Shown: positions 1-64,000 of the stretch, piece by piece | Numbering within the stretch: the stretch's first letter is position 1 | How the letters are laid out: each line of letters opens with the position of its first letter | Assembly: GCA_030695565.1 (NCBI GenBank) | Contig: JAUYRZ010000042.1 | Span: forward strand, 62,001-126,000 | Source of the DNA: Archangium sp. | GTDB lineage: Bacteria > Myxococcota > Myxococcia > Myxococcales > Myxococcaceae | DNA: 64,000 nt | Reading direction: 5' to 3' | Program-made: the position numbers and the translations under genes | The notes under the pieces: model-generated | The model's database searches: none | What the model was told of the DNA's origin: nothing | Seen by the model: the letters and a program-made list of their open reading frames with translations, nothing else

Positions 1-1
1 C

Positions 2-1756
2 CCGACGGACGCCGGGCTTCGCCTGGGCATCTGCATCGCGCTGCACACCCTGACGGCCGATGCCTTCCTCGACGGGGTGGCGGAGACCAAGCCGGTCACC
101 GTGCAGTTCGTCGCCGGCGGCTACCAGTCGGAGCTCGCCCGGGTGCCCGATCCCCAGGGTGTGTTCCAGGTGAAGGTGATGCGCAGCCGCTACGACATCC
201 TCCAGCACCAGCCGGGCGGGGTGTGGCCGTACTTCGAAGGCTTCATCGATCACGGCACCGCCGACATGACGAAGGATCAGCAGGCCAACTTCCGCGCCAC
301 CTCGCACCTGCTGCGCGGCGCGGTGCGGTTCGGCGGCCAGGCCTTCAACCCCAGCCTCTTCCCTCAGGACGTCTGGTTCAATGCCTACGGCACGCCGAAC
401 TGGCAGCAGTCGATGGTGACCAGCCAGGGCGGCAGCTACGAGCTGCGGCTGCTCGAGGGCTCCTTCCAGCTGTTCCTCAACACGCCGGCCATCTCGCTCT
501 TCGGCACCGAGCTGCGGAAGTTTTCGGTCACGCCGACCGCGAACCTGAACTTCGATCACGACCAGGAATACGACATCGACATTCCTTCATCGGTGCTCGA
601 GGGCTCCATCACCATCGACGGGCAGCCGCTGCCTGATGCGCGGCCGGGCTCGGACTACACCATCACCTACACGCGGCCGGGCGACGCCGACGCGACCATT
701 TTCTCGCACCACGAAGGCGGGCTGGCGGGCTTCACCTCGCTCATCCCCCGGGGCGCCTACGGCACCACCCTCGACTTCAACGGCGTGCCCAACCCGACCT
801 TGCCTTCACGCATCTTCGGCAAGTCGCTCCAGTCGTCGGTCGACCTGCGGCAAGACGCGGCGCTCAACGTGAACTTCCCCACCCACGCGATCGAGGGGAG
901 CATTCTCATCGACGGGGTGCCGCCGCGCTCGAACCCCAACTACAACTTCCAGCTCTACATGTTCGGCCGGGCAGGGGCGACCGCGGGCAACAGCTTCATC
1001 ATGTTCGAGGTGCCCCTCGACTCGAGCTCGTTCCGCATCAAGGCGTTCCCGGGGCTGTACTTCACGATCTTGAGCCTCGACGAAGGGCTGTCGGAAGGCC
1101 TCGCTTCCGGGTTTTGGGTGGTCGACCAGTACTTCCAGCTGAACGCTGATCGGTCGATGCCCATCTCCATCGAGACGGCGCGCCTGTCGGGGCGCATCAC
1201 CATCGACGGCAAGCCTCCGATTCCGAACCGCCGCGTGGGCACCTTCACCTTCCGCAACCGCGCGATGCAGGGCCAGTACAGCTTCTTCCAGAAGGGCTTC
1301 GAGGCCGGGGAAGACGGCTCGTTCTCGGTGAAGCTGCCCAAGGGCGAGTACGAGGTCTACTTCACCATCGACCGCGAGACGTACCCCGAGTACGCGTCGG
1401 GCCGTCAGCTGATCTTCTCGCGCGTGCCGCTGATGGAAGATGCGGTGCACGACATCAACTACGAGACGCTCGAGATCACCGGGCCGATCCGGGTGGATGG
1501 TTCGGTGGTGCGCGACACCATCGGCGGGGCGGAGGTCGGCCTGCGGCTCCAGCGTCAGCAAGACTTTCAGATCTTCGATTGGCGCTTCGACGGCGGCCGC
1601 GAGAACTACGTGCTGCGGGTGCCCAAGGGCAGCTACCAGCTCGACTTCGTGGTGTTCGAGAACGCCTTCGATGGCGTGGCGTGGGGCAATGCGCCGATGG
1701 GGCTGAAGTTGAACGTGGCTCAGCAGGGTGAGCCGTTCATGAACTTCGGCCGCTGA
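2..1756 (+). CDS. Repeat-rich beta-type protein, 5' partial
   Basis: The frame is open to the window edge, so the start lies upstream; a GTG at 77 is only an internal candidate. The protein consists of repeats of about 97 residues, each opening with a motif of the type (L/I)xGxIxIDGxPxP. Copies start near bases 308, 597, 891, 1185 and 1476, about 290 bases apart. Between the motifs are aromatic-rich strands and a recurrent (P/E)xGxYxL(F/D)(F/L) pattern, for example LPKGEYEVYF and VPKGSYQLDF. This resembles chained carboxypeptidase-regulatory-like (transthyretin-type) beta domains found in surface proteins. No catalytic motif is visible. The stop is followed by about 95 bases before the next gene. 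The family assignment is inference from the repeat pattern; the function is unknown. Confidence 0.75.
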   Translation, partial: PTDAGLRLGICIALHTLTADAFLDGVAETKPVTVQFVAGGYQSELARVPDPQGVFQVKVMRSRYDILQHQPGGVWPYFEGFIDHGTADMTKDQQANFRATSHLLRGAVRFGGQAFNPSLFPQDVWFNAYGTPNWQQSMVTSQGGSYELRLLEGSFQLFLNTPAISLFGTELRKFSVTPTANLNFDHDQEYDIDIPSSVLEGSITIDGQPLPDARPGSDYTITYTRPGDADATIFSHHEGGLAGFTSLIPRGAYGTTLDFNGVPNPTLPSRIFGKSLQSSVDLRQDAALNVNFPTHAIEGSILIDGVPPRSNPNYNFQLYMFGRAGATAGNSFIMFEVPLDSSSFRIKAFPGLYFTILSLDEGLSEGLASGFWVVDQYFQLNADRSMPISIETARLSGRITIDGKPPIPNRRVGTFTFRNRAMQGQYSFFQKGFEAGEDGSFSVKLPKGEYEVYFTIDRETYPEYASGRQLIFSRVPLMEDAVHDINYETLEITGPIRVDGSVVRDTIGGAEVGLRLQRQQDFQIFDWRFDGGRENYVLRVPKGSYQLDFVVFENAFDGVAWGNAPMGLKLNVAQQGEPFMNFGR

Positions 1757-1850
1757 CCCTGTTTCGCATCGACTGCTCTCGGAGGACCGGACAATTCGGG
1801 GGGCGTGGTTCTTCTCGTTTCCGACCCGCCACTGCGCGACGCTGCGCACC

Positions 1851-2573
1851 GTGATTGAGGTCGAGAACATCGTCCGCGACTTCGGGGCCTTCCGCGCCGT
1901 CGACGGCGTGAGCTTCACGGTCGAGCCCGGCGAAGTGGTCGGGCTGCTGGGCCCCAATGGTGCCGGCAAGACCACCACCCTGCGCGTGCTGGCGGGCCTG
2001 CTTCGACCCGCCTCGGGCGTCACCCGCATCGGCGGCGTCGACGTGCAGGTCGAGCCACTCCAGGCCCGCAGGCAGCTCGGCTTTCTGACCGCGAGCACCG
2101 GGCTCTACGACCGCCTCACCGGCCGCGAGATGTTGCAGACCTTCGGCCGGCTGCAGCGCCTCGACGAGCAGACGCTCTCTTCCCGCATCGCCGCGCTCAG
2201 CGAAGAGCTCGAGCTGAACGCCTTCCTCGACAAACGCTGCGGTTCACTCTCCAGCGGGCAGAAGCAGCGCGTCAACATCGCGCGCGCGGTGGTGCACGAC
2301 CCTTCGGCGTACGTGCTCGACGAGCCGACAGCCACGCTCGACCCCTTGGCGTCGCGCGACATTCTCGAGCTCGTGCAACGCGCGAAGGCCCGGCACAAGG
2401 CGGTGCTCTTCTCCACCCACCGCATGGAAGAAGCGGAGTACCTCTGCGACCGGCTGCTCTTCATGCGCGGGGGCCAGATCGTCGCTCGCGGCACCAGCAC
2501 CGAGCTGCTCACCCTGAGCGGCAAACAAAAACTGACCGACGCGTTCCTCCACTTCGCGGGAGCCACCGCATGA
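1851..2573 (+). CDS. natA: ABC transporter ATP-binding protein (NatA-like)
   Basis: A 240-residue ABC ATPase of the ABC-2 exporter class. Walker A is GPNGAGKTT, the signature is LSSGQKQR, Walker B is YVLDEPTATLD, and the switch histidine lies in FSTHRMEEAE. The start is GTG at 1851. Its stop overlaps the next gene's ATG by 4 bases (ATGA), so the two are translationally coupled and should form one transporter. In NatAB this pair extrudes sodium ions; the true substrate here cannot be read from sequence. Confidence 0.9.
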   Translation: MIEVENIVRDFGAFRAVDGVSFTVEPGEVVGLLGPNGAGKTTTLRVLAGLLRPASGVTRIGGVDVQVEPLQARRQLGFLTASTGLYDRLTGREMLQTFGRLQRLDEQTLSSRIAALSEELELNAFLDKRCGSLSSGQKQRVNIARAVVHDPSAYVLDEPTATLDPLASRDILELVQRAKARHKAVLFSTHRMEEAEYLCDRLLFMRGGQIVARGTSTELLTLSGKQKLTDAFLHFAGATA

Positions 2574-3820
2574 AGCCGGCCTGGCGAATTCTCCTCGGCA
2601 AGGAGCTGCTCGACGTGGCGCGCGATCGCCGCACCCTGGTGCTCACCGTGCTGCTGCCGGTGTTGCTCTACCCGGGCATCCTGCTGCTGATGGGCGCGAT
2701 CGTCGCCGCCGGCACGCAGCGGCTGAAGAACGAGCCGCTGGTCGTGGCGGTGGTCGGTCAGGCCACGGCCGAGCTGCTCGCGCGCAAGCCCGTGCCGGAG
2801 AAGACCACCTTTCAAGCGCAGGCCCGCGCTGAGGCCGAGCGGCTGCTGCGGGATCAACAGATCGCAGCCCTGGTGGAGGCCCCACAGAACGCGGCCGCCG
2901 AGCTGGAAGCCGGCCGGCAGGTGGTGGTCACCATCCTCTACACCAAGCGGTTCGATCGTTCGGTCGAGGCGCTCGATCGCCTGCGCCCGGTGCTGGAGAG
3001 CATCAACACCGACGCGCTCGAGCTGCGCCTCGAGGCGCGCCAACTCGAGCCGGGCTTCGTGCAACCGGTGAAGGCCGACGCGGTCGATCTCGAATTCCAG
3101 AAGGACCTGGGGCCCCTGATCGCCTCGCGGCTGCTGCCCATCGTGCTGCTGATGATGTTGATCCTCGGCGCGCTCTACCCCGCGGTGGATCTGACGGCCG
3201 GTGAGAAAGAACGCGGCACGCTGGAGACGCTGCTCGTCTCAGGCGCGAGGCCCGTCGACGTGATGGCCGCCAAGTACCTCACCGTGAGCGCCGTCGCGGT
3301 GGTGACCGCGCTGGCCAACCTCGCTGCGATGGCTGCCACCTTCGGGTTCGGGCTCTCGTTCGGCGGCAAGGCCACCACCACCTTCCAGCTCAGCGGAGGT
3401 CAGATGCTCACCATGCTGGCCTGCCTGGTGCCCGCGGCGCTCCTGCTGGCCGGGGTCTCGTTGACGGTGGCCTCCACCGCGCGCACCTTCAAAGAAGGCC
3501 AGTCGTTGATGTCGCCCCTGATGTTGGTGTGCCTGGCCCCGGCGCTCCTGAGCCAGATGCCCGGGGTCGAGCTGAACAACCTGACGGCCCTCATTCCGCT
3601 GCTCAACGTGGCCCTGTTGATCAAGGCCTCAGTTCTGGGGAACGCGACCCTCACGCAGGTGGTGCTGACCATGGGTTCGGTGCTGCTCTTCGCCCTCATC
3701 GCCCTGAAAGTGGCTGCAAAGGCCTTCAACAGCGAGGTTTTCCGGTTCGGCGGAACGGAAGGGTGGAGGGCGTTGTTCGGGGAGAGTAAGTCTGCAGCCA
3801 GGCAATCGAAGCACCGGTAA
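2570..3820 (+). CDS. natB: ABC transporter permease (NatB-like)
   Basis: A 416-residue ABC-2 type permease. One N-terminal membrane helix (about residues 22-45, after KELLDVARDRRTL) is followed by an extracytoplasmic domain to about residue 180. A cluster of about five helices then includes LLPIVLLMMLILGALYPAVD. The cytoplasmic loop motif EKERGTLETLLVSGARP is typical of NatB/ABC-2 membrane proteins, where it couples to the ATPase. It overlaps the ATPase gene by 4 bases. Substrate specificity is not determinable; NatB-type sodium export is the nearest named role. Confidence 0.88.
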   Translation: MKPAWRILLGKELLDVARDRRTLVLTVLLPVLLYPGILLLMGAIVAAGTQRLKNEPLVVAVVGQATAELLARKPVPEKTTFQAQARAEAERLLRDQQIAALVEAPQNAAAELEAGRQVVVTILYTKRFDRSVEALDRLRPVLESINTDALELRLEARQLEPGFVQPVKADAVDLEFQKDLGPLIASRLLPIVLLMMLILGALYPAVDLTAGEKERGTLETLLVSGARPVDVMAAKYLTVSAVAVVTALANLAAMAATFGFGLSFGGKATTTFQLSGGQMLTMLACLVPAALLLAGVSLTVASTARTFKEGQSLMSPLMLVCLAPALLSQMPGVELNNLTALIPLLNVALLIKASVLGNATLTQVVLTMGSVLLFALIALKVAAKAFNSEVFRFGGTEGWRALFGESKSAARQSKHR

Positions 3821-3844
3821 AACCGTGTAGTTCAAACCGTGTAG
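3820..3844 (+). promoter_or_regulatory. Direct repeat upstream of pspA
   Basis: The 11-mer AAACCGTGTAG occurs twice (3820-3830 and 3834-3844) with a 14-base period. It lies in the 76-base gap between the natB stop and the pspA start. A tandem protein-binding site or an accidental duplication are both possible; no clear -10/-35 pair was identified. Confidence 0.45.
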
Positions 3845-3896
3845 AGTCGTTCTTCGTTACAGCTTCCGTTTCCTCCCATCAGGAGCACGTTCATCC

Positions 3897-4631
3897 ATGT
3901 GGCAACGGTTCAGGCGCGCGATGCGCAGCTTCGTCGGTTTCTTCGTCAGCACCATTGAGGATCCCGAGCTCATCCTCGAGCAGAACATCCGTGACCTGAA
4001 CGATCAGGTTCCCAAGATGAACGAGTCGATCGCCATGGTTCGGGCGAACGTCACGCTGCTGGAGAAGGAGAACGCGAAATACAAGATCGAGGTCAATGAT
4101 CTCACCGCCAAGGTGAAGGCCGCCATTCAGGGTGGCCGCGACGATCTCGCCGCTCAGTACGCGACCCGGCTGCAGATGGAGAAGGGCGCCCTGGCCCGCA
4201 ACGACGCCCAGCTCGCCACCGCCCGGTCGGCCTACGACAAGGCCTTGAACGTGAAGAAGGCGTTCATGCGCGAGAAGGACAAGAAGACCAACGAGGCGAT
4301 GTCGGCCATCCGCGATGCGCGCCGCGCGAAGTGGCAGTCGAAGGTCGCTGACGCGATGGAGTCCTTCGAGGTCGGCGGCATCGACGCGACGCACGACGAG
4401 ATGCTCCGCAAGGTCGAGGAGCAGACCGCCGTCAACGAAGCGCGCATGCAGATGGCGCTCGAGTCGGTCGACACCCAGTCGATGAAGATCGAAGAAGAGG
4501 CCGAGGCGCTCCAGGCCGCTGAGCTGGTGAAGCAGTTCAAGATGGAGATGGGCCTGCAGAGCCCCGCGCCCGTGTCGGACGTTTCGCAGGGCGGCGAGAA
4601 GACCATCGGTAAGAAGGTCGAGGTCAAGTAA
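3897..4631 (+). CDS. pspA: PspA/IM30 (Vipp1) family membrane-stress protein
   Basis: A 244-residue, almost entirely helical protein. It has the PspA N-terminal signature (amphipathic helix MWQRFRRAMRSFVGFF, then the DPELILEQNIRDLND segment) followed by long charged coiled coils. The length matches the family, about 220-250. The ATG at 3897 is preceded by AGGAGC. PspA/IM30 proteins are ESCRT-III-like polymers on the inner face of the cytoplasmic membrane that counter proton leakage. None of pspB, pspC or pspF is adjacent. Instead the gene heads a run containing a solute-binding protein, a coiled-coil membrane protein, a lipoprotein and an ABC transporter. Confidence 0.93.
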   Translation: MWQRFRRAMRSFVGFFVSTIEDPELILEQNIRDLNDQVPKMNESIAMVRANVTLLEKENAKYKIEVNDLTAKVKAAIQGGRDDLAAQYATRLQMEKGALARNDAQLATARSAYDKALNVKKAFMREKDKKTNEAMSAIRDARRAKWQSKVADAMESFEVGGIDATHDEMLRKVEEQTAVNEARMQMALESVDTQSMKIEEEAEALQAAELVKQFKMEMGLQSPAPVSDVSQGGEKTIGKKVEVK

Positions 4632-4637
4632 CCCCGT

Positions 4638-4664
4638 TCGATGCGAACGGTGGTCTTCGGAGGA
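4638..4664 (+). repeat. Hairpin + GGAGGA element, copy a
   Basis: Sequence TCGATGCGAACGG, a short spacer, then TTCGGAGGA. The CGAA (4644-4647) and TTCG (4656-4659) arms can pair. Near-identical copies occur at 20468-20491 and 50340-50367. It lies in the pspA-4689 gap, ending 24 bases before the next start, too far for its GGAGGA to be that gene's ribosome-binding site. Confidence 0.6.
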
Positions 4665-4688
4665 AATCGCTGAGCTGAACGGTGAAAC

Positions 4689-5852
4689 GTGAGTGAGAAC
4701 CTGAGCAGCCCCCGGAAACGTCAAGGCCGGTGGCTGCTCGTTTCGTTTCTGGCGGCGCTCGCCGTCGCTTCGGCGGCGGCCTCGCGGCTGGGCTACGTCG
4801 ACCGCGCGCGTGATCGGCTCTACGGCCGTGCGCCCCGTCTTTCTCCCGGAGATTTTCCCGCGGGGGTCATGGCGCCCATCGATGACGTGGTGCGCATTCC
4901 CACGCGGGCGTTGATCATCGGGGTGGTGCCCCGGGGCAGCACCTCGGCGCTGCTCTGGGCCGCCGGTGACGCCGAGCGGGTGGGCCTCTTTCGCGCCGGC
5001 TACGCCATCGACGTGAAGGTGCAGCGGTTCGCGCGTGAAGAAGAGCTGCGCAAGGCGCTCATTCGGGGCGGCGAAAACGGCGGGGTCGATCTCGCCGCGA
5101 TGCCGGTCTCGTCGATGGCCATGAGCGCCTCGTTGCTGCACGACGCGTCGCCGCGGGTGGTGATGTTGTTGGGCCGCAGCCGGGGCCAGGAGGTGGTGGT
5201 GGGCAGGGGCATCACCACGCTGCAGGGCCTCGCTGGAAAACGCATCGGTGTCGAAGACCGGGGCTCGGCCTGGTACCTGCTGCTCTGGAGTCTCTCGCGC
5301 GTGGGTCTCTCGCTGCGCGACGTGAAGGTGGTGCCGCTCGATGGTGCCTACGCCGCGGGCGCTGCCCTCAAGACGGGCGAAGTCGACGCAGTGGCGGGGC
5401 TGCTGGGCGACGTGGATCCCGCCGCGCGGGAGGTCGGCGCGCAACAGCTCACCTCGACCGCCGATGCGCCGCACCTGCTGGCCACCGTGCTGGTCACCCG
5501 GGGTGACTTCGCCGCGCGGTACCCCGATGCGATTCGCCGGGTGATTCGGGGCGTGCTCGATGCGAACACCCAGGTGCTCAAGGACTCGAGCGAAGCCGCC
5601 CGGGTGTTGGGCAGCCTGGCTCCCCAGTTGGGGGATCCGACCGAGGCGATCGGCGCGGCCCCGCCTGCCACCCTGAAAGAGAACCTGGCCTTTTTCGGGA
5701 TCGCCGATGAAGCGCCGGTGACCTACGCCGAGTTGTTCAAGAGCGCGACTGAGCTGAACCAGAAACTCTTCGGTGCTCCGCCTGCTCCCGAGCCCGAAGA
5801 CACTGCGGATTTGGGAGCCCTCAAGTACGTTGCAACGCCGCAAACACCGTGA
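4689..5852 (+). CDS. NMT1/SsuA-like solute-binding protein
   Basis: 387 residues with an N-terminal membrane-spanning signal or anchor (about 15-35, LLVSFLAALAVASAAASRLG). A periplasmic-binding-protein type 2 fold follows: a first strand ALIIGVVPRGSTSALLWAAGD, a hinge LAGKRIGVEDRGSAWYLLLW, and TGEVDAVAGL, all characteristic of the NMT1/THI5/SsuA family that binds small organic ligands. GTG start at 4689; an in-frame TGA lies just upstream. No cognate SsuB/SsuC genes are present, so it may act as a sensor or scaffold next to PspA rather than as an uptake protein. The last 4 bases overlap the next gene's GTG. Confidence 0.78.
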   Translation: MSENLSSPRKRQGRWLLVSFLAALAVASAAASRLGYVDRARDRLYGRAPRLSPGDFPAGVMAPIDDVVRIPTRALIIGVVPRGSTSALLWAAGDAERVGLFRAGYAIDVKVQRFAREEELRKALIRGGENGGVDLAAMPVSSMAMSASLLHDASPRVVMLLGRSRGQEVVVGRGITTLQGLAGKRIGVEDRGSAWYLLLWSLSRVGLSLRDVKVVPLDGAYAAGAALKTGEVDAVAGLLGDVDPAAREVGAQQLTSTADAPHLLATVLVTRGDFAARYPDAIRRVIRGVLDANTQVLKDSSEAARVLGSLAPQLGDPTEAIGAAPPATLKENLAFFGIADEAPVTYAELFKSATELNQKLFGAPPAPEPEDTADLGALKYVATPQTP

Positions 5853-6679
5853 CCGATCAAACCCCAAGACGCAGCAGCAGCCTGAAGGCCGCCCTCTCGA
5901 TGCCCGCGAACTTCTTCGCGCTGGCGGCAGGTGGGGCCGCGTCGGCCGCGATGGGTGACTGGGTGCCGCTCGCCGCGGCAGGTGGGGCGTCGTTGCTCTA
6001 TTCGGTGATGCTCTCGATGTTGCCCTCGTTCCGCCGGGCGGTGCGCGCGAACCTGGAGGCGCAGGTCAGCTCGGACGTGGCTTCGCTCGAAGAGCGCGAG
6101 ACGTTGTTGGCCGAGCTCGCCCCTTCGCAGAAGGAGCACTACGCCGTCTTGCGCGAGCTGAAGGACCGCATCCTCGAGAGCTACGGGAAGATGCCGGGCG
6201 GCCGGGTGCTGGTGGCCAGCAGCGAGCGCCGGTTGGAGGCCCTGCTCACCAGCTTCCTGCGGCTGGTGGCGACCTTGAACAGCTACCGCAAGTACTTGAA
6301 CGCGACCGATCGCAAGGGCATCGAAGAAGAGCTGCGCATGCTCGAGGCCGACACGGTCGGTGAGAAGAACGAGCGGCTCAAAGAAGTGAAGCTGCGGCGC
6401 GTGGAGATCTTGAAGAAGCGGGTGGCTCGCTTCGTTCAGGCCGACGAGAGCCGTGAATTGGTGAGTCATCAGCTGGCCAGCATCGAGGACGTCTTGAGAC
6501 TGACCCACGAGCAGTCCATCGCCATCAGAGACCCCGAGGTCGTCAGCCGGCAGCTGGAAGCGCTGACCGCCGAGGTGAACGCGACCGAGGAGACGGTGAA
6601 GGAGATGGAGCAGTTCATGCAAATCACCGAGGAGTTCTCATCGACCACGCTGCCGTTGCCGCCGGAGAGAGTGCGATGA
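5849..6679 (+). CDS. Membrane-anchored coiled-coil protein
   Basis: 276 residues. Two adjacent hydrophobic segments (about 20-58: FFALAAGGAASAAMG and VPLAAAGGASLLYSVML) probably form a membrane hairpin. The rest is highly charged helix or coiled coil (from about 70 to 265) without catalytic motifs. GTG at 5849 overlaps the preceding stop (GTGA), and the stop overlaps the next ATG (ATGA), so it is embedded in the pspA operon. The helical build suggests a PspA partner or scaffold, but this is inference. A distant relation to XpaC-type proteins was considered and could not be shown. Confidence 0.7.
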   Translation: MTDQTPRRSSSLKAALSMPANFFALAAGGAASAAMGDWVPLAAAGGASLLYSVMLSMLPSFRRAVRANLEAQVSSDVASLEERETLLAELAPSQKEHYAVLRELKDRILESYGKMPGGRVLVASSERRLEALLTSFLRLVATLNSYRKYLNATDRKGIEEELRMLEADTVGEKNERLKEVKLRRVEILKKRVARFVQADESRELVSHQLASIEDVLRLTHEQSIAIRDPEVVSRQLEALTAEVNATEETVKEMEQFMQITEEFSSTTLPLPPERVR

Positions 6680-8298
6680 GCCCCCTCTCCCTTCGGGTGT
6701 GGGTTGGGGTGTGGGCCAAGTCCACGCGCCCGCTGCTCCCGCTCCTCTTGCTGATCGCCGCCGCCAGCTGTGGAAAGTGCACCAGGTCCTCGGCCACCAC
6801 CACCACCGGAGTCGAACGCGTCCTCCCCAGAGGCGCGGTCGGAGTCGTGGTCATCCCGTCCCTTGCCGCCGCGGGCCAGAAACTGCGCATTCTCGAAGCG
6901 CTCAAGGTCACCGCCTTCGCCGCCCAGCTGCGCGGCTTCGACGACGGCAAAGGTTTCGCCGACGCGCTGGTGAGCGAGCTGGGCATCGACGTACGCAGCA
7001 CCGAAGCGCTGGAAAAAGCCGGAGTCGACGGCGCAGGCTCCGCCGCGGTCGCCGCGTTGGTCACCGGCCACGGCTACTTCGCGCTGCCCCTCAAAGACGC
7101 CACCAGGTTCCACGACACGCTCCAGACCCTCGCGGCCCGCCGGCTCGGCGCGACCACGCCGGGTGAGAAGAAGTTCGGTGAGCTGACGGTGAAGACCTTC
7201 AGCGTCGGGGACAAGGCGAAGCTCGGCTACGTGCTGGCCAACGGCTACGCGTTGATCACCGACGGCGCGGGCATCGAGAAGCTCGCTGGCCTGGCCGCGA
7301 TGACCCAGAGCGATTCGCTGAGCGCCGACAAGGCGTACGCGGCCGAGGTCGACAAGCTCCCGAAGGATCGCGACGTGGTGGTCTACCTGCCGGGAGGAAC
7401 ACCGCTGCTGGCCCAGGCCCCGTTCACCGGGGTCACCGGCTCGATCTCGCTCACCCCCGCGGGGCTCTCCGTGCTGGCGAACGCGAGCTGGAAGGGAGAC
7501 CCCGCTCAGCTCGCCGCCCTCGAGCCGCTCACCGCGAAGTCGCTGCTCGGCTACCTGCCGGCCGATGCGTTCCTGGTGGCCCGCTACTCCGGTGAGCCCA
7601 GCAAGCTCGCGCCGTGGGCGAGGCAGGTGCTCGGCCCGTTCCTCAATCGCGCCTTCGACGAGAATGGCTTCGACTGGAAGACCGAGGTGCTCGATCAAGT
7701 GCAGCCCGGCGTGGTGGCCGCGTTGTCACTGAGCGAGGCGCCTCCGATCGACAAGGGCATGCCTTCGCTCGATCTGCGGCAGACCAATCCGTTCACCTAC
7801 GCGCACCTGTCCGGCGTGGCGGCTTCGAAGACCCCCGAGCAGGTGATGCCTGCGCTGGAGAAGATCGCCGCGCTCGCTCCGAAGTTCGGCGCGGAGATGT
7901 CGGTGCGGGAACGCGCTGACGGACAGAAGGCGGTCATCACCAGCTACGCCCAGGGCGAAGGCGTGCACTTCGCGCCGAAGGGTGAGCTGGTGTTCTTCGC
8001 CTCACCGGTGCAACGCCTCGACGCGCTGGTGAAGTCGCAGGGCAAGGGCACCGTGGGCGAGGGCCTGGGCACCGAAGCGCTCAACGTGGTGATCGATCTC
8101 AACAAGCTCGCGTCGTCGGTGCGCGCGTTGCCGGAGAGCGCGTGGGGGTTGGGTGGGTTCGCCATCAAGGCGACCACCGTGCGCTGGCTCGACGCGACGG
8201 ATGACTTGAAGCGCATCACGGTGACGGTCGGCGCGAAGGAGAAGGTCGTGCAGGCGAAGATCGTGCTCACGCTGGGCGCAGCGGCGAAGGCACCGTGA
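6676..8298 (+). CDS. Putative lipoprotein, DUF3352-like
   Basis: 540 residues. The N-terminus has a signal-like stretch LLPLLLLIAAASC with a plausible lipidation cysteine. The body contains repeated (beta-alpha) segments: LPRGAVGVVVIPSLAAAG, ALVTGHGYFALPLKDATRF, and DAFLVARYSGEP about 290 residues later. This resembles DUF3352-type periplasmic proteins, which have two similar halves; the assignment is tentative. The first 14 or so residues are encoded by a copy of the dispersed CCCTCTCCC element, so a downstream GTG (codons 8, 10 or 12) could be the original start. ATG 6676 overlaps the previous stop, and the end overlaps the next GTG. Confidence 0.7.
   Translation: MSPLSLRVWVGVWAKSTRPLLPLLLLIAAASCGKCTRSSATTTTGVERVLPRGAVGVVVIPSLAAAGQKLRILEALKVTAFAAQLRGFDDGKGFADALVSELGIDVRSTEALEKAGVDGAGSAAVAALVTGHGYFALPLKDATRFHDTLQTLAARRLGATTPGEKKFGELTVKTFSVGDKAKLGYVLANGYALITDGAGIEKLAGLAAMTQSDSLSADKAYAAEVDKLPKDRDVVVYLPGGTPLLAQAPFTGVTGSISLTPAGLSVLANASWKGDPAQLAALEPLTAKSLLGYLPADAFLVARYSGEPSKLAPWARQVLGPFLNRAFDENGFDWKTEVLDQVQPGVVAALSLSEAPPIDKGMPSLDLRQTNPFTYAHLSGVAASKTPEQVMPALEKIAALAPKFGAEMSVRERADGQKAVITSYAQGEGVHFAPKGELVFFASPVQRLDALVKSQGKGTVGEGLGTEALNVVIDLNKLASSVRALPESAWGLGGFAIKATTVRWLDATDDLKRITVTVGAKEKVVQAKIVLTLGAAAKAP
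6681..6717 (+). repeat. CCCTCTCCC dispersed element, copy 1
   Basis: CCCTCTCCC TTCGGG followed by a GGGTTGGGGTGTGGG tail: the degenerate arms of the dispersed palindromic family. Unusually, it lies inside the annotated N-terminus of the 6676 gene. Confidence 0.6.
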
Positions 8299-8951
8299 TC
8301 TCCACCGAGGCGCTGACCCGCGGTTATGACGATGGCGCGCGGGGCAAGGTGCGGGTGCTCGATGGGGTGGGGCTGCAGATCGCCGCCGGTGAGTTCGTGG
8401 CGATCGTCGGCCGCAGCGGGAGCGGGAAGTCGACGCTGCTGCACGTGCTGGGCGGGCTGGACTCGGGGTTTGTCGGTGAGGTCACCGTCGCGGGCACGAA
8501 GCTCGCCGGGTTGAGCGACCGGGCGCTGGCGAAGTTCCGCAATGAGTCGGTGGGCTTCGTCTTTCAGTCGTTTCATTTGATTCAGGGGCTGTCGGCGCTG
8601 GAGAACGTCTCGTTGCCGGCGGCGTTTTCTGCGAGTGAGGGCGAGGCGGCGCGCGCGAAGGAGGCGCTGGCGCGGGTGGGGCTGGGGGAGAAGACGTCGC
8701 GTTTGCCCAGTCAGTTGTCGGGTGGTGAACGGCAGCGTGTGGCGATTGCGCGATCGTTGTTCAATCGGCCGAAGGTGCTGCTGTGTGATGAGCCGACGGG
8801 GAACCTCGATGTGCAGACGGCCGATGAGGTGATTGCGTTGTTCAACTCGCTCAACGCCGAGGGGCTCACGATTCTGGCGGTCACTCATGAGGAGCGGTTG
8901 CGCTCAGCTGCCAGCCGGGTGCTCACTTTGATTGATGGGCGGTTGGTGTGA
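8295..8951 (+). CDS. ABC transporter ATP-binding protein (MacB/LolD class)
   Basis: 218 residues. Walker A GRSGSGKST, Q-loop FVFQSFHLIQGLSALENV, signature LSGGERQRVAIARS, Walker B VLLCDEPTGNLD, switch histidine AVTHEE. The Q-loop phrase and the NLD D-loop are typical of the MacB/LolD family, which powers lipoprotein or peptide extraction without itself moving substrate across the membrane. GTG 8295 overlaps the stop of the upstream lipoprotein gene. It pairs with the FtsX-type permease at 9005. Confidence 0.92.
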   Translation: MISTEALTRGYDDGARGKVRVLDGVGLQIAAGEFVAIVGRSGSGKSTLLHVLGGLDSGFVGEVTVAGTKLAGLSDRALAKFRNESVGFVFQSFHLIQGLSALENVSLPAAFSASEGEAARAKEALARVGLGEKTSRLPSQLSGGERQRVAIARSLFNRPKVLLCDEPTGNLDVQTADEVIALFNSLNAEGLTILAVTHEERLRSAASRVLTLIDGRLV

Positions 8952-8957
8952 CGCAGC

Positions 8958-9000
8958 CCCTCACCCCGGCCCTCTCCCCGCTTCGCAGGGCGAGGGAGAG
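8958..9000 (+). repeat. CCCTCTCCC dispersed element, copy 2
   Basis: CCCTCACCCC GG CCCTCTCCCC, then GCAGGGCGAGGGAGAG: imperfect arms of the family. It fills almost the whole gap between the ABC ATPase and its permease, and its last bases may act as the permease's ribosome-binding region. Confidence 0.65.
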
Positions 9001-9004
9001 CTAG

Positions 9005-10288
9005 GTGCGATCCTCGGCGCTTCGGAAGCTGGTGCGGTTGCAGTTGTCTCGCGACCGGCGCGGGGCGTTCAGCTCTGCGTTCGGAATTGCGATCGGCATC
9101 GCGTCGCTCGTGTTCTTCGTCGCGCTCGGCCTCGGCGTGGCCCGGGTGGTGCGGGAGAAGATCTTTCCGGTCGACTCTCGCCTCGTCGACGTGGTGCCTT
9201 CGCAGCTGGCCATCGGCCTCTTCGGCGGCGGCAAGCTGACCCAGGACGCAGTGGATCGCCTCGCTGCGTTGCCCGGCGTCGAGAAGGCCTACCGAAAGAT
9301 GAGCGTGCGGGTGCCCGCGGTCAGCTTCTATGACGGCGACTTCTTCGGCCGCCGCTTGCGCATGGGCATCGAGGTGATCGCCGTCGGCGTCGACCCCGAG
9401 TTCGTTCGCGCTGACGTGAAGCTGGGTGACTTCAGCGATCCAGGCCCCGGCAAACCGATCCCCACCATCGTCGCTTCGCGCCTGCTCGAGATTTACAACA
9501 AGACCTTCGCCCCGGCCCGTTCGCTCCCGCAGCTCTCCGCCACCATGCTGGTGGGCTTCAGCTTCCCGGTCGACTTCAACCGCAGCTTCGTCGCCGTGGT
9601 CGCGCCAGGTCCGGTGACCTCGACGCAGGCGCAGGTGGTCGGTCTCTCGGAGCGTGGCCTGCTGGCGGGCGCCACCATTCCCCTCGAGGTGGCCATTCGC
9701 ATGAACAAGGCCGCGAACGTCGACGCGGAGACCTTCAGCGGCGTGGCCCTGCAAGCGGGCTCACCTTCCGACGTGCCGCGCATCATCGCCGCCGTCAAAG
9801 AGATGGGCTTGCGCGTCGACGATCAAGAACGGCGCATGTCGGAGAACGCGGGCGCCGCCGTGGCCATCACCACGTCTGCGATGGCGCTGCTCTCGGCGCT
9901 GATTTGTCTCCTCGCGGCCTTCAACATCGCCCACGCGCTCTCGGCCGCCGTGCGGGCGCGTGAACGGGAGCTGGGCGTGATGCGCGCGGTGGGCGCCAAC
10001 CAACGCGACATCTTCAGCCTGGTGCTGGTCGAGGCGATGGTGCTCGGCGTGGGCGGCGGGCTCTTCGGCACCATCACCGCGCTCCTCGCCGCCTTCGGGG
10101 TGGATATGCTCTCGGCGCGCGTGCTCCCCGAATTCCCCTTCAAGCCCGACACGTTTTTCCTCGTCCCCCTCTGGTTGCCGCTGCTCGGCGTGGGCCTGGG
10201 GGTGTTGGCCGCGATCGGTGGCGCGTGGTTGCCGGCCCGTCGTGCAGCGCAGGTCGATCCAGCCCGGGTGCTGGCAGGGCAGGGCTGA
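9005..10288 (+). CDS. ABC transporter permease, FtsX/MacB family
   Basis: 427 residues with the MacB/LolC topology. There is one N-terminal helix (FGIAIGIASLVFFVALGLGV), then a large periplasmic domain of about 230 residues. Three C-terminal helices follow, with the conserved FtsX cytoplasmic phrase RERELGVMRAVGANQRDI and the closing LPARRAAQVDPARVL. GTG start at 9005. Together with the 8295 ATPase it should form a mechanotransmission-type ABC complex; the nearby lipoprotein and solute-binding protein are candidate partners. Confidence 0.9.
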   Translation: MRSSALRKLVRLQLSRDRRGAFSSAFGIAIGIASLVFFVALGLGVARVVREKIFPVDSRLVDVVPSQLAIGLFGGGKLTQDAVDRLAALPGVEKAYRKMSVRVPAVSFYDGDFFGRRLRMGIEVIAVGVDPEFVRADVKLGDFSDPGPGKPIPTIVASRLLEIYNKTFAPARSLPQLSATMLVGFSFPVDFNRSFVAVVAPGPVTSTQAQVVGLSERGLLAGATIPLEVAIRMNKAANVDAETFSGVALQAGSPSDVPRIIAAVKEMGLRVDDQERRMSENAGAAVAITTSAMALLSALICLLAAFNIAHALSAAVRARERELGVMRAVGANQRDIFSLVLVEAMVLGVGGGLFGTITALLAAFGVDMLSARVLPEFPFKPDTFFLVPLWLPLLGVGLGVLAAIGGAWLPARRAAQVDPARVLAGQG

Positions 10289-10289
10289 A

Positions 10290-11024
10290 GTGAAGCCGGC
10301 TGGCGTGATCGCGCGCGGGGTGCTGCTGCTGTTCCTCGCCTGGCTCTACGGCGGCGACGTGGTGCGCTGGGGGCAGGCGCAGACGGCCGAGGTGACCGCA
10401 CTCGCCGAGCTGCCGCGTCTGTGGCTGGGGCTGCTGGGTTGCGCGGTGGCGATCGGCGGCGCGGTGGTGCTGGTGAGGGGGCGCAAGCAGGGCCCTTCGT
10501 GGCGGCCGCTGCGGGCGCTCACCATCGCGGCTCTGGGGCTGCTCTTTCTCGACTTCGTGGTGATCAACTCGCGCCGCTCGCCGCTCTCTTCCGAGGAGCA
10601 GACCTTGCTCGCCGTGCAGTCGTTCGCTGAGCAGGCCAGCCGGGCTTCGGCCGTCGAAGCCGTGCCGCGTGATCCCGCCTTGCTCGGCTCGTTCCTCGAG
10701 GGCCTCGGCACCGTGCCTTTTTTCGTCAAGGGCGAGCGGGTCAGCGCGTGGAAGCTGGAGATTCGGGAGCGGTGTGCCGGGCCGGCCGTCGATCCCGGGC
10801 AGGCCGCGGTGGGCACGCTCCTCTACTGCGTGGCCTCCGATCGCCAGCAGGCCTGGGTGACCCTGGTCGGGGCTCCGATTGGGCAGGTGTTCGGCGTGCG
10901 GGGCATGGTGGCCACGAAAGACGGCTGGGTGGGTGACGTGCACGTCGCCCAGCCCGATCCCGAGGCAGAAGGCGAGCCTTCTGAACAACCTGTGTGGGGC
11001 GGGCCTACACAGGTCGAACCGTAA
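10290..11024 (+). CDS. Three-helix membrane protein of unknown function
   Basis: 244 residues from the GTG at 10290, one base after the permease stop; a longer in-frame start would overlap the permease by 70 bases and is rejected. Three hydrophobic segments (about 5-22, 44-63, 73-90) precede a soluble domain of about 150 residues with four cysteines and no recognised motif. It is the last gene of the run that starts with pspA. No family recognised. Confidence 0.75.
   Translation: MKPAGVIARGVLLLFLAWLYGGDVVRWGQAQTAEVTALAELPRLWLGLLGCAVAIGGAVVLVRGRKQGPSWRPLRALTIAALGLLFLDFVVINSRRSPLSSEEQTLLAVQSFAEQASRASAVEAVPRDPALLGSFLEGLGTVPFFVKGERVSAWKLEIRERCAGPAVDPGQAAVGTLLYCVASDRQQAWVTLVGAPIGQVFGVRGMVATKDGWVGDVHVAQPDPEAEGEPSEQPVWGGPTQVEP
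10988..11014. promoter_or_regulatory. Perfect 8-bp inverted repeat before the kinase gene
   Basis: ACCTGTGT (10988-10995) and ACACAGGT (11007-11014) are exact inverse complements separated by 11 bases. They lie over the last codons of the 10290 gene and 56 bases upstream of the kinase start. The arrangement suits a dimeric repressor or activator site for the kinase gene; it could also be a weak terminator, but no T-run follows. Confidence 0.45.
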
Positions 11025-11069
11025 CTTTCCTCCCATGGTGGCTTTTGGCGCGCTGTACGCTCCGGGTGC

Positions 11070-13010
<1,941 letters not shown>

Positions 13011-13058
13011 AGCGGTGAACCAGAGCGATCTGGTCTCTCTCGAGAAGGAACACCATCC

Positions 13059-14798
13059 ATGGTCCGCAAGAAGGCAGATGACCCGCTGGCGGGGCTCCCG
13101 CCGTGGGCGCAGAAACTCGCCCAGCGCTACTACACGCGCACGGTCAGCACGTTCGTGTTGTACGGCGCCGTTCGCGATTTGCAGCCGATCACCAAAGAAG
13201 ACGGCGGGCGCGACTTTTCGAACCTGAAGCAGTTCCTCGCTGACGATCTGTTCGGCGGGCGCGATCACGTCATCTTCTACGATCGCAGCTCGGGCATTCG
13301 CGCGGCGGCCACGGAGACGCAGCAGGATCTGAACCGGGCGCTGGCGGGCTACGACACGCTCTACGGCACCGACTTCGCCAAGGTGATGCCCCGCGATCCG
13401 GGCCGTGCGTTGCAGATCCTGGAGAACTACCTGCGCATGCGCGTGTCCGACGGCAAGTCGGTGGCGCTGGTGATCGACTTCGCCGAGACCATCGCGCCCG
13501 CGGGCGACATGTCTCACCTGCAGGCCGAAGATCGCTTCGTGCTGGCCACGCTGGTGAAGTGGGCTTCAGACCCGCAGTTCCTTTCGGGTGATCTCTCCAT
13601 CGTGCTGGTGGTGGAGAACCTGGCCGACCTCACGCCGCGCATCTCGCGTAACCCCTACGTGGCGAACATCGAGATCATCCTCCCCACCGAGGAGGAGCGG
13701 CTCGACTTCGTGAAGTGGAAGCTGGAGGGCAAGAAGCTGCAGTCGATCTCCGACGTCAGCATGCAGGCGCTGGCGAAGATCACCGCCGGGCTCTCGCGCA
13801 TCAACCTCGACCGCCTGCTGACCGAGGCGATCGAGTCAGGTCACAAGATCACCGCCGAGGTCTTGAAGGAAAAGAAGAAGGAGATCATCCAGGCCGAGTG
13901 CCACGGCCTGCTGGAGTTCATCGAGCCCGAGTACACGCTCGACGTGGTGGCAGGTCACGCCAAGGCCAAGAAGATGCTGCGTGACGCGTCTTCGGCGCTC
14001 AAGAAGGGCCGCATCGAGGTGATGCCCATGGGCTACCTCGTGTCGGGCCCGGTCGGCACCGGCAAGACGTTCCTGGTCACCTCGTTCGCCGGTGAGATCG
14101 GCGTGCCGTGCGTGAAGTTCTTGAACTTTCGCAGCCAGTGGCAGGGCGTGACGGAGGCGAACCTCGAGAAGATCTTCAACCTGCTCAAGGCGCTGTGGCC
14201 GGTGGCGGTGATGATCGACGAGGCCGACGCGTTCCTGGGTGACCGTGATGCGGGCGGCGACTCGGGTACCTCGAGCCGCATCTTCGCGTCGATCGCCAGC
14301 TTCATGGGCAACACGGCCTTTCGTGGGAAGATCGTGTGGTTCCTGCTCACCTGCCGGCCCGACCTGCTGCCCATCGACTTGAAGCGTCAGGGCCGCGCCG
14401 AAGAGCACATCGCGTTGTTCTACCCGCAGACCGATGCGGAGCGGGACGAGCTGTTCAAGGCGATGCAGAAGAAGACCAAGGTGAAGGTCGAGTTCCCCGA
14501 CTTCTCCAAGCTCACCTCGGGCCAGACGTATTCGGGCGCCGACATCGAGGCGATCCTGGTGCGCTCGAAGTTCCGCGCGATGGTCGAAGGCCGCGAAGAG
14601 GTCATCACGGCCGACGTCGAGGCGGTGGTGAAAGACTTCATTCCGCCCAGCTACCCGCTGGAGATCGAGTTGCAGAACCTGGTCGCGGTGCAGGAGTGCA
14701 CCAGCCGTGATCTGCTGCCCGACGCCTTCAAGTCGCTCGAGCGCGACTTCGTCACGCGGCGGGTCAAGGAGATCAAGATGCTCCTCGAGGAGAGGTAA
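13059..14798 (+). CDS. AAA+ ATPase with degenerate N-terminal AAA half
   Basis: 579 residues. The C-terminal AAA+ module has Walker A GPVGTGKT (about 331-338), Walker B VAVMIDEADAF, a sensor-1-like stretch IVWFLLTCRPDLL and an arginine-finger region LKRQGRAEEHI. The N-terminal half has a Walker-B-like strand (SVALVIDFAETI) and sensor-like LSIVLVVENLADLTPRI but no P-loop, the arrangement seen in Ycf46-type AAA proteins. ATG at 13059, 48 bases after the kinase. No protease or substrate domain is fused, so it is probably a remodelling ATPase; partner unknown. Proximity suggests a link to the kinase, but this is only inferred. Confidence 0.85.
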   Translation: MVRKKADDPLAGLPPWAQKLAQRYYTRTVSTFVLYGAVRDLQPITKEDGGRDFSNLKQFLADDLFGGRDHVIFYDRSSGIRAAATETQQDLNRALAGYDTLYGTDFAKVMPRDPGRALQILENYLRMRVSDGKSVALVIDFAETIAPAGDMSHLQAEDRFVLATLVKWASDPQFLSGDLSIVLVVENLADLTPRISRNPYVANIEIILPTEEERLDFVKWKLEGKKLQSISDVSMQALAKITAGLSRINLDRLLTEAIESGHKITAEVLKEKKKEIIQAECHGLLEFIEPEYTLDVVAGHAKAKKMLRDASSALKKGRIEVMPMGYLVSGPVGTGKTFLVTSFAGEIGVPCVKFLNFRSQWQGVTEANLEKIFNLLKALWPVAVMIDEADAFLGDRDAGGDSGTSSRIFASIASFMGNTAFRGKIVWFLLTCRPDLLPIDLKRQGRAEEHIALFYPQTDAERDELFKAMQKKTKVKVEFPDFSKLTSGQTYSGADIEAILVRSKFRAMVEGREEVITADVEAVVKDFIPPSYPLEIELQNLVAVQECTSRDLLPDAFKSLERDFVTRRVKEIKMLLEER

Positions 14799-14799
14799 G

Positions 14800-14852
14800 G
14801 CCCCTCTTCCTTCGGGAGAGGGTCAGGGTGAGGGTCGAACATCCTCACCCTG
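14800..14852. terminator. Double hairpin between convergent genes (dispersed element, copy 3)
   Basis: CCTCTTCC TTCG GGAGAGG forms one imperfect hairpin. CAGGGTGAGG (14824-14833) and CCTCACCCTG (14843-14852) form a perfect 10-bp stem with a 9-base loop. It lies between the AAA+ gene (plus) and the macroglobulin gene (minus), so it may end transcription from both sides; no clear T-run is present. The sequence belongs to the dispersed CCCTCTCCC family. Confidence 0.6.
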
Positions 14853-14858
14853 AGTTCT

Positions 14859-17249
14859 TCACTCCACGCGCCAGGTGACTGGAGCGAACTCCTTCTTCTT
14901 GGCGGCGTTCGCCTCAGGTTGAAGTGAAGACGCGCCCGAGTGCAGCGTGCCCGCCAGCGTGGCGATCACCTTCACGTTGGTCTGCCAGAGCGCGCCGTTG
15001 GGCTGCGACGGCAGGTGCAAGGTGAGCAGCCCGTCTTCGGTTTCATACCGGCTGATCGACCCACTCGAGACCAGCTTGGTGAGCGAGGTGGAGTCGGCCT
15101 GCACACCGGCGGGCAACGAGAGCTCCACCTGCATCGGCGTACCGCCCGGCATCGCGGCGGTGAGCTTCACGTCGGCAGGCAACCCGACCTTCAGGCTCGC
15201 GGGCAGCTCGGTCTTGAGCTCGAGCCCACCACCCGGTTCGTCCTTCCACGGCGCGTAGGAGATCAGCTGCAGGCTGTAACCAAGCCCCGGCACCGCGGGC
15301 TCGGCCCGAATCGTCCACGTGTGCGCGCCACCACTGCCGGTCGCGTCAGCGTCGAGTGAGAGCACGCTCTGCAACGCGGCGGCGTCGATGATGCCCGTGG
15401 TGATCGCCTGGCCATCGCGCTCCAGGGTGATCTTCACACCCGGCGGCACGGGATCTTTGAACAGCCGCACGGCCGCACGAAGGGCGACCAGGTTGGCGCG
15501 CCCATCGCCCCAGCCCGAGTACGACGAGTAGCCCGAGAGCAGATACGTGCCGAGATCCGCCAGCGGCGCATCCTTCACGTCTTGCAGCGCGAGGATGGCC
15601 ATCGCCGTCGCTTCGTACGTCGAAGGCGCCACGCCATCGGCGCGCACCACGCCCGGGTCGACCGGCAGGTACTTCCCGCCGTCAGAAGACTCCGCGAGCT
15701 TCTCGAGCACCCGCTTTCGCAGGCTGTCACCCACGCCGCCGGTGATCGCCCCCGACGCGAGGATCGCCGCCGCCGTGTACGCGTCGTTGACCCGCGCCGC
15801 GTTGCGCTCGAAGGCGCCCGAGGCCTTCAAGGTGACCGCCGTCGCGCGCTGGCGAGCCGCGGGCGTCTCCATCGAAGCCCGCGCGGCGCGCACGCAATCA
15901 GAGGTGGTCACCAGCAACCGCTGGAGCGTCCACCCATTGGCGCCCTGGCACGTACCGTCTGCGCGCTGCTGCTGAGCGACCTGCAGCGCGAGCCGTTCAC
16001 CCAGGCGCGCGAGCACCGGGTTCTGCGGGTGCGCCAGCGCGGCTTCCGTCAGCAGCGTGGCCGTGTCGACCGAAGGCGAGCGCGCGTACTGCATCACCCG
16101 CTGCGTCGCGAGAATGGAGAGGTCGCGAATCACCGGCTCGTCGGCCTTGGCGCCCAACGAGTTGAGCAGCGCCGGCGCCTGACCCAGCAGCTGCAGCAGG
16201 TACGCGTCTTCCGCCACGCCACCGCGGCCGGGCGCTGCCGACAGCTCGTTGCGGATGAGACCGAGTGCACCGGGGTACACGCGCAGGCGCACCGCTTCGG
16301 TACCAGGCAGCGGGTTCGCCGGGCCCGAGAGCGAGAACGTGCGGGGCGCGGCGAGCGTGCCTGCCTTGCTCACCAGCTCACGACGGCCTGCGGGCTTGAG
16401 CTCGATGCTCTTCTCGATCGCGTCGGTATTTCCGAGCGTGGCCTTGAACGACGCAATGCCGGGCTTGGTGGTGTTCAACGTCACGTACTGCAGCGCGTTG
16501 CCGCCGGCAGGCACCTTCACCACGCCGCCCGTGCCTGACAGCGTGGCGCCGGAGATCTCGTAGGCGAGCGACGTGGTGATGTCGGCGTCGGTGGTGTTCA
16601 CCACCTGAATCGGCAACCGCACCGAGTCGCCCGCGTAGAGGAACGCCGGGGTCACCGGCTCGACGTAGGTGGGCAGGGTGCCGAGGAAGCTCGCCACGCT
16701 GCCGGCCTGGCTGCCTTGCCGCGAATGCGCGAGCGCGAGCAGCCGCCAGGTGGTGAGGCGATCAGGCACTTTCACCGGGATGTTGGCCCGGCCCTGCGCA
16801 TCGGTGACGATCAACGGCTCGAAGAGAAACGTCTCGGGGAACCACGCGCGGGTCGCAGCGGGCTGCGCCAGCTCGCCATCCATCGCTTCTGATTCGGCGG
16901 GGGCGTCCATGAGCCCGGCCTGCACCATGGGCGTGGTGACCGCCCCCAGGCTGCCGTAGCCATTGCCCGAGCCGCCACCGCCCCGGCCGGAGCCCTTGAG
17001 GCCGAGGCCGCCCAGACCGACCGCGGCGCGCTTCTTCTCCATCTTGCCCATCACCCCTTCGTCCATCTTGGGGGGCGGTGCTGCGAACACCTGCACGGGG
17101 GAAGGCGCTGCTTCCTCTCGGTAGTATCGATCGTCACTGCCCGACAAGGCGTCGGCGCTGGGGCTCATGGCTCTGGGGCTCGCCAGCCCGAGGAAGGTGA
17201 TGAACAGGATCGCGACGGCGGTGAGCGCGAGAATGAGGAACTTCTTCAT
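14859..17249 (-). CDS. Alpha-2-macroglobulin family protein, C-terminal half
   Basis: 796 residues from the ATG at 17249, preceded by GAAGGAG; this ATG overlaps the previous gene's TGA (ATGA), so the upstream TTG at 17279 is rejected. Residues 1-24 form a signal or anchor helix (MKKFLILALTAVAILFITFL). A Gly-rich linker follows (about 68-92). The A2M domain begins near 133 (AWFPETFLFEPLIVTDAQG ... VPDRLTTWRLLALA) and leads into an alpha/alpha thioester-like domain and a C-terminal receptor-like beta domain. The thioester Cys-x-Glu-Gln is absent: the expected position (about 333) reads APGRGGVAEDAY. It probably assembles with the upstream gene product. Confidence 0.88.
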   Translation of the reverse strand: MKKFLILALTAVAILFITFLGLASPRAMSPSADALSGSDDRYYREEAAPSPVQVFAAPPPKMDEGVMGKMEKKRAAVGLGGLGLKGSGRGGGGSGNGYGSLGAVTTPMVQAGLMDAPAESEAMDGELAQPAATRAWFPETFLFEPLIVTDAQGRANIPVKVPDRLTTWRLLALAHSRQGSQAGSVASFLGTLPTYVEPVTPAFLYAGDSVRLPIQVVNTTDADITTSLAYEISGATLSGTGGVVKVPAGGNALQYVTLNTTKPGIASFKATLGNTDAIEKSIELKPAGRRELVSKAGTLAAPRTFSLSGPANPLPGTEAVRLRVYPGALGLIRNELSAAPGRGGVAEDAYLLQLLGQAPALLNSLGAKADEPVIRDLSILATQRVMQYARSPSVDTATLLTEAALAHPQNPVLARLGERLALQVAQQQRADGTCQGANGWTLQRLLVTTSDCVRAARASMETPAARQRATAVTLKASGAFERNAARVNDAYTAAAILASGAITGGVGDSLRKRVLEKLAESSDGGKYLPVDPGVVRADGVAPSTYEATAMAILALQDVKDAPLADLGTYLLSGYSSYSGWGDGRANLVALRAAVRLFKDPVPPGVKITLERDGQAITTGIIDAAALQSVLSLDADATGSGGAHTWTIRAEPAVPGLGYSLQLISYAPWKDEPGGGLELKTELPASLKVGLPADVKLTAAMPGGTPMQVELSLPAGVQADSTSLTKLVSSGSISRYETEDGLLTLHLPSQPNGALWQTNVKVIATLAGTLHSGASSLQPEANAAKKKEFAPVTWRVE

Positions 17250-20200
17250 GGCTTCTCCTTCGCAACCCACTGCGACCAATTCTGAGTGTCTTCCGGCAGC
17301 CGGGTTCCGTTGATCACCACGGAGCGCGGCTCGGTGAGCGCGAGCAGGTCAGCTGGCAAGCGATGCAGCCTGAGCTTTCTGCCCCACGCATCGCGCGCCG
17401 AGTCTTTCCTCGACTCCACGGCGTCGAGTGACTGGTTCCACAACCGCGCCATCACGGGCGGCGTCATCTTCTCCGAGCCGGGTGCCGACGACTCCCACGT
17501 GCGCACCTGGGTGTAGAGCTCGCCCAACACCACGTAGAACCGATCGACCTGCGCTTCGTTGGGATCGAACACCGTGCTCCCTGAGATCGACACCGAGGCT
17601 TCGACCTGCGGAGGCGGCGGCATCGACGACACGCGAGCGAGCGTCGCGGCCGCAGCATTGGCACCGCGAATCCGGCCCAGCGAGAGCGCCTGCGCATCCA
17701 TCGAGCCGAACGCCGCCGTGCCCGTCGCCTGCGGCCTCAACGGCGCGAGCTCATCGGCGCCGGGAAGCGAAGCGAGCTGCGAGAGGCTCTCGTCGACGCC
17801 GAACAACCCGACGGCTGCAGCGCCTCCCGTGCCGCCCACCGTCGTCTCGATGCCCAGCTGCGCGACCTGACCGGGGGCGTACCGTTCTTTCTCGGGCGTC
17901 ACCTTCACCGAGAGCGCTGCGTTGGGCTGCACGAAGAGGAACACCTGGCCGCCGCCCCACTGCACGCCGGCCCAGCCCTGCCAGTCAGCGGGGATGGTGA
18001 AGTCGGCGCTGCGCGTGGAGGGGTCGACCTTCGCTTCTTGCGACTGGAAGGCGTGCGTGAGGAAGAGCTTCTCGGGCAGCTCGCCGGTGAAGTCGGGCCC
18101 GCGCAGGATCTCCACCTTCACGTGCTCGCCCGCCTTGAGCAGTTGCGTGGAAGCGCGCAGGCGGATCTGCGGAACGGTGCCGGGGTTCATGCGCAGCCGG
18201 GTGCTGCCGAACACCTCGGTGCCCTTCTTCGCGGTGACCAGGAACTCGTACCCGACCATCACGGTGTCTTGCGGCTTGAGCGACTCGTACTTCTCCGGAG
18301 CGTTCACCGAGACGGTGGCCACCCCGATGGAGCTCTCCTCTTCCTGCGGCTCGACGTCGAGCTGCTTGGGGAACTGCAGCGTCTTCACCCGCGAGGTGAT
18401 GCAGGCGAGCGCGGACTCTGCGTACGCGTCACCCTTCACCGGCACCCAGTCGAGCTCGACCCGTTTCCAATCGGCGCTGACCTTCCAGTGGATCATGCGC
18501 GGCAGCACGCCGGTCTTGACGGTGGCGGGCAGGCAATCGCGCGCCTCCAGCATCGCGTCGGCCAGCGCCAACTGCAGCGGCTCGGGCGGCTGCGGGAAAC
18601 CATCGAGGGTGATCTCGAAGCGGGGCAGTTCCTCATCGTTGAAGGACCAGCTGGCCTCGAAGAAGCGCTCCTTGCCGGCGCCCAGCTGCAGGCTCTTGAG
18701 CACGCCCTCCATGCACTTGCCGAGCTTCGAGGTGGGCAGCGCCATCGACACCACCGCGCCCGAAGAACGCACCAGCAGACCGACGCTCACCTCCGCTCCG
18801 CCGTCGAGCACATAGCGCGCACACGGCTCGAGCTTCGCGTCGAGGCGATCGAAGGCCATGCGATCGGCCAACGACACCTCACCATCGTCTTCGTTGAGAC
18901 CGAGGCGCTCCGAGAGACCGTTGCGCACCACCAGCTTGGTGCGGGGCGGGGGGCGGAAGGGCATCGCGGGGATCACGATGTTCACCGGCGGGCCGGGGTC
19001 GACCTGCAGGCTCGCCACACCGTCTTCATCGACCTTCGCTTCGGTGCCCTTGTCGGTGGGCTCCCAGAGGCGCTTCACGTTGAGGGTCACGCCTTCGAGC
19101 ACGCGGCCATCGGCGGTCGTCGCGCGCAGGAAGAGGCGGTTGTTGAAACCCTCCACCAGGCCGTCGGCGAGCTCGGTGACGCCGGAGGTGCCGATCAGAT
19201 CTTGCGAGAGGAGAATGGACGCGCCGCCTTCCACCCGATCGCCCGCTGCATCGACGGCGCCGATGCTCACGCTCAGCGTGGCTTGACCTTGCAGATCGTC
19301 GGGCACCATCGGCAGCTCAGCGGTGAAGGCGCCGCTCGCGTTGGTGGTGGCGAGCTTCGGCAGCGCGTTGCCGTCGACCCAGCTGGTCGGCGGCGGCCAC
19401 TCACCCGACACGTTCCAGTCCAGCTCGAGCTTCGCGTTCGCCACCGGAGCGCCCGAGCTGTAGGTGACCGAGCCCTTGAGCACCGGCCGCTCATTGCGGC
19501 GGTAGAACGGTTTGACGGGCGAGGCCTCGACGCGGAAGCGGGGCAGGGTGAACGGCTTGACCGTGAAGGTGCGCGACTCGCTGCTGGCGCCCGACTGCCA
19601 GGTCACCGTCCACGTGCCCGACTGGCTGCCGCGATCGATGGGGAAGGTGCCCGAGACCACGCCCCAGGGTCCCGTGGGAGCGCGCTCCTCGAGCAGCAGC
19701 TCACCTTGCGAATCGGTGACCCGCCAGGTGCCGGGGCGTTCCTCGAGCGGCGTGAGGTCGGAGGCCTTGAGGGCGACCGCGCGAAACTTCACCACGTTGC
19801 CGGGCTCGTAGAGCGGGCGGTCGGTGATCACGTGCACGCGCGCGGGCGTGTAGAGCGGCAGCGGCAGGTCGAGCACCTGCTCGCCGATGGGCGAGGTGAT
19901 GCGGGTGCGCAGCGTGTAGTCGCCGTCATTCACCTTCGGCAGCTCGACCTCGGCCTGCAGCCCGCCGCCTGCCTTTTCCCAACTCTTCTTTGCGGGCAGC
20001 TGCGTCTCACCGGTCGCGCTCACCAGTGAGACGATGGGCGTGAAGTTGGTGATGGCCTCGGTGCGCCGCTGATCATTGGGCGCCACCAGGTAGGTCGCGT
20101 TGACGGTCACCCGCACCGAACCGAACGCGCCGCGTTTGAGCTCCGGGGCGGAGACGTTGATGGTCTGGCGCAGCTCTCCATCGGGGCACTCGTCGAGCCA

Positions 20201-20326
20201 GAGCCCGGTGGAGAAGCCGACGCGCAGACAGGTCTGCGTGCTGGCGAAGCCCACGATGACGGCCAGGCCGACGGCCAGACCAATGACAAGACGGCGGCTC
20301 ACGGCGCCATGGGGTTGAGTTCGCAT
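17246..20326 (-). CDS. Alpha-2-macroglobulin family protein, N-terminal (MG-domain) half
   Basis: 1026 residues from the ATG at 20326; a 61-residue upstream extension is compositionally unlike protein and is rejected. An N-terminal helix (RRLVIGLAVGLAVIVGFAS) anchors or exports it. The MG2-type phrase VHVITDRPLYEPGNVVKFRA near residue 165 identifies the family, and further MG beta domains follow. In the middle (about 485-655) lie two similar segments, each with a Cys pair (LEPCARYV ... LGKCMEG and ARDCLPAT ... LACITSR), resembling AgmX/TonB-C-type folds inserted in the chain. It ends in a 4-base overlap with the second-half gene. Periplasmic protease-trap-like role by family; not shown. Confidence 0.85.
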   Translation of the reverse strand: MRTQPHGAVSRRLVIGLAVGLAVIVGFASTQTCLRVGFSTGLWLDECPDGELRQTINVSAPELKRGAFGSVRVTVNATYLVAPNDQRRTEAITNFTPIVSLVSATGETQLPAKKSWEKAGGGLQAEVELPKVNDGDYTLRTRITSPIGEQVLDLPLPLYTPARVHVITDRPLYEPGNVVKFRAVALKASDLTPLEERPGTWRVTDSQGELLLEERAPTGPWGVVSGTFPIDRGSQSGTWTVTWQSGASSESRTFTVKPFTLPRFRVEASPVKPFYRRNERPVLKGSVTYSSGAPVANAKLELDWNVSGEWPPPTSWVDGNALPKLATTNASGAFTAELPMVPDDLQGQATLSVSIGAVDAAGDRVEGGASILLSQDLIGTSGVTELADGLVEGFNNRLFLRATTADGRVLEGVTLNVKRLWEPTDKGTEAKVDEDGVASLQVDPGPPVNIVIPAMPFRPPPRTKLVVRNGLSERLGLNEDDGEVSLADRMAFDRLDAKLEPCARYVLDGGAEVSVGLLVRSSGAVVSMALPTSKLGKCMEGVLKSLQLGAGKERFFEASWSFNDEELPRFEITLDGFPQPPEPLQLALADAMLEARDCLPATVKTGVLPRMIHWKVSADWKRVELDWVPVKGDAYAESALACITSRVKTLQFPKQLDVEPQEEESSIGVATVSVNAPEKYESLKPQDTVMVGYEFLVTAKKGTEVFGSTRLRMNPGTVPQIRLRASTQLLKAGEHVKVEILRGPDFTGELPEKLFLTHAFQSQEAKVDPSTRSADFTIPADWQGWAGVQWGGGQVFLFVQPNAALSVKVTPEKERYAPGQVAQLGIETTVGGTGGAAAVGLFGVDESLSQLASLPGADELAPLRPQATGTAAFGSMDAQALSLGRIRGANAAAATLARVSSMPPPPQVEASVSISGSTVFDPNEAQVDRFYVVLGELYTQVRTWESSAPGSEKMTPPVMARLWNQSLDAVESRKDSARDAWGRKLRLHRLPADLLALTEPRSVVINGTRLPEDTQNWSQWVAKEKP

Positions 20327-20467
20327 GTGGGTGGGGTTCCCCTGAAAGGAGGCCGCATCGTACCCGTCGACACCCGTGGGGGAAGCGTTGTTCCTGCCCG
20401 CAGCGTTCGCCCCGAGCAGTCGAGGGGTCACTTGTCGCACGAAGGAGAGGTGGCATCTCGACGGCGC

Positions 20468-20491
20468 TCGATGCGAACGGTGTTCGGAGGA
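20468..20491 (+). repeat. Hairpin + GGAGGA element, copy b
   Basis: TCGATGCGAACGG TG TTCGGAGGA. CGAAC (20474-20478) and GTTCG (20482-20486) form a perfect 5-bp stem with loop GGT, followed at once by GGAGGA. It lies in the 194-base divergent gap between the macroglobulin operon and rlmN. The rest of that gap shows no other clear signal. Confidence 0.6.
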
Positions 20492-20520
20492 CGTTGACAC
20501 CGAGTCCACGCCTCTGCGAG

Positions 20521-21582
20521 GTGAACCCCGTGGCCCGCCAACTCCCCGCGCTGACGTTGGAACAGCTCACCGTCGAGTTGGGCAGCCGTGCGCGCGCGGT
20601 CGAGACGTTGCGGTGGTTGTTCTCGCAGCGACCGATGCCCACCGTGCTGCCTGAGGCCATCGAGGGCGTCAGCCACCGCGTGTGGAAACCGTTCCGTGCG
20701 CGCCATGGCCTGGTGGTGCCGAAGGTGACCGAACGCCAGCAGAGCCCCGACGGCACCACCAAGTACGCGCTCGACTTCGCCGGCACCAACGTCGAGACGG
20801 TGCGCATTCCCGCGAAGGGCCGCAGCACCATCTGCATCTCGAGCCAGGCCGGCTGCACCCGGAAGTGCGTCTTCTGCGCGACGAAGGAGCTCGGCTTCAT
20901 CCGCCAGCTCAAGGCCGAAGAGATGGTCGCGCAGTACATGCTCGCCCGCAGCGAAGCGCCCGTGGAGCAGCCCGCCAGCAACGTGGTCTTCATGGGCATG
21001 GGCGAGCCGATGGACAACCTCGACGAGGTGCTCCACGCGATCGACGTGCTCACCCAGAGCCCCGCGCCGCAGCTGCGCCAGGTGGCGGTGACGGTCTCGA
21101 CCTCGGGCGTCTTGCCGGGCCTCGAACGTTTCCTCGCCGAGTCGAAAGCGTCACTCGCGCTGTCTCTGAACGCGACCACCGACGAAGTGCGCGCGCAGGT
21201 GATGCCGCAGAACAAGACCTGGCCGATTCAGTCGCTGCTCAATGCGTTGCGCAAAGACGTCGAGCGGCGCAACGGCAAGCGCGACTACTTCATCGAGTAC
21301 GTGCTCTTCAAAGATCTGAACGACACCGACGCCGATGCAGACCGGCTGATCACCCTGCTCGAAGGCATCCCGTCGCGGGTCAACCTCATCCCCTACAATC
21401 CGTACCCGGGTACCAATCTCGAGACGCCCAGCACGTCGCGGGTGCGCGCCTTTCACGCCCGGTTGGTCGAGCAGGGCATGCTGACGTTGATCCGCTGGCC
21501 GCGCGGGCGGGAGATCGCCGCCGCGTGTGGTCAATTGGTGCTCTCGCGCGACGGTGAAGGGTTTCAGCCGTCAGCACCGTGA
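20521..21582 (+). CDS. rlmN: 23S rRNA (adenine-C2)-methyltransferase RlmN
   Basis: Radical-SAM enzyme that methylates A2503 of 23S rRNA and A37 of some tRNAs. The cluster motif is CTRKCVFC (CxxxCxxC), within SSQAGCTRKCVFCATKELG. Other family marks are VVFMGMGEPMDN, VTVSTSGVLPGL, SLALSLNATTDEVRAQVMP and NLIPYNPYPG. The start is uncertain: a TTG at 20494 sits only 2 bases after GGAGGA, while GTG at 20521 (VNPVARQLPALTLEQL) begins where RlmN similarity starts and is preferred. The conserved C-terminal catalytic cysteine is likely in the RxxxGxxIxAACGQL segment, here REIAAACGQL. Confidence 0.95.
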   Translation: MNPVARQLPALTLEQLTVELGSRARAVETLRWLFSQRPMPTVLPEAIEGVSHRVWKPFRARHGLVVPKVTERQQSPDGTTKYALDFAGTNVETVRIPAKGRSTICISSQAGCTRKCVFCATKELGFIRQLKAEEMVAQYMLARSEAPVEQPASNVVFMGMGEPMDNLDEVLHAIDVLTQSPAPQLRQVAVTVSTSGVLPGLERFLAESKASLALSLNATTDEVRAQVMPQNKTWPIQSLLNALRKDVERRNGKRDYFIEYVLFKDLNDTDADADRLITLLEGIPSRVNLIPYNPYPGTNLETPSTSRVRAFHARLVEQGMLTLIRWPRGREIAAACGQLVLSRDGEGFQPSAP

Positions 21583-21636
21583 GGGGGCTGGAATTCGCCG
21601 GGGCCCGGGCGCGACTGTGCAAGAATATCGCTGCTC

Positions 21637-23499
21637 ATGGCCGGTGAAGTCCTCTGCCCGAAGTGTGGAACTGTGTCTCCCACGGACACGCGGGCGTGCC
21701 CGAAATGCGGCACCACGCTCGGCGGCAGCGGCGAGGCGACTTCCAAGAGCAAGGCCTTCGCTCCGGGCGCCAAAGCGCCTGCCCGGCCCGTCACCCGAAA
21801 GCCGCTGGCGACTGATCCGGGCATGGGCGCCACGCCCGACGCCAGCACCCTGATGGAGCACGAGGACAAACCGCCTCGCAAACCCGCCACCCGTCCTGCG
21901 GGCCCGGTGCCTCAAGCAGGGGCTGCGCCGCGGCGCTCGAATGCGGTGAGCAACAAGGCCAGCGCGCCCACCAACGACGCGCTCAGCTCGTCATCGAGTC
22001 GCGACTCGTTGATCGGCCGCAAGCTGCAGGAATACGTCATCGAGGCGAAGCTCGGCGTCGGTGGCATGGGCGTCGTCTACAAGGCGACGCACCAGATGAT
22101 CGGCAAGGGCGTGGCGATCAAGGTGCTCCGGCCCGACATCTCGCCTGATCCGCGCGACATGGATCGGCTGCTCGACGAAGCGCGCATCATCAGCTCGATC
22201 AAGAACCGCGGCATCATCAACATCTTCGGCGCCGGGACGCTGGAAGACGGACGCAACTATCTGATCATGGAGCTGCTCGAAGGCGAGGCGCTCGAGCAGC
22301 GCATGCAGCGCGAGACGAAGATCCCCGCGGGCGACGCGGTGATCATCCTGGAGCAGGTGCTCTCGGCCCTCACCGCCGCGCACGAAGCGGGCGTGGTGCA
22401 CCGCGATCTCAAGCCGGCGAACGTCTTCCTCGTGAAGGAGGCCAACCTCTTCTACGTGAAGCTGCTCGACTTCGGCCTCGCGCGCCGCAGCCAGCAGAAC
22501 GTCACCCGCATCGCCGGTACGCCCGACTACATCTCGCCCGAACATGCGCGCGGCCGGCCCGCGGGTCCTCCGGCCGACCTCTACGCGTTCGGCGTGCTGT
22601 GTTTTCACATGTTGACCGGGCAGCTCCCCTTCATCGGCACCACGCCGATGGAGGTGATGGAGAAGCACGTTCACTCGCCGCCGCCGATCCCCCACGAGCT
22701 GAACAAGGAGATCCCCAAGGCGCTCTCCGAGCTGATCCTCAAGCTGCTCGCCAAGGAACCCGGTGAGCGCCCCGACGCGGTGCAGGTGAAGGCCGACCTG
22801 CGCGCGGCGACCAAGCAGATGCGCAACGCCACCACCCAGATGAGCCTGATGGCCATCGAGCCGGTGGTCGACGACCCTGAAGCGACCGGTGGCGAGAAGA
22901 AGCGCGCCCGCGAGCTGGCCGTCTCGGCGCAGGTGGCTGATCTCAAGCGCCAGGTGAGCCGCCGCTGGCCGTGGGTGCTGGGCGGGGTGGTGGGCCTGTG
23001 GTTCGCGGCGGTGTTGACCTACGTCCTCTGGCCCGCCCCCGTCACGCCCCCGGCGCCGGTGGCGATCGGGAAGAAGCCGCCCCCCAAGACCGATGGGCCC
23101 CTGAAGAACCCGATGCTTGCCCGGGTGGATCCCCCCGTGGTCACCCCGAAGGTGAACCCCCAGGTCGACCCGGTTGACGTCAAGAAAGACCCGGTCGCCG
23201 ACCCCGTGCCGGTGGATCCCTCGTTGATCGAGGAGGTCGACGCAGGCGAGCCGGTCCTCGAAGAAGATCGCGACGCGGTGCTCGATGACGTCACCATTGG
23301 CGATCGCAAACGCGCGCGCCGCATCGACATCACCCTCGACGACATGCTCAGCGTCATGCGCCAGGACTCCGAGCGCGCCGAGTATTACGAGAAGGCCGTC
23401 AGCCGCGTGAAGAAGGCCTGTGACGAGGCCAACACCCTGCGCCGCATCGACAACTGCGAAGACGAGCTGCTGAAGCTCAGCGATAAGTTTTACAAGTAA
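21637..23499 (+). CDS. Ser/Thr protein kinase with N-terminal zinc ribbon
   Basis: 620 residues. Residues 7-24 form a CPxCG...CPKCG zinc ribbon (C7, C10, C21, C24), followed by a low-complexity linker. The kinase domain spans about 133-395: LGVGGMGVVYKA Gly-loop, catalytic lysine in VAIKVL (near 160), VVHRDLKPANVF, LLDFGLARR, GTPDYISPEHARG. A helix at about 444-466 (WPWVLGGVVGLWFAAVLTYVLW) leads to a Pro/Val/Asp-rich stretch and a charged C-terminal tail with Cys residues. The classical HRDLKPAN motif makes it a likely active kinase. ATG at 21637; the zinc ribbon suggests a regulated or scaffolded kinase. Confidence 0.93.
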   Translation: MAGEVLCPKCGTVSPTDTRACPKCGTTLGGSGEATSKSKAFAPGAKAPARPVTRKPLATDPGMGATPDASTLMEHEDKPPRKPATRPAGPVPQAGAAPRRSNAVSNKASAPTNDALSSSSSRDSLIGRKLQEYVIEAKLGVGGMGVVYKATHQMIGKGVAIKVLRPDISPDPRDMDRLLDEARIISSIKNRGIINIFGAGTLEDGRNYLIMELLEGEALEQRMQRETKIPAGDAVIILEQVLSALTAAHEAGVVHRDLKPANVFLVKEANLFYVKLLDFGLARRSQQNVTRIAGTPDYISPEHARGRPAGPPADLYAFGVLCFHMLTGQLPFIGTTPMEVMEKHVHSPPPIPHELNKEIPKALSELILKLLAKEPGERPDAVQVKADLRAATKQMRNATTQMSLMAIEPVVDDPEATGGEKKRARELAVSAQVADLKRQVSRRWPWVLGGVVGLWFAAVLTYVLWPAPVTPPAPVAIGKKPPPKTDGPLKNPMLARVDPPVVTPKVNPQVDPVDVKKDPVADPVPVDPSLIEEVDAGEPVLEEDRDAVLDDVTIGDRKRARRIDITLDDMLSVMRQDSERAEYYEKAVSRVKKACDEANTLRRIDNCEDELLKLSDKFYK

Positions 23500-23523
23500 G
23501 GCCGGGTGCCCCCCGGTCTTTCT
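23500..23523 (+). terminator. Rho-independent terminator after the zinc-ribbon kinase
   Basis: GGCCGGG, loop TGCCC, CCCGGTC (one G-T pair) followed by TTTCTG, starting directly at the kinase stop codon. Confidence 0.65.
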
Positions 23524-23565
23524 GTGGATCAGTCTGCGCCGATTTAGGTGTATGGCGGGGTATCC

Positions 23566-24645
23566 ATGGCTCGTGACGCGAAGAAGATGAGCGCCCCGGC
23601 GAAATCGGCGAAGGCGGCGGCCAAGCCTTTCAAGGCGCTGGTGACGCACTCCGAGGAGCTGCCGCTCCACAAGAAGCTCTTGTTGTCGATGCACGACACG
23701 ATGGTGAAGGCGCGCTGTCTCGAAGAGCGCCTGATCGCCATGTACAAGACCGGTCACGGCTACTTCTGGATCGGCGGGCCCGGTGAAGAGGCCTTCAACG
23801 TGCCGCTCGGCCTGTTGATCAAGAAGGGCATGGGCCCGGCCTTCGACTACCTCCACTTCCACTACCGCCAGTCGGCCACCTTGCTGGCCATGGGCGAAGA
23901 GCCGCTGGGCGCGATCCGCCAGATGAAGAACACGGCCACCGACCCGTACTCGGGCGGCCGCAACTTCGCCGGTCACTTCTCCAAGAAGGAGTGGAACATC
24001 ACTCCGGTCAGCTCGCCCATCGAGGTGCAGTACGCGATGGCCCCGGGCACGGCGCTGGTTCAGAAGCGCTTCGGCGGTGACGGCATCAGCATCGTGACCG
24101 GCGGCGACGCGGGCACGGCCGAGGGCGATTTTGCCAGCTGCCTGGTGTGGTCGAGCCGGCCCGGCCAGGAGCTGCCGGTGTTGATCCTGGTGACCAACAA
24201 CCGCTGGGGCATCTCGACGCCGTACGAGCAGACGCAAGGCGTGGAGCGCATCAGCGATCGCGGCGTGGCCTTCGGCATGAAGACCAAGACCATCGACGGC
24301 AACGATCCCATCTCGGCGTACCTCGAGCTCAAAGAGGCGATGGAGTACGTGCGCACCGAGCGCAAGCCGTACCTGGTCGAGGCGCGCGTCTCGCGGCTCT
24401 ACGGGCACTCCTCGGCGTCGGGCGCGAACTTCGCCACCAACGAGGCCGACTGCATCACCGTGTTCGAAGCGAAGCTCGAGAAGGCCGGCATGCTCACCAG
24501 GGAGCAGGCCAAGGCGGTTCGGGATCGCTACACCGAAGAGCTGGCTGACCTCGCGCGCGCGGTGAAAGAGGAAGCGTTCCCCGACGGCAGCACCATCTGG
24601 GATCACGTGTTCCACGGCGAGCCCGGCCGCGATCCTTTCGCCTGA
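23566..24645 (+). CDS. 2-oxoacid dehydrogenase E1 alpha (branched-chain type)
   Basis: About 359 residues from the ATG at 23566; the GTG at 23548 is an alternative. Thiamine-diphosphate enzyme subunit: the TPP motif is GGDAGTAEGDF ... VLILVTNN, and the phosphorylation-loop-like region is RLYGHSSASG. It lacks the YRYHGHSMSDP phrase of pyruvate dehydrogenase. The adjacent E1 beta is clearly branched-chain-like, so oxidative decarboxylation of branched-chain 2-oxo acids (feeding iso-fatty-acid primers) is favoured. No E2 or E3 is in the window. A Lys/Ala-rich N-terminal tail of about 20 residues is not part of the fold. Confidence 0.88.
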   Translation: MARDAKKMSAPAKSAKAAAKPFKALVTHSEELPLHKKLLLSMHDTMVKARCLEERLIAMYKTGHGYFWIGGPGEEAFNVPLGLLIKKGMGPAFDYLHFHYRQSATLLAMGEEPLGAIRQMKNTATDPYSGGRNFAGHFSKKEWNITPVSSPIEVQYAMAPGTALVQKRFGGDGISIVTGGDAGTAEGDFASCLVWSSRPGQELPVLILVTNNRWGISTPYEQTQGVERISDRGVAFGMKTKTIDGNDPISAYLELKEAMEYVRTERKPYLVEARVSRLYGHSSASGANFATNEADCITVFEAKLEKAGMLTREQAKAVRDRYTEELADLARAVKEEAFPDGSTIWDHVFHGEPGRDPFA

Positions 24646-24676
24646 TTTTCTAAACCTTCTTCAAACGAGACGACCC

Positions 24677-25732
24677 ATGGCCAACATGGCGCAGGCAGTA
24701 CGCATGGCCCTTCACTTCGCCGAAGAGAACCTCGGGGTGACGGACATCTTCGGTGAAGACGTGGGCATGCCGCTGGGCGGCGTGTTCACCTGCACGCAGG
24801 GTCTCAAGACCACCTGGAACACGCCGCTGGATGAACGCGGCATCATCGGCATGGCGATGGGCATCGCGATGGCGGGCGGCAAGCCGATCGCCGAGATCCA
24901 GTTCTGCGACTACATCTTCAACACCATCGACCTGCTCAAGCTCGCCGGGAACACCCAGTGGTCTTCGAACGGTCAGTGGAATTTGCCGATGGTGGTGATG
25001 ACGCCCGTCGGCAGCGGAATTCGCGGCAGCATCTACCATTCGCACTCGATCGACGCGACGGCGACCCACATCGCGGGGTGGAAGATCGTGATGCCCTCGA
25101 CCCCGCTCGACGCGTACGGGTTGTTGCTCTCGGCCTGCAAAGAGACGAACCCGGTGATGTTCCTGATTCCGAAAGCGTTGATGCGCATTCGTGGGCAGGA
25201 GCTGATTCCCGGTGAGCCGGGCGAAGACAAGGCGCTGAGCAAGCTCATCGACGCGCCGCTGGGTGATCGCACCAGGTGGGCGCCGCAGTGGCCTGCGTTG
25301 GAAGACGTGTCGATTCCGATCGGCAAGGCGAAGACGGTGCGTTCGGGTTCGCAGCTGACGGTGGTGAGCTACGGCCGCACCCTGCCGTTGTGTGCGCAGG
25401 CCGCGGAAGTGCTCGCGGCCGATGGCATCGATGCCGAGGTGATCGACCTGCGCTCGCTGTGGCCGTACGACTGGGAGGCCATCAAGGCGTCGGTCGAGAA
25501 GACCGGCCGGGTGATCTTCGTGAACGAAGACACGGAAGTGACGAACTTCGGTGAGCACCTGGTGCGCCGGGTGGTCGACGATCTGTTCTTCAAGCTGCTC
25601 GCGCCGCCGAAGTTGCTGGCGGGTAAGTTCCTGCCGGGCATCGGCCTCGCTGATCCGCTCGAGCTGGCGTCGGTGCCGCAGCAGAGCGACATCGAGAAGG
25701 CCATGCGCGCGCTGGCTGCCGTTCAGCCGTAA
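24677..25732 (+). CDS. 2-oxoacid dehydrogenase E1 beta (branched-chain type)
   Basis: 351 residues. Matches branched-chain E1 beta phrases: IFGEDVGMPLGGVFTCTQGL, TPLDERGIIGMAMGIAMAG, IAEIQFCDYIF, RGSIYHSHS, ATHIAGWKIVMPSTP and AEVIDLRSLWPYDWEAI. These bind TPP together with the alpha subunit in an alpha2beta2 heterotetramer. The 31-base gap to the alpha gene indicates co-transcription. In myxobacteria branched-chain oxo-acid dehydrogenase supplies isovaleryl-CoA for iso-branched lipids; this link is from family knowledge, not from the sequence. Confidence 0.92.
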   Translation: MANMAQAVRMALHFAEENLGVTDIFGEDVGMPLGGVFTCTQGLKTTWNTPLDERGIIGMAMGIAMAGGKPIAEIQFCDYIFNTIDLLKLAGNTQWSSNGQWNLPMVVMTPVGSGIRGSIYHSHSIDATATHIAGWKIVMPSTPLDAYGLLLSACKETNPVMFLIPKALMRIRGQELIPGEPGEDKALSKLIDAPLGDRTRWAPQWPALEDVSIPIGKAKTVRSGSQLTVVSYGRTLPLCAQAAEVLAADGIDAEVIDLRSLWPYDWEAIKASVEKTGRVIFVNEDTEVTNFGEHLVRRVVDDLFFKLLAPPKLLAGKFLPGIGLADPLELASVPQQSDIEKAMRALAAVQP

Positions 25733-25780
25733 GAACAAGCCAGACTCGCACTCTCACGCAACGCTCTCACGCAACGCTCT

Positions 25781-25805
25781 CCCTCTCCCCGAGAGGGGGA
25801 GAGGG
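25781..25805. repeat. CCCTCTCCC dispersed element, copy 4
   Basis: CCCTCTCCCC (25781-25790) and GGGGAGAGGG (25796-25805) form a perfect 10-bp stem. A short tandem ACGCTCTCACGCA-type repeat precedes it. Confidence 0.75.
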
Positions 25806-25850
25806 TCGGGGAGAGGGTTGTCGGTCGCATTCCCGTCCCGCAACAAACGG

Positions 25851-25884
25851 AAAACCCGCCGACGATCGCTCGTGGCGGGTTTCG
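25851..25884. terminator. Hairpin terminator after the E1 genes
   Basis: AAACCCGCC (25852-25860) and GGCGGGTTT (25874-25882) form a perfect 9-bp stem with A-rich and T-rich flanks, so it can work in both directions between the E1 operon and the calpain-like gene. Confidence 0.8.
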
Positions 25885-25904
25885 CTCTGGGAGAATTCTG
25901 TCCG

Positions 25905-25950
25905 CCCTCTCCCCAACCCTCTCCCCCTCGGGGCCCTCGGGGAGAGGGGG
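25905..25950. repeat. CCCTCTCCC dispersed element, copy 5
   Basis: Two CCCTCTCCCC units and a GGGGAGAGGG arm (25939-25948); the inner pair is 25917-25926 with 25939-25948. With copy 4 it brackets the terminator and fills most of the 249-base gap 25733-25981. Confidence 0.7.
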
Positions 25951-25981
25951 ACAGTTGGTGGAGTTGGCGGTTGATCCGAGC

Positions 25982-27742
25982 TCAGTTCGTGGTCATCACG
26001 TTGTCGTAGAGCTTCTGGAACTCTTCGAGCTTCATCTTGAACACGCCGTCGTTCGCGCCATTGCCCGCGGGCTCCGACTCGCCCCAGGGATTGCGGATGA
26101 TCAAGATGCGATCGGCCCCGACCTTCTCGTAACCGAGGATCGAGTACGCGTGATCGCCGAACACGCCGGTGTTCGCGTAGTTCACCGGCCCGCCGTCATC
26201 GTGCGTGCCCGCCGCGACCGGCTTCTTCGCGTCGAGGGCCGTGGTGATGGTGCGCCACACGCTGTCGGGGTTACCCGCGGCGTTGGTCGAGCGGCCCTGC
26301 GCGCCGGTGAAGTCTTCGAACACGTCAGCCGATGAGCCGCCGTTGCCGATCGCGTCGTAGCTGCCCTTCCACTGCGCGTAGGCCTTCTCGATGATCGGGT
26401 ACCACATCTCCATCTTGGTGGGCTCGGAGCTGTTCGAGCTGTGGCCGTACAGCGGGCCGCCGTACGAGCGCGCGTACAGCTCGCCGTCGACCTTCACCGC
26501 AACGTCCTTGGTGCGTCCGGTCGCCCAGTCGCGCTCCTTGAAGGTCACGGTGTACGTGCCGTCGCCGTTGGCCTTCACCATGTTCTGAATGAGGTCGGGG
26601 TTCATCTGCGCGATCGAGGCGACCGCGGCGGGGAAGTAGCAGTTGCCGATCTGCCCCTGCTGCGCGTCACCGGCCTTCACGCCGTCGGCGAAGAGCGGCC
26701 CGGTGAACAGCTTCTTGCCGAACTTCGGCGTGCCGTCCGCGTTCATCTCGTCCTTGTGGAGCGCGGGGTCGGGGAGAACGTCTCCGCCCGTGGTGCCACC
26801 CGGCACCGAGACGTTGCCCACCGAGGTGCGGAAGTCGGTGTTGTTGATTCCGTCTGAGGCGGCCACCGCGAAGGTGTCGCCGGCCTTGCCCTTGAGCTGC
26901 ACGCCCGCGGGGAAGGTGCCTTCACCGTTGAGGGTGACGACCTGCTTCTCACCGGTGCGTGCGTTGGTGAACTGCACCTTCGCGCCCGGCTCGGAGATCT
27001 GGCGGCTGCCGTTGATGTTCTCGACGCCGATGGTGCCGTTGGCGCCCGCCGTGAGGCCGATGCGGAAGACGGCGACCTGGGCATTGCGCGTGTCGGCGGT
27101 CTCGGCGGTGTTGGCCTTGATGTTCACCCAGTCGGAGGTGGTGCCATCGGCGTAGCGCGCGCGCATGCGGATGACGTCGCCTTCCTTCATCGCCATGTCG
27201 CCTTGCAGCTTCGCGCCGGTGAACTTGCCGGTCGCGTCGGCCTTGCCGATCACGAAGGTGTCATCGGTGTGGTAGCGCCCGCTGGGCGCGGTGGTCAGGT
27301 TGATCGCCTCGATGGTTGCGCCTGCCTTGGTCAGGCCGGAGATGCCGTTCGCCTGATCAGTGCTGATCTTGAAGTTGGGCACGCCGACTTCGCCACCCGG
27401 CGTGGGGCCTGGAGGCGGCGTGGTGCGGCCGAGCACGGCGCCGAGGAAGTCTTTGGCCGACGGCTCGAGCGGCACGGTGCCGGCGTCGAGAATGGAAGCG
27501 AGGTCCTTCTTCTCGGCTGCCGACAGGCCCTTCTTGGCGATCTCGACCTGCTGATCTCTCGAGACGCCCGGCTTCTTGAGCTCGGTGAGGGTCTTCGCTG
27601 CAGACCAGCCGCTGCGATCGCCGATCTCCGCCAGGATCTGCAGCGCCTGCTCGGCGCCCAGCTTCAGGTTCGGGTTGGTGCGCTTCTGCGCTTCGAACGA
27701 CGCATACAGAGTGGCCAGCTTGCGGTCGGTGATCGTGGGCAT
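25982..27742 (-). CDS. Calpain-like cysteine protease (family C2)
   Basis: 586 residues. The catalytic triad of a calpain-type papain fold is visible: Cys in QQGQIGNCYFPAA (about 366), His in GDHAYSILGYE (about 528), Asn in RNPWGESEP (about 550). Eukaryotic calpains have GDCWF at the Cys; here GNCYF. The N-terminal 110 residues are helical and without family match, followed by two or three beta-rich domains (about 115-335, NFKISTDQANGISGL and later). No signal peptide is evident, so export (if any) would be by a non-Sec route. ATG at 27742. Possible roles are predation or intracellular processing; neither can be read from sequence. Confidence 0.88.
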   Translation of the reverse strand: MPTITDRKLATLYASFEAQKRTNPNLKLGAEQALQILAEIGDRSGWSAAKTLTELKKPGVSRDQQVEIAKKGLSAAEKKDLASILDAGTVPLEPSAKDFLGAVLGRTTPPPGPTPGGEVGVPNFKISTDQANGISGLTKAGATIEAINLTTAPSGRYHTDDTFVIGKADATGKFTGAKLQGDMAMKEGDVIRMRARYADGTTSDWVNIKANTAETADTRNAQVAVFRIGLTAGANGTIGVENINGSRQISEPGAKVQFTNARTGEKQVVTLNGEGTFPAGVQLKGKAGDTFAVAASDGINNTDFRTSVGNVSVPGGTTGGDVLPDPALHKDEMNADGTPKFGKKLFTGPLFADGVKAGDAQQGQIGNCYFPAAVASIAQMNPDLIQNMVKANGDGTYTVTFKERDWATGRTKDVAVKVDGELYARSYGGPLYGHSSNSSEPTKMEMWYPIIEKAYAQWKGSYDAIGNGGSSADVFEDFTGAQGRSTNAAGNPDSVWRTITTALDAKKPVAAGTHDDGGPVNYANTGVFGDHAYSILGYEKVGADRILIIRNPWGESEPAGNGANDGVFKMKLEEFQKLYDNVMTTN

Positions 27743-27837
27743 GGTGGTCGTCCTGGAGGGCAGTAAGGGTAAGTGCCGAATTGTCGTACATCGGCCTACG
27801 CAGTTGCGTGGGAGCGGAAGAAAGTCTGAACGGGGCG

Positions 27838-27855
27838 GTCAAGTCCCGTCAAGTC
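27838..27855 (-). promoter_or_regulatory. Tandem GTCAAGTC boxes upstream of the calpain gene
   Basis: GTCAAGTC at 27838-27845 and 27848-27855, an exact repeat with a 10-base (one helical turn) period, about 96 bases before the calpain start. It could be a tandem regulator site. The rest of the 27743-27901 gap shows no clear promoter. Confidence 0.4.
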
Positions 27856-27901
27856 GCTGGAATTTCAAGGGTTGACGCACCGGTTCAGGCACGGCCCGGC
27901 T

Positions 27902-30900
27902 TCAGTTCACCGTGACGTTCGCGTCGGCAGACACCGAGCCTTGCGTGGCGGAGATCTGCGCGCTGCCCGCCGCGATGCCGGTGACCAGGCCCTCACTGCC
28001 GCTCGCGTTGCTGACCTGCGCCACGCCCGGCGCCGAGCTGCTCCAGGTAGCCGTCGACGTGAGGTCCTGCGAAGAGCCATCGCTGAAGTAGCCGGTGGCG
28101 GTGAGCTGCGTGCTGCCCGCGACGTTGATCGTGACGGAAGATGACGAGAGGCTCATCGCCACCAGCACCGCGGGCGTGACGGCGTGCGAGGCGGCCCCGG
28201 TGACGCCCTGGTACGTCGCGCTCACCGTGACGTTGCCCGTGCCCACGGTCGAGAGCAGCCCGCGGCTGCCATCGGCGTTCGATACGATCGCCACCGAGGC
28301 GTCGTCGGTGGTCCACGTCGCGAGCCCGGTGATCACCTGGGTGGTGCCGTCGTTGTACGTGCCGATGGCGATGAACTGCCGGCTGTAGCCGAGCGCCGTG
28401 CCGCCGGAAGCCGGGGTGAGCGCGATGCTGGTGAGCGCGTTCTGAATGACGACCAGGTTCGCCGCGGCGCTGAAGCCACCGAACGAGGCGCTGATCGAGG
28501 TGACGCCGGTGCTCAACGTGGTGGCCAGGCCGTGGCTGCCATTCGCGTTCGAGATGGTGGCGACCGCCTGGTTCGACGAGCTCCACGCGACCTGGGTGGT
28601 GAGGTTCTGCGTGCTCGCGTCGGTGTACGTGCCGGTCGCGACGTACTGGCGCACCGAGCCGAGCGACGCGGTGCTGCCCGTCGGGCTGATGCCGAGTTGG
28701 CTGAGCTGCGCGGCGGTGACGGTGAACGGGGTGCTCCCGGTGATGCCCGAGAGCGTGGCCGAGACGGTGACCGCTCCGATGGCGGGCGTGCTGCCCAGGC
28801 CGCGGCTGCCGTTCGCGTTGGAGAGCGAGACCTTCGCCGGGTCTGAGCTGGCCCACGTCACGCTGCTGGTGAGCTCAGCGGTGCTGCCGTCGGAGAACAC
28901 GCCCATCGCGACGAACTGCTGCGTGAGGCCCTTGGGGCGCGAGACGTTCTGCGGGGTGACCTGCAGTTGCTGCAGCACCGCCGCGGTCACGACGAGGGTG
29001 ACCTGGCCACTGATGGCTCCGACGGTCGCGGTGATGATCACCGTGCCGGATCGAGAGGTGCTGATCACCCCCGCCGACACCGTGGCGATCGAGACATCGG
29101 AGCTGCTCCAGCTCGCGCTCGCGCTCAGGTTCTGCGTGCTGGAGTCGGAATAGAGCCCGGTGGCGGTGAGCGAGGTGCCCAGGCCCGCGGCCACGGAAGG
29201 CGAAGGCGGGGTGAGGGTGAGCTGCTGCAGCACCGCGGGCGTCACGGTGAGCTGCGTCGTTCCCGAGAACGAGCCCTGCGTGGCGGTGATCGTCGTGGCG
29301 CCCGGGTCGAGCGCCTGCACGAGGCCTTCGCTGCCGGCCCCGTTCGAGACCTGCGCGCGGGTGGCGTCGCTGCTCAGCCACATCACCTGCGCGGAGAGAT
29401 CGGCCGTGGAGCCGTCGGTGTACACGCCCGTCGCGACGAGCTGCAGCGTGAGGCCCCGCGGCACCGAAGGACTTCCCGGCGTGACGCCGATCGACACCAG
29501 CATCGCGGCGGTGACCGTGAGTGAAGAGGCGCCGCTGATGCTCCCCAGCGAGGCCGAGAGGGTGGTGGTGCCGAGGCCCATCGCGAGCGCGCGGCCGCGG
29601 CTGCCGTCGGTGTTCGAGATGCTGGCGATGGCGCCATCACCAGCGCTCCACGTCACCTGCGACGTGAGGTCGCGCGTGCTGCCGTCGCTGAAGGTACCGG
29701 TGGCGGCGAATTGCAAGGACAGCCCCTTGGCGATCGACGGCGTGACCGGGGTCACCGCGATGCTGGTCAACGACGCCGGCGTGACCGTCAAGGTGGCGCT
29801 CGCCAGGAAGCCCTGCAACGAGGCCGAGATGGTGGTGACGCCTTCGAGCAGCGCGGTGGCCTGGCCCCGGCTTCCGGCCGCGTTGGAGACCGTGGCGATG
29901 TTCGGCGCTGAACTGCTCCACGTGGCGGCTTCACTCACGGGCGTGGTGCTGCCATCGGAGAAGTGCCCAATCGCCACGAAGTTCTGCTGCAGACCTTTGG
30001 GGACGGACGAGGGGGAAGGCGCGAGCTCGATCGATTCGAGCAGCGCCGCGGAGACCACGAAGTTCACCTGGCCCGTGACGTTGAGCGCCTGCGCTGAGAT
30101 CAGCACCGACCCCTGGGTGCGCGCGCTCACCAGGCCGAGGCTGGAGACGGTGGCCTTCGAGGGATCCGCGCTCGACCAGCTGACGAAGTCCGTGAACGGT
30201 TGCGTGCTGCCATCAGAGAAGAGGCCGGTCGCCGCGAGGGGCCGCGTGAAGCCCGCGGCTGCGGTGGCCATGGAGGGGGTGACCTGAATGCTCACCAGGT
30301 TCGCGTTGGTGATGGTGAGCGGCGCGCTGCCCGCGACCCCCGCGCAGGTGGCGGTGATCACCACCACGCCCGGGGAGATCGCCGAGACCCGCCCGCGCGT
30401 GCCCGCCGCGTTGGAGACCGTGGCGATGGGCCCGCCGCTGGTCCAGGTGCAGCTCGAGGTGATGTCCTGCGTACCGCCGTCGCTCCACACGCCGGTGGCG
30501 ATCAGGGTGATGCGCGTCTCCTTCGCGATGCGCGGTTGCGGCGGAGAGATCTGCACCTCGGCCAACGTGGCGGCCGTCACCACCGCGGTCGTGCTGCCGG
30601 TGGTGTCGCCGAACGCCGCGCTCACCACCGCGGAGCCCTGGCTCGACGCGGTGGCCAGACCCGCGAGCCCCGCCGCGTTCGATACGCTGAGCACGGCAGA
30701 GACGGAGCTGCTCCAGGTGACCTGTGTGCTGAGGTTCTGTGCGGAGCCATCGCTGTACCGGCCGGTGGCGACGAAACGTTGGGTCGCGCCGAGCGGAATC
30801 GAGGGCGAGGTCGGCGTCACCTCGATGGTCATCAACGTCGCAGGAGAAACGGTGACCAGGCTCGAGGCGCTCTGAGCACCGAGCTGCGCCTGCACCGTCG

Positions 30901-33301
30901 CGCTGCCGGTGGTGAGCGCGGTGAGCGCGCCGTGACTTCCCGGAGCGCTGGAGACCGCCACGATCGCGGCGTCCGTGCTGGTCCAGGTGGCCTGCGTGGT
31001 GACGTCGGCGTTGGTGCCGTCGCTCCAGGTCGCTTCGACGGAGAGCTGGCCGAGGGTGCCGCGCGCCAGGGTGAGGGCCGCGGGGTTGATCGAGAGCCCG
31101 ATCAGCTGCGCGGGCGTGATGGTGACGTTGGCCTGCGCCGTGAGGCCCATCGCGCTGGCGACCAGCCTGGTGGTGCCTGCCGAGCGGCCGGTGACGCGCG
31201 CGAACTGAGGCTCGAGCGCGACGGTGGCGATGGTGGAAGACAGCGTGCTGAAGGTGGTCTGCGCGGTGACGTCTTGCGAGGTGCCATCGCTGTAGGTGGC
31301 GACGGCGTTGAAGCCGCGGGTGAGGCCGACCGCGATGGTCGCGCTCGAGGGGCTCAGCTCGAGCGCGGTGGGCGCCGCGTCGGTGACCACCACCGAGCCG
31401 GTGCCGGTGATGGCCGCGAGTTGAGCGGTGAGTTGAGTGGTGCCCAGAGAGAGCGCGCGCACCTCCCCCTCGGTGCCCGGTGCGTTGGAGACCGAGGCGA
31501 CCGAAGGCGCGCTGCTCGACCAGGTCACCTGGGTGGTGAGGTCGGCGGTGGTGCCGTCGGAGAACCGGCCGGTCGCCCCGAAACGAACGCTGACGCCGAG
31601 TGGAATTCGGGTGGAGAGCGGGCTCAGGTCGATCGCGGTGAGCACTGCCGCGCTGACGGTGACCTGCGTGCTGCCCGACTTGCCACCCACGCTGGCGCGC
31701 ACGTCGGCGCTGCCTTGAGACAGCGCGTTCACTTCACCGCGGTTGGCGCCCTGGCTGGACACGGCCACGCGCGAAGCGTCGCTGCTCGTCCACGTGGCCT
31801 GCGCGGTGAGGTCCTGCGTGGTGCCGTCGGTGAAGAGGCCGGTGGCGGTGAAGGCGCGCGTGGTGCCGCGAGGCAGGGTGGGCGCGATCGGCGTCACCTG
31901 CACCGAGGCCAATGCCGCTGCTGAGATGGTCAGGCTGGTGCGCGCGATCACGCCCGCGAAGGTGGCGTTCACTTCGGTCACGCCTTCGTGGGTCGCGGTG
32001 ATGCGGCCTTCCGTACCGCTCGCGTTGGAGCTGGTGGCGAGCGACGTGTCGGCCACCCGCCACACCACCAGGCGCGTCAGATCCTGCTGCGTGGCGTCGC
32101 TGAAGGTGGCGATGGCGGTGACGTCGAGCGTCAGTCCACGCGCGACCACGGCGGGGCTGGGGCGCAGCTCGAGGGTGGTGAGGGTGGCGGTGGTGATCTG
32201 CAGCTCCCGGCTGACGCGAATGGAGCCCAGGCTCACGGCGAGCTGCGCGCGGCCGACACCCAACGCGTTCACCAGGCCCGCTGTCACGGAGAACACCGCC
32301 GGGTTGCTCGAGGTCCAGCTCACCTGGCTGCTCAAGTCGGCGGTGGTGCCGTCGGAGAACGTGCCGGTGGCGGTGAAACGTTGGCTGGTGCCGTTGGCCA
32401 GCGTCGTCGACGCGGGGCCCAGCTCGAGCGTGAGCAGGCGCGCCACGGTGACGGTGCCTTCGCTGCCGCCGCTCTTTCCGGCGATGGAGGCGGTGATGCG
32501 CGCGGTGCCCTGGGCGCGGGCAGCGACCAGGCCCTGCTCACCGGGGAGCTCGGACACGAAGGCGATCTGCGACGCACTGGAGCGCCAGGCCGCCTGGGTG
32601 GTGATGTCCAGCGAGCTGCCATCGCTCAACAACGCGGTGGCGGTGAGCTGGGCGGTGATGCCGATGGGCAGGGTGAAGGTGGCGGGCTGCACGTCGATCG
32701 ACTCCACCCGGGCGTTGGTGACGTCGACGGGCGCGGTGACCACCAGGCCCTGCACCGAGGCCGAGATGGTGAGCGCCCCGGGCACGCGGCCGATCACCGC
32801 TGCGTTCTCCACGCTCGCGAGGTTCGGGCTCGAGCTGCTCCAGATCGCCTCGGCCGTGACGTCTTGTTTGCTGCCGTCGCTGCGAATGGCCGTCACCTTC
32901 AAAGGCACGCTCAGGCCGACCGGCAAGACGGGGTGTGGCGGATCGAGCTGCAGCTCGCGGAGCGCGGCGTCGATCACCACCAGCGAGCGGGTGACGTTCT
33001 TTCCTCCGAAGCGGGCGCGCACCACGGTCTGGCCAGAAGCGAGGCCGGTGACGAGGCCCTTGTCCTCTTCAGACGCCGAGCCCACGAAGGTGTCGTCGAC
33101 CGACCAGAGCGCCTCGGCGGTGACGTCGCGCACCTGGCCGTCGGTGAAGAGGGCGGTGGCCACGAACTGCACGGTCTCTCCCCGGGGAAGCCGGGCGAGA
33201 TCGGGCGAGAGGGCCAACGAGCTGAGCTCGACGGGGGGCTTGGGGCAGCCGGTCAACGCCAGCAGCGCCACGGCACTCAGCAGAGAGATCGGGTTCTTCA
33301 T
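27902..33301 (-). CDS. Giant lipoprotein with 20 bacterial Ig-like (Big_2) repeats
   Basis: 1799 residues. The signal peptide ends in a clear lipobox (LLALTGC), so the mature protein is lipid-anchored. The whole remainder is 20 tandem domains of about 85-90 residues. Each opens with (L/I)xxxPxxxxxxxG and contains a (A/V)xGxF(S/T)DG(S/T)xxD(L/V)(T/S) core, then WSSS ... IATVSN and VTAxxxG. This is the Big_2 (invasin/intimin-type) pattern. The repeats differ enough that no recent duplication is evident, except paired runs such as TADLS/TQDLT. An adhesive or spacer rod on the outer surface is likely. Start context GTTTCACCCATGAA is shared with the lipoprotein gene at 41028. Confidence 0.93.
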   Translation of the reverse strand: MKNPISLLSAVALLALTGCPKPPVELSSLALSPDLARLPRGETVQFVATALFTDGQVRDVTAEALWSVDDTFVGSASEEDKGLVTGLASGQTVVRARFGGKNVTRSLVVIDAALRELQLDPPHPVLPVGLSVPLKVTAIRSDGSKQDVTAEAIWSSSSPNLASVENAAVIGRVPGALTISASVQGLVVTAPVDVTNARVESIDVQPATFTLPIGITAQLTATALLSDGSSLDITTQAAWRSSASQIAFVSELPGEQGLVAARAQGTARITASIAGKSGGSEGTVTVARLLTLELGPASTTLANGTSQRFTATGTFSDGTTADLSSQVSWTSSNPAVFSVTAGLVNALGVGRAQLAVSLGSIRVSRELQITTATLTTLELRPSPAVVARGLTLDVTAIATFSDATQQDLTRLVVWRVADTSLATSSNASGTEGRITATHEGVTEVNATFAGVIARTSLTISAAALASVQVTPIAPTLPRGTTRAFTATGLFTDGTTQDLTAQATWTSSDASRVAVSSQGANRGEVNALSQGSADVRASVGGKSGSTQVTVSAAVLTAIDLSPLSTRIPLGVSVRFGATGRFSDGTTADLTTQVTWSSSAPSVASVSNAPGTEGEVRALSLGTTQLTAQLAAITGTGSVVVTDAAPTALELSPSSATIAVGLTRGFNAVATYSDGTSQDVTAQTTFSTLSSTIATVALEPQFARVTGRSAGTTRLVASAMGLTAQANVTITPAQLIGLSINPAALTLARGTLGQLSVEATWSDGTNADVTTQATWTSTDAAIVAVSSAPGSHGALTALTTGSATVQAQLGAQSASSLVTVSPATLMTIEVTPTSPSIPLGATQRFVATGRYSDGSAQNLSTQVTWSSSVSAVLSVSNAAGLAGLATASSQGSAVVSAAFGDTTGSTTAVVTAATLAEVQISPPQPRIAKETRITLIATGVWSDGGTQDITSSCTWTSGGPIATVSNAAGTRGRVSAISPGVVVITATCAGVAGSAPLTITNANLVSIQVTPSMATAAAGFTRPLAATGLFSDGSTQPFTDFVSWSSADPSKATVSSLGLVSARTQGSVLISAQALNVTGQVNFVVSAALLESIELAPSPSSVPKGLQQNFVAIGHFSDGSTTPVSEAATWSSSAPNIATVSNAAGSRGQATALLEGVTTISASLQGFLASATLTVTPASLTSIAVTPVTPSIAKGLSLQFAATGTFSDGSTRDLTSQVTWSAGDGAIASISNTDGSRGRALAMGLGTTTLSASLGSISGASSLTVTAAMLVSIGVTPGSPSVPRGLTLQLVATGVYTDGSTADLSAQVMWLSSDATRAQVSNGAGSEGLVQALDPGATTITATQGSFSGTTQLTVTPAVLQQLTLTPPSPSVAAGLGTSLTATGLYSDSSTQNLSASASWSSSDVSIATVSAGVISTSRSGTVIITATVGAISGQVTLVVTAAVLQQLQVTPQNVSRPKGLTQQFVAMGVFSDGSTAELTSSVTWASSDPAKVSLSNANGSRGLGSTPAIGAVTVSATLSGITGSTPFTVTAAQLSQLGISPTGSTASLGSVRQYVATGTYTDASTQNLTTQVAWSSSNQAVATISNANGSHGLATTLSTGVTSISASFGGFSAAANLVVIQNALTSIALTPASGGTALGYSRQFIAIGTYNDGTTQVITGLATWTTDDASVAIVSNADGSRGLLSTVGTGNVTVSATYQGVTGAASHAVTPAVLVAMSLSSSSVTINVAGSTQLTATGYFSDGSSQDLTSTATWSSSAPGVAQVSNASGSEGLVTGIAAGSAQISATQGSVSADANVTVN

Positions 33302-33545
33302 GGGTGAAACTCCCGTTCGGGCACACCAGTCGCCCGGGTCGCACCCGTTTCACCCGCCGCGCCAGCCCGGGACTGCGTAGTTGCGACCGGTTGCAGGGGG
33401 CGGCCCTGGGTCAAACTGTGGGGAGGGGGTATGTCTCCAGTGGAGACTCTTTGCTTTTCGAGGCCGATTTGACGGCCTTTCCGCGAACGCTGGGCTAAGA
33501 ATCCGCGCCGTCGTCGGCAGTTTCCTCACACCTCTGGAGTTCCCT
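33302..33545. other. Divergent intergenic region with small palindrome
   Basis: 244 bases between the Ig-repeat lipoprotein (minus) and fadN (plus). It holds a perfect palindrome GTCTCC AGT GGAGAC (33433-33447), a possible operator or short hairpin, and a CTGGAG ribosome-binding site just before the fadN TTG. The frame open through this region (from 33381) is not considered coding. Confidence 0.5.
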
Positions 33546-35936
33546 TTGAGCTTCCGCATCCGCAAGGCCGCCGTTCTCGGCGCCGGAGTGATGGGCAGCG
33601 GCATCGCTGCACACCTCGCGAACGCTGGCATCCCCGTCATCCTCCTCGACATCGTCCCGCCCAACCCCGCGCCCGGTGAGAAGACCGACGGCAAGGCGTT
33701 CCGGAACAAGTTCGCGATCAGCGCGCTTCAGAACCTGCGCAAGCAGAAACCCGCGCCGTTGATGACGGAGCGTGCGCTCTCGCTCATCGAGATCGGCAAC
33801 TTCGACGACGACCTGAAGCGTGTCGGCGAGTGCGACTGGGTCGTGGAGGTGATCAAAGAAGACATCAAGCTCAAGAACGGCCTGTTCGCCAAGCTCGAGC
33901 CGCTGGTGAGCAAGACCTGCATCGTCAGCTCGAACACCTCGGGCATGAGCATCGCGGGCATGCTCGATGGCCGCAGCGACGACTTCAAGAGCCGCTTCCT
34001 GGTGACGCACTTCTTCAACCCCGTGCGCTACATGAAGCTGCTCGAGCTGGTGCCTGGCACGCAGACGAACCCTGCTGTCATGCAGGCCGTCGCCGAGTTC
34101 GGCGAGCGCACCCTGGGCAAGGGCATCGTCTACGGCAAGGACACCACCAACTTCATCGCCAACCGCATCGGCACGTACGGAATGATGCGCACCATCCAGC
34201 TGATGGAGCAGCACGGCGTCACCATCGAAGAGGTCGACAAGATCTTCGGGCCGGCGATGGGCCGCCCCAAGTCGGCCGTCTTCCGCACCGCCGACATCGT
34301 CGGCCTCGACACGTTCCTGCACGTGACGAAGAATTGTTACGACTCGCTTCCCGCCGACCCCTCGCGCGAGACCTTCAAGGCGCCCGTCTGGCTCGAGAAG
34401 ATGGTCGAGAAGAAGATGCTCGGCGACAAGACGGGCAGCGGTTTCTACAAGAAGAACAAAGGCGACGGCGGCAAGGAGATCCTCGTCCTCGACCTGAAGA
34501 CCTTCGAGTACCGCGCGCAGAACAAGGTGCGCTTCGATTCACTGGGCGCTGCCCGTGAAGTGGAAGAGCTGGGCGAGAAGATCCGCGTGGTGATGGGCGG
34601 CGAAGACAAGGCCGCCAAGTTCGCCGAGCAGGTGACCCTCGACACGCTGGCCTACGCGGCGCGCCTGATGGGCGAGATCGCCGACGACGTGGTGAACATG
34701 GATCGCGCGATGCGTTGGGGCTTCGCGTGGGACATGGGCCCCTTCGAGACCTGGGATGCGTACGGGGTGGAGAAGGGCGTCAAGCGCATGAAGGAGCTGG
34801 GCATTCCGGTCGCCCCCTGGGTCGAGGCGATGCTCGCTTCGGGCCGCACCTCTTTCTATGGGGCCGAGCGCCAGTTCGACACGTTCTGGAACGTGACCAG
34901 CAAGTCGAGCCGCTACGTGCCGCAGGTCGAGCGCCAGATCACCGTCGAGGGCCTGCGCCGCGCCGGCAAGCTCATCAAGGGCAACGACTCCGCGTCGCTG
35001 CTCGACATGGGCGATGGCATCGCGCTGCTCGCCTTCCACTCCAAGATGAACAGCATCGACACCGCCATCACCGAGCTGATGCACGAGTCGGCTGACTGGG
35101 CAGAGCGCAACGCGCGCGGCCTGGTCATCGGCAACGACGGCAGCAACTTCTCGGCAGGCGCCAACATCGCCATGCTGCTGTGGGCCGCCAAAGAAGGTCA
35201 GTGGGCCGACATCAAGAAGCTGGTCGGTGACTTCCAGGCCGCCAACCAGCGCATGCGTTACTCGAGCATCCCGGTGGTGACGGCTCCCTTCCAGCTCGCG
35301 CTGGGTGGTGGTTGTGAAGCGACCATGGGCGGCAACACCCAGGTGGCCGCGGCCGAGACGTACATCGGCCTCGTGGAGTTCGGCGTCGGCCTGATTCCGG
35401 GCGGCGGCGGCAACTTGCAGCTGCTGCGCAACCTCTCGGGCATCTACGCGGGGAACAAGGAGATCGACTCCTTCAACTTCGTGAAGAAGGCCTTCCTCAC
35501 CATCGGGCTCGCGAAGGTCGCGACCTCGGCGGAAGAGGGCAAGGAGTCGGGGTTCCTCGCGCCCGACGCGTACATCTCGATGAACCGCGATCACCTGCTC
35601 GCCGACGCCAAGGCGCGCGCGTTGGGCATGGCCGAAGCGGGCTTCCGCGCGCCGCGCCAGAGCACGTTCTTCCTGCCCGGTCGTTCGGGCGCGGCGACCA
35701 TCGACATGCAGCTCTACGACATGGTGAATAACCACCAGATCAGTGACCACGATCGGCTCATCGGAAAGAAGCTGGGCAGCGTGCTGACGGGCGGAGACAC
35801 CTCGCCCACGAACGCGGTGACCGAGCAGCAGCTGCTCGATCTCGAGCTCGAGGCGTTCGTGTCGTTGTGCGGTGAAGCGAAGACCCAGGATCGGCTCCAG
35901 TTCATGCTCGAAAAGGGCAAGCCGCTCCGCAACTGA
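33546..35936 (+). CDS. fadN: 3-hydroxyacyl-CoA dehydrogenase / enoyl-CoA hydratase (FadN-type)
   Basis: 796 residues from TTG 33546, chosen because CTGGAG lies at the right spacing and the protein then begins just before the NAD-binding motif ([12 protein letters not shown]). The order is FadN-like: hydroxyacyl-CoA dehydrogenase domains first ([18 protein letters not shown] with the catalytic His; [10 protein letters not shown]), then a crotonase domain from about residue 490 ([37 protein letters not shown]). This is the reverse order to FadB/FadJ. Catalyses hydration and oxidation in beta-oxidation. 21 bases before the thiolase gene. Confidence 0.93.
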
Positions 35937-35956
35937 AGAAGAAAGGGACCATCACA

Positions 35957-37126
35957 ATGACCAACAGAATCGTCATCGCCAGCAGCGCCCGCACGCCCAT
36001 GACCCGCGCTCACAAGGGCGAGCTCAAAGACACCCGCCCTGACACCATGGCGGCGCACGTGATCAAGGCCGCGGTCGACCGCGTGCCGGGCCTCAAGATG
36101 GAAGACATCGAAGACGTGGTGCTCGGTTGCGCCATGCCGGAAGGGGAGCAGGGCATGAACGTGGCGCGCATCGCGGCGCTGCTGGCCGGGCTGCCTGACA
36201 CCGTGTCTGCCATGACCGTCAACCGCTTCTGCTCCTCGGGCCTGCAGAGCATCGCCATGGTCGCGCAGGCGATCCAGGCGGGGCAGTACGAGGTCGGCGT
36301 CGCCGGCGGCACGGAGACCATGACCATGGTGCCCATGGGCGGCAACAAGGTCTCTGCCAACCCCGAGCTGATGGAGAAGTACCCCCAGGTGTACGTCACC
36401 ATGGGCGCCACGGCCGAGAAGGTGGCCGCGCAGTTCAAGGTGACGCGCGAGGAGCAGGACGCGTTCGCCGCCAACTCGCAGAAGAAGGCGACCGAAGCGC
36501 GCGAGAAGGGCACGTTCAAAGACGAGATCGCGCCCATCACCGTCACCCTGTTCGACGAGTCGGGCAAGTCTCGCCAGGTGCTCGTCTCTGACGACACCAT
36601 CATCCGCGCCGAGACGACGCTCGAGGGCCTGCAGAAGCTGAAGCCCGCCTTCGACATGAAGGGCACCGTCACCGCGGGTAACGCGTCTCCGTTGACCGAC
36701 GGAGCGGCCGCCACGGTGGTGATGTCGGAGAAGAAGGCCAAAGAGCTGGGCGTCAAGCCGCTGGGCTACTTCATCGACTTCGCGGTGGCCGGCGTGCCGC
36801 CCGACATCATGGGCATCGGGCCCGTGCCCGCCGTCCGTAAACTGCTCGCCAAGAACAAGCTCACCGTCAAGGACATCGACGTCTTCGAGGTGAACGAGGC
36901 CTTCGCGGCGCAGTCGGTGTACTGCCTGCGTGAGCTGGGCATTCCGCCTGAGAAGGCGAACCCGAACGGCGGCGCGATCGCCATGGGGCACCCGCTGGGC
37001 GTCTCCGGCACCCGCATGACCGGCACCCTGCTGCGCGAGCTGAAGCGCCGTGGTGGCAAGTACGGCGTCGTCACCATGTGCATCGGTGGCGGCATGGGCG
37101 CGGCTGCGCTCTTCGAAGTGGCCTGA
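35957..37126 (+). CDS. fadA: Acetyl-CoA C-acyltransferase (3-ketoacyl-CoA thiolase)
   Basis: 389 residues. Thiolase signatures: nucleophile Cys in [13 protein letters not shown] (about 90), [17 protein letters not shown] with catalytic His, and the second Cys in CIGGGMGAA near the C-terminus. ATG 35957 preceded by AGAAAGGGACC. It performs the last step of beta-oxidation with the adjacent FadN, in the same order as the Bacillus fadN-fadA pair. An acyl-CoA dehydrogenase for the same pathway lies at 52526-54277. Confidence 0.95.
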
Positions 37127-37156
37127 ACGTCAGGGGACATCCCCTGTTGAGCCTTT

Positions 37157-37187
37157 GACCCGCGAGACGGCTACAGTCTCGCGGGTC
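37157..37187 (+). promoter_or_regulatory. 12-bp perfect inverted repeat abutting a start codon
   Basis: GACCCGCGAGAC (37157-37168), loop GGCTACA, GTCTCGCGGGTC (37176-37187); the ATG follows immediately. No T-run follows and no Shine-Dalgarno sequence fits between, so it may be the fadA terminator, an operator, or an RNA hairpin that controls translation. A weak TTGAGC-N19-TACAGT pair overlaps it. Confidence 0.65.
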
Positions 37188-37631
37188 ATGTTCTTTCTGC
37201 TCGGCCTCGCCGTTCTCACCCTGATCGTCATGGTCGGGGTCATCGTCGTTCTCGCAGGGAAGCGGAACGTCGAGGTGATGACGTTGAAGCCGCCGTCGCC
37301 TGGTCAGCCGGTGCTCGGCGCCGACGCGTCGCCTGAGCAATTGCTCCGGGCGGGCCGGAAGATCGAAGCCATCAAGCGCTACAGGGAGCTGACGGGCGTC
37401 GGCCTGAAGGAAGCGAAGGACGCAATCGAGGCGCTGGAGAGCGGCCGCTCGGCGACGTTGCCGCCCAAGAGCTCGTTGCTGCGCCAGGTGAATGATTCGG
37501 AGATCGAAGCGCAGATCCGCTCGGGGCATCTGATCGACGCGATCAAGCTGTACAGGGAGAAGACCGGCGTGGGCCTGAAGGAAGCGAAAGACGCCGTCGA
37601 AGCGTGGCGCGATCGAATCAGGGCGAGCTGA
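37188..37631 (+). CDS. Membrane-anchored protein with two L7/L12-like motifs
   Basis: 147 residues from the ATG at 37188; a longer in-frame extension into fadA is rejected. One N-terminal membrane helix (2-24, FFLLGLAVLTLIVMVGVIVV). Residues 58-84 (KIEAIKRYRELTGVGLKEAK) and 114-141 (LIDAIKLYREKTGVGLKEAK) both match the helical heart of the ribosomal L7/L12 C-terminal domain, which in E. coli reads [20 protein letters not shown]. There that face binds translation GTPases. The spacer 90-110 is polar. ATG directly follows a hairpin. Function unknown; it may tether a factor at the membrane. Confidence 0.8.
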   Translation: MFFLLGLAVLTLIVMVGVIVVLAGKRNVEVMTLKPPSPGQPVLGADASPEQLLRAGRKIEAIKRYRELTGVGLKEAKDAIEALESGRSATLPPKSSLLRQVNDSEIEAQIRSGHLIDAIKLYREKTGVGLKEAKDAVEAWRDRIRAS

Positions 37632-37632
37632 A

Positions 37633-38769
37633 ATGGCGAAGGCGACGCAGGGCGAACTGCCACCGGCGCTGGTCACCCTGCTGGGTGCGATCATCGACCG
37701 CGAGTTGGCGGTCCGTTTGAGCGAGGTGATGGCGGCCGCGGGGCGGTGCATCGAGCGGTTGGCGGGCATCAACCTGGTCGCGCTCGAGCCGAACGAGGCT
37801 GGTGAAGGCAGCGCCGATCTCGCGCTGTGGGAAAAGACGGCGCCCGCTGTCGGCGAGATGGTGGTGGCGGTCAACGAGCTGTGCGCCGTGATCGACGCGA
37901 GCTTTCCGCCTTCGCGCAGCCGGGCGAGCCTGTTTGGTGAAGACGGCTCTGATCAGCGCGCGGAGTACGAGGCGGCGGCGGTGTTCCGAACGATTGGCCC
38001 GCTGATTCAGAAAGAGGTGGCTGAGGTGGGCGCGTTGATGCGCAGGCCCGAGCTGCTTTCCAGCCCCTGGTCGTTGTTGTCCGAGCTTCAGCGCCTGCGT
38101 GCCGACATTCGCGCGCGGGTGAGTGATGGCGTGTACCTGTCGGCGGCCGCGCTCGGCCCGGTGTCACGTGAAGAGGTCGTGCCGGGCTTCGGGCAGGAGG
38201 TGCTGCGCGCGCTCAGCTTTCGCGGCACGGCTTCGGCGCTGCGGAGAACGGCCAGTCAGCGCCTGGAGACCGGCACCGTCGGCGCCCGGCTCGCGAAGAC
38301 GCTCGAGGAAGACTTCGAGGCCTTCACCACGATGCCGGCGTGGCGGCACGTGAAGATCGAGACGAAACGATCGATGCTCGAGCTGCGTTCACGGCTGACC
38401 CGCCTCGCGGGTGAAGGCGAGACCGGCGTGGGCGAGGTGCGCGAGGCGGCCGAGCCGATGCTGGCGATGCTGGAGGCGACCAGCTTCGAGCTCTCGCGCA
38501 GCCTGCTGATCGCGCACGATCGAGAGGCGCGGCACCTGGCCTTGCGCAGGGCCGAGCAGGCTGAGCTGCACCTGACCCTGGGCACTGGAGCGGCGGGGTG
38601 GGCGCTGGATGCGGCGTTCGAAGCCGCCACGCCGCTGCGGGGTTGCAATGAGCACGTGGATCAATTGATGCGGGAGGCGAGCAAGCTGGCGGTGGGAGAA
38701 CTGCCGGAGTCAGAGCTCATGCCGCTGGCGGCCGAGTTCGCCGCCGCGTTGAGCCGGCTCGATCTCTAA
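37633..38769 (+). CDS. Helical protein of unknown function
   Basis: 378 residues, predicted mostly alpha-helical, Ala/Leu/Glu-rich, with no membrane segment, signal peptide or recognised motif. Cysteines are few. It starts one base after the stop of the L7/L12-like membrane protein, so the two are probably co-expressed and may act together. The gene ends in convergence with a YkgJ-family gene, separated by a hairpin. No homology recognised. Confidence 0.7.
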   Translation: MAKATQGELPPALVTLLGAIIDRELAVRLSEVMAAAGRCIERLAGINLVALEPNEAGEGSADLALWEKTAPAVGEMVVAVNELCAVIDASFPPSRSRASLFGEDGSDQRAEYEAAAVFRTIGPLIQKEVAEVGALMRRPELLSSPWSLLSELQRLRADIRARVSDGVYLSAAALGPVSREEVVPGFGQEVLRALSFRGTASALRRTASQRLETGTVGARLAKTLEEDFEAFTTMPAWRHVKIETKRSMLELRSRLTRLAGEGETGVGEVREAAEPMLAMLEATSFELSRSLLIAHDREARHLALRRAEQAELHLTLGTGAAGWALDAAFEAATPLRGCNEHVDQLMREASKLAVGELPESELMPLAAEFAAALSRLDL

Positions 38770-38823
38770 GTTTCTGAAGGCTCAAACTTCAAGAACCAAG
38801 CTCCAAAACCCAAGCCCCAAGCC

Positions 38824-38846
38824 CCCTCTCCCCGAGGGGGAGAGGG
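38824..38846. terminator. Convergent hairpin (dispersed element, copy 6)
   Basis: CCCTCTCCCC GA G GGGGAGAGGG: a perfect 10-bp stem (38824-38833 with 38837-38846) between two convergent genes. It belongs to the dispersed family and may serve as a bidirectional terminator. The A/C-rich bases 38770-38820 show no other feature. Confidence 0.6.
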
Positions 38847-38849
38847 CGG

Positions 38850-39143
38850 TCACCCCTTCATCGAAGTCCGACCGCGCAACCGAACCTGATCCGCCTCTTC
38901 AGTGAGCTCAAAGTACGCCAGGTACTTCGCGACGCGCTCTTCCAGGGTCGGAGCCTCGATCTTCAAACACAGCTCATCGGCCGCATAGCTCCGGCACACG
39001 GCGGGCCGGTTCTCATACGCAGTGCACAGATTGTCCGCGCCGAGGTGAGGGCACCGAAGCCCCAGCGGCTTGTCGAGCGCCGCGATGTCCGGCGCCACAC
39101 AACACGCTCCACATTTCGTGCACTCGTACGCGCCCACGTTCAA
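38850..39143 (-). CDS. YkgJ-family cysteine-cluster protein
   Basis: About 97 residues from TTG 39143, which overlaps the previous stop (TTGA); GTG 39137 is an alternative and the longest frame starts at 39173. Cysteine pattern CTKCGACCV ... CPHLGADNLC ... RPAVCRSY ... LCLKIEAP matches the YkgJ/Fe-S-Zn cluster family (CxxCGxCC start), small proteins thought to bind zinc or an iron-sulfur cluster. It is coupled to the laminin-B-domain gene upstream. Function of the family is poorly known. Confidence 0.85.
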   Translation of the reverse strand: MNVGAYECTKCGACCVAPDIAALDKPLGLRCPHLGADNLCTAYENRPAVCRSYAADELCLKIEAPTLEERVAKYLAYFELTEEADQVRLRGRTSMKG

Positions 39144-39718
39144 TCCCGGCCCAGGTACACGTTGTCGATACACGCGGTGTCATTGAGCCCATCGAAGAAC
39201 TCGCCGCGAATGCGCACGCTGCGCAGATCGCTGAGCACGGTGCGCAGATCCGCCTCGGTCGCATCGGCACCGGGACCACTGGGCTCATCGATGCGCCACC
39301 CCGAGGAGCCGTCGAAGCGCACCGAATACGGAGTCCAATCGAGGCCCGGCGCGAAGCGGAGGAACCAGGTCACCGCGAGCCCGCCGCCGTTGAGCACCAC
39401 GTCGCGGCCGCGCACCTGGTTGAAGATGGTCGCCTGCTTGAGATCGAAGGTGAGCCGCTTGCCCATGGCCGCCGACGCGTTGCCCAGGAACTTCTGGGGG
39501 GCGACGAAGTACCAGGTGTCGCCATTGCCTTCGTCGCGGCCGCACAGGTGGCCTGCGGGGTTGCCCCCTTCACGGATCAGCTGGGGCGGAGGCGAGGGGT
39601 CTCCGTTGTTGGAGAGCGTCCACGCTTCGTCGTCACCCTCGAAGGTGCTCCCGGCGAAAGCAGCGGGCCCGCAGGCGAAGGCGAACAGCGCGAAGGCGGG
39701 CACGACCAGGAAACGCAC
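39140..39718 (-). CDS. Secreted protein with laminin-B-type domain
   Basis: 192 residues. Signal peptide about 1-22 (MRFLVVPAFALFAFACGPAAFA; a lipoprotein reading with Cys16 is possible). The body matches the laminin B (laminin IV type A) pattern: FEGDDEAW ..., GNPAGHLCGRD, TWYFVAPQKFLGNASAAMGK, LTFDLKQ, VRIRGEFFDGLNDTACIDNV. This is a beta-sandwich domain used in extracellular contact. ATG 39718. The downstream YkgJ gene overlaps it by 4 bases. Confidence 0.88.
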   Translation of the reverse strand: MRFLVVPAFALFAFACGPAAFAGSTFEGDDEAWTLSNNGDPSPPPQLIREGGNPAGHLCGRDEGNGDTWYFVAPQKFLGNASAAMGKRLTFDLKQATIFNQVRGRDVVLNGGGLAVTWFLRFAPGLDWTPYSVRFDGSSGWRIDEPSGPGADATEADLRTVLSDLRSVRIRGEFFDGLNDTACIDNVYLGRD

Positions 39719-39748
39719 GCGCTCGTTGTATCAGAGCGAGGCCGCCTG

Positions 39749-40912
39749 TCATGGCAATGGCGGCGGCCAGGGCTTGAGCCCGGAGATGCGCTCCGAATCG
39801 GTGGTCACCTGTTCGACCTGCGCGCGTTCGCGGCGGCAGAAGTCCTTCACGGCGCGTTCGAGGCCGGGGTGGAAGATCTTGTGCACGCTGTGGATCTCGG
39901 TGGGCTCGAAGCCGCGGGAGATCTTGTGCTCTCCGCCCGCGCCCGGCTCGAACACCTGCAGCCCCCGCGCGATGGCATCGTCGACCGAGTGGTACAGGCA
40001 GACGTGAAAGTGGAGGAAGGGGTGCTCTTCAAAACAGCCCCAGTACCGGCCGTAGAGCCGCTGCGGGGTGTGCAGGTTGAAGGCGCCGGCGATCACCTCG
40101 TTCTTCTGCTCGGCGACCACCAGCTCGATGGCGTCGGGCATGTCGGCGAAGGCGCGGTGAAAGAAGTCTCGGGTCAGCTGAATCGGCCCCCACGCGTGCC
40201 GGGAGGCGGTGGCTTCGTAGAAGCGCCAGGCGAGCTCGGCGTGCTTCTTGGTGAGCTCCGCGCTGCGCACCGTGCGCAAGGTGATGCCCTGGGTGGCGGC
40301 GGCGGCACGCTCTCGCTTGAACTGGTTGCGCCGCTTGGAATCGAAGCGCGAGAGGTAGTCGTCGTAGGTGCGGTAGCCGGGGTTCTGCCAGTGGTACTGC
40401 ATGGTGCTGCGGCGGAAGAAGCCGGCCGCCTCGAGGGTGAGCGCTTCGGCTTCGGGAGGGAAGAGCACGTGCAGCGAAGAGCAGCCCTCGTCTTTCGCCC
40501 ACCCGGTCATCGCGGTGAGCAGCGCGCGGCGGAGCTTTGGTTCGTCTTCTCCCGGGGCGACCAGAAACCGGCGCGCGGTGAGGGGCGAGAGCGGCAGGCC
40601 GACGAGGAGCTTGGGGTAGTAGTTCACGCCGAACTGCTGCGCGGCGTTGGCCCAGCCGAAGTCGTAGACGTATTCGCCCATCGAGTGGTGCTTGCGGTAC
40701 GCGGGCGCGGCGGCGACGAGGGCGTCACCCCGCCAGAGCGTGAAGTGAACGGGCTCCCAACCGCGTTCGGCCGAGGCAGAGCCGGACGCTTCCATGGCGT
40801 GGATCCACTCCCAACGCAGCACCGGCGCGTCGGAGGGGACGAGGAGGGCGTTCCATTGGGTGCGAGGTGCGTCGGTGATCGACTCGAGCACCCGAAGGCG
40901 TGGCTCCGACAT
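39749..40912 (-). CDS. FemAB-like GNAT family acyltransferase (DUF482 type)
   Basis: 387 residues. Phrases such as VLRWEWIHAMEASGS, AAPAYRKHHSMGEYVYDFGWA, YYPKLLVGLPLSPLTARRFL, FPPEAEALTLEAAGFFRR and GCFEEHPFLHFHVCLYHSVDDAI match the DUF482 (peptidoglycan-biosynthesis-related, FemAB-like) family, which has a duplicated GNAT fold. An aminoacyl- or acyl-transferring enzyme is expected; the natural substrate is unknown. ATG 40912 (MSEPRLRVLESI). It is followed by a 30-base gap to the laminin-B gene on the same strand. Confidence 0.85.
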   Translation of the reverse strand: MSEPRLRVLESITDAPRTQWNALLVPSDAPVLRWEWIHAMEASGSASAERGWEPVHFTLWRGDALVAAAPAYRKHHSMGEYVYDFGWANAAQQFGVNYYPKLLVGLPLSPLTARRFLVAPGEDEPKLRRALLTAMTGWAKDEGCSSLHVLFPPEAEALTLEAAGFFRRSTMQYHWQNPGYRTYDDYLSRFDSKRRNQFKRERAAAATQGITLRTVRSAELTKKHAELAWRFYEATASRHAWGPIQLTRDFFHRAFADMPDAIELVVAEQKNEVIAGAFNLHTPQRLYGRYWGCFEEHPFLHFHVCLYHSVDDAIARGLQVFEPGAGGEHKISRGFEPTEIHSVHKIFHPGLERAVKDFCRRERAQVEQVTTDSERISGLKPWPPPLP

Positions 40913-41027
40913 CAGGCGAGCAAGCTAACCGCGGTCCTCGAGACTGGCACCCGCCAGTGCAGAAGGAAGGAGGCGCCCGGCGGGACTCCCCGAAAGAGGG
41001 GGATGTGTGCTAGGTGCGGTTTCACCC

Positions 41028-41918
41028 ATGAAAAATACCCCTGTACGCCTCGCGCTCCTCTCCGCAGCGCTCTTCCTGATCGGCTGTCCTGGCCCGAAGG
41101 ACGAGTGCAAGATCAACACTGACTGTGCAACTGGGCAGATCTGCTCTGCCAACAAATGCGTCGCCACGAACATGGGCGGCGGCATTGGCGGTGGCACGAC
41201 GACGGGCGGCGGCACGGCGACGGGTGGCGGCACCGGCGGTGGCGGCGGCCTGGTGACCGGTTGCAACATCGGCTCGCAGAACTGCCAGCCGGGCGAGTCG
41301 TGCATGCTCACGAACACCATGGGCGCGACGGCCTGCTTCCCCGGCACGTGCGATGTGGTCACGCAGAACTGCCCGACGGCCAGCGACAAGTGCTCCTATG
41401 CAGCCCTCCCTGACGGCGGCACCGGCCGTGTCTGTGCGCCGGCGGGCAACATCGGAGAGGGCGGCGCATGCGGAGCGGGCGCTGACCTCTGCGCGAAGGG
41501 CCTCGTCTGCATCAACGGCACCTGCTCGAAGTACTGCTACCAGACGAGCAACTGCACCGCGGCCACCAACGGCCAGTGCGTGGGTGTGGTGCAGATCGGT
41601 GGCACGGCTGAGCTGCCCACCACCTGCATCAACATCGCTTCGTGCGACCCGCTCCTGCAGAACTGCCCGATGGCTGCCGAGGCCTGCTCGCTCACCCAGA
41701 GCGGCCCCGGCTGTATTCCGGCGGGCAACGTGGCGATCGGGGCCGACTGCAGAATGGGCAACTGTGTGAAGGGCGCGGCCTGCCTCGGCACCCAGGCGGC
41801 GGCGAGCTGCCGCCCCTTCTGCAACCTCGACGGCGGCATGCCCACCTGCGCCTCCGGCGCGTGCGGCGGCCTGAGGGATTCGAACATGGTCGTGCAGCCT
41901 TTCGGCGCCTGCCAGTAA
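41028..41918 (+). CDS. Cys-rich lipoprotein
   Basis: 296 residues from ATG 41028; the longer frame from 41007 adds residues before the signal. Lipobox in ALFLIGCPGP gives a lipid-anchored Cys. A Gly/Thr-rich linker (about 47-73) follows, then about 24 cysteines in repeated CxxxxCxxGxxC-like spacings (CATGQICSANKC, CQPGESCML, CAKGLVCINGTC), as in EGF-like or myxobacterial Cys-rich surface proteins. Disulfide-rich and probably outer-membrane attached. The 115-base upstream gap ends in GGTTTCACCC just before ATG. Confidence 0.85.
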   Translation: MKNTPVRLALLSAALFLIGCPGPKDECKINTDCATGQICSANKCVATNMGGGIGGGTTTGGGTATGGGTGGGGGLVTGCNIGSQNCQPGESCMLTNTMGATACFPGTCDVVTQNCPTASDKCSYAALPDGGTGRVCAPAGNIGEGGACGAGADLCAKGLVCINGTCSKYCYQTSNCTAATNGQCVGVVQIGGTAELPTTCINIASCDPLLQNCPMAAEACSLTQSGPGCIPAGNVAIGADCRMGNCVKGAACLGTQAAASCRPFCNLDGGMPTCASGACGGLRDSNMVVQPFGACQ

Positions 41919-41939
41919 GTCGCCTCGCGTCTTGAAGAG

Positions 41940-41978
41940 CGGGCCCGTCTCCTTCGGTGGAGGCGGGCCTTTCTCTTT
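41940..41978. terminator. Rho-independent terminator between convergent genes
   Basis: GGCCCGTCTCC, loop TTCGGT, GGAGGCGGGCC (one G-T pair), then TTTCTCTTT. It ends the Cys-rich lipoprotein gene; the minus-strand desaturase stop overlaps its last bases. Confidence 0.85.
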
Positions 41979-42957
41979 ACGACTGACGCGTGAGCAAGCC
42001 GACCGCGGGCCGCTCTTCCGGCGTGGGCAGCGGGGCTTTGGGATCGAAGGTGCCGAACCGGCTCTGCGCCTTGAGCAAGGCACGCTGCTCCGGCGAATAG
42101 CTGTCGTGCGCGTGTTTCGCTTCATGCCGCGGCTCACGCACTTCCCACACCACGCCGAACCACGAGAGCACCTTGAGCGCGTAGTAGGTGAGATCGAGCT
42201 CCCACCAGAACCAGCCCTGGCGCGCGCTGATCTGCGACGAGTGGTGGTTGTTGTGCCAGCCCTCACCGAAGGTGATCAACGCGAGCAGGAAGCTGTTCCG
42301 GCTGGTGTCTTGCGTGAGGTAGCGGCGCTTGCCGAACAGATGCGAGAGCGAGTTGATGGTGAACGTCGCGTGCCACAGCAGCACCGTGGGCACGATGCCC
42401 AGCCAGACCACCGCCGGCAGGCCGCCCACGAACCCGGCGATCACCAGCCCGCTGACGGCCGGCACGAGATGGTGCTCGTTGAGCCACACCAGCTCGGGGA
42501 ACCGCGAGAAGTCCTTGATGGTGTCGTAGTCGGTCTTCTCGAACCGCTTGGCGAGGATCCACCCCATGTGGCTCCACCAGAAACCGCGGTGCATGGGCGA
42601 GTGCAGATCGGCTTCGGTGTCGGAGTGTTTGTGGTGCTGCCGGTGATGCGCCGCCCACCACAACACGCCCTTCTGCACGCTCATCTGCGCAAGCCACGCG
42701 AGCACGAACTGAAAGACCCGGCTGGTCTTGAACGACCGATGCGAGAAGTAGCGGTGGTAGCCCGCGGTCACCGCGAACATGCGCAGGGCGTACGAGGCGA
42801 GGGCGAGCAGCACCCACTCCCATCGGATGCCCGTGACGAACACCAGGCCCACCAGCAGGTGGAAGCCGAGAAACGGCACACTCGCGGCCCACTGGGGTCG
42901 GTCGAGCTGCGAATCAGGCTGGTCAACAGGCGCTTCGGTCACGGTGGTCTGCCTCAC
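41977..42957 (-). CDS. Fatty acyl desaturase, delta-9 (acyl-CoA/stearoyl-CoA) type
   Basis: 326 residues. Three histidine boxes that bind the diiron centre: HRYFSH, HHRQHHKHSD (HRxHH form) and HNNHH in EGWHNNHHSSQ; further family mark NSLSHLFGKRRY. Four or more membrane helices. It introduces a double bond into a saturated acyl chain, using an electron-transfer partner not seen here. Start taken as GTG 42957; GTG 42942 is an alternative. A Pho-box-like direct repeat lies upstream. The stop overlaps the convergent terminator. Confidence 0.92.
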   Translation of the reverse strand: MRQTTVTEAPVDQPDSQLDRPQWAASVPFLGFHLLVGLVFVTGIRWEWVLLALASYALRMFAVTAGYHRYFSHRSFKTSRVFQFVLAWLAQMSVQKGVLWWAAHHRQHHKHSDTEADLHSPMHRGFWWSHMGWILAKRFEKTDYDTIKDFSRFPELVWLNEHHLVPAVSGLVIAGFVGGLPAVVWLGIVPTVLLWHATFTINSLSHLFGKRRYLTQDTSRNSFLLALITFGEGWHNNHHSSQISARQGWFWWELDLTYYALKVLSWFGVVWEVREPRHEAKHAHDSYSPEQRALLKAQSRFGTFDPKAPLPTPEERPAVGLLTRQS

Positions 42958-42990
42958 GAGGTATTCGTGACGGCATCAACACCGAGAAGG

Positions 42991-43048
42991 GTCATCCCAC
43001 TGTCATGAGCGCGCGCGTGGAGGGCGCCCAGCGTCATCCAACTGTCAT
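42991..43048 (-). promoter_or_regulatory. Tandem Pho-box-like GTCAT direct repeats
   Basis: Two 17-base units, 42991-43007 and 43033-43049, differ at one base. Each holds two GTCAT boxes 11 bases apart, the second as CTGTCAT; units are 42 bases (four turns) apart. The PhoB consensus is CTGTCAT-N4-CTGTCAT with the same 11-base period. The sites are 34-92 bases upstream of the desaturase start, but in the opposite orientation to it. Confidence 0.55.
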
Positions 43049-44463
43049 GGCTGCGTCGAATGACCCAAAGACGCCAGCCAACCGTCGAATTCGGGCTTCC
43101 CGCGCAAGGATTTCAGGTCGGGGTCGGTGCGCGCTTCGGCCGCGTTCCGGTAGCCATTCTGCGCCGCCAGGGTGAGCAAGCGCAGGGCCTCGTCGGGCCG
43201 GTTGGCCTGCGCCCAATCGCACGCCGCCGTGTACGCGAGGCTCGCGTGCGGCTCTTCGTGAAACGCGGCTTCAGCGGCCTGGGCGGCCCTGGTGAAGTCC
43301 TGCCGCACGTAGTGAACCCGCTCGGCCATGGAGAACGCGCGCGCCATGCGAACGCCCGGCAGCGCCCGTGCTTCTTTCTCCCGCTCACCGCGAATGAGGG
43401 CACCCGCGAACTCGTGCAGCAGGGCCTCGTCACCGCTTTGAGCGGCCTGGGCCCAGAGGGGGATCGCGCGCGTCTCGTCGCCCACCAGGCTGAAGCCGGC
43501 GGCCAACGCATGCGGCGGCACCTGGAGCCCCTGCACCTGGCTGAAATGATCCAGCGCACGGCGGCCGCTGCTCTCCTTGAGCGAGATCCACCCGAGCAAC
43601 ACGTGCGCGCGGCTGCGAAGGAGGGGCGGGGTGTCGGCCGCCTCGATGACGCCGCTGGCGATGAGCCCGGCCTCGGTGAGTTTGTTCTCGCGATACAGCG
43701 TCTCGGCCCGTTCGATGACCGTGGTGAGCGGGTGCGCAGCGAAGCCGGTGGGCAGCTCTCCGCGCTGGTAGGCGCCGATGTTCGCGAAGGTGCGCATCAC
43801 CATCAACGCCACCAACGCGGCCACGAAGATCTGCTGGGTGGCGATGGAGGCCATCAACAGCAACGCGGCCATGCCCAGCGCGACCACCTGGGCCACCATG
43901 AAACCCGGGCGGCCGAGCATGCGGGTCAGCAGCACGGTGGTGATCCGCCCGCCATCGAGCGTGCTGATGGGCAGCAGGTTGAGCGCCGTCCAGAACAGGT
44001 TGGCGAAGGCGATGCCGCTGGCGAAGTAGCGCGCCCAATCAGGCAGCACCGGGCCGCCCACCAGCGCGACGAGGCCGGCGAACACTCCGAGCGCGAGACC
44101 GGCAGCGGGGCCGGCGAGGGTGAAGAGCAGGTCTTGCCACCACTCGAGGTGTTCGGCGCCTTCGGCCCGCGTGAGGCCACCCAGGCCGACGAGCTGAATG
44201 CTGGGCTTGGCTCCGAAGCTGCGCGCGGCGAAGGCGTGACCGAGCTCGTGCACCAGCACCGAGAACGAGACCAGCGCCATCCAGCCCAGCACCACCGCGA
44301 TCAACGTGGGCGTGCGCAGCGGGTGGTTCACGTTCGAAAGCACCTGCGTGGGCCAGGCGCTGGGGCCTTTGTAGTCGATGAAGCCCCAGGCAATGAGCGC
44401 ACTGATCGCCAGGTGAATCGCGTGCACCTCGACGGGGATGGAGCCAACGCGGAAGCGGATCAA
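43045..44463 (-). CDS. Site-2 protease family (M50) metalloprotease with TPR-like tail
   Basis: 472 residues from TTG 44463. Intramembrane zinc protease: HELGH in SVLVHELGHAFAA (zinc ligands and catalytic Glu) and the third ligand Asp in LLPISTLDGGRI. About five membrane helices in residues 1-225. The C-terminal half (about 240-470) is helical, with TPR-like repeats (for example ERAETLYRENKLTEAGLIA and ALDHFSQVQGL) ending in DEALRLLTLAAQNGYRNA. Family members cut membrane-bound regulators or signal-peptide remnants. Substrate not known. Confidence 0.88.
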   Translation of the reverse strand: MIRFRVGSIPVEVHAIHLAISALIAWGFIDYKGPSAWPTQVLSNVNHPLRTPTLIAVVLGWMALVSFSVLVHELGHAFAARSFGAKPSIQLVGLGGLTRAEGAEHLEWWQDLLFTLAGPAAGLALGVFAGLVALVGGPVLPDWARYFASGIAFANLFWTALNLLPISTLDGGRITTVLLTRMLGRPGFMVAQVVALGMAALLLMASIATQQIFVAALVALMVMRTFANIGAYQRGELPTGFAAHPLTTVIERAETLYRENKLTEAGLIASGVIEAADTPPLLRSRAHVLLGWISLKESSGRRALDHFSQVQGLQVPPHALAAGFSLVGDETRAIPLWAQAAQSGDEALLHEFAGALIRGEREKEARALPGVRMARAFSMAERVHYVRQDFTRAAQAAEAAFHEEPHASLAYTAACDWAQANRPDEALRLLTLAAQNGYRNAAEARTDPDLKSLRGKPEFDGWLASLGHSTQP

Positions 44464-44517
44464 GACGAGCGCGTTCTAACATCCGACACGGCCGCATGCC
44501 TTCGCTAGAAGCAGCGC

Positions 44518-45603
44518 ATGGCTGAGCCGTTCAAGAACCTCATCGGACCCGCGCAGGTCGACTGGCTTGCCGGTCGCCTGTCCGCGGCCTGGGCTGCGTT
44601 TCCTGCCGACGAATTCCGGCGCAAGGCGAAGGCGGGGCTCGCGTCGCTCGAGCTGAAGGCGCGCGCTCGGCATCTGGCTGATGCGCTCGAGGCCACGCTC
44701 CCTCAGAAGCAGGCGCTCGAGGTGCTGATCAAATTGCTCCAGGCGGAGCAAGGTGAAGGCGGTGGTTTCCGCTACCTCGCCATCAGCGAGTTTCTCGAGC
44801 GGCGCGGCCCCGACGATGTCGAGCAGGCGCTGCGCGCGAACTACGAACTGACTCAGCGTTTCACGAGCGAGTTTTGCATTCGCACGCTGATCTTGTCAGC
44901 GCCCGAGCGCACGATGAGCGCGCTGACGAAGTGGGCCGGTGATCCCAGCGAACACGTGCGCCGGCTCGTTTCAGAAGGCACCCGGCCGCGCTTGCCCTGG
45001 GGGCGTCAACTGCCTCCGTTCATCGCCGACCCCTCGCCGGTTCTCCCGCTGCTCGAGCGCTTGAAAGACGACGAGAGCGAATACGTGCGCCGCTCGGTGT
45101 CGAACAATCTGAACGACATCGCGAAGGATCACCCCGAGGTGGTCTTGAAGATCGCCAAGGCGTGGCTGGTGAAAGCGAGCCCCCAGCGCAAGCGGCTGGT
45201 GGAGCACGGCCTGCGCACGTTGCTCAAACGCGGCGATGCGCGCGCCCTCGCGTTGATCGGTGCTCACGGCGCTGACTCTCTACGCGTCACGGGCAAGGTC
45301 AGCCCGGCGCGGGTGAAGCTGGGCGATCGGGTGACCTTCGTGGCCACGGTGCGCAATGACGGCAAGAAGCTGCTCCACGCGGTGCTGGAAGCCCGGGTGC
45401 ACTTCGTCAAGGTGAAGGGCACCTCGGTGAAGCCGTTCCGCCTGGCGCGGGTCGATTTGAAGCCCGGGCAGGAGGTGGCCATCACCCGTTCGCTCGAGCT
45501 GCAGCACCGCAGCATTCGCCGGTTGTTCACCGGGGTTCACGAGGTGGAATTGCAGGTCAACGGCGCCCGCTCACCCATGGGGAGCTTCAGGTTGGAGGTG
45601 TGA
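44518..45603 (+). CDS. alkC: DNA alkylation repair protein AlkC
   Basis: 361 residues of the AlkC/AlkD HEAT-like-repeat glycosylase superfamily. N-terminal region AEPFKNLIGPAQVDWLA and repeat motifs HVRRLVSEGTRPRLPWG and YVRRSVSNNLNDIAKDHP are characteristic of AlkC. The C-terminal 100 residues (VSPARVKLGDRVTFVATVRN ...) form an Ig-like beta domain, a feature reported for AlkC that contacts the lesion. Expected reaction: removal of 3-methyladenine or 3-methylcytosine from DNA. ATG 44518. The stop is one base before the TTG of dusB. Confidence 0.88.
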   Translation: MAEPFKNLIGPAQVDWLAGRLSAAWAAFPADEFRRKAKAGLASLELKARARHLADALEATLPQKQALEVLIKLLQAEQGEGGGFRYLAISEFLERRGPDDVEQALRANYELTQRFTSEFCIRTLILSAPERTMSALTKWAGDPSEHVRRLVSEGTRPRLPWGRQLPPFIADPSPVLPLLERLKDDESEYVRRSVSNNLNDIAKDHPEVVLKIAKAWLVKASPQRKRLVEHGLRTLLKRGDARALALIGAHGADSLRVTGKVSPARVKLGDRVTFVATVRNDGKKLLHAVLEARVHFVKVKGTSVKPFRLARVDLKPGQEVAITRSLELQHRSIRRLFTGVHEVELQVNGARSPMGSFRLEV

Positions 45604-45604
45604 G

Positions 45605-46711
45605 TTGCGTCTGGAGCGGGGTTGCCGGTACAGCAAGCCCCAGATGTTGCCCATCGGTCCCTACACCCTGAGAAACCGCTTCATCCTCGCGCCCATGGCG
45701 GGGGTCAGCGAGATGCCGTTTCGCGTGATCGCCTTCGAACAGGGCGCCGCGCTCGCGCCCACGGAGCTCATCAGCGCGCAGGGCCTCTTCCGCATCAGCT
45801 CGCGCACGCTGCGCTACCTCCGCTACGACCCGAAGATCGAGAAGCCGTACTCACTGCAGCTCTTCGGCGGTGAGCCTGACGTGATGGCCAAGGCCGCGGT
45901 GATCGCCAAGGAATACGGCGCCCAGATCATCGACATCAACATGGGCTGCCCGGTGAAGAAGGTCACCAAGACGGGCGCGGGTTCGGGCCTGCTGTGTGAC
46001 TCCTCGCGCGCGGGTGAGATCGTGCGGCAGATCAAAGAGGCCACCGGGCTGCCGGTGACCGTGAAGATCCGCAGCGGCTGGGATGCGAACCAGAAGAACT
46101 TCCTGCAGATGGCCGACGTGCTAGGGGCCGCGGGCTGTGCCGCGCTCGCCGTGCATCCGCGCACGCGTGCGCAGGGGTACTCGGGCAAGGCCGACTGGTC
46201 GGTGATCACCGATCTCAAGAAGCACGTGGGCAACGCGTTCCCCATCATCGGCAACGGCGACGTGAAGACGGTCGAAGACGCCACGCGCATGCTGGAGACC
46301 ACCGGTTGCGACTACGTGATGATCGGCCGCGGCGCGCTGGGCAATCCGTGGCTGTTCCGGCAGCTGCTCGGCGGCGCCAAGCCCAGCAACGCCGAGCGCA
46401 TGGAGCTGGTGCTGCGCCACTTCCGTCAGCACATGACCTTCTCGGCTGAAGCGCGCGTGCACCGCGAGCTCCTCCCGCCTGAACAGCGCGCGGCGAAGGA
46501 TGAGCTGCAGGGTGTGCACAGCTTCCGCAGCCACCTGGGCTGGTATGCGCACGGCCTCCACGGAGCGTCGGTGTTCCGCGCTGCCATCAACCACGCCGAC
46601 TCGAAGAAGGAAGTCGAAGACGCGCTGGAGAAGTTCTTCGTGGGTGCTTCGACCGACATGAACGCGCCCGAGACGGAGCAAGAACTCGATTACCGAACCG
46701 CGCTCGGCTGA
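45605..46711 (+). CDS. dusB: tRNA-dihydrouridine synthase (DusB)
   Basis: 368 residues; flavin-dependent reduction of uridine in the tRNA D-loop. FMN-barrel motifs: FILAPMAGVSEMPFR, INMGCPVKKVTKTGAGS with catalytic Cys, VTVKIRSGWD, VHPRTRAQGYSGKADW, IIGNGDVKT, VMIGRGALGNPWLF. TTG 45605 follows GGAGGT at good spacing; ATG 45644 (MLPIGPYTLRNR) is where family similarity starts and is an alternative. Near alkC, possibly one transcript. Confidence 0.94.
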   Translation: MRLERGCRYSKPQMLPIGPYTLRNRFILAPMAGVSEMPFRVIAFEQGAALAPTELISAQGLFRISSRTLRYLRYDPKIEKPYSLQLFGGEPDVMAKAAVIAKEYGAQIIDINMGCPVKKVTKTGAGSGLLCDSSRAGEIVRQIKEATGLPVTVKIRSGWDANQKNFLQMADVLGAAGCAALAVHPRTRAQGYSGKADWSVITDLKKHVGNAFPIIGNGDVKTVEDATRMLETTGCDYVMIGRGALGNPWLFRQLLGGAKPSNAERMELVLRHFRQHMTFSAEARVHRELLPPEQRAAKDELQGVHSFRSHLGWYAHGLHGASVFRAAINHADSKKEVEDALEKFFVGASTDMNAPETEQELDYRTALG

Positions 46712-46721
46712 TTCACGTGAT

Positions 46722-46754
46722 CCCCTCTCCCTTCAAGGTCAGGGTGAGGGCCTC
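46722..46754. repeat. CCCTCTCCC dispersed element, copy 7
   Basis: CCCCTCTCCC TTCAAGGTC AGGGTGAGGGCC: an imperfect copy between dusB and the molybdoenzyme gene. It supplies the last few codons and the stop of the molybdoenzyme gene (stop at 46739). Confidence 0.65.
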
Positions 46755-48856
46755 ACTTCGAGCCTGCAAACGCCCGAACGAAGCGCCGGAAACCCGCTGA
46801 TGGGATCCCGAGCCGAGTTCGAGATCAGCAAGTTCGGATTGGCCTCCGCCCAACCGGCCGGCATCACCACGCACTCGGGGTGCACGTCCTCGGTCACCAC
46901 GGCCCGAATGCTGATCCGCCCGTGCGGAGAAACGACGTCGACCATGCTGCCGTCGACGATGCCCAGGCGAGGGTGAACGAGCAGCTCTGCCTCGCCCATG
47001 CGCGCCCGAATACTGGGGCTCTGCGCGAACTGAGAATTGATGCGAGCGCGAGCACGAGGCCCGGTCACCAGCCGCAACGGAAACTCGACCGAAGTCCGCT
47101 CGACCGGTTCACTCCACACCGGAAGCGGCTCGAGCCCGGCCTCCTCGAGCACGGTGCTGAAGAACTCCGCCTTGCCCGTGGGCGTTCCGAAATCGGTGCG
47201 CGCATCGGCGCGTGGTTTGGGCTGCATCGCCTCGTCGCGCATCCACTCCACGCGAGGCGCGCGCATGGCCACAGCGAAACTGTTCCACGGGAACCACTCA
47301 CCCAGCCCACACGCGCGAGCCAGCTCGGTGAGGATGGTGAAGTCGGGTTTCGAGCTGCCTTGCACGGGCACCAGACCCTTCGCCGCGACCGAGGTCTCGT
47401 CGGCGTCGACGTCAGGGGATTCGGCGAACGTGCACGCCGGCAACACGACGTCGCTGCGTTGAGCCGAGGCGCTGAAGAACGGGTCCACCGTCACCAGCAA
47501 GTCGAGCTTCTCTGCGGCCGCTTCCATCGCCTGTGTGCCCGAGGAGGTGATGAGCGCGTTGCTGCCCCAGAGAATCAGCGCACGAACGGGGTAGGGCGCA
47601 TCACGAAGGATCGCCTCTGCCAGCAGCTCGCCCTGCGCTTCGCGGTTGTAGCGATCGAACAGCGGGAAACGTTCATGGCCGACGGCCTGCTCCGAGATGG
47701 GGGGAGGCGCCGGCTTCGGAGTCCTCATCCGGTACAACGCCGGCAACATCTGCTCGTGAAAGTCAGGCGCGTTGGGCGTGACGAGCGATCGCGGATCAAC
47801 GCCTTCGAAGCGGCCACACAGCACCTCGAGCGAAGTGATCGCCCGCACCGTCTGCACGCCGCTGGTGTGATGTTCCACGCCGAGGCCCTGCCAGATGCCG
47901 ATGGGCGCTTCCTCGAGGAGCATCTTCACCAGCCGCTCCAGCTTCTCGCGCGGCACGGAGGTGAGTTGCTCCACGCGCTCGAGCGGATACTCCGCCGCGA
48001 GCGCCGTCAGTTCTGCGAGCCCGTGCAGCTTCTCACCGCTCGGAGGCCGACGCGTCAGCACCTGGTGAATCAACCCCAGCGCGAGCGCGCCATCGGTGCC
48101 GGGTCTGACGTGCAGGTGCAGCGTGGCCTCCTTCGCCAGCGTGGTGCGCACGGGGTCGATCACCACCAGATTGCCGGTGCGCGCCTTGTCGGCCACCAGG
48201 TGCGCGAACGGCGGCGCGGTGACCGAGGGGTTGGCGCCCCACACCAACAGCGTCTTCGTACGCCGCAGCTCCGCCGAGTACTTGGAGCCCACCGTCAACG
48301 CCTGGCCCATGCGCAGGCTCGCTTCACACAGGCTCGAGACGGTCGCGACGTTCGGGCTTCCGTACGCGCGCGCGAAGCGGTGAAGGAAGTTCACCATCGG
48401 GTGCCTGACGAACGGCCACCCGGTCTGAATCGCCAGCGCGCGCGCGCCGTGCTGCGTCTTCACGAGGGTCAGCTTCTGCGCGATGTGCTGCAGCGCTTCC
48501 TCCCAGCTCACCTCGTGAAACGAATCGCCGCGGCGAATGAGCGGGTGCTGCACTCGATCATTGCTGTGCACCAGCTCCCGCAACGCGAAGCCGTGCTCAC
48601 ACACGAAGCCGCGGGTCTTCGATGTGAGCGAGCCCTCCACCTTCACCAGCCGCCCGTCTTCCACCACGCACTCGATCCCGCAGCGCATGAGGCAGAAGCG
48701 GCAGGTGCCGGTGGTTCGTTCGGTGGTGGGCGTGCCGCGGCCACTCAGCGCGAGTCCTCCCACGCCGACCCCCACCGCAGCGAGTGGCGCCGCCTTGAAA
48801 AAATCACGGCGCGTCCATTTCCTGCGCACCACGTGGTTGACCGGCTCGCGGCTCAT
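46739..48856 (-). CDS. Molybdopterin oxidoreductase (Tat-exported)
   Basis: 705 residues from ATG 48856, which overlaps the previous gene's stop (ATGA); the longer frame from 48898 is rejected. Twin-arginine signal with RRDFFKAAPLAAVGVG. 4Fe-4S site CRFCLMRCGIEC ... CEHG (CxxCxxxCxnC). A Cys in VSSLCEASLRMG is a likely molybdenum ligand. Molybdopterin-binding features: VWGANPSVT, DPVRTTLAKEA, and the C-terminal VVSPHGRISIRAVVTEDV domain. About 700 residues is shorter than NapA (about 830). With the NapG- and NapH-like partners it forms a periplasmic reductase or oxidase module; the substrate is unresolved. Confidence 0.88.
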   Translation of the reverse strand: MSREPVNHVVRRKWTRRDFFKAAPLAAVGVGVGGLALSGRGTPTTERTTGTCRFCLMRCGIECVVEDGRLVKVEGSLTSKTRGFVCEHGFALRELVHSNDRVQHPLIRRGDSFHEVSWEEALQHIAQKLTLVKTQHGARALAIQTGWPFVRHPMVNFLHRFARAYGSPNVATVSSLCEASLRMGQALTVGSKYSAELRRTKTLLVWGANPSVTAPPFAHLVADKARTGNLVVIDPVRTTLAKEATLHLHVRPGTDGALALGLIHQVLTRRPPSGEKLHGLAELTALAAEYPLERVEQLTSVPREKLERLVKMLLEEAPIGIWQGLGVEHHTSGVQTVRAITSLEVLCGRFEGVDPRSLVTPNAPDFHEQMLPALYRMRTPKPAPPPISEQAVGHERFPLFDRYNREAQGELLAEAILRDAPYPVRALILWGSNALITSSGTQAMEAAAEKLDLLVTVDPFFSASAQRSDVVLPACTFAESPDVDADETSVAAKGLVPVQGSSKPDFTILTELARACGLGEWFPWNSFAVAMRAPRVEWMRDEAMQPKPRADARTDFGTPTGKAEFFSTVLEEAGLEPLPVWSEPVERTSVEFPLRLVTGPRARARINSQFAQSPSIRARMGEAELLVHPRLGIVDGSMVDVVSPHGRISIRAVVTEDVHPECVVMPAGWAEANPNLLISNSARDPISGFPALRSGVCRLEVRPSP

Positions 48857-49392
48857 GACAGCGGCTCGATGACGATGGCCCGCGCGGTGTCGGGGCACGC
48901 CTCTTCACACAACCCGCAGCCCACACACGCCTCGGGGTGAAACAGCGGGGCCTTCTGCGGGCCCACCACCTCGACCGCGCGGTCGGGGTACGGGCACACC
49001 TGGTAGCAGAGCCGGCACACGCCCTGACCTGTCCAGGGCAAGCACTGCGAGCGCGTCAGCTTCGGCACGCCCACCTTCACCTGCTCGGCCGCGAGCTTCA
49101 GCAGCGCGTCGGTCGGGCACACCTGCGTGCACTTCATGCAAAGCACGCAGGCGCGATCTTCGAAGTCGAGATACGGCGTGGCCACGTCGAGCGAGAACGC
49201 CGAAGGAAAGCGGATCACCTTGGTGGGGCAGACTTCGGCGCAGCGAAAGCAACCGATGCAGGCCTCTTCGAACGCCCCGGCAGGCAGCGCACCGGGAGGA
49301 CGGAGCTTCTTCGGCGCCGCGCGCACCCGCCTGGGAACCACCGCGAGCGTCACCGCTGCAGCCAACGCGCCCACCAACGCACGACGGTTCAT
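48853..49392 (-). CDS. NapG-like 4Fe-4S ferredoxin protein
   Basis: 179 residues from ATG 49392, overlapping the previous gene's stop. An RR-containing export signal (MNRRALVGALAAAV). Four cysteine clusters: CIGCFRCAEVCP, CVLCMKCTQVCP, GVCRLCYQVCP with upstream Cys, and CVGCGLCEEACP, for about four 4Fe-4S centres. This matches NapG/NrfC-like electron-transfer subunits. It should pass electrons from the NapH-like quinol oxidase to the molybdoenzyme. Confidence 0.88.
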   Translation of the reverse strand: MNRRALVGALAAAVTLAVVPRRVRAAPKKLRPPGALPAGAFEEACIGCFRCAEVCPTKVIRFPSAFSLDVATPYLDFEDRACVLCMKCTQVCPTDALLKLAAEQVKVGVPKLTRSQCLPWTGQGVCRLCYQVCPYPDRAVEVVGPQKAPLFHPEACVGCGLCEEACPDTARAIVIEPLS

Positions 49393-50315
49393 GACTTCTT
49401 CCCGGGCACCTGGAGCATCCAGGACAGCGCCTTCGTCGGGCACGAAGCGATGCACTTGCCGCAGCGCTCACAGCCCGAGTCGACCTTGTTCTGCATCGGC
49501 GACTGGCCGAGGTTGCAGACCACGTCACACACCGTGCAGTCGGTGCACTTCGATCGATCGTTGTGAACCTTGATGGGGGACGCCGCGCCGAGGGTGGAGA
49601 ACATCGCCCCGCCCGGACACAACGAGCGGCAGAACCCCGCGCGCGAGACGAAGGTGTCGAAGAGAAAGGCCGCCAGCACCACGAAGGCTCCGGCGCCGAG
49701 CGAGCCGTAGAAGACGACGCGGAACGCTTCGCGGCCGATCACCGCGGGTGGATAGACGAGCGGTACCACCTGCACCCCGAGCACGCTGCCCACCACCAGC
49801 ACACCCACCAACACCACGCGCGAAGTGACCCGCGGCAGCTTCACGTCAGCGGTGGGCAAGCCCAGCCGCGAGAGCAGCCAACGCGCTGCGTTCGAGGCGG
49901 CGAGCACCGGAAGGTACGGACAGGCCCAGCCGCAAAAAAAGCGCCCCAGCAAGCCCACCAGCAACACACCGGGGAGGAGTGTCCACACCAGGTTCCAGCT
50001 GACCCCGCGCATCAGCGCGGTCGCGAGGCCCTCCAGGGGATCGACCAGCTCGAAGAATCCCACCCGGATCGAAGTGGGTGCACCGAGGAAGGACGGGTCG
50101 TTGGCTTCGAGCGTGTGCAGGCGCCAGAGCGGCAGGCTAAAGGTGAGCAGCAGCGAGAAGCCGAGGAAGAGCTGCCGGCCTCGTTGGTACGCAAGGTGGT
50201 GACGAAGGGTGATGTCGAAGGGCTGCAGGGTACGGCGCACGAACTGCTGCACTGCGAACGCGGTGCCACCAGTTCTTGCGCTCCAGATCGCGCAAAGCCT
50301 GCGCGAAGAGTTCAC
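49389..50315 (-). CDS. NapH-like membrane 4Fe-4S quinol dehydrogenase
   Basis: 308 residues (GTG 50315; a later GTG at 50252 is possible). About four membrane helices, with FFCGWACPYLP and GFCRSLCPGG cysteine pairs and a C-terminal pair of ferredoxin motifs (CTDCTVCDVVCN and CERCGKCIASCP), as in NapH. Expected to oxidise quinol and reduce the NapG-like protein. First gene of the module; 4-base overlap with the next. Confidence 0.85.
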   Translation of the reverse strand: MNSSRRLCAIWSARTGGTAFAVQQFVRRTLQPFDITLRHHLAYQRGRQLFLGFSLLLTFSLPLWRLHTLEANDPSFLGAPTSIRVGFFELVDPLEGLATALMRGVSWNLVWTLLPGVLLVGLLGRFFCGWACPYLPVLAASNAARWLLSRLGLPTADVKLPRVTSRVVLVGVLVVGSVLGVQVVPLVYPPAVIGREAFRVVFYGSLGAGAFVVLAAFLFDTFVSRAGFCRSLCPGGAMFSTLGAASPIKVHNDRSKCTDCTVCDVVCNLGQSPMQNKVDSGCERCGKCIASCPTKALSWMLQVPGKKS

Positions 50316-50339
50316 ACGCCGGTGCCCCTGCGACTGCGC

Positions 50340-50367
50340 TCGATGCGAACGGGTCTCGTTCGGAGGA
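50340..50367 (+). repeat. Hairpin + GGAGGA element, copy c
   Basis: TCGATGCGAACGG GTCTCG TTCGGAGGA. CGAACG (50346-50351) and CGTTCG (50357-50362) form a perfect 6-bp stem with loop GGTCT. It lies in the 66-base gap between the napH-like start and the rsgA stop, in the opposite strand sense to both genes. Confidence 0.6.
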
Positions 50368-50381
50368 TCCCTCGACCTGCC

Positions 50382-51428
50382 TCAGCGCGTGCCGTGGCCC
50401 AGCCGTGCGCGACGTTTCCCTTCAGGCCTGGCGCCGCGCGAGTCGCCCGGCTTCTGCAGCCACTCGATCTCCCGCTGCAGTTCGAGCCAGCTCTCGAAGC
50501 GCTCTTCTTCCAGCGAGCCGTCCTCCAGCGCCGTCTTCACCGCGCAGCCCGGTTCTGCCAGATGTCGGCAGTCGCCGAACTTGCAGTTCTTCGCCAGCGC
50601 CTCGATGTCGTCGAAGGTCTTCGCGAGCCCACCTTCGGCCGCCCACATCTGCACTTCGCGCAGGCCGGGCGTATCGATGATCGCCCCGCCACCGGGCAAC
50701 ACGATCAACTCGCGTTTGGTGGTGGTGTGCCGGCCACGGCCATCGTCTTTCAGCTCGCCGGTGGTCATCACCTCGGCGCCCACCAGACGATTGACCAGCG
50801 TCGACTTGCCCACGCCCGACGAGCCGAGCAGCGCCACGGTCTTCCCGGGGCCGATGTATTGACGCAACGACTCCATGCCGGCGCCGGTGATCGCGCTCAT
50901 CGTGTAGATCGCCGCGCCGCGCGTGATGTCGTTGACCACCTCGAGGTCCGTCGCGAGATCCTGCGCGAGGTCACTCTTGTTGAGCACCACCACCGGGGTG
51001 GCCTTGCTCTGCCAGGCGAGCGTCATGAAGCGCTCGAGCCTGCGCAGGTTGAAGTCGCGATCGAGCCCCATCACCACCAGCACGGTGTCGATGTTGGTGC
51101 CCAGCACCTGCGGCGTAGCGTTCTCTCCGGCCACCTTGCGCACGAAGGCCGAGCGCCGGGGCAGCACCGCGTTGACCAGCGCCTCGCCCGCTTCAGGAAT
51201 GCGCGCAGCCACCCAGTCACCCACCGCCGGCAAATCACCCTGGTCGTGCGCCTTGTGCAGCATGCGCCCACCGGTGCGGGCCCAGTGTTCACCGCGGTGT
51301 GAGAGCACCTTGAGCTGCTTGCGGTACACCAGGATCACGCGCGCGGGCTCGAGGCCCTTGAGCGCATAAGGCTTCATCGCGGCGTCGAAGTCGGGGCCCC
51401 AGCCTTGATCTGCTTTCCAGTCACTCAC
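50382..51428 (-). CDS. rsgA: Ribosome small-subunit GTPase RsgA
   Basis: 348 residues. Circularly permuted GTPase: G4 (VVLNKSDL) precedes G1 (LLGSSGVGKSTLVN) and G3 (IIDTPGL). An OB-like N-domain comes first and a zinc-binding region at the end (CKFGDCRHLAEPGC, CxxxxCxHxxxxxC). It helps late 30S maturation. GTG 51428. A downstream Arg-rich tail may contact RNA. Confidence 0.95.
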   Translation of the reverse strand: MSDWKADQGWGPDFDAAMKPYALKGLEPARVILVYRKQLKVLSHRGEHWARTGGRMLHKAHDQGDLPAVGDWVAARIPEAGEALVNAVLPRRSAFVRKVAGENATPQVLGTNIDTVLVVMGLDRDFNLRRLERFMTLAWQSKATPVVVLNKSDLAQDLATDLEVVNDITRGAAIYTMSAITGAGMESLRQYIGPGKTVALLGSSGVGKSTLVNRLVGAEVMTTGELKDDGRGRHTTTKRELIVLPGGGAIIDTPGLREVQMWAAEGGLAKTFDDIEALAKNCKFGDCRHLAEPGCAVKTALEDGSLEEERFESWLELQREIEWLQKPGDSRGARPEGKRRARLGHGTR

Positions 51429-51455
51429 GGCAAACTTGAGGACGGAGAAGGTGCT

Positions 51456-52466
51456 TCATGCTGACGGATAGTCGGTCATCCGGTTCTGTTCGGGATCCCA
51501 GACTTTCAGGGCGAAGCAGGCCGCGATGTCTTTGGGCGCCAGCGTGGTCTTGCCCGGGTTCTGCAACTCGGGGATGGCCGCCATCGCTTCGGGCAGGCGG
51601 TAGAACGGAATGGCCGCGTTCAAGTGGTGCACGTGGTGGAAACCGATGTTCGCGGTGAACCAGTTCATCACCGGGCCCATCTGCAGGTAGCTGGACGACT
51701 CGAGCGCCGCCTTGGAGAACGTCCAATCTTGCCGGCTGGCGATGTGGCCCTCGGGGAAGTTGTGCTGCGCGTAGAAGAGGTAGGCCCCGCTCATCGCCGC
51801 CAACCACATGGGGATGAGCCAGCCGAACACCCAGAGGTCCGGGCGGCCGAGCATGAAGGCCGCCACGCCGCTGCCGTAACACATGGCCAACGAGAGCAGC
51901 CCCGCCCAGTGTTTCGCCGGCGCGCGGAGGAGCGGTTTGACCGCCATGCCCAGGCTGAACACCGTGAACACCGAGAGGAACATGTTCAGCGGGCTGCGAA
52001 TGACGCGGTAGCCGAACTTCTGCAGCGGCGAGAGGTCCTTCCACATCGCGGCGGTCACCACCGGGTAGCTGCCGATGTGCGAGCCGACGATCTTCGCCGT
52101 ATGCGCGTGGTGATAGTTGTGCGTCTCACGCCACACGCTGGGCGGCACGAGGATCGCGTTGCCGAAGATGAAGAACAACCCTTCAGCCACCTTCGACTGA
52201 CGCAGCAGCGCGCCGTGCTGGAAGTCGTGGAACAGGCAGAACACGCGCACGATGGTGAGGCCTTCCACCAGCGAGAACGCCAGGCGCAGCGGCCACCAGG
52301 GCGAGAACATCGCGCCGGCCGCAAGCCCCGCGAGGATCGCGAAGCTGCTCAAGGTGAGCGCCCAGCTCCTGGTGCGGGTCTCTTCGGTGAAGGAACGGGT
52401 CGCCAGCAGCAGCTCCTTTTCGGAGCGCTGGTTGGATACGGGTGCTTCGGCGATTGCGGTGCTCAT
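51456..52466 (-). CDS. Fatty acid desaturase (delta-12/DesA type)
   Basis: 336 residues. Histidine boxes HDFQHG, HNYHHAH and HHVHH (in GFHHVHHLNAAIPFYRLP) are the DesA/FAD2-like set, distinct from the delta-9-type desaturase at 41977. Three to four membrane helix pairs. Adds a double bond to acyl lipids, using an unseen electron donor. ATG 52466. The downstream gap to rsgA is 27 bases. Confidence 0.92.
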   Translation of the reverse strand: MSTAIAEAPVSNQRSEKELLLATRSFTEETRTRSWALTLSSFAILAGLAAGAMFSPWWPLRLAFSLVEGLTIVRVFCLFHDFQHGALLRQSKVAEGLFFIFGNAILVPPSVWRETHNYHHAHTAKIVGSHIGSYPVVTAAMWKDLSPLQKFGYRVIRSPLNMFLSVFTVFSLGMAVKPLLRAPAKHWAGLLSLAMCYGSGVAAFMLGRPDLWVFGWLIPMWLAAMSGAYLFYAQHNFPEGHIASRQDWTFSKAALESSSYLQMGPVMNWFTANIGFHHVHHLNAAIPFYRLPEAMAAIPELQNPGKTTLAPKDIAACFALKVWDPEQNRMTDYPSA

Positions 52467-52525
52467 GCCCTCAGGCAGCTAGCACAACCTCGGGAGGGGC
52501 CCAACGTCAGCTACTGCCCTGAACA

Positions 52526-54277
52526 TCAGGTCACGTTGTCCCAGATGTAACCCTCCGCATCGAGGGCGTGGTCGGCCAACGACTTCACGTACTCGTCGTC
52601 GTTGTCGTCGATCTGGCTCAGGTTCAGGCGCACGCGCTGGCGCACCTGGCCGGTGAGCACCTGGAGAATCTCCAGCTCCTTGGTGACCGACCCGGCGCCC
52701 TTCTCGGTGACCGCGGTGGAGACGCGCGCCATCGTGCAGGACAACACGAACAGGTCGATCATCATGTCCGCCATGCGGCGGCTGGCGAACTGCTTGCCGA
52801 TGATGTTCTTGCCGTGCTTGCGCAAAATACGATCGACCGAGGTGGCCAGATCGCGCGTGAGGTCCTGGAAGACGCTCTGCTCCTTGTGCAGCGCGGGGTG
52901 CAGCTTGGTGAACAGCGCCTTGTCGCGCTTCACGTAGGTGGTGGCCAGCGACGCGCGGCGCCGCGCGTAGTCGGAGATGACGCCGAAGCCCTTGATGGGG
53001 TTGTCGAAGATGCCCTTGAGCGAGCTGGCCAGTTCTTTGAGCTCGCTGCCCACTTCGTTCATCGCGGTCAGCGCGATGAAGAGCCGCAAGATGTCGTTGG
53101 TGCCTTCGAAGATGCGGTTGATGCGCGCGTCACGCAGCGCGCGCTCGTAGGGGAACTCGCGCATGAAGCCGTTGCCGCCGGCGATCTGCAGCGCCTCGTC
53201 GATGGTGCGCCACATCGCCTCCGAGCCGTACACCTTGGTGATGGCCGCCTCGACTGCGTACTCCTCGTGCCCGGAGTCGATGAAGTGGTTCACCATGTTG
53301 ACGGCTGATTCCGTCGCGTAGCAATCGACCACCATGTTGCCGAGCTTCTGTTTGATGAGGCCGTACTCGGCGATGGGCTTGCCGAACTGCACGCGCTCCT
53401 TGGCCTGCTTGGTGGCCAGCGCGATCATCTTCTTCATCGCGCCCACCGAGCCGCCGCCCAGGCCCGTGCGGCCCGAGTTGAGGATCTTCATCGCCACCTT
53501 GAAGCCCTTGCCCACTTCACCCAGCACGTGGCTCTTCGGCACGCGCACGTTCTCCAGAATGACGGTGGTGGTGTTCGAGGCGCGCAGGCCCATCTTGTCT
53601 TCGTGCGGGCCTGTGCTGACGCCTTCCATGTCGCGGGTCACCACGAAGGCCGTCATGTGGCCGCGTTCGGCCTGGCCGCCGGTCTTGGCGAACACCGTGT
53701 AGAACTGCGCGATGCCGCCGTTGGTGATCCACAGCTTGCTGCCGTTGAGCACGTAGTCGTCGCCGTCGAGCACCGCGGTGGTCTTGATGCTCGCCGCATC
53801 GGAGCCCGCGCCCGGCTCGGTCAGACAGAACGCCGCGATCATCTCACCGGTGGCCAGCTTGGGGCACCACTTCGCCTTCTGCTCATCGGTGCCGAACAAC
53901 AGCAGGCCGCGCATGCCGATCGATGAGTGCGCGCCGACCGTCACCGCCACCGAGCCGTCGTACTGCGCCAGCTCCTGCAGCGTGCGTGAGTAGGCGGTGG
54001 TGGAGAGCGCCATGCCCCCGTGCGCCTCGGGGATGAGCAGGCTGAACAGGCCGAACTGCTTCATCTCTTCGAGGAAGGAGTCGGGCATCTCGCCCTTGGC
54101 GTCCCACTCCCGAAAGTCTTTCTCGTGCGGCTTGAGCAGCTGCTCGATCGACCCGCGGATGTTCTTGAACACCTCTTGATCGGTGTCCTTCATCTTCGGG
54201 TAGGGGAGGATCTGGTCCTCCTCGATGGAGCCGAAACAGAGCTGCGAGATGAACGACGGGGCGTTGTTGGTAGCCAT
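52526..54277 (-). CDS. Acyl-CoA dehydrogenase with C-terminal extension
   Basis: 583 residues. Acyl-CoA dehydrogenase motifs: FSLLIPEAHGGMALS, AFCLTEPGAGSDAAS, DDYVLNGSKLWITNGG, GFKVAMKILNSGRTGLGGGSVG and QIAGGNGFMREFPYERALRDARINRIFEGTND-type substrate/FAD site. A C-terminal helical extension of about 170 residues (from residue 410) is typical of the very-long-chain/FadE class. First step of beta-oxidation, matching fadN/fadA at 33.5-37.1 kb. ATG 54277. Confidence 0.94.
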   Translation of the reverse strand: MATNNAPSFISQLCFGSIEEDQILPYPKMKDTDQEVFKNIRGSIEQLLKPHEKDFREWDAKGEMPDSFLEEMKQFGLFSLLIPEAHGGMALSTTAYSRTLQELAQYDGSVAVTVGAHSSIGMRGLLLFGTDEQKAKWCPKLATGEMIAAFCLTEPGAGSDAASIKTTAVLDGDDYVLNGSKLWITNGGIAQFYTVFAKTGGQAERGHMTAFVVTRDMEGVSTGPHEDKMGLRASNTTTVILENVRVPKSHVLGEVGKGFKVAMKILNSGRTGLGGGSVGAMKKMIALATKQAKERVQFGKPIAEYGLIKQKLGNMVVDCYATESAVNMVNHFIDSGHEEYAVEAAITKVYGSEAMWRTIDEALQIAGGNGFMREFPYERALRDARINRIFEGTNDILRLFIALTAMNEVGSELKELASSLKGIFDNPIKGFGVISDYARRRASLATTYVKRDKALFTKLHPALHKEQSVFQDLTRDLATSVDRILRKHGKNIIGKQFASRRMADMMIDLFVLSCTMARVSTAVTEKGAGSVTKELEILQVLTGQVRQRVRLNLSQIDDNDDEYVKSLADHALDAEGYIWDNVT

Positions 54278-54289
54278 GAGGCGCCGAAG

Positions 54290-54327
54290 GTAACGCAGCG
54301 CGCCGTGGCTCGCACCGAATGCGTTAC
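54290..54327. promoter_or_regulatory. 8-bp inverted repeat before the acyl-CoA dehydrogenase
   Basis: GTAACGCA (54290-54297) and TGCGTTAC (54320-54327) are exact inverse complements with a 22-base spacer, in the 46-base gap upstream of the acyl-CoA dehydrogenase start (54277). A possible operator; no T-run. Confidence 0.4.
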
Positions 54328-55457
54328 AGGTCGCGCAGCACGTCGTCCGCGAAGCCTTCTCCGCGCACGAAGGCCTTGAGCAGGCGCTCCACGTTCATGA
54401 AGTCGACCGAGCGGCCCACGGCGACCAGGGCGTCACCCCAGAGCTTCTTCTCGCGGGAGCTCAGCTTGCCATCGACGACACAGGCCACCGCGAGCACCTG
54501 GAGGCTGACCTTCAGCTCCGCGGCCTCGAGGTGCTTCAGGTTCGACAAGAACAGCCCCACGTCGTCGAGCTCGTTCTTTCCGGTGTCGCCCGCATGCCGG
54601 GCCACCGAGCTGAGCAGGCGCACCAGGTTGGGGTGGAGATCCTGCGTGCGTACGATCGCGCTGGCCACCGCGCGAACTGACGAGAGCTTGCCCTGCGCCG
54701 ACAACGCGGGTGCGTCGTCGAAGATCGCGTCGACCAGCTCTTCGATGGCGCTGGGGCCCATCGCGCGAATGCGGGCTTCCCGCAGCACCATCCACATCAC
54801 GATGCCGTTCCACATCGCGGTCACGGGGAGCGCCACGAAAGGCAGCCCTTTGAGGAGGACTCCACGGAGCGCGGCCCGGCTGAGCACCCGGCGGATGACC
54901 AGCTTGGCGACGAAGTTGGTCACCCCGACCTTCGCCTTGTACGCGAGGGAGATCAGGATGAGCTGCCACCTCTTCGCTTCGCGGTGAGGGTTCACGCCCA
55001 CCCTCGAATCGACGGGATTGGGCAGCTCCAGCGCAGCGCGGGCCAGCGCGTCGATCAACGCCTCATCACTCGACTTGCGGTCGGCGCCGAACAATTCGAG
55101 GCCCGCCACGCGCGCCAGCTCGTGCACCGAGCGCAGCGTCTCCCAGTAGATGTACGCAATCTCCGCGACCGAGGCGATCACCGTGACCACGCCCATCAAG
55201 GTCCAATACGCGACCGGGTCGTTGGCGAACTCCTGGTCGGCGAACACCTCGGCGGTGGCACACGCACCACCCGACAACGCACCGGCCAGCGCAGCCCGGG
55301 CGATCGCCCCGAACTCCACCCGGCGCAGCGCGCGTTGTTCTTCCTCGTTCAGCACGTGCAGCGCGTCACCCGAAGCGACCGCCTTCATCGTCGACGAACG
55401 CGACTGAAAGTAGCGGCGGCCCACCCGGGCCATCAGGGGCGGCTGAGCGTCACTCAC
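54324..55457 (-). CDS. Membrane protein with TerB-like C-terminal region
   Basis: 377 residues. Membrane helices at about 48-70, 82-104 and two around 190-235. The C-terminal helical region (about 275-370: LVRLLSSVARHAGDTGKNELD ... LQVLAVACVVDGKLSSREKKLWGD) resembles TerB-type acidic helical domains, including an acidic DGKLSSREK site. The TerB comparison is tentative. GTG 55457 overlaps the previous stop (GTGA), placing it last in the larB-glucosidase-membrane-protein operon. Confidence 0.75.
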   Translation of the reverse strand: MSDAQPPLMARVGRRYFQSRSSTMKAVASGDALHVLNEEEQRALRRVEFGAIARAALAGALSGGACATAEVFADQEFANDPVAYWTLMGVVTVIASVAEIAYIYWETLRSVHELARVAGLELFGADRKSSDEALIDALARAALELPNPVDSRVGVNPHREAKRWQLILISLAYKAKVGVTNFVAKLVIRRVLSRAALRGVLLKGLPFVALPVTAMWNGIVMWMVLREARIRAMGPSAIEELVDAIFDDAPALSAQGKLSSVRAVASAIVRTQDLHPNLVRLLSSVARHAGDTGKNELDDVGLFLSNLKHLEAAELKVSLQVLAVACVVDGKLSSREKKLWGDALVAVGRSVDFMNVERLLKAFVRGEGFADDVLRDL

Positions 55458-56011
55458 GGAGCGCGCATTCTCCGCACCTGCAACACGATGATGCCCACCG
55501 CGGCGAGGCCGAAGATGACCGGCGAGACGTTCGAGGCCATCACCCAGTTCGGATCATCGGTGATCAGCCTGGCAGTGCCGGCGAGGTACTCCGCGCGCGT
55601 GCCGACGTGTTTGTACTGATCGAGGGTGATGAAGAGGAACAACACGAAGCCGAGGAGGGCGCCTGCGAACGCGAGCCAGGCCAGGGCCGTCTGTTTGGCG
55701 TGCACCAGCGCCGCCACGCTCAGGCCGCCGATTCCGCCCCACGCCGCGCAGACGAACACGAAGAGCGCGAAGAGCGGCACCAGCGGGAGCGACGAGGTGT
55801 CCATCGCGTAGAAGAACATCCAGTCGGTGCGGAAGAAGAAGTGCCAGCCGACCGAGAGCGCGTAGACGAGGCCCCAGAGGAAGGAGAGCTGGCCCACGCG
55901 CCAGACCTCGTCGACGCCTCTTGTCTTCACCAGCTTCATCGAGATGAGCGCGAGGATGGCGCCGCCGAACAAGGTGGTCGGCGGGTCGATCAAGACGGTG
56001 GCGAGCATCAT
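55454..56011 (-). CDS. Small multi-helix membrane protein
   Basis: 185 residues, about five membrane helices (MMLATVLIDPPTTLFGGAIL, GQLSFLWGLVYALSVGWHFF, LPLVPLFALFVFVCAAWGGI, ALAWLAFAGALLGFVLFLFI and VSPVIFGLAAVGIIVLQV). ATG 56011 overlaps the glucosidase stop, so the longer frame that reads into the glucosidase is not used. No family recognised; the neighbours are the glucosidase and the TerB-like protein. Confidence 0.78.
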   Translation of the reverse strand: MMLATVLIDPPTTLFGGAILALISMKLVKTRGVDEVWRVGQLSFLWGLVYALSVGWHFFFRTDWMFFYAMDTSSLPLVPLFALFVFVCAAWGGIGGLSVAALVHAKQTALAWLAFAGALLGFVLFLFITLDQYKHVGTRAEYLAGTARLITDDPNWVMASNVSPVIFGLAAVGIIVLQVRRMRAP

Positions 56012-57315
56012 GCTGCGGACTTCTGCTCTGCCGGTGGCGGGGGCGTCAATCGCCGCGTGGTGGCCACCGTGCGGTAGTACTCGCAGGCCGCGGTCCACTG
56101 GCGCTCCATGGTGGTGCGATCCACCCGGTAGAGACCGAACTTCGGGCCCCACGCCTCGAGCCACTCGAAGTTGTCCATCAACGACCAGTGCAAATAGGAG
56201 CGCACGTCGACGCCGTCTGCGCGGGCCAGCAGCAGCTCGCGCCAGTGCTCGTAGAGATACTGGGGCCGCCGCGAGCCGGTGCGATCGTCGAGGCCGTTCT
56301 CGGTGATCCACACCGGGCGGTCGTACCGCTTGAGCTGGCGGAGGATCTGCCCGAAGCCTTCGGGGTACCACTCCCAGCCGATGTCGGTCAGGCCGCGCGC
56401 GTGGTGATCGAGAAACTCGAACTGCACGAAGGGCGCCTGGGTCACGAAGCGCAGGTGCGCACGCGTGTAGTAGTTGAGCCCGGTGAACTCGGTCGATTTC
56501 GCGGCGCCGTCGATCTTCTCTTTGCCCGCGGTGAAGCCCGGCATTTGCAGCTTCAGCACGCCGGTGGAGAGCGTCTCCAGGATCGCGTGGTTGTAGTTGC
56601 CCTCGGCGAGCCGGGAGAGCGCCTGATCGAGGGGATGCCACCGCCGCGTGGGCGCGAAGAGCAGCATGTTCTGCGCGATGCCGATCTCCATGGGTCCGCA
56701 CCGGTCGAGCAGCGCCTGCCGGGCGATCACGTGCGCGCGCACCAGGTTGGCCATCGCCGCGAACGCCTTGCGGCCATCCGACACACCCGGCGGCATCGCG
56801 CCTGCCAGGTAGCCGCCCAGCAACAACACGTTGGGCTCGTTGAGCGTGGTCACCGCGACGTTGAGCCCCGAGACCAGCTCCGCGCATTTGTCGGCGAAAC
56901 GGCTCCACGCGACGAGCGAGGCCGGCTCGTGCCACGGGGTCTCGACGTGGAACCACTTCGGGTGCGTGAAGTGAAGCAGGGTGACCACGGGCCGAATGCC
57001 CGCCTTCACCAGCGCTTCCAACCGCGCGCGGTAGCCCGACCAGGCGGCGTCGTCCCACGTTCCCCGCTTCGGCTCGACGCGCGCCCACTCGATGCTCAAG
57101 CGGTACGCGGTGGCGCCCAGCTGCTGAATCAACGGCACGTCGTCGAAGAAGCGCTCCCAGTGCTCGACTGAGTTTCCGCAGCGGGCGTCGGCCTCCTTGC
57201 ACTTGCCCGCGCGCTCCCAGTCGCTCCAGTCGTTCTCGATGCCGCCTTCCACCTGGTAGGCCGAGGTGGCCACGCCAAAGGTGAAGTCGGGAGGGAACTC
57301 GAGAACCGAAGTCAC
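56008..57315 (-). CDS. Glycoside hydrolase family 1 beta-glucosidase-like protein
   Basis: 435 residues from GTG 57315, which overlaps the larB stop (GTGA). GH1 marks: FTFGVATSAYQVEGG N-terminal signature, TLNEPN (acid/base Glu) and PVWITENGLDD (nucleophile Glu), LLHFTHPKWF, HWSLMDNFEWLEAWGPKFGL. It hydrolyses beta-linked sugars, with specificity unknown. Cytoplasmic, no signal peptide. Coupled to larB, an unexpected neighbour. Confidence 0.93.
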   Translation of the reverse strand: MTSVLEFPPDFTFGVATSAYQVEGGIENDWSDWERAGKCKEADARCGNSVEHWERFFDDVPLIQQLGATAYRLSIEWARVEPKRGTWDDAAWSGYRARLEALVKAGIRPVVTLLHFTHPKWFHVETPWHEPASLVAWSRFADKCAELVSGLNVAVTTLNEPNVLLLGGYLAGAMPPGVSDGRKAFAAMANLVRAHVIARQALLDRCGPMEIGIAQNMLLFAPTRRWHPLDQALSRLAEGNYNHAILETLSTGVLKLQMPGFTAGKEKIDGAAKSTEFTGLNYYTRAHLRFVTQAPFVQFEFLDHHARGLTDIGWEWYPEGFGQILRQLKRYDRPVWITENGLDDRTGSRRPQYLYEHWRELLLARADGVDVRSYLHWSLMDNFEWLEAWGPKFGLYRVDRTTMERQWTAACEYYRTVATTRRLTPPPPAEQKSAA

Positions 57316-57980
57316 TTCGCGCGCTCGATCGTGTGCAGCACGCGCATCGCCGCGCAGGCCGCTCCGTAGCCGTTGTCGATGTTGAGGGTGACCACGCCCG
57401 GCGAACAGCTGGACAGCATCGAGTGGAGCGCGGTGTGACCGCCTGCAGCCACGCCGTACCCGGTCGAGGTGGGCACGCCGATGATCACGCCGCCGAAGAG
57501 CCCGCCGACCACGGTGGGGAGCGCGGCGTCCATGCCGGCCACCACGATGGCGATGCTGTGTTCGCGGATCGCTTCGAGCCGGTTGAGCAGCCGCCACAAG
57601 CCGGCGACGCCCACGTCGGCGAACAGCGTCGAGGGCACGCCCGACCAGCCCAGGGTGCGCTGGATCTCGCGCGTCACGTGCGCGTCGGAGGTTCCCGCCG
57701 CCAGCACGGCGATGCGGGTGGGGCCGGTCTCGGCTTTGGGTTTTCCGAAGTAGGCCGTGCGGGAGAAAGACTCGTAGTCGAGCTCGTCACGATCGGTTTT
57801 CGGCAGGGCGTCGAAGGCTTCCTGGGAAAGGCGGGTCAGCAGAAAGCGCGCCGACTTCTCTCGCGCTGCCGCGAGGATCTCGGTGAGGTGCTCGGTCGTC
57901 TTCCCCTGAGAGAGGATGGCTTCGTCGAACCCGATGCGCTCGCCGCGCTGAAAGTCGAGCATCACTTCAGAAGTAGGCAT
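57312..57980 (-). CDS. larB: Nickel-pincer cofactor biosynthesis protein LarB
   Basis: 222 residues from ATG 57980 (MPTSEVMLDFQRGERIGFDEAI; a GTG-type extension to 58007 is possible). LarB/AIR-carboxylase-like core: IAVLAAGTSDAHVTREIQ, LFADVGVAGLWRLLNRL, AIVVAGMDAALPTVVGGLFG, VIGVPTSTGYGVAAGG and LNIDNGYGAACAAMRV. It makes the pyridinium dicarboxylate precursor of the lactate racemase nickel cofactor. larA, larC and larE are not in the window. Confidence 0.94.
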   Translation of the reverse strand: MPTSEVMLDFQRGERIGFDEAILSQGKTTEHLTEILAAAREKSARFLLTRLSQEAFDALPKTDRDELDYESFSRTAYFGKPKAETGPTRIAVLAAGTSDAHVTREIQRTLGWSGVPSTLFADVGVAGLWRLLNRLEAIREHSIAIVVAGMDAALPTVVGGLFGGVIIGVPTSTGYGVAAGGHTALHSMLSSCSPGVVTLNIDNGYGAACAAMRVLHTIERAK

Positions 57981-58026
57981 GGCAGAGCAGTACCGTTCCT
58001 GTTCCACGCAGTCGAGAAGTGACTCC

Positions 58027-58056
58027 CCTCTCCCTCTGGGCCCTCTGGGAGAGGGT
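58027..58056. repeat. CCCTCTCCC dispersed element, copy 8
   Basis: CCCTCTCCC (58027-58035) and GGGAGAGGG (58048-58056): a perfect 9-bp stem with a 12-base loop, between the larB start and the mltD stop. It could act as a terminator for mltD. Confidence 0.7.
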
Positions 58057-58067
58057 CAGGGCCGCAC

Positions 58068-59816
58068 TTATTTCGTGGGCGAGAGATCAGCCGCAGGCCC
58101 AGGCCACACCGTCAACGCAGCGCCGACCTTGAGACCCCTGGGAGACCCCAGCGACGCGTTCCACTCCTTCAGATCCGCCACGTGCACGTCGAAGCGCCGC
58201 GCGATGCTCCACAACGAGTCGCCCTTGCCGATGCCGTAGGTGACCTTCTTCTTGCCGTCGACGGTGCTCACCGCGATCGACCCGCCGAGCGCCACCTTGC
58301 CGACCGGAGCCGTCTGCGAGCCCGCGGGCACCTCGTCTTCCGGACGAGCCGCGTTGAGCCCCGAGCGCCGCGCTCGCACCACCTGCCGCTCGAGCGCCGT
58401 GTCGGTCTTGCCCGACTTGATCGCCTGCGCGCTGGGCACCGGCACCACCAGATCGTTGCCGAGCTTGAGCGTGCGCGCGCTGGTGAGGTGATTCATGCGC
58501 AGAATCGCCTCCTGTGCCGAGTGGTACTGCTGCGCGATCTTCGAGAGCGTGTCGCCCTTCTGCACGCGGTGAATCTTGAAGTGCAGCCGCTCCGAAGGCG
58601 CGAACTTCGCGAAGGTCTCGGTGAACTGATCCTTCTTGCCGCGCGGCAAACGCAGCTTGTACGGATCGCTCTCTGAGGCGGGCGGGGTGCACCACCGCTT
58701 GAGCTCGGGGTTGAACTCCTGAATCTCGTCGAGTGACGAACCCGACGCCTGCGCGATGACCTCGAGGTCGACCGAGTCGGTGAGCTTCACCTCGTCGAAC
58801 TCGAACGGCGACTCCGGGGTGAACTCGTCCTGGCTGAAGCCGAACGCCTCGGGGTGTTTGGCCACCAGCGCGCAGGCGATCAGCTTGGGCACGTAGTGTT
58901 TCGTTTCCCGCGCGAAGCCCTTCTTGTCGGAGAGCTCCCAGAAGCTGGTGGTGCCGTAGGTGTCGACCATGCGCCGCACCCGGCCACCGCCCGTGTTGTA
59001 GCCAGCCCAGGCGAGGTACCAGTGGCCCAGGTTGCCGTGCAGCTGGCTCAAGTAGTCTGCGGCCGCGTTGGTGGCCTTGATGGGGTCGCGCCGTTCGTCG
59101 ACCCAGAAGTCGTCGCGCAGCTTGAACATCTTCGCGGTGCCCGGAATGAACTGCCACGGCCCCACCGCCTTCGCCCACGACTTCGCCTGCGTGTTGAAGC
59201 CGCTCTCGATCATCGCGAGATACACGGTGTCGCGGGGCAGGCCCTTGGCCTCGAGCAGCGGCCGCATCAATGGAATGTAGCGGGCGCTGCGCGACATCCA
59301 CCGGCGGAACCACTTGCGGCCACCACCCTGGAAGAAGTGGATGTACTGAGCCACCAGCGCGTTCATCTCGAGCGGGATGTCGTAGCGCTGCTGCACCTTG
59401 AGCACGTCGAAGCGCTCGACGTCGGTGATGGGATCGAGCTCGAAGGCCAACTCTTCGCCCGACAGCTCGGAGGCCTCGAGCGCCTTCTCCAGCCGATCGC
59501 GGATCAGCGTGCCGTAGCCCAGCTGCCCCAGCGTCGCGCGAATCGAGGCGCCAGAACGCGCCCTGGGATCGATGGTGACCTCTTCGAGCGCCCGCATGGC
59601 CTCGAGCTCGGCGTCGGGTTCGGGGTCTCCGTCTTGTTCTTCACGCGGTTGGGCGGCCACGGGAAGTGGCTCGACCCCCGCATCGCTCGAGGCCACGCCG
59701 GCATCGCCGTCGACGGTGACGGTGGCTTGCGCGAGCAACACCATCCCCGGTGGGGGTGGGGGCATCGGCACTTCGGCGCCGGCGAGGGTCAGCAGGAGGA
59801 CAGGCAGCATGGTCAT
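58068..59816 (-). CDS. mltD: MltD-like lytic transglycosylase with LysM domains
   Basis: 582 residues. Short N-terminal signal or anchor (MTMLPVLLLTLAGAEV). SLT domain with catalytic Glu in VYLAMIESGFNTQAKS and GPWQFIPGTAKMF, YNTGGGRVRRM. Two LysM motifs near the C-terminus (HRVQKGDTLSKIAQQY and YGIGKGDSLWSIARRF). Cleaves peptidoglycan to 1,6-anhydro-muropeptides. The divergent pRiA4b gene starts 93 bases away. Confidence 0.93.
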   Translation of the reverse strand: MTMLPVLLLTLAGAEVPMPPPPPGMVLLAQATVTVDGDAGVASSDAGVEPLPVAAQPREEQDGDPEPDAELEAMRALEEVTIDPRARSGASIRATLGQLGYGTLIRDRLEKALEASELSGEELAFELDPITDVERFDVLKVQQRYDIPLEMNALVAQYIHFFQGGGRKWFRRWMSRSARYIPLMRPLLEAKGLPRDTVYLAMIESGFNTQAKSWAKAVGPWQFIPGTAKMFKLRDDFWVDERRDPIKATNAAADYLSQLHGNLGHWYLAWAGYNTGGGRVRRMVDTYGTTSFWELSDKKGFARETKHYVPKLIACALVAKHPEAFGFSQDEFTPESPFEFDEVKLTDSVDLEVIAQASGSSLDEIQEFNPELKRWCTPPASESDPYKLRLPRGKKDQFTETFAKFAPSERLHFKIHRVQKGDTLSKIAQQYHSAQEAILRMNHLTSARTLKLGNDLVVPVPSAQAIKSGKTDTALERQVVRARRSGLNAARPEDEVPAGSQTAPVGKVALGGSIAVSTVDGKKKVTYGIGKGDSLWSIARRFDVHVADLKEWNASLGSPRGLKVGAALTVWPGPAADLSPTK

Positions 59817-59909
59817 GGGATGCAGGGGGACAAGTTAGGAGCGGCTTTCCTCGCAGGTCAAACAAAGCGAAGCAGAGAGTCCTTCCATCAAACGCATACG
59901 CTCCGGCTC

Positions 59910-60476
59910 ATGGCCCGACGCGTTCGTAAACCCAAGCCGTGCATCTACCAGCTCCACATCGCCTTGAAGGACATGGAGGCTCCGGTTTGGCGCCGCGTGC
60001 TGGTGCGATCCGATGCCCGGCTCGATGCGATCCACTTCACGCTGAATGAGGCCATGGGGTGGAACAACTCGCATCTCCACCTGCTCGTATTCGACAAACG
60101 CACCTTCGCGAATCCCGACATCGACGAAGGCACTGACTTCGAAGATGAACGGGCTGTGTGCCTTGACGAGCTGGTGGGCGTGGGGGATCGCTTCTCGTAC
60201 CACTACGACTTCGGCGACGACTGGATGCACCAGGTGCGCGTCGAGAAGAAGCTCCCCATCGATGATCGGTTCGCCTACCCGGTGTGCATCGGCGGTGCGC
60301 GGGCCTGCCCTCCGGAAGATTGTGGCGGGCCCTTGGGCTACGAGCGGCTGCTCTCGGCCCTGCTCAATGATGACGACGACGAGCTGGTGAGCTGGGTGGG
60401 CGGCTTCTTCGACCCCGAAGGGTTCGACGTGAACCGCACCAACCAGCGCCTTCGCGAGTTCTTCCGAGGCTTCTAG
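59910..60476 (+). CDS. Plasmid pRiA4b ORF-3 family protein
   Basis: 188 residues from ATG 59910. Family phrases YQLHIALKDMEAPVWRRVLV, LDAIHFTLNEAMGWNNSHLH, VGDRFSYHYDFGDDWMH, CIGGARACPPEDCGGP and YERLLSALLN define the pRiA4b ORF-3-like family, common in plasmids and genomes of soil bacteria. Function of the family is unknown. Its stop codon shares CTAG with the stop of the convergent gene. Confidence 0.9.
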   Translation: MARRVRKPKPCIYQLHIALKDMEAPVWRRVLVRSDARLDAIHFTLNEAMGWNNSHLHLLVFDKRTFANPDIDEGTDFEDERAVCLDELVGVGDRFSYHYDFGDDWMHQVRVEKKLPIDDRFAYPVCIGGARACPPEDCGGPLGYERLLSALLNDDDDELVSWVGGFFDPEGFDVNRTNQRLREFFRGF

Positions 60477-62143
60477 TTGCAGACGTTGGCGGCCGAGCAC
60501 ACCCGCGTCGAGCCACAGGTCGCGCCGGGGCAGCACATTTCTCCCGCGCCGCCGCAGCGCTGACAGACATTGGCGTTGCCGCACGCGAACGGAGCGCCGC
60601 ACCAGCCGCCGCTGACCGCGGGGCAACACGTCTGACCGAGCCCGCCACACGCCGTGCAGACACCGCCATCAGACGGAGCCACCGCATACGGGCCCGTGCA
60701 CGCCACGCCGCTGGCGCAGGGCGGCTGGCCGAGGCGGCCACACGTGCCGCCACTGCAGCCGCCGTTGGTGCACGTGCCCAGCGAGCTCGGGCACGCCGCT
60801 GCCGCCGCGGTACAGGTCGAGGTGGCTCGGTTGCAACAGCCACCGCCGGTGCACACGTTGCCGTCGCAGCAGGGCTGACCCGCACCGCCACAGGTGGTGC
60901 ATTGCGAGTTCGAAGCCGCGCAGCTCCGCCCGGCGATGGTGCAGAAATCGGCCGCGCCGGAGTTGTTGTTCGGGTCACCGCCACAGCACGTCTGCCCGTT
61001 GTCGCCGCAGGAATCGTTGAGACAGCCGCGTCTGCTGCACACGCCCAGCGAGGCGCTTCCGCAAGTCATTCCGTCCGTGACGCAGATGGAGTGCACGCAG
61101 CAGGCGTTGGCCGAACCGCCGCAGCCGTTGTTCGCGCAGCAGGGCGCGCCGTTGGTTCCGCAGGCCACCAGGCTCCCGCCGAAACACACCGAGGTCGCCG
61201 ACGCCGGGTTCGCCTGGCCCGAAGCAACACAGGTTCCACTCGCACAGCAGCCGCCACCGGTGCAGGCGTTCGCCGCGCAGCATGCCTGGCCGGGTCCACC
61301 GCAAGTCACTCCGGCATCGACACCTGCGTCCACGCCTGCGTCGACTCCCGCGTCCACGCCTGCGTCGAAGGGCGAGGTGATGCACGTACCGGTGCCGTTG
61401 CAGGTGCCACCGTCGCACGCGGTCGTATTGCTGGCAGGCGTGAAGCGGCACGTTCCGTTCACTTCGCAGTCGTTCGGCGTGAAGACCATGCAGGCCGCGG
61501 GCGTGCACGTGACGGGTGCTCCAGGCACGCAGCCACCGTCGGCCGCGCACGCATCAGCCAGGGTGCAGTTGTTGGTATCGCTGCAGGAAGAGCCCGTCAT
61601 CACCGCGAAGCTGCAGGTGCCCGTGCCCGCCTGGCAGACGCCCGCCGCGAAACAGGCACCCGGAGGCGCGCCGCAGACCACCCCGGTTCCTGCGCACGCA
61701 CCGTTGCCGTCGCAGAGATCGCTCGTGGTGCACGCGTCACCATCCGAACACGCCGTGGTGTTCGGGAGCGCCGCGTAGGTGCACTGACCTGTCGCCGCCG
61801 CGCAGGTGCCGACCGCCGCGAAGCAGGTGGTCGAAGGCGTGTTGCACACCGTCGCCGTGCCGCCGCCGCAGGTCGTTCCCGTGCAGGTCTCGCCCGTGGT
61901 GCACAGGCTGCCGTCGTTGCAGGCTCTGGCCTGGCAATCCGAGTCGGCGCAGTCCGTCATGCCGTCGGCGTCGTTGTCGGCGCCATCACCGCAGAGCGTC
62001 TCGTTCGGCTCGCGGCAACTCGAAGGGGCGCCGCCATCGGGCGAGGCCGCGCAGGTGCCTCCCGTGCCGCACGTCGCGCCCAGACAATCGGCGTCGCCAC
62101 AATCGGCCTGCCCATCTTGCTCGTCGTCGATGCCGCTGCTCCC
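60473..62143 (-). pseudogene. Downstream fragment of frameshifted Cys-rich lipoprotein
   Basis: About 556 residues in the -1 frame relative to the upstream fragment. Rich in cysteine: DADCLGATCGTGGTCA, CFAAVGTCAAATGQCTYA, then CNRATSTCTAAAAACPS and CQRCGGAGEMCCPGATC near the C-terminus. It includes a tandem DAGV run. The reading frame stays open with coherent composition up to the frameshift at 62141-62143, and the upstream fragment ends there in the same repeat type. Combined with it, one protein of about 793 residues is expected. Confidence 0.75.
61310..61369. repeat. Tandem 12-base repeat encoding (DAGV)5
   Basis: Five imperfect 12-base units, each encoding Asp-Ala-Gly-Val on the minus strand, inside the Cys-rich lipoprotein fragment. 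Confidence 0.7.
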
Positions 62144-62855
62144 GGCAGGTGGTGCCGACGCACTGCGCGCCTGCCCCCGCAACGCCCGCTCCGCACGCCT
62201 TGTCAGCGCAGTCGGTGTCGGCGCAATCCGTGGTGCCATCGCGATCGCCGTCGATGCGATCTCCGCACGCGCTCTCAGCACACTTCGTGTTCATGCAGAC
62301 CGCGCCCGTTCCACACGCGTCGAGGTCACAGCTCGTCTCCGCGCAATCGATGCTCGCGTTGCAGTCGTTGTCGATCTGATCGTCGCACCGTTCGGGCACG
62401 CCGGGCTTCACGCCGGGGTTCGAGTCGTTGCAATCGACCGGCGGAGAAAAGCCGTCACCGTCGGTGTCGATCGTCTGCGCGCGCACGAGCAGCAAGGTGA
62501 TCTTCGCGGGCGGGGTGGCGAAACCGGCGCGCTCGATGGCCGACTCTTCCGAAGGAAAGCTGGGCGTGGTGCACTCGGCATCGGAGTACCCGATGGCCTT
62601 GAGCGTCACGCTCACCGGCAGGTTCTCCTGGTAGATGAGCACGTTGAGGTCATCAGCCCCCGAGGCCGGAAGCGGTGCGCTCTCTTGGATGATGCCGCCG
62701 CCCGTGACGGTCACCTTCACGCAGACCGATGCAAGCGAAGCGGGGTGCTTCACCGTCACGTCGAACCAGGTGGTCTCGGTCTTCGCGGGGGGGCAGGCGG
62801 AGAACACACCCAGACACAATGCAAGCAGGGAACGTGGCGAGGCAGAGCGCGTCAT
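61986..62855 (-). pseudogene. Upstream fragment of frameshifted Cys-rich lipoprotein
   Basis: Starts at ATG 62855 after AGGG. Signal-like N-terminus with a possible lipidation Cys (LCLGVFSACPPA). Then a beta-rich domain and Asp/Cys-rich metal-binding-like repeats (DTDGDGFSPPVDCNDS, DDQIDNDCNASIDC, TDCADTDCADKAC). After CVGTTC the frame turns to Arg-rich, non-protein-like sequence (from about base 62143) and stops at 61986. The other fragment continues the same kind of repeat in another frame, so an extra base in a CCC run at 62141-62143 most likely causes the split. Confidence 0.75.
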
Positions 62856-62922
62856 CGAAACCCTCAGGGAACGGTGGGGGCCCTGACTAGAGCACGTTCA
62901 GCGCCTTCGCTGCGCCCTGATG

Positions 62923-62995
62923 AGGTCCACCTCGGGATCGAACCGAGCTGACCGCTTTTGCAGAGCGGTGCCTTCGCCATGAGGGCCAGTGGACC
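62923..62995 (-). tRNA. tRNA-Cys (GCA)
   Basis: Cloverleaf with 7-bp acceptor GGTCCAC/GTGGACC, anticodon loop CTGCAAA (GCA), T-arm CTCGG-TTCGATC-CCGAG and discriminator U73, as expected for Cys. No CCA is encoded. Confidence 0.93.
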
Positions 62996-63009
62996 TTGTG
63001 TGGTGCGTG

Positions 63010-63082
63010 CTGGGGCGGAAGGGCTCGAACCTTCAACCAACCGCTTCAAAGGCGGTGGCTCTGCCAGTTGAGCTACGCCCCA
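63010..63082 (-). tRNA. tRNA-Gln (TTG)
   Basis: Acceptor TGGGGCG/CGCCCCA with U1-A72, typical for tRNA-Gln; anticodon loop CTTTGAA (TTG); T-arm GAAGG-TTCGAGC-CCTTC; discriminator G73. No CCA is encoded. Confidence 0.93.
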
Positions 63083-63085
63083 ATG

Positions 63086-63157
63086 AGCGGATGGCGGGGA
63101 TCGAACCCGCGCGTGTCAGTTTGGAAGACTGATGCCTTTCCTCTTGGCGACACCCGC
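63086..63157 (-). tRNA. tRNA-Gly (TCC)
   Basis: Acceptor GCGGGTG/CATCCGC (one G-T pair), anticodon loop CTTCCAA (TCC), T-arm GCGGG-TTCGATC-CCCGC, discriminator U73. No CCA is encoded. Only 3 bases from the Gln gene. Confidence 0.92.
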
Positions 63158-63171
63158 ATGTGAACTTGAAG

Positions 63172-63245
63172 AGCCCCAGGTCGGGATTGAACCGACGACC
63201 TCCGGTTTACGAAACCGGCGCTACTGCCAACTGAGCTACTGAGGC
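63172..63245 (-). tRNA. tRNA-Thr (CGT)
   Basis: Acceptor GCCTCAG/CTGGGGC (one G-T pair), anticodon loop TTCGTAA (CGT), T-arm GTCGG-TTCAATC-CCGAC, discriminator U73. No CCA is encoded. Confidence 0.9.
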
Positions 63246-63248
63246 GTG

Positions 63249-63322
63249 CACGGCAGGAAGGAGTCGAACCTTCAGCGGCGGGTTTTGGAGGCCCGTGCCC
63301 TTTCCACTGGGGCTGACGAAGC
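63249..63322 (-). tRNA. Degenerate tRNA-Trp-like gene (CCA), possibly pseudo
   Basis: Anticodon loop CTCCAAA (CCA, Trp), T-arm GAAGG-TTCGACT-CCTTC, D-stem GCCC/GGGC and a G73 discriminator fit tRNA-Trp. The 5' acceptor strand does not pair with CTGCCGT, base 8 is C and not U, and one anticodon-stem pair is A-C. It is likely a decayed or unusual tRNA. Confidence 0.6.
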
Positions 63323-63408
63323 GCCCGAAAAGCTCCTGACGGCATTTTTGGGCGAGGCGCGCGCGGTGGGTGGTGGCTACCAGTTCTTGCATCACCAGGA
63401 GGCGAGCC

Positions 63409-63636
63409 ATGGAGACGACCGGAATCATCGGCGCGGGAAATGTCGGCAACGCATTGGCCCATGAGCTGGTGAAAGACGTCGGCGCGTTGCTCGCAGGTAA
63501 GATCGTCGTCGACGTCACCAACGCGATCGACGCCGGCATGACCCTGGCGGTCGGCTTCACCACCAGCGGCGCGATCCAGTTCGGCTACGTTCTCGGCCGG
63601 GGAACGCAGATCGGCTTCAAGCTGCTTCAGGCCTGA
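63409..63636 (+). CDS. Shortened NAD(P)-binding (F420-reductase-like) protein
   Basis: 75 residues from ATG 63409, preceded by the strong Shine-Dalgarno AGGAGGCG. It begins with a Rossmann motif ([18 protein letters not shown]) and continues directly to [15 protein letters not shown] and [13 protein letters not shown], which in full-length coenzyme-F420-dependent NADP oxidoreductases lie after a middle segment of roughly 60-70 residues. That segment is missing. The frame and the Shine-Dalgarno are intact, so it is either an internally deleted remnant or a mini-protein. The following pirin gene starts 12 bases after its stop. Confidence 0.65.
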
Positions 63637-63647
63637 GGGGGAACACG

Positions 63648-64000
63648 ATGGGTCTCATTTCGCTCAGGCTCACCGCCAAGCCGGCGCAGGTGGCTGACTT
63701 TCCCGTGCGGCGGGCGCTGCCTCAACGCGAGCGGCGGCTGGTGGGGCCTTTCTGCTTCATCGATCACATGGGCCCGCACACCGCGGTGGGCCTCGCGGGT
63801 GGTGGCGTCGGGCCACACCCGCACATCGGGCTCGCGACGGTGACGTATCTGTTCGAAGGCGAGACGTTGCATCGCGACAGCCTGGGCACGGAGCAGGTCA
63901 TCACGCCCGGAGACGTGAACTGGATGTCGGCCGGCAGCGGCATCGTGCACAGCGAACGCACTCCGAAGAGCCACGTGGGCAAGCAGGGCGTGATGCACGG
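63648..64000 (+). CDS. Pirin family protein, 3' partial
   Basis: 117 residues up to the window end, from ATG 63648 after GGGGGAACACG. Pirin N-domain signatures: [34 protein letters not shown] (metal-binding His), [30 protein letters not shown]. Pirins are iron-binding bicupin proteins; some are quercetin dioxygenases or regulators. It follows the shortened NAD-binding gene closely and is likely in the same transcript. Confidence 0.94.

Follow-up and report, generated by a model that had tools for sequence, protein, structure and literature searches.

A conserved nine-gene block joining PspA to a two-domain AAA+ ATPase in Archangium, with a possible role in membrane maintenance

Organisation of the gene block

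The window, a 64,000 nt stretch of an Archangium sp. contig, contains a cluster of nine same-strand genes at positions 3897–14798, as delimited by its sequence and by conservation in relatives, and not the seven genes (3897–11024) of the original prediction. All seven open reading frames of that proposed operon are present on one strand, with junctions of +57, −4, −4, −4, +53 and +1 bases, and hence with two gaps exceeding 50 bases (57 and 53) where a single 57-base gap had been reported, but the block runs on past 11024. A kinase gene starts 45 bases past this point and an AAA+ ATPase gene follows after 48 more; both were omitted from the earlier gene list, and both are kept in relatives. The presence of the AAA+ ATPase places the locus among the known PspA-AAA+ systems. 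The genes fall into three modules, consisting of PspA with a binding protein and a membrane coiled-coil protein, a Lol/MacB-type ABC pair with a lipoprotein, and the kinase with the AAA+ ATPase. The features are:

3839–3847, + strand: putative promoter of the operon, a conserved −10-like motif (GTGTAGAGT) ahead of pspA
3897–4631, + strand: PspA (ESCRT-III superfamily), 244 aa (PF04012, 5e-19)
4599–4610, + strand: KTIG codons, PspA residues 235–238, conserved C-terminal tail motif and candidate AAA+ recognition site
4689–5852, + strand: NMT1/SsuA-type solute-binding protein (PF09084, 3e-9; SsuA_fam 4e-20, below cut-off)
5849–6679, + strand: coiled-coil protein with two N-terminal hydrophobic helices (no Pfam family above cut-off)
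6676–8298, + strand: lipoprotein with predicted TP0453-like fold (lipobox-like start; AlphaFold and Foldseek)
8295–8951, + strand: LolD/MacB-class ABC ATPase (PF00005, ABC_tran, 8e-33; LolD 231.5 bits)
9005–10288, + strand: FtsX/MacB/LolCE-class permease (PF02687, FtsX, 6e-18; PF12704, MacB_PCD, 3e-7)
10290–11024, + strand: membrane protein with WLYGGD-type segment (no Pfam family above cut-off)
11070–13010, + strand: Ser/Thr kinase with PEGA domain (PF00069, 1e-35; PF08308, 5e-5)
13059–14798, + strand: two-domain AAA+ ATPase with degenerate N-terminal half (PF00004, 2.7e-20)

Within the 100 bases preceding pspA, a 9-base motif of the GTGTAGAGT type was detected in 28 of 46 sequences, the window included, against 0.3 expected from mononucleotide shuffling; the pattern (GT[AGC]TA[ACG][AG]GT) was picked after inspection of the upstream sequences. 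This conserved motif suggests that the transcription unit probably begins at pspA. The gap between pspA and the binding protein gene (4632–4688) contained no terminator-like site, a search with one strict pattern found no sigma-54-type site before pspA, and no RNA family reached its gathering score in positions 1–20000.

Properties of the encoded proteins

The PspA protein scores 69.2 bits against PspA_IM30 (PF04012, gathering cut-off 33.9), and is the sole protein above this cut-off in a search of its whole genome; similarly, 88 of the 91 same-family genomes with any PspA match have a single one, and the protein is also present in Myxococcus xanthus. Weak matches of cholera/enterotoxin B families to the PspA coiled coil were taken as chance.

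The binding protein is of the NMT1 type, as proposed from the sequence originally, and lacks an OmpA domain according to Pfam. Its description as an orphan holds for this locus, but not for an OmpA-domain relative, which, in a second operon of the same genome (L051), is accompanied by an SsuBC-type importer of its own. An N-terminal hydrophobic segment was judged by eye to be an anchor.

The coiled-coil protein, found in 124/195 Myxococcota genomes and modelled by AlphaFold with a pLDDT of 84, is a probable membrane partner of PspA. Descent from Snf7 or PspA is possible but was not supported, as profile comparison with PspA gave no significant relation (0.2%), Snf7 was absent among the 25 listed of 74 Pfam families, and Foldseek matches to PDB folds were not significant. 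Structural alignment with VIA-align gave rows with Z up to 10.7, which for helical models may reflect a mere common arrangement.

The lipoprotein had been labelled DUF3352-like, an identity we rejected as there was no Pfam family at E ≤ 0.1 and no such match in NCBIfam. A lipobox-like start ([AGS]CxxCG) is present in 39 of 50 orthologs, with AASCGKC in the window's own protein. Its AlphaFold model (pLDDT 87) matches TP0453 of Treponema pallidum in Foldseek (5.6e-5) and with a Z of 10.5 over 217–220 residues, the best other protein reaching 7.6. The ABC pair matches ABC_tran, FtsX and MacB_PCD. The membrane protein that follows was found in 34 of 55 named loci, with the WLYGGD-type segment in many of its orthologs; three hydrophobic helices were judged by eye.

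The PEGA-domain kinase was detected in 41 of the 55 named loci. The AAA+ ATPase has GPVGTGKT and IDEAD motifs with core residues invariant in seven sequences, which predicts an active C-terminal domain, and the PF00004 match is confined to this half. The N-terminal half appears to be a degenerate AAA domain, based on reading by eye and on the available part of a published description (PMC11237479). The best matches among solved structures were AFG2 and CDC48; the NCBIfam matches included CDC48 and, further down, CdvC, all far below cut-off. There was no MIT-type Pfam family at E ≤ 0.01. Members of the same AAA+ family also occur in other Myxococcota families, in operons with the composition PspA-binding protein-permease-SsuB-coiled coil-AAA+, which are of the kind described in PMC11237479 and in which the permease relatives were confirmed. 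Full-length comparison of the window protein with the AAA+ of one such PspA/importer operon gives 43% identity. A search of plasmids outside the phylum gave six AAA+ records (27–31% identity), with no PspA-annotated neighbour in the five examined, and no match for PspA; plasmids therefore provide no independent test. A PADLOC scan of seven of the nine proteins gave no more than weak matches of a generic kind, to AAA and permease, and a defence-system identity was rejected.

Co-occurrence of PspA and the AAA+ ATPase

The two most conserved proteins of the block in comparison with M. xanthus are PspA (80% identity) and the AAA+ ATPase (75%), with 38–64% for the other seven. They lie on the same strand, 5.3–11.7 kb apart, in 35 of the 55 named loci. 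Among 195 Myxococcota genomes, 124 have both, 7 only the AAA+, 25 only PspA and 39 neither (Fisher test 4e-17, relatedness ignored), and in the same order but outside the family the corresponding numbers are 14, 2, 4 and 29 (p 4e-7). Family f5 contains many PspA-negative genomes; its lone listed member with PspA (G091) is also the lone one with the AAA+ and the coiled-coil protein. Exceptions exist: three genomes of genus g35 (G044, G049 and G053) have PspA and no such AAA+, the two genes are on separate contigs in G036, G037, G042 and G163, and PspA is missing from the upstream sequence present in two named loci (L091 and L138).

The block is modular in many relatives, which have 120–300 bases or inserted genes between the coiled-coil and lipoprotein genes and may lack the binding protein or, in other cases, the transporter module.

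A distinct C-terminal tail in PspA

The PspA proteins of the window's class have a K-x-I/L/M-G tail in place of the usual LxxLKxKL tail. This canonical C-terminal helix was found in 0/66 members of the class versus 21/34 other PspAs, while the tail motif was present in 65/66 versus 0/33 after reassignment of L103, the lone positive among the others, whose PspA is cut by the contig start and carries KTIG (65/66 versus 1/34 before reassignment, the miss being L188). A broader tail pattern was matched by 64/66 of the class, failing in L142 (ending in KTVG) and L188, against 1/33 others, where the positive is KKLG inside a canonical helix; all nine AAA+-linked PspAs from outside the order matched as well. 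Classes were divided by HMM score (140 bits) and not by contig linkage, except for these nine. The tail pattern was formulated post hoc, on sequences already inspected, and the statistics vary with the pattern chosen. The LxxLKxKL helix, a feature of most other PspAs examined, lies outside the Pfam definition of the family.

We consider the K-x-I/L/M-G tail a candidate AAA+ recognition site. A PspA of genus g35 (L045, from G044, without such an AAA+) keeps the KTIG tail, and the association of tail and AAA+ is therefore not strict; in a PspA tree with very long branches the AAA+-linked proteins were not shown to form a single clade.

Proposed function and alternatives

PspA, the Lol/MacB-type ABC pair and the TP0453-like predicted fold of the lipoprotein agree with the earlier reading of the locus as a membrane-integrity or lipid-trafficking system that senses a ligand. 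We propose, with a probability of roughly 0.55, that the nine genes encode an AAA+-driven, ESCRT-III-like PspA membrane-maintenance machine. From parts, order, conservation, modularity and tail motif, all read from the sequence, we infer its function and the following steps. PspA would polymerise on stressed inner membrane, with the two-helix coiled-coil protein holding it there. The AAA+ ATPase would grip the C-terminal tail and extract subunits from the polymer, as Vps4 does on ESCRT-III. The binding protein in the periplasm and the PEGA-domain kinase may report envelope or ligand state to this cycle, and the LolD/FtsX-class pair and the lipoprotein may shift lipid or lipoprotein out of the treated membrane, in the direction of the outer membrane. 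Polymerisation and extraction form the core of this proposal, transport being a separable module and sensing the least certain step.

The transporter and its lipoprotein could instead be the core, carrying lipid or lipoprotein in the myxobacterial envelope, with PspA and the coiled-coil protein merely patching the surrounding membrane and the AAA+ and kinase being neighbours with tasks of their own. The lipoprotein, ATPase and permease genes indeed move as a unit and occur without PspA in family f5 (L168, L169 and L181), the lipoprotein's predicted fold is in keeping with such a carrier, and its model is found in 150 of the 195 genomes (E ≤ 1e-6), compared with 131 for the AAA+ at a far stricter threshold (E ≤ 1e-60). 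However, PspA and the AAA+ are the most conserved parts, and L129 has lost the transporter module, with no lipoprotein match in its genome (G025), while retaining PspA, coiled coil, kinase and AAA+, which makes a transporter core unlikely.

In a regulatory alternative, the targets of the AAA+ and kinase would be one another or transcription, and kinase phosphorylation would control PspA, with no polymer disassembly by the AAA+. These two genes are adjacent in all 34 named loci where both are labelled, and also in two loci without adjoining PspA (L175 and L177). No relative of the kinase was found, however, in six loci of the importer type that have PspA, the coiled coil and the AAA+ (L149, L150, L152, L231, L232 and L233), and we regard this explanation as quite improbable.

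Finally, an ordinary conserved neighbourhood, kept by shared promoters or slow rearrangement with no joint machine, would agree with the gene insertions that interrupt it in several lineages (L104, L108 and L120) and with single parts occurring alone elsewhere, but is very unlikely given the coordinated presence and absence across genomes, the recurrence of the gene set in further families of this order and class (L142 and L165–L167), and an unbroken order of labelled genes in 55/55 related named loci. The genes are thus not scattered in these relatives, which mostly belong to the window's family; in the more distant G036, parts of the block are spread over three contigs.

The AAA+-driven PspA machine may, rather speculatively, extend to trans-envelope repair, with inner-membrane remodelling and outer-membrane lipid supply driven from one operon. 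Here the Vps4-like AAA+ would read the tail that replaces the usual PspA helix and recycle the PspA coat, and this cycle would be coupled through the coiled-coil protein and kinase to the Lol-type ABC pair, which would pass lipid to the TP0453-like lipoprotein.

How PspAs without an AAA+ regulate their assembly was described as unknown in a 2024 survey (PMC11237479, in the part available), and a structural study supposes, in the available part, that chaperones or PspF stand in for Vps4 (PMC11746142). This locus makes the disassembly of bacterial PspA coats testable, as a usually sole PspA, a candidate motor and a candidate recognition tail are combined in one conserved block, also in M. xanthus, and both the PspA tail and the AAA+ are easily deleted or mutated.

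Comparison with known systems

The classical phage shock operon of E. coli, pspFABC, shares PspA with the window cluster. PspB and PspC families are absent from the nine proteins, with PspC on another contig. The ESCRT-III/Vps4 systems of archaea and eukaryotes similarly combine a polymer protein of the ESCRT-III superfamily with a neighbouring AAA+ of the classical clade, as far as the available part of PMC11746142 describes them, whereas the window AAA+ has a second, degenerate AAA half and no MIT domain was found in it, and the polymer protein is PspA, not Snf7. The LolCDE/MacB type VII ABC transporters likewise combine a LolD-like ATPase with an FtsX-fold permease, but the window pair falls below the curated NCBIfam cut-offs for LolD (231.5 versus 307.75 bits), lolCE (63.1 versus 362.45) and MacB (212.3 versus 966). 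TP0453, described as a lipid-carrier candidate in the available part of PMC5421087, resembles the window lipoprotein in predicted fold and lipid anchor, but the window model is about twice as long, with 8% sequence identity in an aligned part that is scattered across residues 41–535.

The closest counterparts are the PspA/TM-Snf7/AAA+/ABC ATPase/permease/PBPB-OmpA operons reported by Ravi et al. in 2024 (PMC11237479). To the extent that the available part of that paper describes them, these share with the window block PspA, a nearby double AAA+ with inactive N-terminal domain, a solute-binding protein, a coiled-coil protein with membrane segments and ABC genes. The block differs in lacking the SsuB/SsuC importer pair and the OmpA domain on the binding protein, its ABC pair being of the LolD/FtsX class, and in having that pair, the TP0453-like lipoprotein, a third membrane protein and the PEGA-domain kinase as additions. 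The terms "Myxococc", "NMT1" and "serine" do not occur in the main text of the paper, to which this search was confined; it does cite a Deltaproteobacterial PspA-Snf7 neighbourhood (AKJ06548.1), which may be the window locus. Among titles and abstracts, we found no report of the nine-gene set in myxobacteria. Operons combining PspA, AAA+ and a binding protein were described in 2024, and the window block is a further variant of these.

Extent and conservation of the gene cluster

All seven same-strand ORFs of the original prediction were present on the strand described, and the predicted spacing (4-base overlaps or gaps below 60 bases, one of 57) was closely matched, with junctions of +57, -4, -4, -4, +53 and +1 bases. 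The block had been taken to end at 11024, but a kinase gene and then an AAA+ gene follow downstream. The window is part of contig C105 of genome G000, and the closest named loci are from Archangium sp. and Myxococcales bacterium.

3897-4631, +, PspA
4689-5852, +, binding protein
5849-6679, +, coiled-coil protein
6676-8298, +, lipoprotein
8295-8951, +, ABC ATPase
9005-10288, +, FtsX permease
10290-11024, +, third membrane protein
11070-13010, +, Ser/Thr kinase with PEGA domain, 45 bases beyond 11024
13059-14798, +, AAA+ protein (579 residues), 48 bases past the kinase gene
8959-8978, 14814-14833, 25797-25816 and 25906-25925, copies of the repeat CCTCACCCCGGCCCTCTCCC

The dispersed repeat CCTCACCCCGGCCCTCTCCC has four copies with at most 3 mismatches (0.03 expected), one between the ABC and FtsX genes and another, inverted, after the AAA+ gene; a similar stretch, seen by eye near 6680-6720, may have extended the lipoprotein N-terminus. 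An ABC-2 type ATPase and permease (1851-3820) lie 76 bases upstream of pspA. The close relatives L087-L092 and a few further loci keep this pair in place, and in Myxococcus and Corallococcus loci it does not adjoin pspA. A PspC-domain protein of G000 (L164, contig C56:49622-49786) is encoded away from the genome's only PspA.

A single genome scan yielded 55 named loci, many of which end early at contig ends or the 10-kb flank, with labelled PspA in 50, binding protein in 50, coiled coil in 52, lipoprotein in 50, ABC in 46, FtsX in 45, third membrane protein in 34, kinase in 41 and AAA+ in 36; all nine genes were present in 21. The order of labelled genes was intact in 55/55 loci, with a slight bias toward kept order as kinase and ABC were scored solely downstream of a cluster gene, and kinase and AAA+ were adjacent in all 34 loci with both labelled. 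Identities between the window and the Myxococcus xanthus locus (L107) were 80% for PspA, 75% for AAA+, 64% for FtsX, 61% for ABC, 55% for the coiled coil, 54% for the binding protein, 48% for the kinase, 39% for the lipoprotein and 38% for the third membrane protein. The available upstream sequence of L091 and L138 contained no PspA, and the genome of L091 (G001) lacked a PspA match altogether, through an assembly gap or true loss. A Myxococcus-like copy of the complete cluster (L114) is labelled Comamonas sp. KCTC 72670, a name that is probably wrong.

Modular gain and loss

The 4-base overlap of coiled-coil and lipoprotein genes is found in the window and near relatives (L087, L090, L091 and others), and 120-300 bases or inserted genes separate the two in Myxococcus, Corallococcus, Pyxidicoccus and Hyalangium; at L036 (10482-12959) a large gene between them appeared LptD/OstA-like by eye. 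The transporter module (lipoprotein, LolD/MacB-class ABC ATPase and FtsX permease) is absent from two loci of the window's family: in L129 (G025) PspA, binding protein and coiled coil are followed by one other gene, the kinase and AAA+, and L184 (G011) is alike as far as the kinase, where the contig ends. No lipoprotein match was found in either genome. The gene between coiled coil and kinase looked crotonase-like by eye in both (L129 10890-11675, L184 1773-2552), which belong to different genera. Three genomes of family f5 carry lipoprotein, ABC and FtsX genes (L168, L169, L181), and gave no PspA match.

In family f7 the order is PspA, coiled-coil remnant, lipoprotein, ABC, FtsX, kinase and AAA+, without the binding protein (L165, L166; L182 alike but with the kinase not labelled; coiled coil not called in L167). 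The remnant, encoded between the PspA and lipoprotein genes (L165 8998-9192, L166, L182), is 64-67 residues long and keeps the hydrophobic hairpin alone, which may therefore be the required part of the protein. The cluster of G163 also lacks the binding protein and has its AAA+ on a separate contig (L142, L176), and the parts in G036 are spread over three contigs.

The AAA+ protein and the PspA tail

Among 195 Myxococcota genomes, AAA+ (E ≤ 1e-60) was present in 131, coiled coil (1e-8) in 124, PspA (1e-5) in 149 and lipoprotein (1e-6) in 150. AAA+ and PspA occurred together in 124, AAA+ alone in 7, PspA alone in 25 and neither in 39, and 33/2/25/39 without family f1, with P values that ignore relatedness. 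The seven AAA+-only genomes (five f1, two f7) are 74-93% complete. Contrary to this link, G044, G049, G053 and G056 (86% complete) have PspA without such an AAA+.

The Pfam AAA match is confined to the C-terminal half (residues 327-452), which carries GPVGTGKT and IDEAD with core residues invariant in 7 sequences; the best matches among solved structures were AFG2 and CDC48. Over its full length the protein shares 43% identity with the AAA+ of L149. That locus, from another Myxococcota family, is an operon of PspA, an OmpA-domain binding protein, an SsuC-type permease, an SsuB-type ATPase, a coiled coil and AAA+, in that order, a kind described in 2024 (PMC11237479). L150, L152, L231, L232 and L233 share this order. 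Their permeases show 32-39% identity to the L051 permease, and the OmpA domain was confirmed in the two loci checked for it, L149 and L051. L051 (contig C114, 5775-10701) is a second, importer-type operon in G000, with a 225-residue protein, an OmpA-domain binding protein, genes of SsuC and SsuB type and a second coiled-coil paralog, and no AAA+ alongside.

PspAs of the window's class, split from others by HMM score, end in KTIG plus about 7 residues. Those of importer operons carry KALG, KELG, KNLG or KDLG, and RTM(G) or a similar ending marks a third group. The pattern [KR][TSAEN][ILVM](G or end), defined after inspection of the sequences, occurred in the last 40 residues of 65/66 distinct sequences of the class (4.0 expected by shuffling) and in 0/33 other PspAs after the truncated L103 was moved. 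The usual LxxLKxKL tail was found in 0/66 and 21/34, respectively. Outside the order, [KR]x[ILM](G or end) was present in 9/9 AAA+-linked PspAs, that is, on the same contig as AAA+ (0.6 expected). However, the g35 PspA L045 has the tail pattern in a genome without such an AAA+.

Proposed function and relation to known systems

The lipoprotein model (pLDDT 87) matched TP0453 at Foldseek places 1-6 (best E 5.6e-5). VIA-align scored two TP0453 entries at Z 10.5 (4.5 Å, 217-220 residues) and two further TP0453 entries at 9.4, with TiME (7.6), TM1622 (7.1), DcrB (6.3) and RseB (6.0) the best other proteins; a lipid-carrying role has been proposed for TP0453 (PMC5421087). The coiled-coil model (pLDDT 84) had no significant structural match in the fold search.

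At the sequence level, the parts and their coupling are demonstrated. By analogy with Vps4/ESCRT-III families, the AAA+ protein would pull PspA by its tail, and the coiled coil may anchor PspA, as named families suggest. The binding protein and kinase could signal envelope state, as SsuA and PEGA kinases would imply, and the ABC-lipoprotein module may transport lipids or lipoproteins in the manner of Lol/MacB.

PspA-AAA+ and PspA-Snf7 neighbourhoods are already published (PMC11237479), and parts of what follows may be listed in the supplement of that paper. As far as the literature searched goes, a nine-gene cluster in myxobacteria that combines a Lol/MacB module, a kinase and a TP0453-like lipoprotein is new, as are the modular gain and loss of the cluster and the PspA tail.

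What the first reader, a model, noticed from the sequence alone, without database searches (positions are those of the whole stretch)
14859..20326. Alpha-2-macroglobulin split into two coupled genes, thioester lost, with a Cys-paired insert
The family is normally one long chain. Here the MG half and the A2M/thioester-like half are separate genes with an ATGA overlap and a second signal helix, so the split is functional, not a frameshift. The thioester motif is absent. Within the first half, two segments with Cys pairs resemble AgmX/TonB-C-type domains. This could be a two-chain protease trap or an adhesion complex. The domain match is by eye.
Basis: partly seen in the sequence, partly recalled or inferred. 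Interest (0 to 1): 0.68.

Follow-up and report, generated by a model that had tools for sequence, protein, structure and literature searches.

The report
Two-gene complement-like macroglobulin in myxobacteria
Myxobacteria carry a relative of the immune proteins alpha-2-macroglobulin and complement C3 that is made from two overlapping genes, cut at the place where complement C3 is cut into its two chains, and that lacks the reactive bond these proteins normally use to trap their targets, so it must work in another way.

Summary
Window 14859-20326 (minus strand) encodes an N chain (1026 aa) and a C chain (796 aa) overlapping by ATGA. Predicted structures place them on the complement C3 beta chain and alpha' chain; the gene break falls at the bait position, inside the MG6 domain, whose halves lie on different chains. 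It is not a local frameshift: all 86 sampled genomes with a strong N match also have C, and no fusion was found among 65 named loci, including Myxococcus, Corallococcus, Archangium and Kofleriaceae. The thioester motif is absent in all 78 pairs aligned; four single-chain paralogs in the same genome keep it. The Cys-paired insert between MG4 and MG5 is two AgmX/PglI C-terminal (TonB-C-like) domains, with four Cys invariant in 78 of 78. Most likely the chains form a membrane-tethered periplasmic heterodimer that cannot act as a classical bait-and-thioester trap. Its biological role (non-covalent protease guard or envelope adaptor) is open. The literature searched shows no description of it. In passing: single-chain A2Ms of two related genomes have in-frame TGA exactly at the thioester Cys, which suggests selenocysteine.

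The parts
17246..20326 (-). N chain gene (1026 aa), equivalent to a complement beta chain: signal anchor, MG1-MG4, two AgmX/PglI-C domains, MG5, MG6-beta, conserved C-terminal helical domain
14859..17249 (-). C chain gene (796 aa), equivalent to a complement alpha' chain: signal helix, disordered linker, MG6-alpha, MG7, CUB, TED, MG8
17246..17249 (-). ATGA stop/start overlap of the two genes, conserved in relatives
17255..17260 (-). AAGGAG ribosome-binding site for the C chain, inside the N coding sequence
   Evidence: similar G-rich sites in relatives
20234..20296 (-). hydrophobic helix (signal anchor) of the N chain, residues 11-31
19559..19843 (-). MG2 domain, residues 162-256
   Evidence: Pfam PF01835; VIA match to human A2M MG2 (2p9r_B, Z 15.3, rmsd 1.6)
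18596..18871 (-). first AgmX/PglI C-terminal-like domain, residues 486-577 (Cys502, Cys538)
   Evidence: hhalign to NF033768 members, prob 93; controls; AF2 topology H-E-E-H-E
18302..18583 (-). second AgmX/PglI C-terminal-like domain, residues 582-675 (Cys598, Cys642)
   Evidence: hhalign prob 76-77; AF2
17774..17977 (-). MG6-beta half, residues 784-851, ending in the conserved GLFGVDESL strand
   Evidence: Pfam A2M_BRD end; AF2; VIA
17249..17719 (-). conserved C-terminal helical domain of the N chain, residues 870-1026, in the place of the bait/anaphylatoxin
   Evidence: conservation; AF2; identity of fold not determined
17184..17246 (-). signal helix of the C chain, residues 2-22 (lipobox-like in distant relatives)
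16860..17183 (-). disordered, fast-evolving, Ala/Gly/Pro-rich linker of the C chain, residues 23-130; holds a Gly module also found next to AgmX tails in two other proteins of this genome
16680..16859 (-). MG6-alpha half, residues 131-190 (RAWFPETFLF), low model confidence without its partner
   Evidence: Pfam A2M; VIA
16461..16679 (-). MG7 domain, residues 191-263
16272..16460 (-). CUB domain, first part, residues 264-326
15462..16271 (-). TED alpha-toroid, residues 327-596
   Evidence: AF2; VIA to C5 TED 9y6c_A Z 23.5 rmsd 3.2 and C4d 1hzf Z 22.2
16206..16220 (-). site of the lost thioester (GVAED in place of GCxEQ)
15240..15461 (-). CUB domain, second part, residues 597-670
14865..15221 (-). 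MG8/receptor-binding-like domain, residues 677-795

Best explanation
A two-chain member of the A2M/complement superfamily. The N chain (like a C3 beta chain) and the C chain (like a C3 alpha' chain) are translated in a coupled way, exported separately, each held at a membrane by its own N-terminal signal anchor (or lipid anchor in distant relatives), and joined in the periplasm into one heterodimer through the shared MG6 domain, of which each chain carries one half. It is thus born in the state that other A2Ms reach only after bait cleavage. It has no thioester, so it binds without that covalent bond. Shown: gene structure, conservation, absence of the motif, predicted folds. Inferred: physical pairing through MG6 (about 0.8) and location. 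Guessed: that the long disordered tether of the C chain, which sits where the bait region sits in single chains, is the part that proteases can cut, so that the complex guards or senses proteolysis in the periplasm without covalent trapping (about 0.35), with the two AgmX-type domains docking it to envelope partners.
For: VIA: C chain 137-792 on C3 743-1473 (2a73_B, Z 26.2), TEP1 (Z 27.0), A2ML1 (Z 26.5). N chain 53-919 on C3c beta chain 1-628 (2a74_A, Z 16.5). Model confidence drops at the MG6 halves: C 131-190 (pLDDT about 56-66), N 801-870 (60-78), as expected when half of a domain is missing. Genes adjacent or overlapping in the named loci with both, 0 of 65 fused; 86 of 86 genomes with N have C; distances of the two chains correlate at 0.93. 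Thioester absent 78/78. Type II A2M MagD, also without thioester, still holds a protease, and its bait-cut halves of 91 and 74 kDa stay together (PMC5764988). Linker disordered and fast-evolving, pairwise identity 0.16-0.28 against 0.34-0.75 in the folded part.
Against: No complex was modelled (the two chains are too long for one job), so MG6 pairing is indirect. The distance correlation partly reflects common descent. The region in the bait place on the N chain (870-1026) is among the most conserved parts, unlike a bait. No expression, localisation or phenotype data. The protease link rests on relatives only.
Confidence: 0.6

Rival explanations
1. Envelope adaptor: the heterodimer is a structural scaffold or adhesion-type adaptor of the myxobacterial envelope, with the AgmX/PglI-type domains as docking modules; it has no protease role.
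For: Two AgmX-type domains with invariant Cys inserted in the MG ring. The Gly module of C-chain linkers is shared in this genome with AgmX-tail proteins. Bait continuity and thioester both lost. The genome keeps four thioester A2Ms, two next to PbpC, for ordinary trapping.
Against: AgmX-type tails are common in this genome (20 over cut-off) and say little about function. The strict Gly motif is in only 10 of 79 linkers. TED, CUB and MG8, the moving parts of the trap, are all kept.
Confidence: 0.35
2. Non-covalent two-chain protease trap in which cleavage of the C-chain tether replaces bait cleavage.
For: Linker in the bait place, disordered, fast-evolving, mostly 97-198 residues from the start to the WFP motif. 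MagD precedent for trapping without thioester (PMC5764988).
Against: No bond between the halves is left to hold the native state under tension; no direct evidence.
Confidence: 0.3
3. The two genes are rejoined in expression by programmed frameshifting, giving one ordinary long A2M.
For: The overlap puts the C chain one base back from the N frame in most members.
Against: C chains have their own ribosome-binding site and signal or lipobox; other members have TAAATG, TGATG or a short gap after TAG.
Confidence: 0.02
4. Sequencing frameshift or pseudogene.
For: None beyond the broken gene itself.
Against: Conserved in dozens of genomes, isolates and MAGs.
Confidence: 0.01

Closest known systems
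Complement C3b / C3c (beta and alpha' chains)
   Same: Same order of domains, same chain break at the bait/anaphylatoxin, two chains sharing MG6
   Different: In C3 the break is made by proteases in one translated chain and the chains are disulfide-linked; here two genes. No thioester, no C345C, an AgmX-type insert between MG4 and MG5, membrane anchors
Bacterial type II A2M (P. aeruginosa MagD; E. coli YfaS)
   Same: No thioester, envelope protein, MG domains and TED (PMC5764988)
   Different: Single chain with a bait region, in a multi-gene operon; here a two-gene unit without neighbours conserved beyond the genus and its nearest relatives
Bacterial type I A2M (ECAM/YfhM, Salmonella A2M) with PbpC
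   Same: Fold; lipoprotein-like anchor of the C chain in distant members
   Different: Single chain, GCxEQ thioester and PbpC neighbour; this genome has two such loci separately
Single-chain Myxococcota A2Ms with a DPWG-type insert before FPET
   Same: An insert with a D(A/P)WG motif sits in the same place as the N-chain C-terminus
   Different: One chain, GCFEQ present; profile comparison did not support homology of the insert (prob about 1)
AgmX/PglI C-terminal domain (NF033768; GltJ/GltG of M. xanthus gliding)
   Same: Helix-strand-strand-helix-strand topology and Cys pair; the GltG tail is annotated as TonB domain in PMC3169522
   Different: Normally one copy at a C-terminus; here two copies inside an MG ring

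Membership tests
A2M/complement superfamily | MG2 and A2M (MG6-alpha/MG7) domains by profile | tested here: met
   PF01835 E 3e-15, PF00207 E 7e-14, both over cut-off
A2M/complement superfamily | MG ring, CUB, TED and MG8 fold | tested here: met
   VIA Z 24-27 for C over 600+ residues, Z 14-16.5 for N, on predicted models
A2M/complement superfamily | single translated polypeptide | tested here: not met
   two genes, 0 of 65 named loci fused; the superfamily is defined by domains, so this is a variant, not an exclusion
Type I bacterial A2M | CxEQ thioester | tested here: not met
   absent in 78 of 78 aligned pairs
Type I bacterial A2M | adjacent PbpC | tested here: not met
   not next to the pair in the window; no neighbour conserved beyond the genus and nearest relatives
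Type II bacterial A2M | no thioester | tested here: met
Type II bacterial A2M | bait region as continuous link between MG6 halves | tested here: not met
   the halves are on separate genes
Type II bacterial A2M | mag/yfa-type operon partners | tested here: inconclusive
   no conserved neighbours found; MagA/B/F profiles were not searched
Protease trap | retains protease after cleavage | not testable with these tools
   needs purified protein
AgmX/PglI C-terminal domain (NF033768) | profile similarity | tested here: met
   hhalign prob 93 and 76-77 against NF033768 hits of this genome; windows clear of the insert at most about 3, shuffled or reversed at most 2.2. Plain hmmscan gave no hit at E 1, so the relation is distant
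AgmX/PglI C-terminal domain (NF033768) | Cys pair | tested here: met
   C502, C538, C598, C642 in 78 of 78; the disulfides themselves were not tested

The most novel reading that the evidence does not exclude
A bacterial C3b-like receptor: a constitutively two-chain, thioester-free macroglobulin heterodimer, made by gene fission at the bait rather than by proteolysis, that has given up trapping and works as a tethered binding or sensing complex of the myxobacterial envelope.
Probability: 0.4. Interest if true: 0.75.

Novelty: new variant of a known kind. Interest (0 to 1): 0.6.

Why it matters
In complement and A2M, cutting at the bait is the switch. Here a lineage has fixed that cut in its genes and dropped the thioester, while keeping every moving domain. 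This gives a natural test of what the fold can do without bait and thioester, and a ready two-chain system for studying MG6 assembly. The pair is in Myxococcus xanthus, so it can be tested genetically.

Tried and rejected
Conserved neighbours as a clue to function: only antisense ORFs inside the pair itself clustered widely across loci; the real neighbours are conserved only in the genus and its nearest relatives. Homology of the N-chain C-terminus to the DPWG-type insert of single-chain A2Ms: only a shared DAWGR-like motif, profile prob about 1. The Pfam T2SSG hit in that insert of a single chain is weak, E 0.021. NCBIfam gave no hit for either chain. A tree of C chains with single chains put all 26 two-chain sequences in one group, but the reported node support is 0.16 after re-rooting, so it is not used as proof of one origin. 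Whole-chain TM-scores from Foldseek are low because the domains move relative to each other; the VIA table and E-values were used instead. Literature searches found no paper on a split A2M or on these proteins in myxobacteria.

Full report
What is there. On the minus strand, 17246-20326 encodes a 1026-aa N chain and 14859-17249 a 796-aa C chain; stop and start share ATGA at 17246-17249. The C chain has a ribosome-binding site, AAGGAG, inside the N gene. Pfam finds MG2 and the end of the bait-region domain in N, and the A2M domain in C.

It is conserved as two genes. In 193 genomes of the phylum, 86 have a strong N match and all 86 have a strong C match; one further genome has C and an N fragment at a contig end. 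In the 19 loci from other genomes examined the start codon of C overlaps the N stop by four bases. Of 65 named loci with both genes (one search gives the names: Myxococcus xanthus, Corallococcus, Pyxidicoccus, Archangium, Hyalangium, Citreicoccus, Kofleriaceae and Deltaproteobacteria MAGs), 58 have the same overlap, none is fused, and the rest include TAAATG, TGATG, a short gap, or damaged reading frames. The different stop codons and the separate signal sequences speak against readthrough. Neighbours are not conserved beyond the genus and its nearest relatives, so the pair is the unit.

Fold. AlphaFold2 models: N mean pLDDT 84.4, C 79.4. By VIA-align the C chain from residue 136 to its end lies on C3, C5, TEP1 and A2M from just after the bait or anaphylatoxin (Z 24-27, over 600 residues; rmsd is large because domains shift), and the TED alone lies on C5 TED with Z 23.5, rmsd 3.2. 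The N chain lies on the complement beta chain, C3c residues 1-628, Z 16.5. So the gene break falls where C3 is divided into beta and alpha' chains, within MG6. The MG6 halves are the parts with lowered confidence in each single-chain model (C 131-190; N about 801-870), which fits a domain completed only by the partner. Pairing itself was not modelled.

Thioester. The motif is absent in all 78 pairs aligned; single-chain homologs have GCFEQ or GCMEQ at the aligned place, where the two-chain proteins most often read RGGVAED or similar. The same genome has four single-chain A2Ms with GCxEQ, two of them next to a PbpC-type transglycosylase/transpeptidase.

Insert. Residues 486-577 and 582-675, between MG4 and MG5, match the AgmX/PglI C-terminal domain by profile comparison with members found in this genome: prob 93 and 76. 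A scan of all windows of both chains shows signal only there; shuffled and reversed controls give at most 2.2. The model topology is helix, two strands, helix, strand(s), and the four Cys are invariant in 78 of 78. The tail of GltG (PglI) carries the Pfam TonB domain in PMC3169522.

Linker. C residues 23-130 are disordered and fast-evolving. In some relatives this linker holds a Gly-rich module (GIGGIGTKGRGGG...). Searching this genome with one such linker gave, below E 0.1, only a 647-aa AgmX-tail protein and the C chain of this pair; a second AgmX-tail protein follows at E 0.6 among other weak hits. The strict motif is in 10 of 79 linkers. So tail domains on the N chain and the Gly module that precedes such tails elsewhere, here on the C chain, may belong together; the evidence is thin because the sequence is Gly-rich.

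Anchors. The N chain starts with a hydrophobic helix followed by conserved Cys33 and Cys47. The C chain starts with a hydrophobic helix in Myxococcaceae and with lipobox-like sequences in distant relatives, such as LISC, AVGC, LSCG.

Mechanism. The classical trap needs a bait that joins the two halves and a thioester; this protein has neither. Type II A2M MagD shows that thioester loss alone does not end protease retention and that bait-cut halves stay together (PMC5764988). The best-supported reading is a tethered heterodimer in a permanently bait-cut state. Whether it still binds proteases through its linker (about 0.3-0.35) or serves as an envelope adaptor (about 0.35) cannot be decided from sequence.

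Novelty. A member of a known superfamily in a new arrangement: new variant of a known kind. No description was found in the library searched; papers outside it were not seen.

By the way. Three single-chain A2M genes in two genomes of another Myxococcota family have TGA exactly at the thioester Cys codon, with the frame conserved for about 470 codons after it. These genomes have tRNA-Sec and SelB, and a stem-loop can form after the TGA. A selenocysteine in the thioester motif is the natural reading; no paper on it was found.

Noticed in passing
L081 4474-7962 (-) with 3022-4440 (-); L082 24-3899 (+) and 6718-12024 (+): Single-chain A2Ms with in-frame TGA exactly at the thioester Cys codon (LPGG-TGA-FEQ), frame conserved for about 470 codons afterwards, in three genes of two genomes; tRNA-Sec and SelB present and a stem-loop follows. 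Suggests selenocysteine in the thioester motif.
   Followed up: partly
L227/L228 (G000:C121:32317-32499), L231 (G000:C84:34161-34244), window 16860-17183: A Gly-rich module in C-chain linkers of relatives recurs in this genome next to AgmX/PglI tails of two other proteins (E 1e-5 and 0.6) and in the window's own C-chain linker (E 0.02).
   Followed up: partly
L086 3506-9535 (-), L089 3364-9213 (-), L087 3734-9376 (-), L088 2823-6908 (-): Four single-chain A2Ms of the same genome, all with GCxEQ; two are followed by PbpC-type genes.
   Followed up: yes
L095 4440-9854 (-): An 1804-aa A2M with a zf-HC2 (anti-sigma-type zinc finger) match at its N-terminus, E 4e-4, just under the curated cut-off.
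   Followed up: no
L216 (BNCN01000015.1): A record titled Comamonas sp. KCTC 72670 encodes this pair at 46% identity, like Myxococcus; the label of the record is probably wrong or the assembly contaminated.
   Followed up: no
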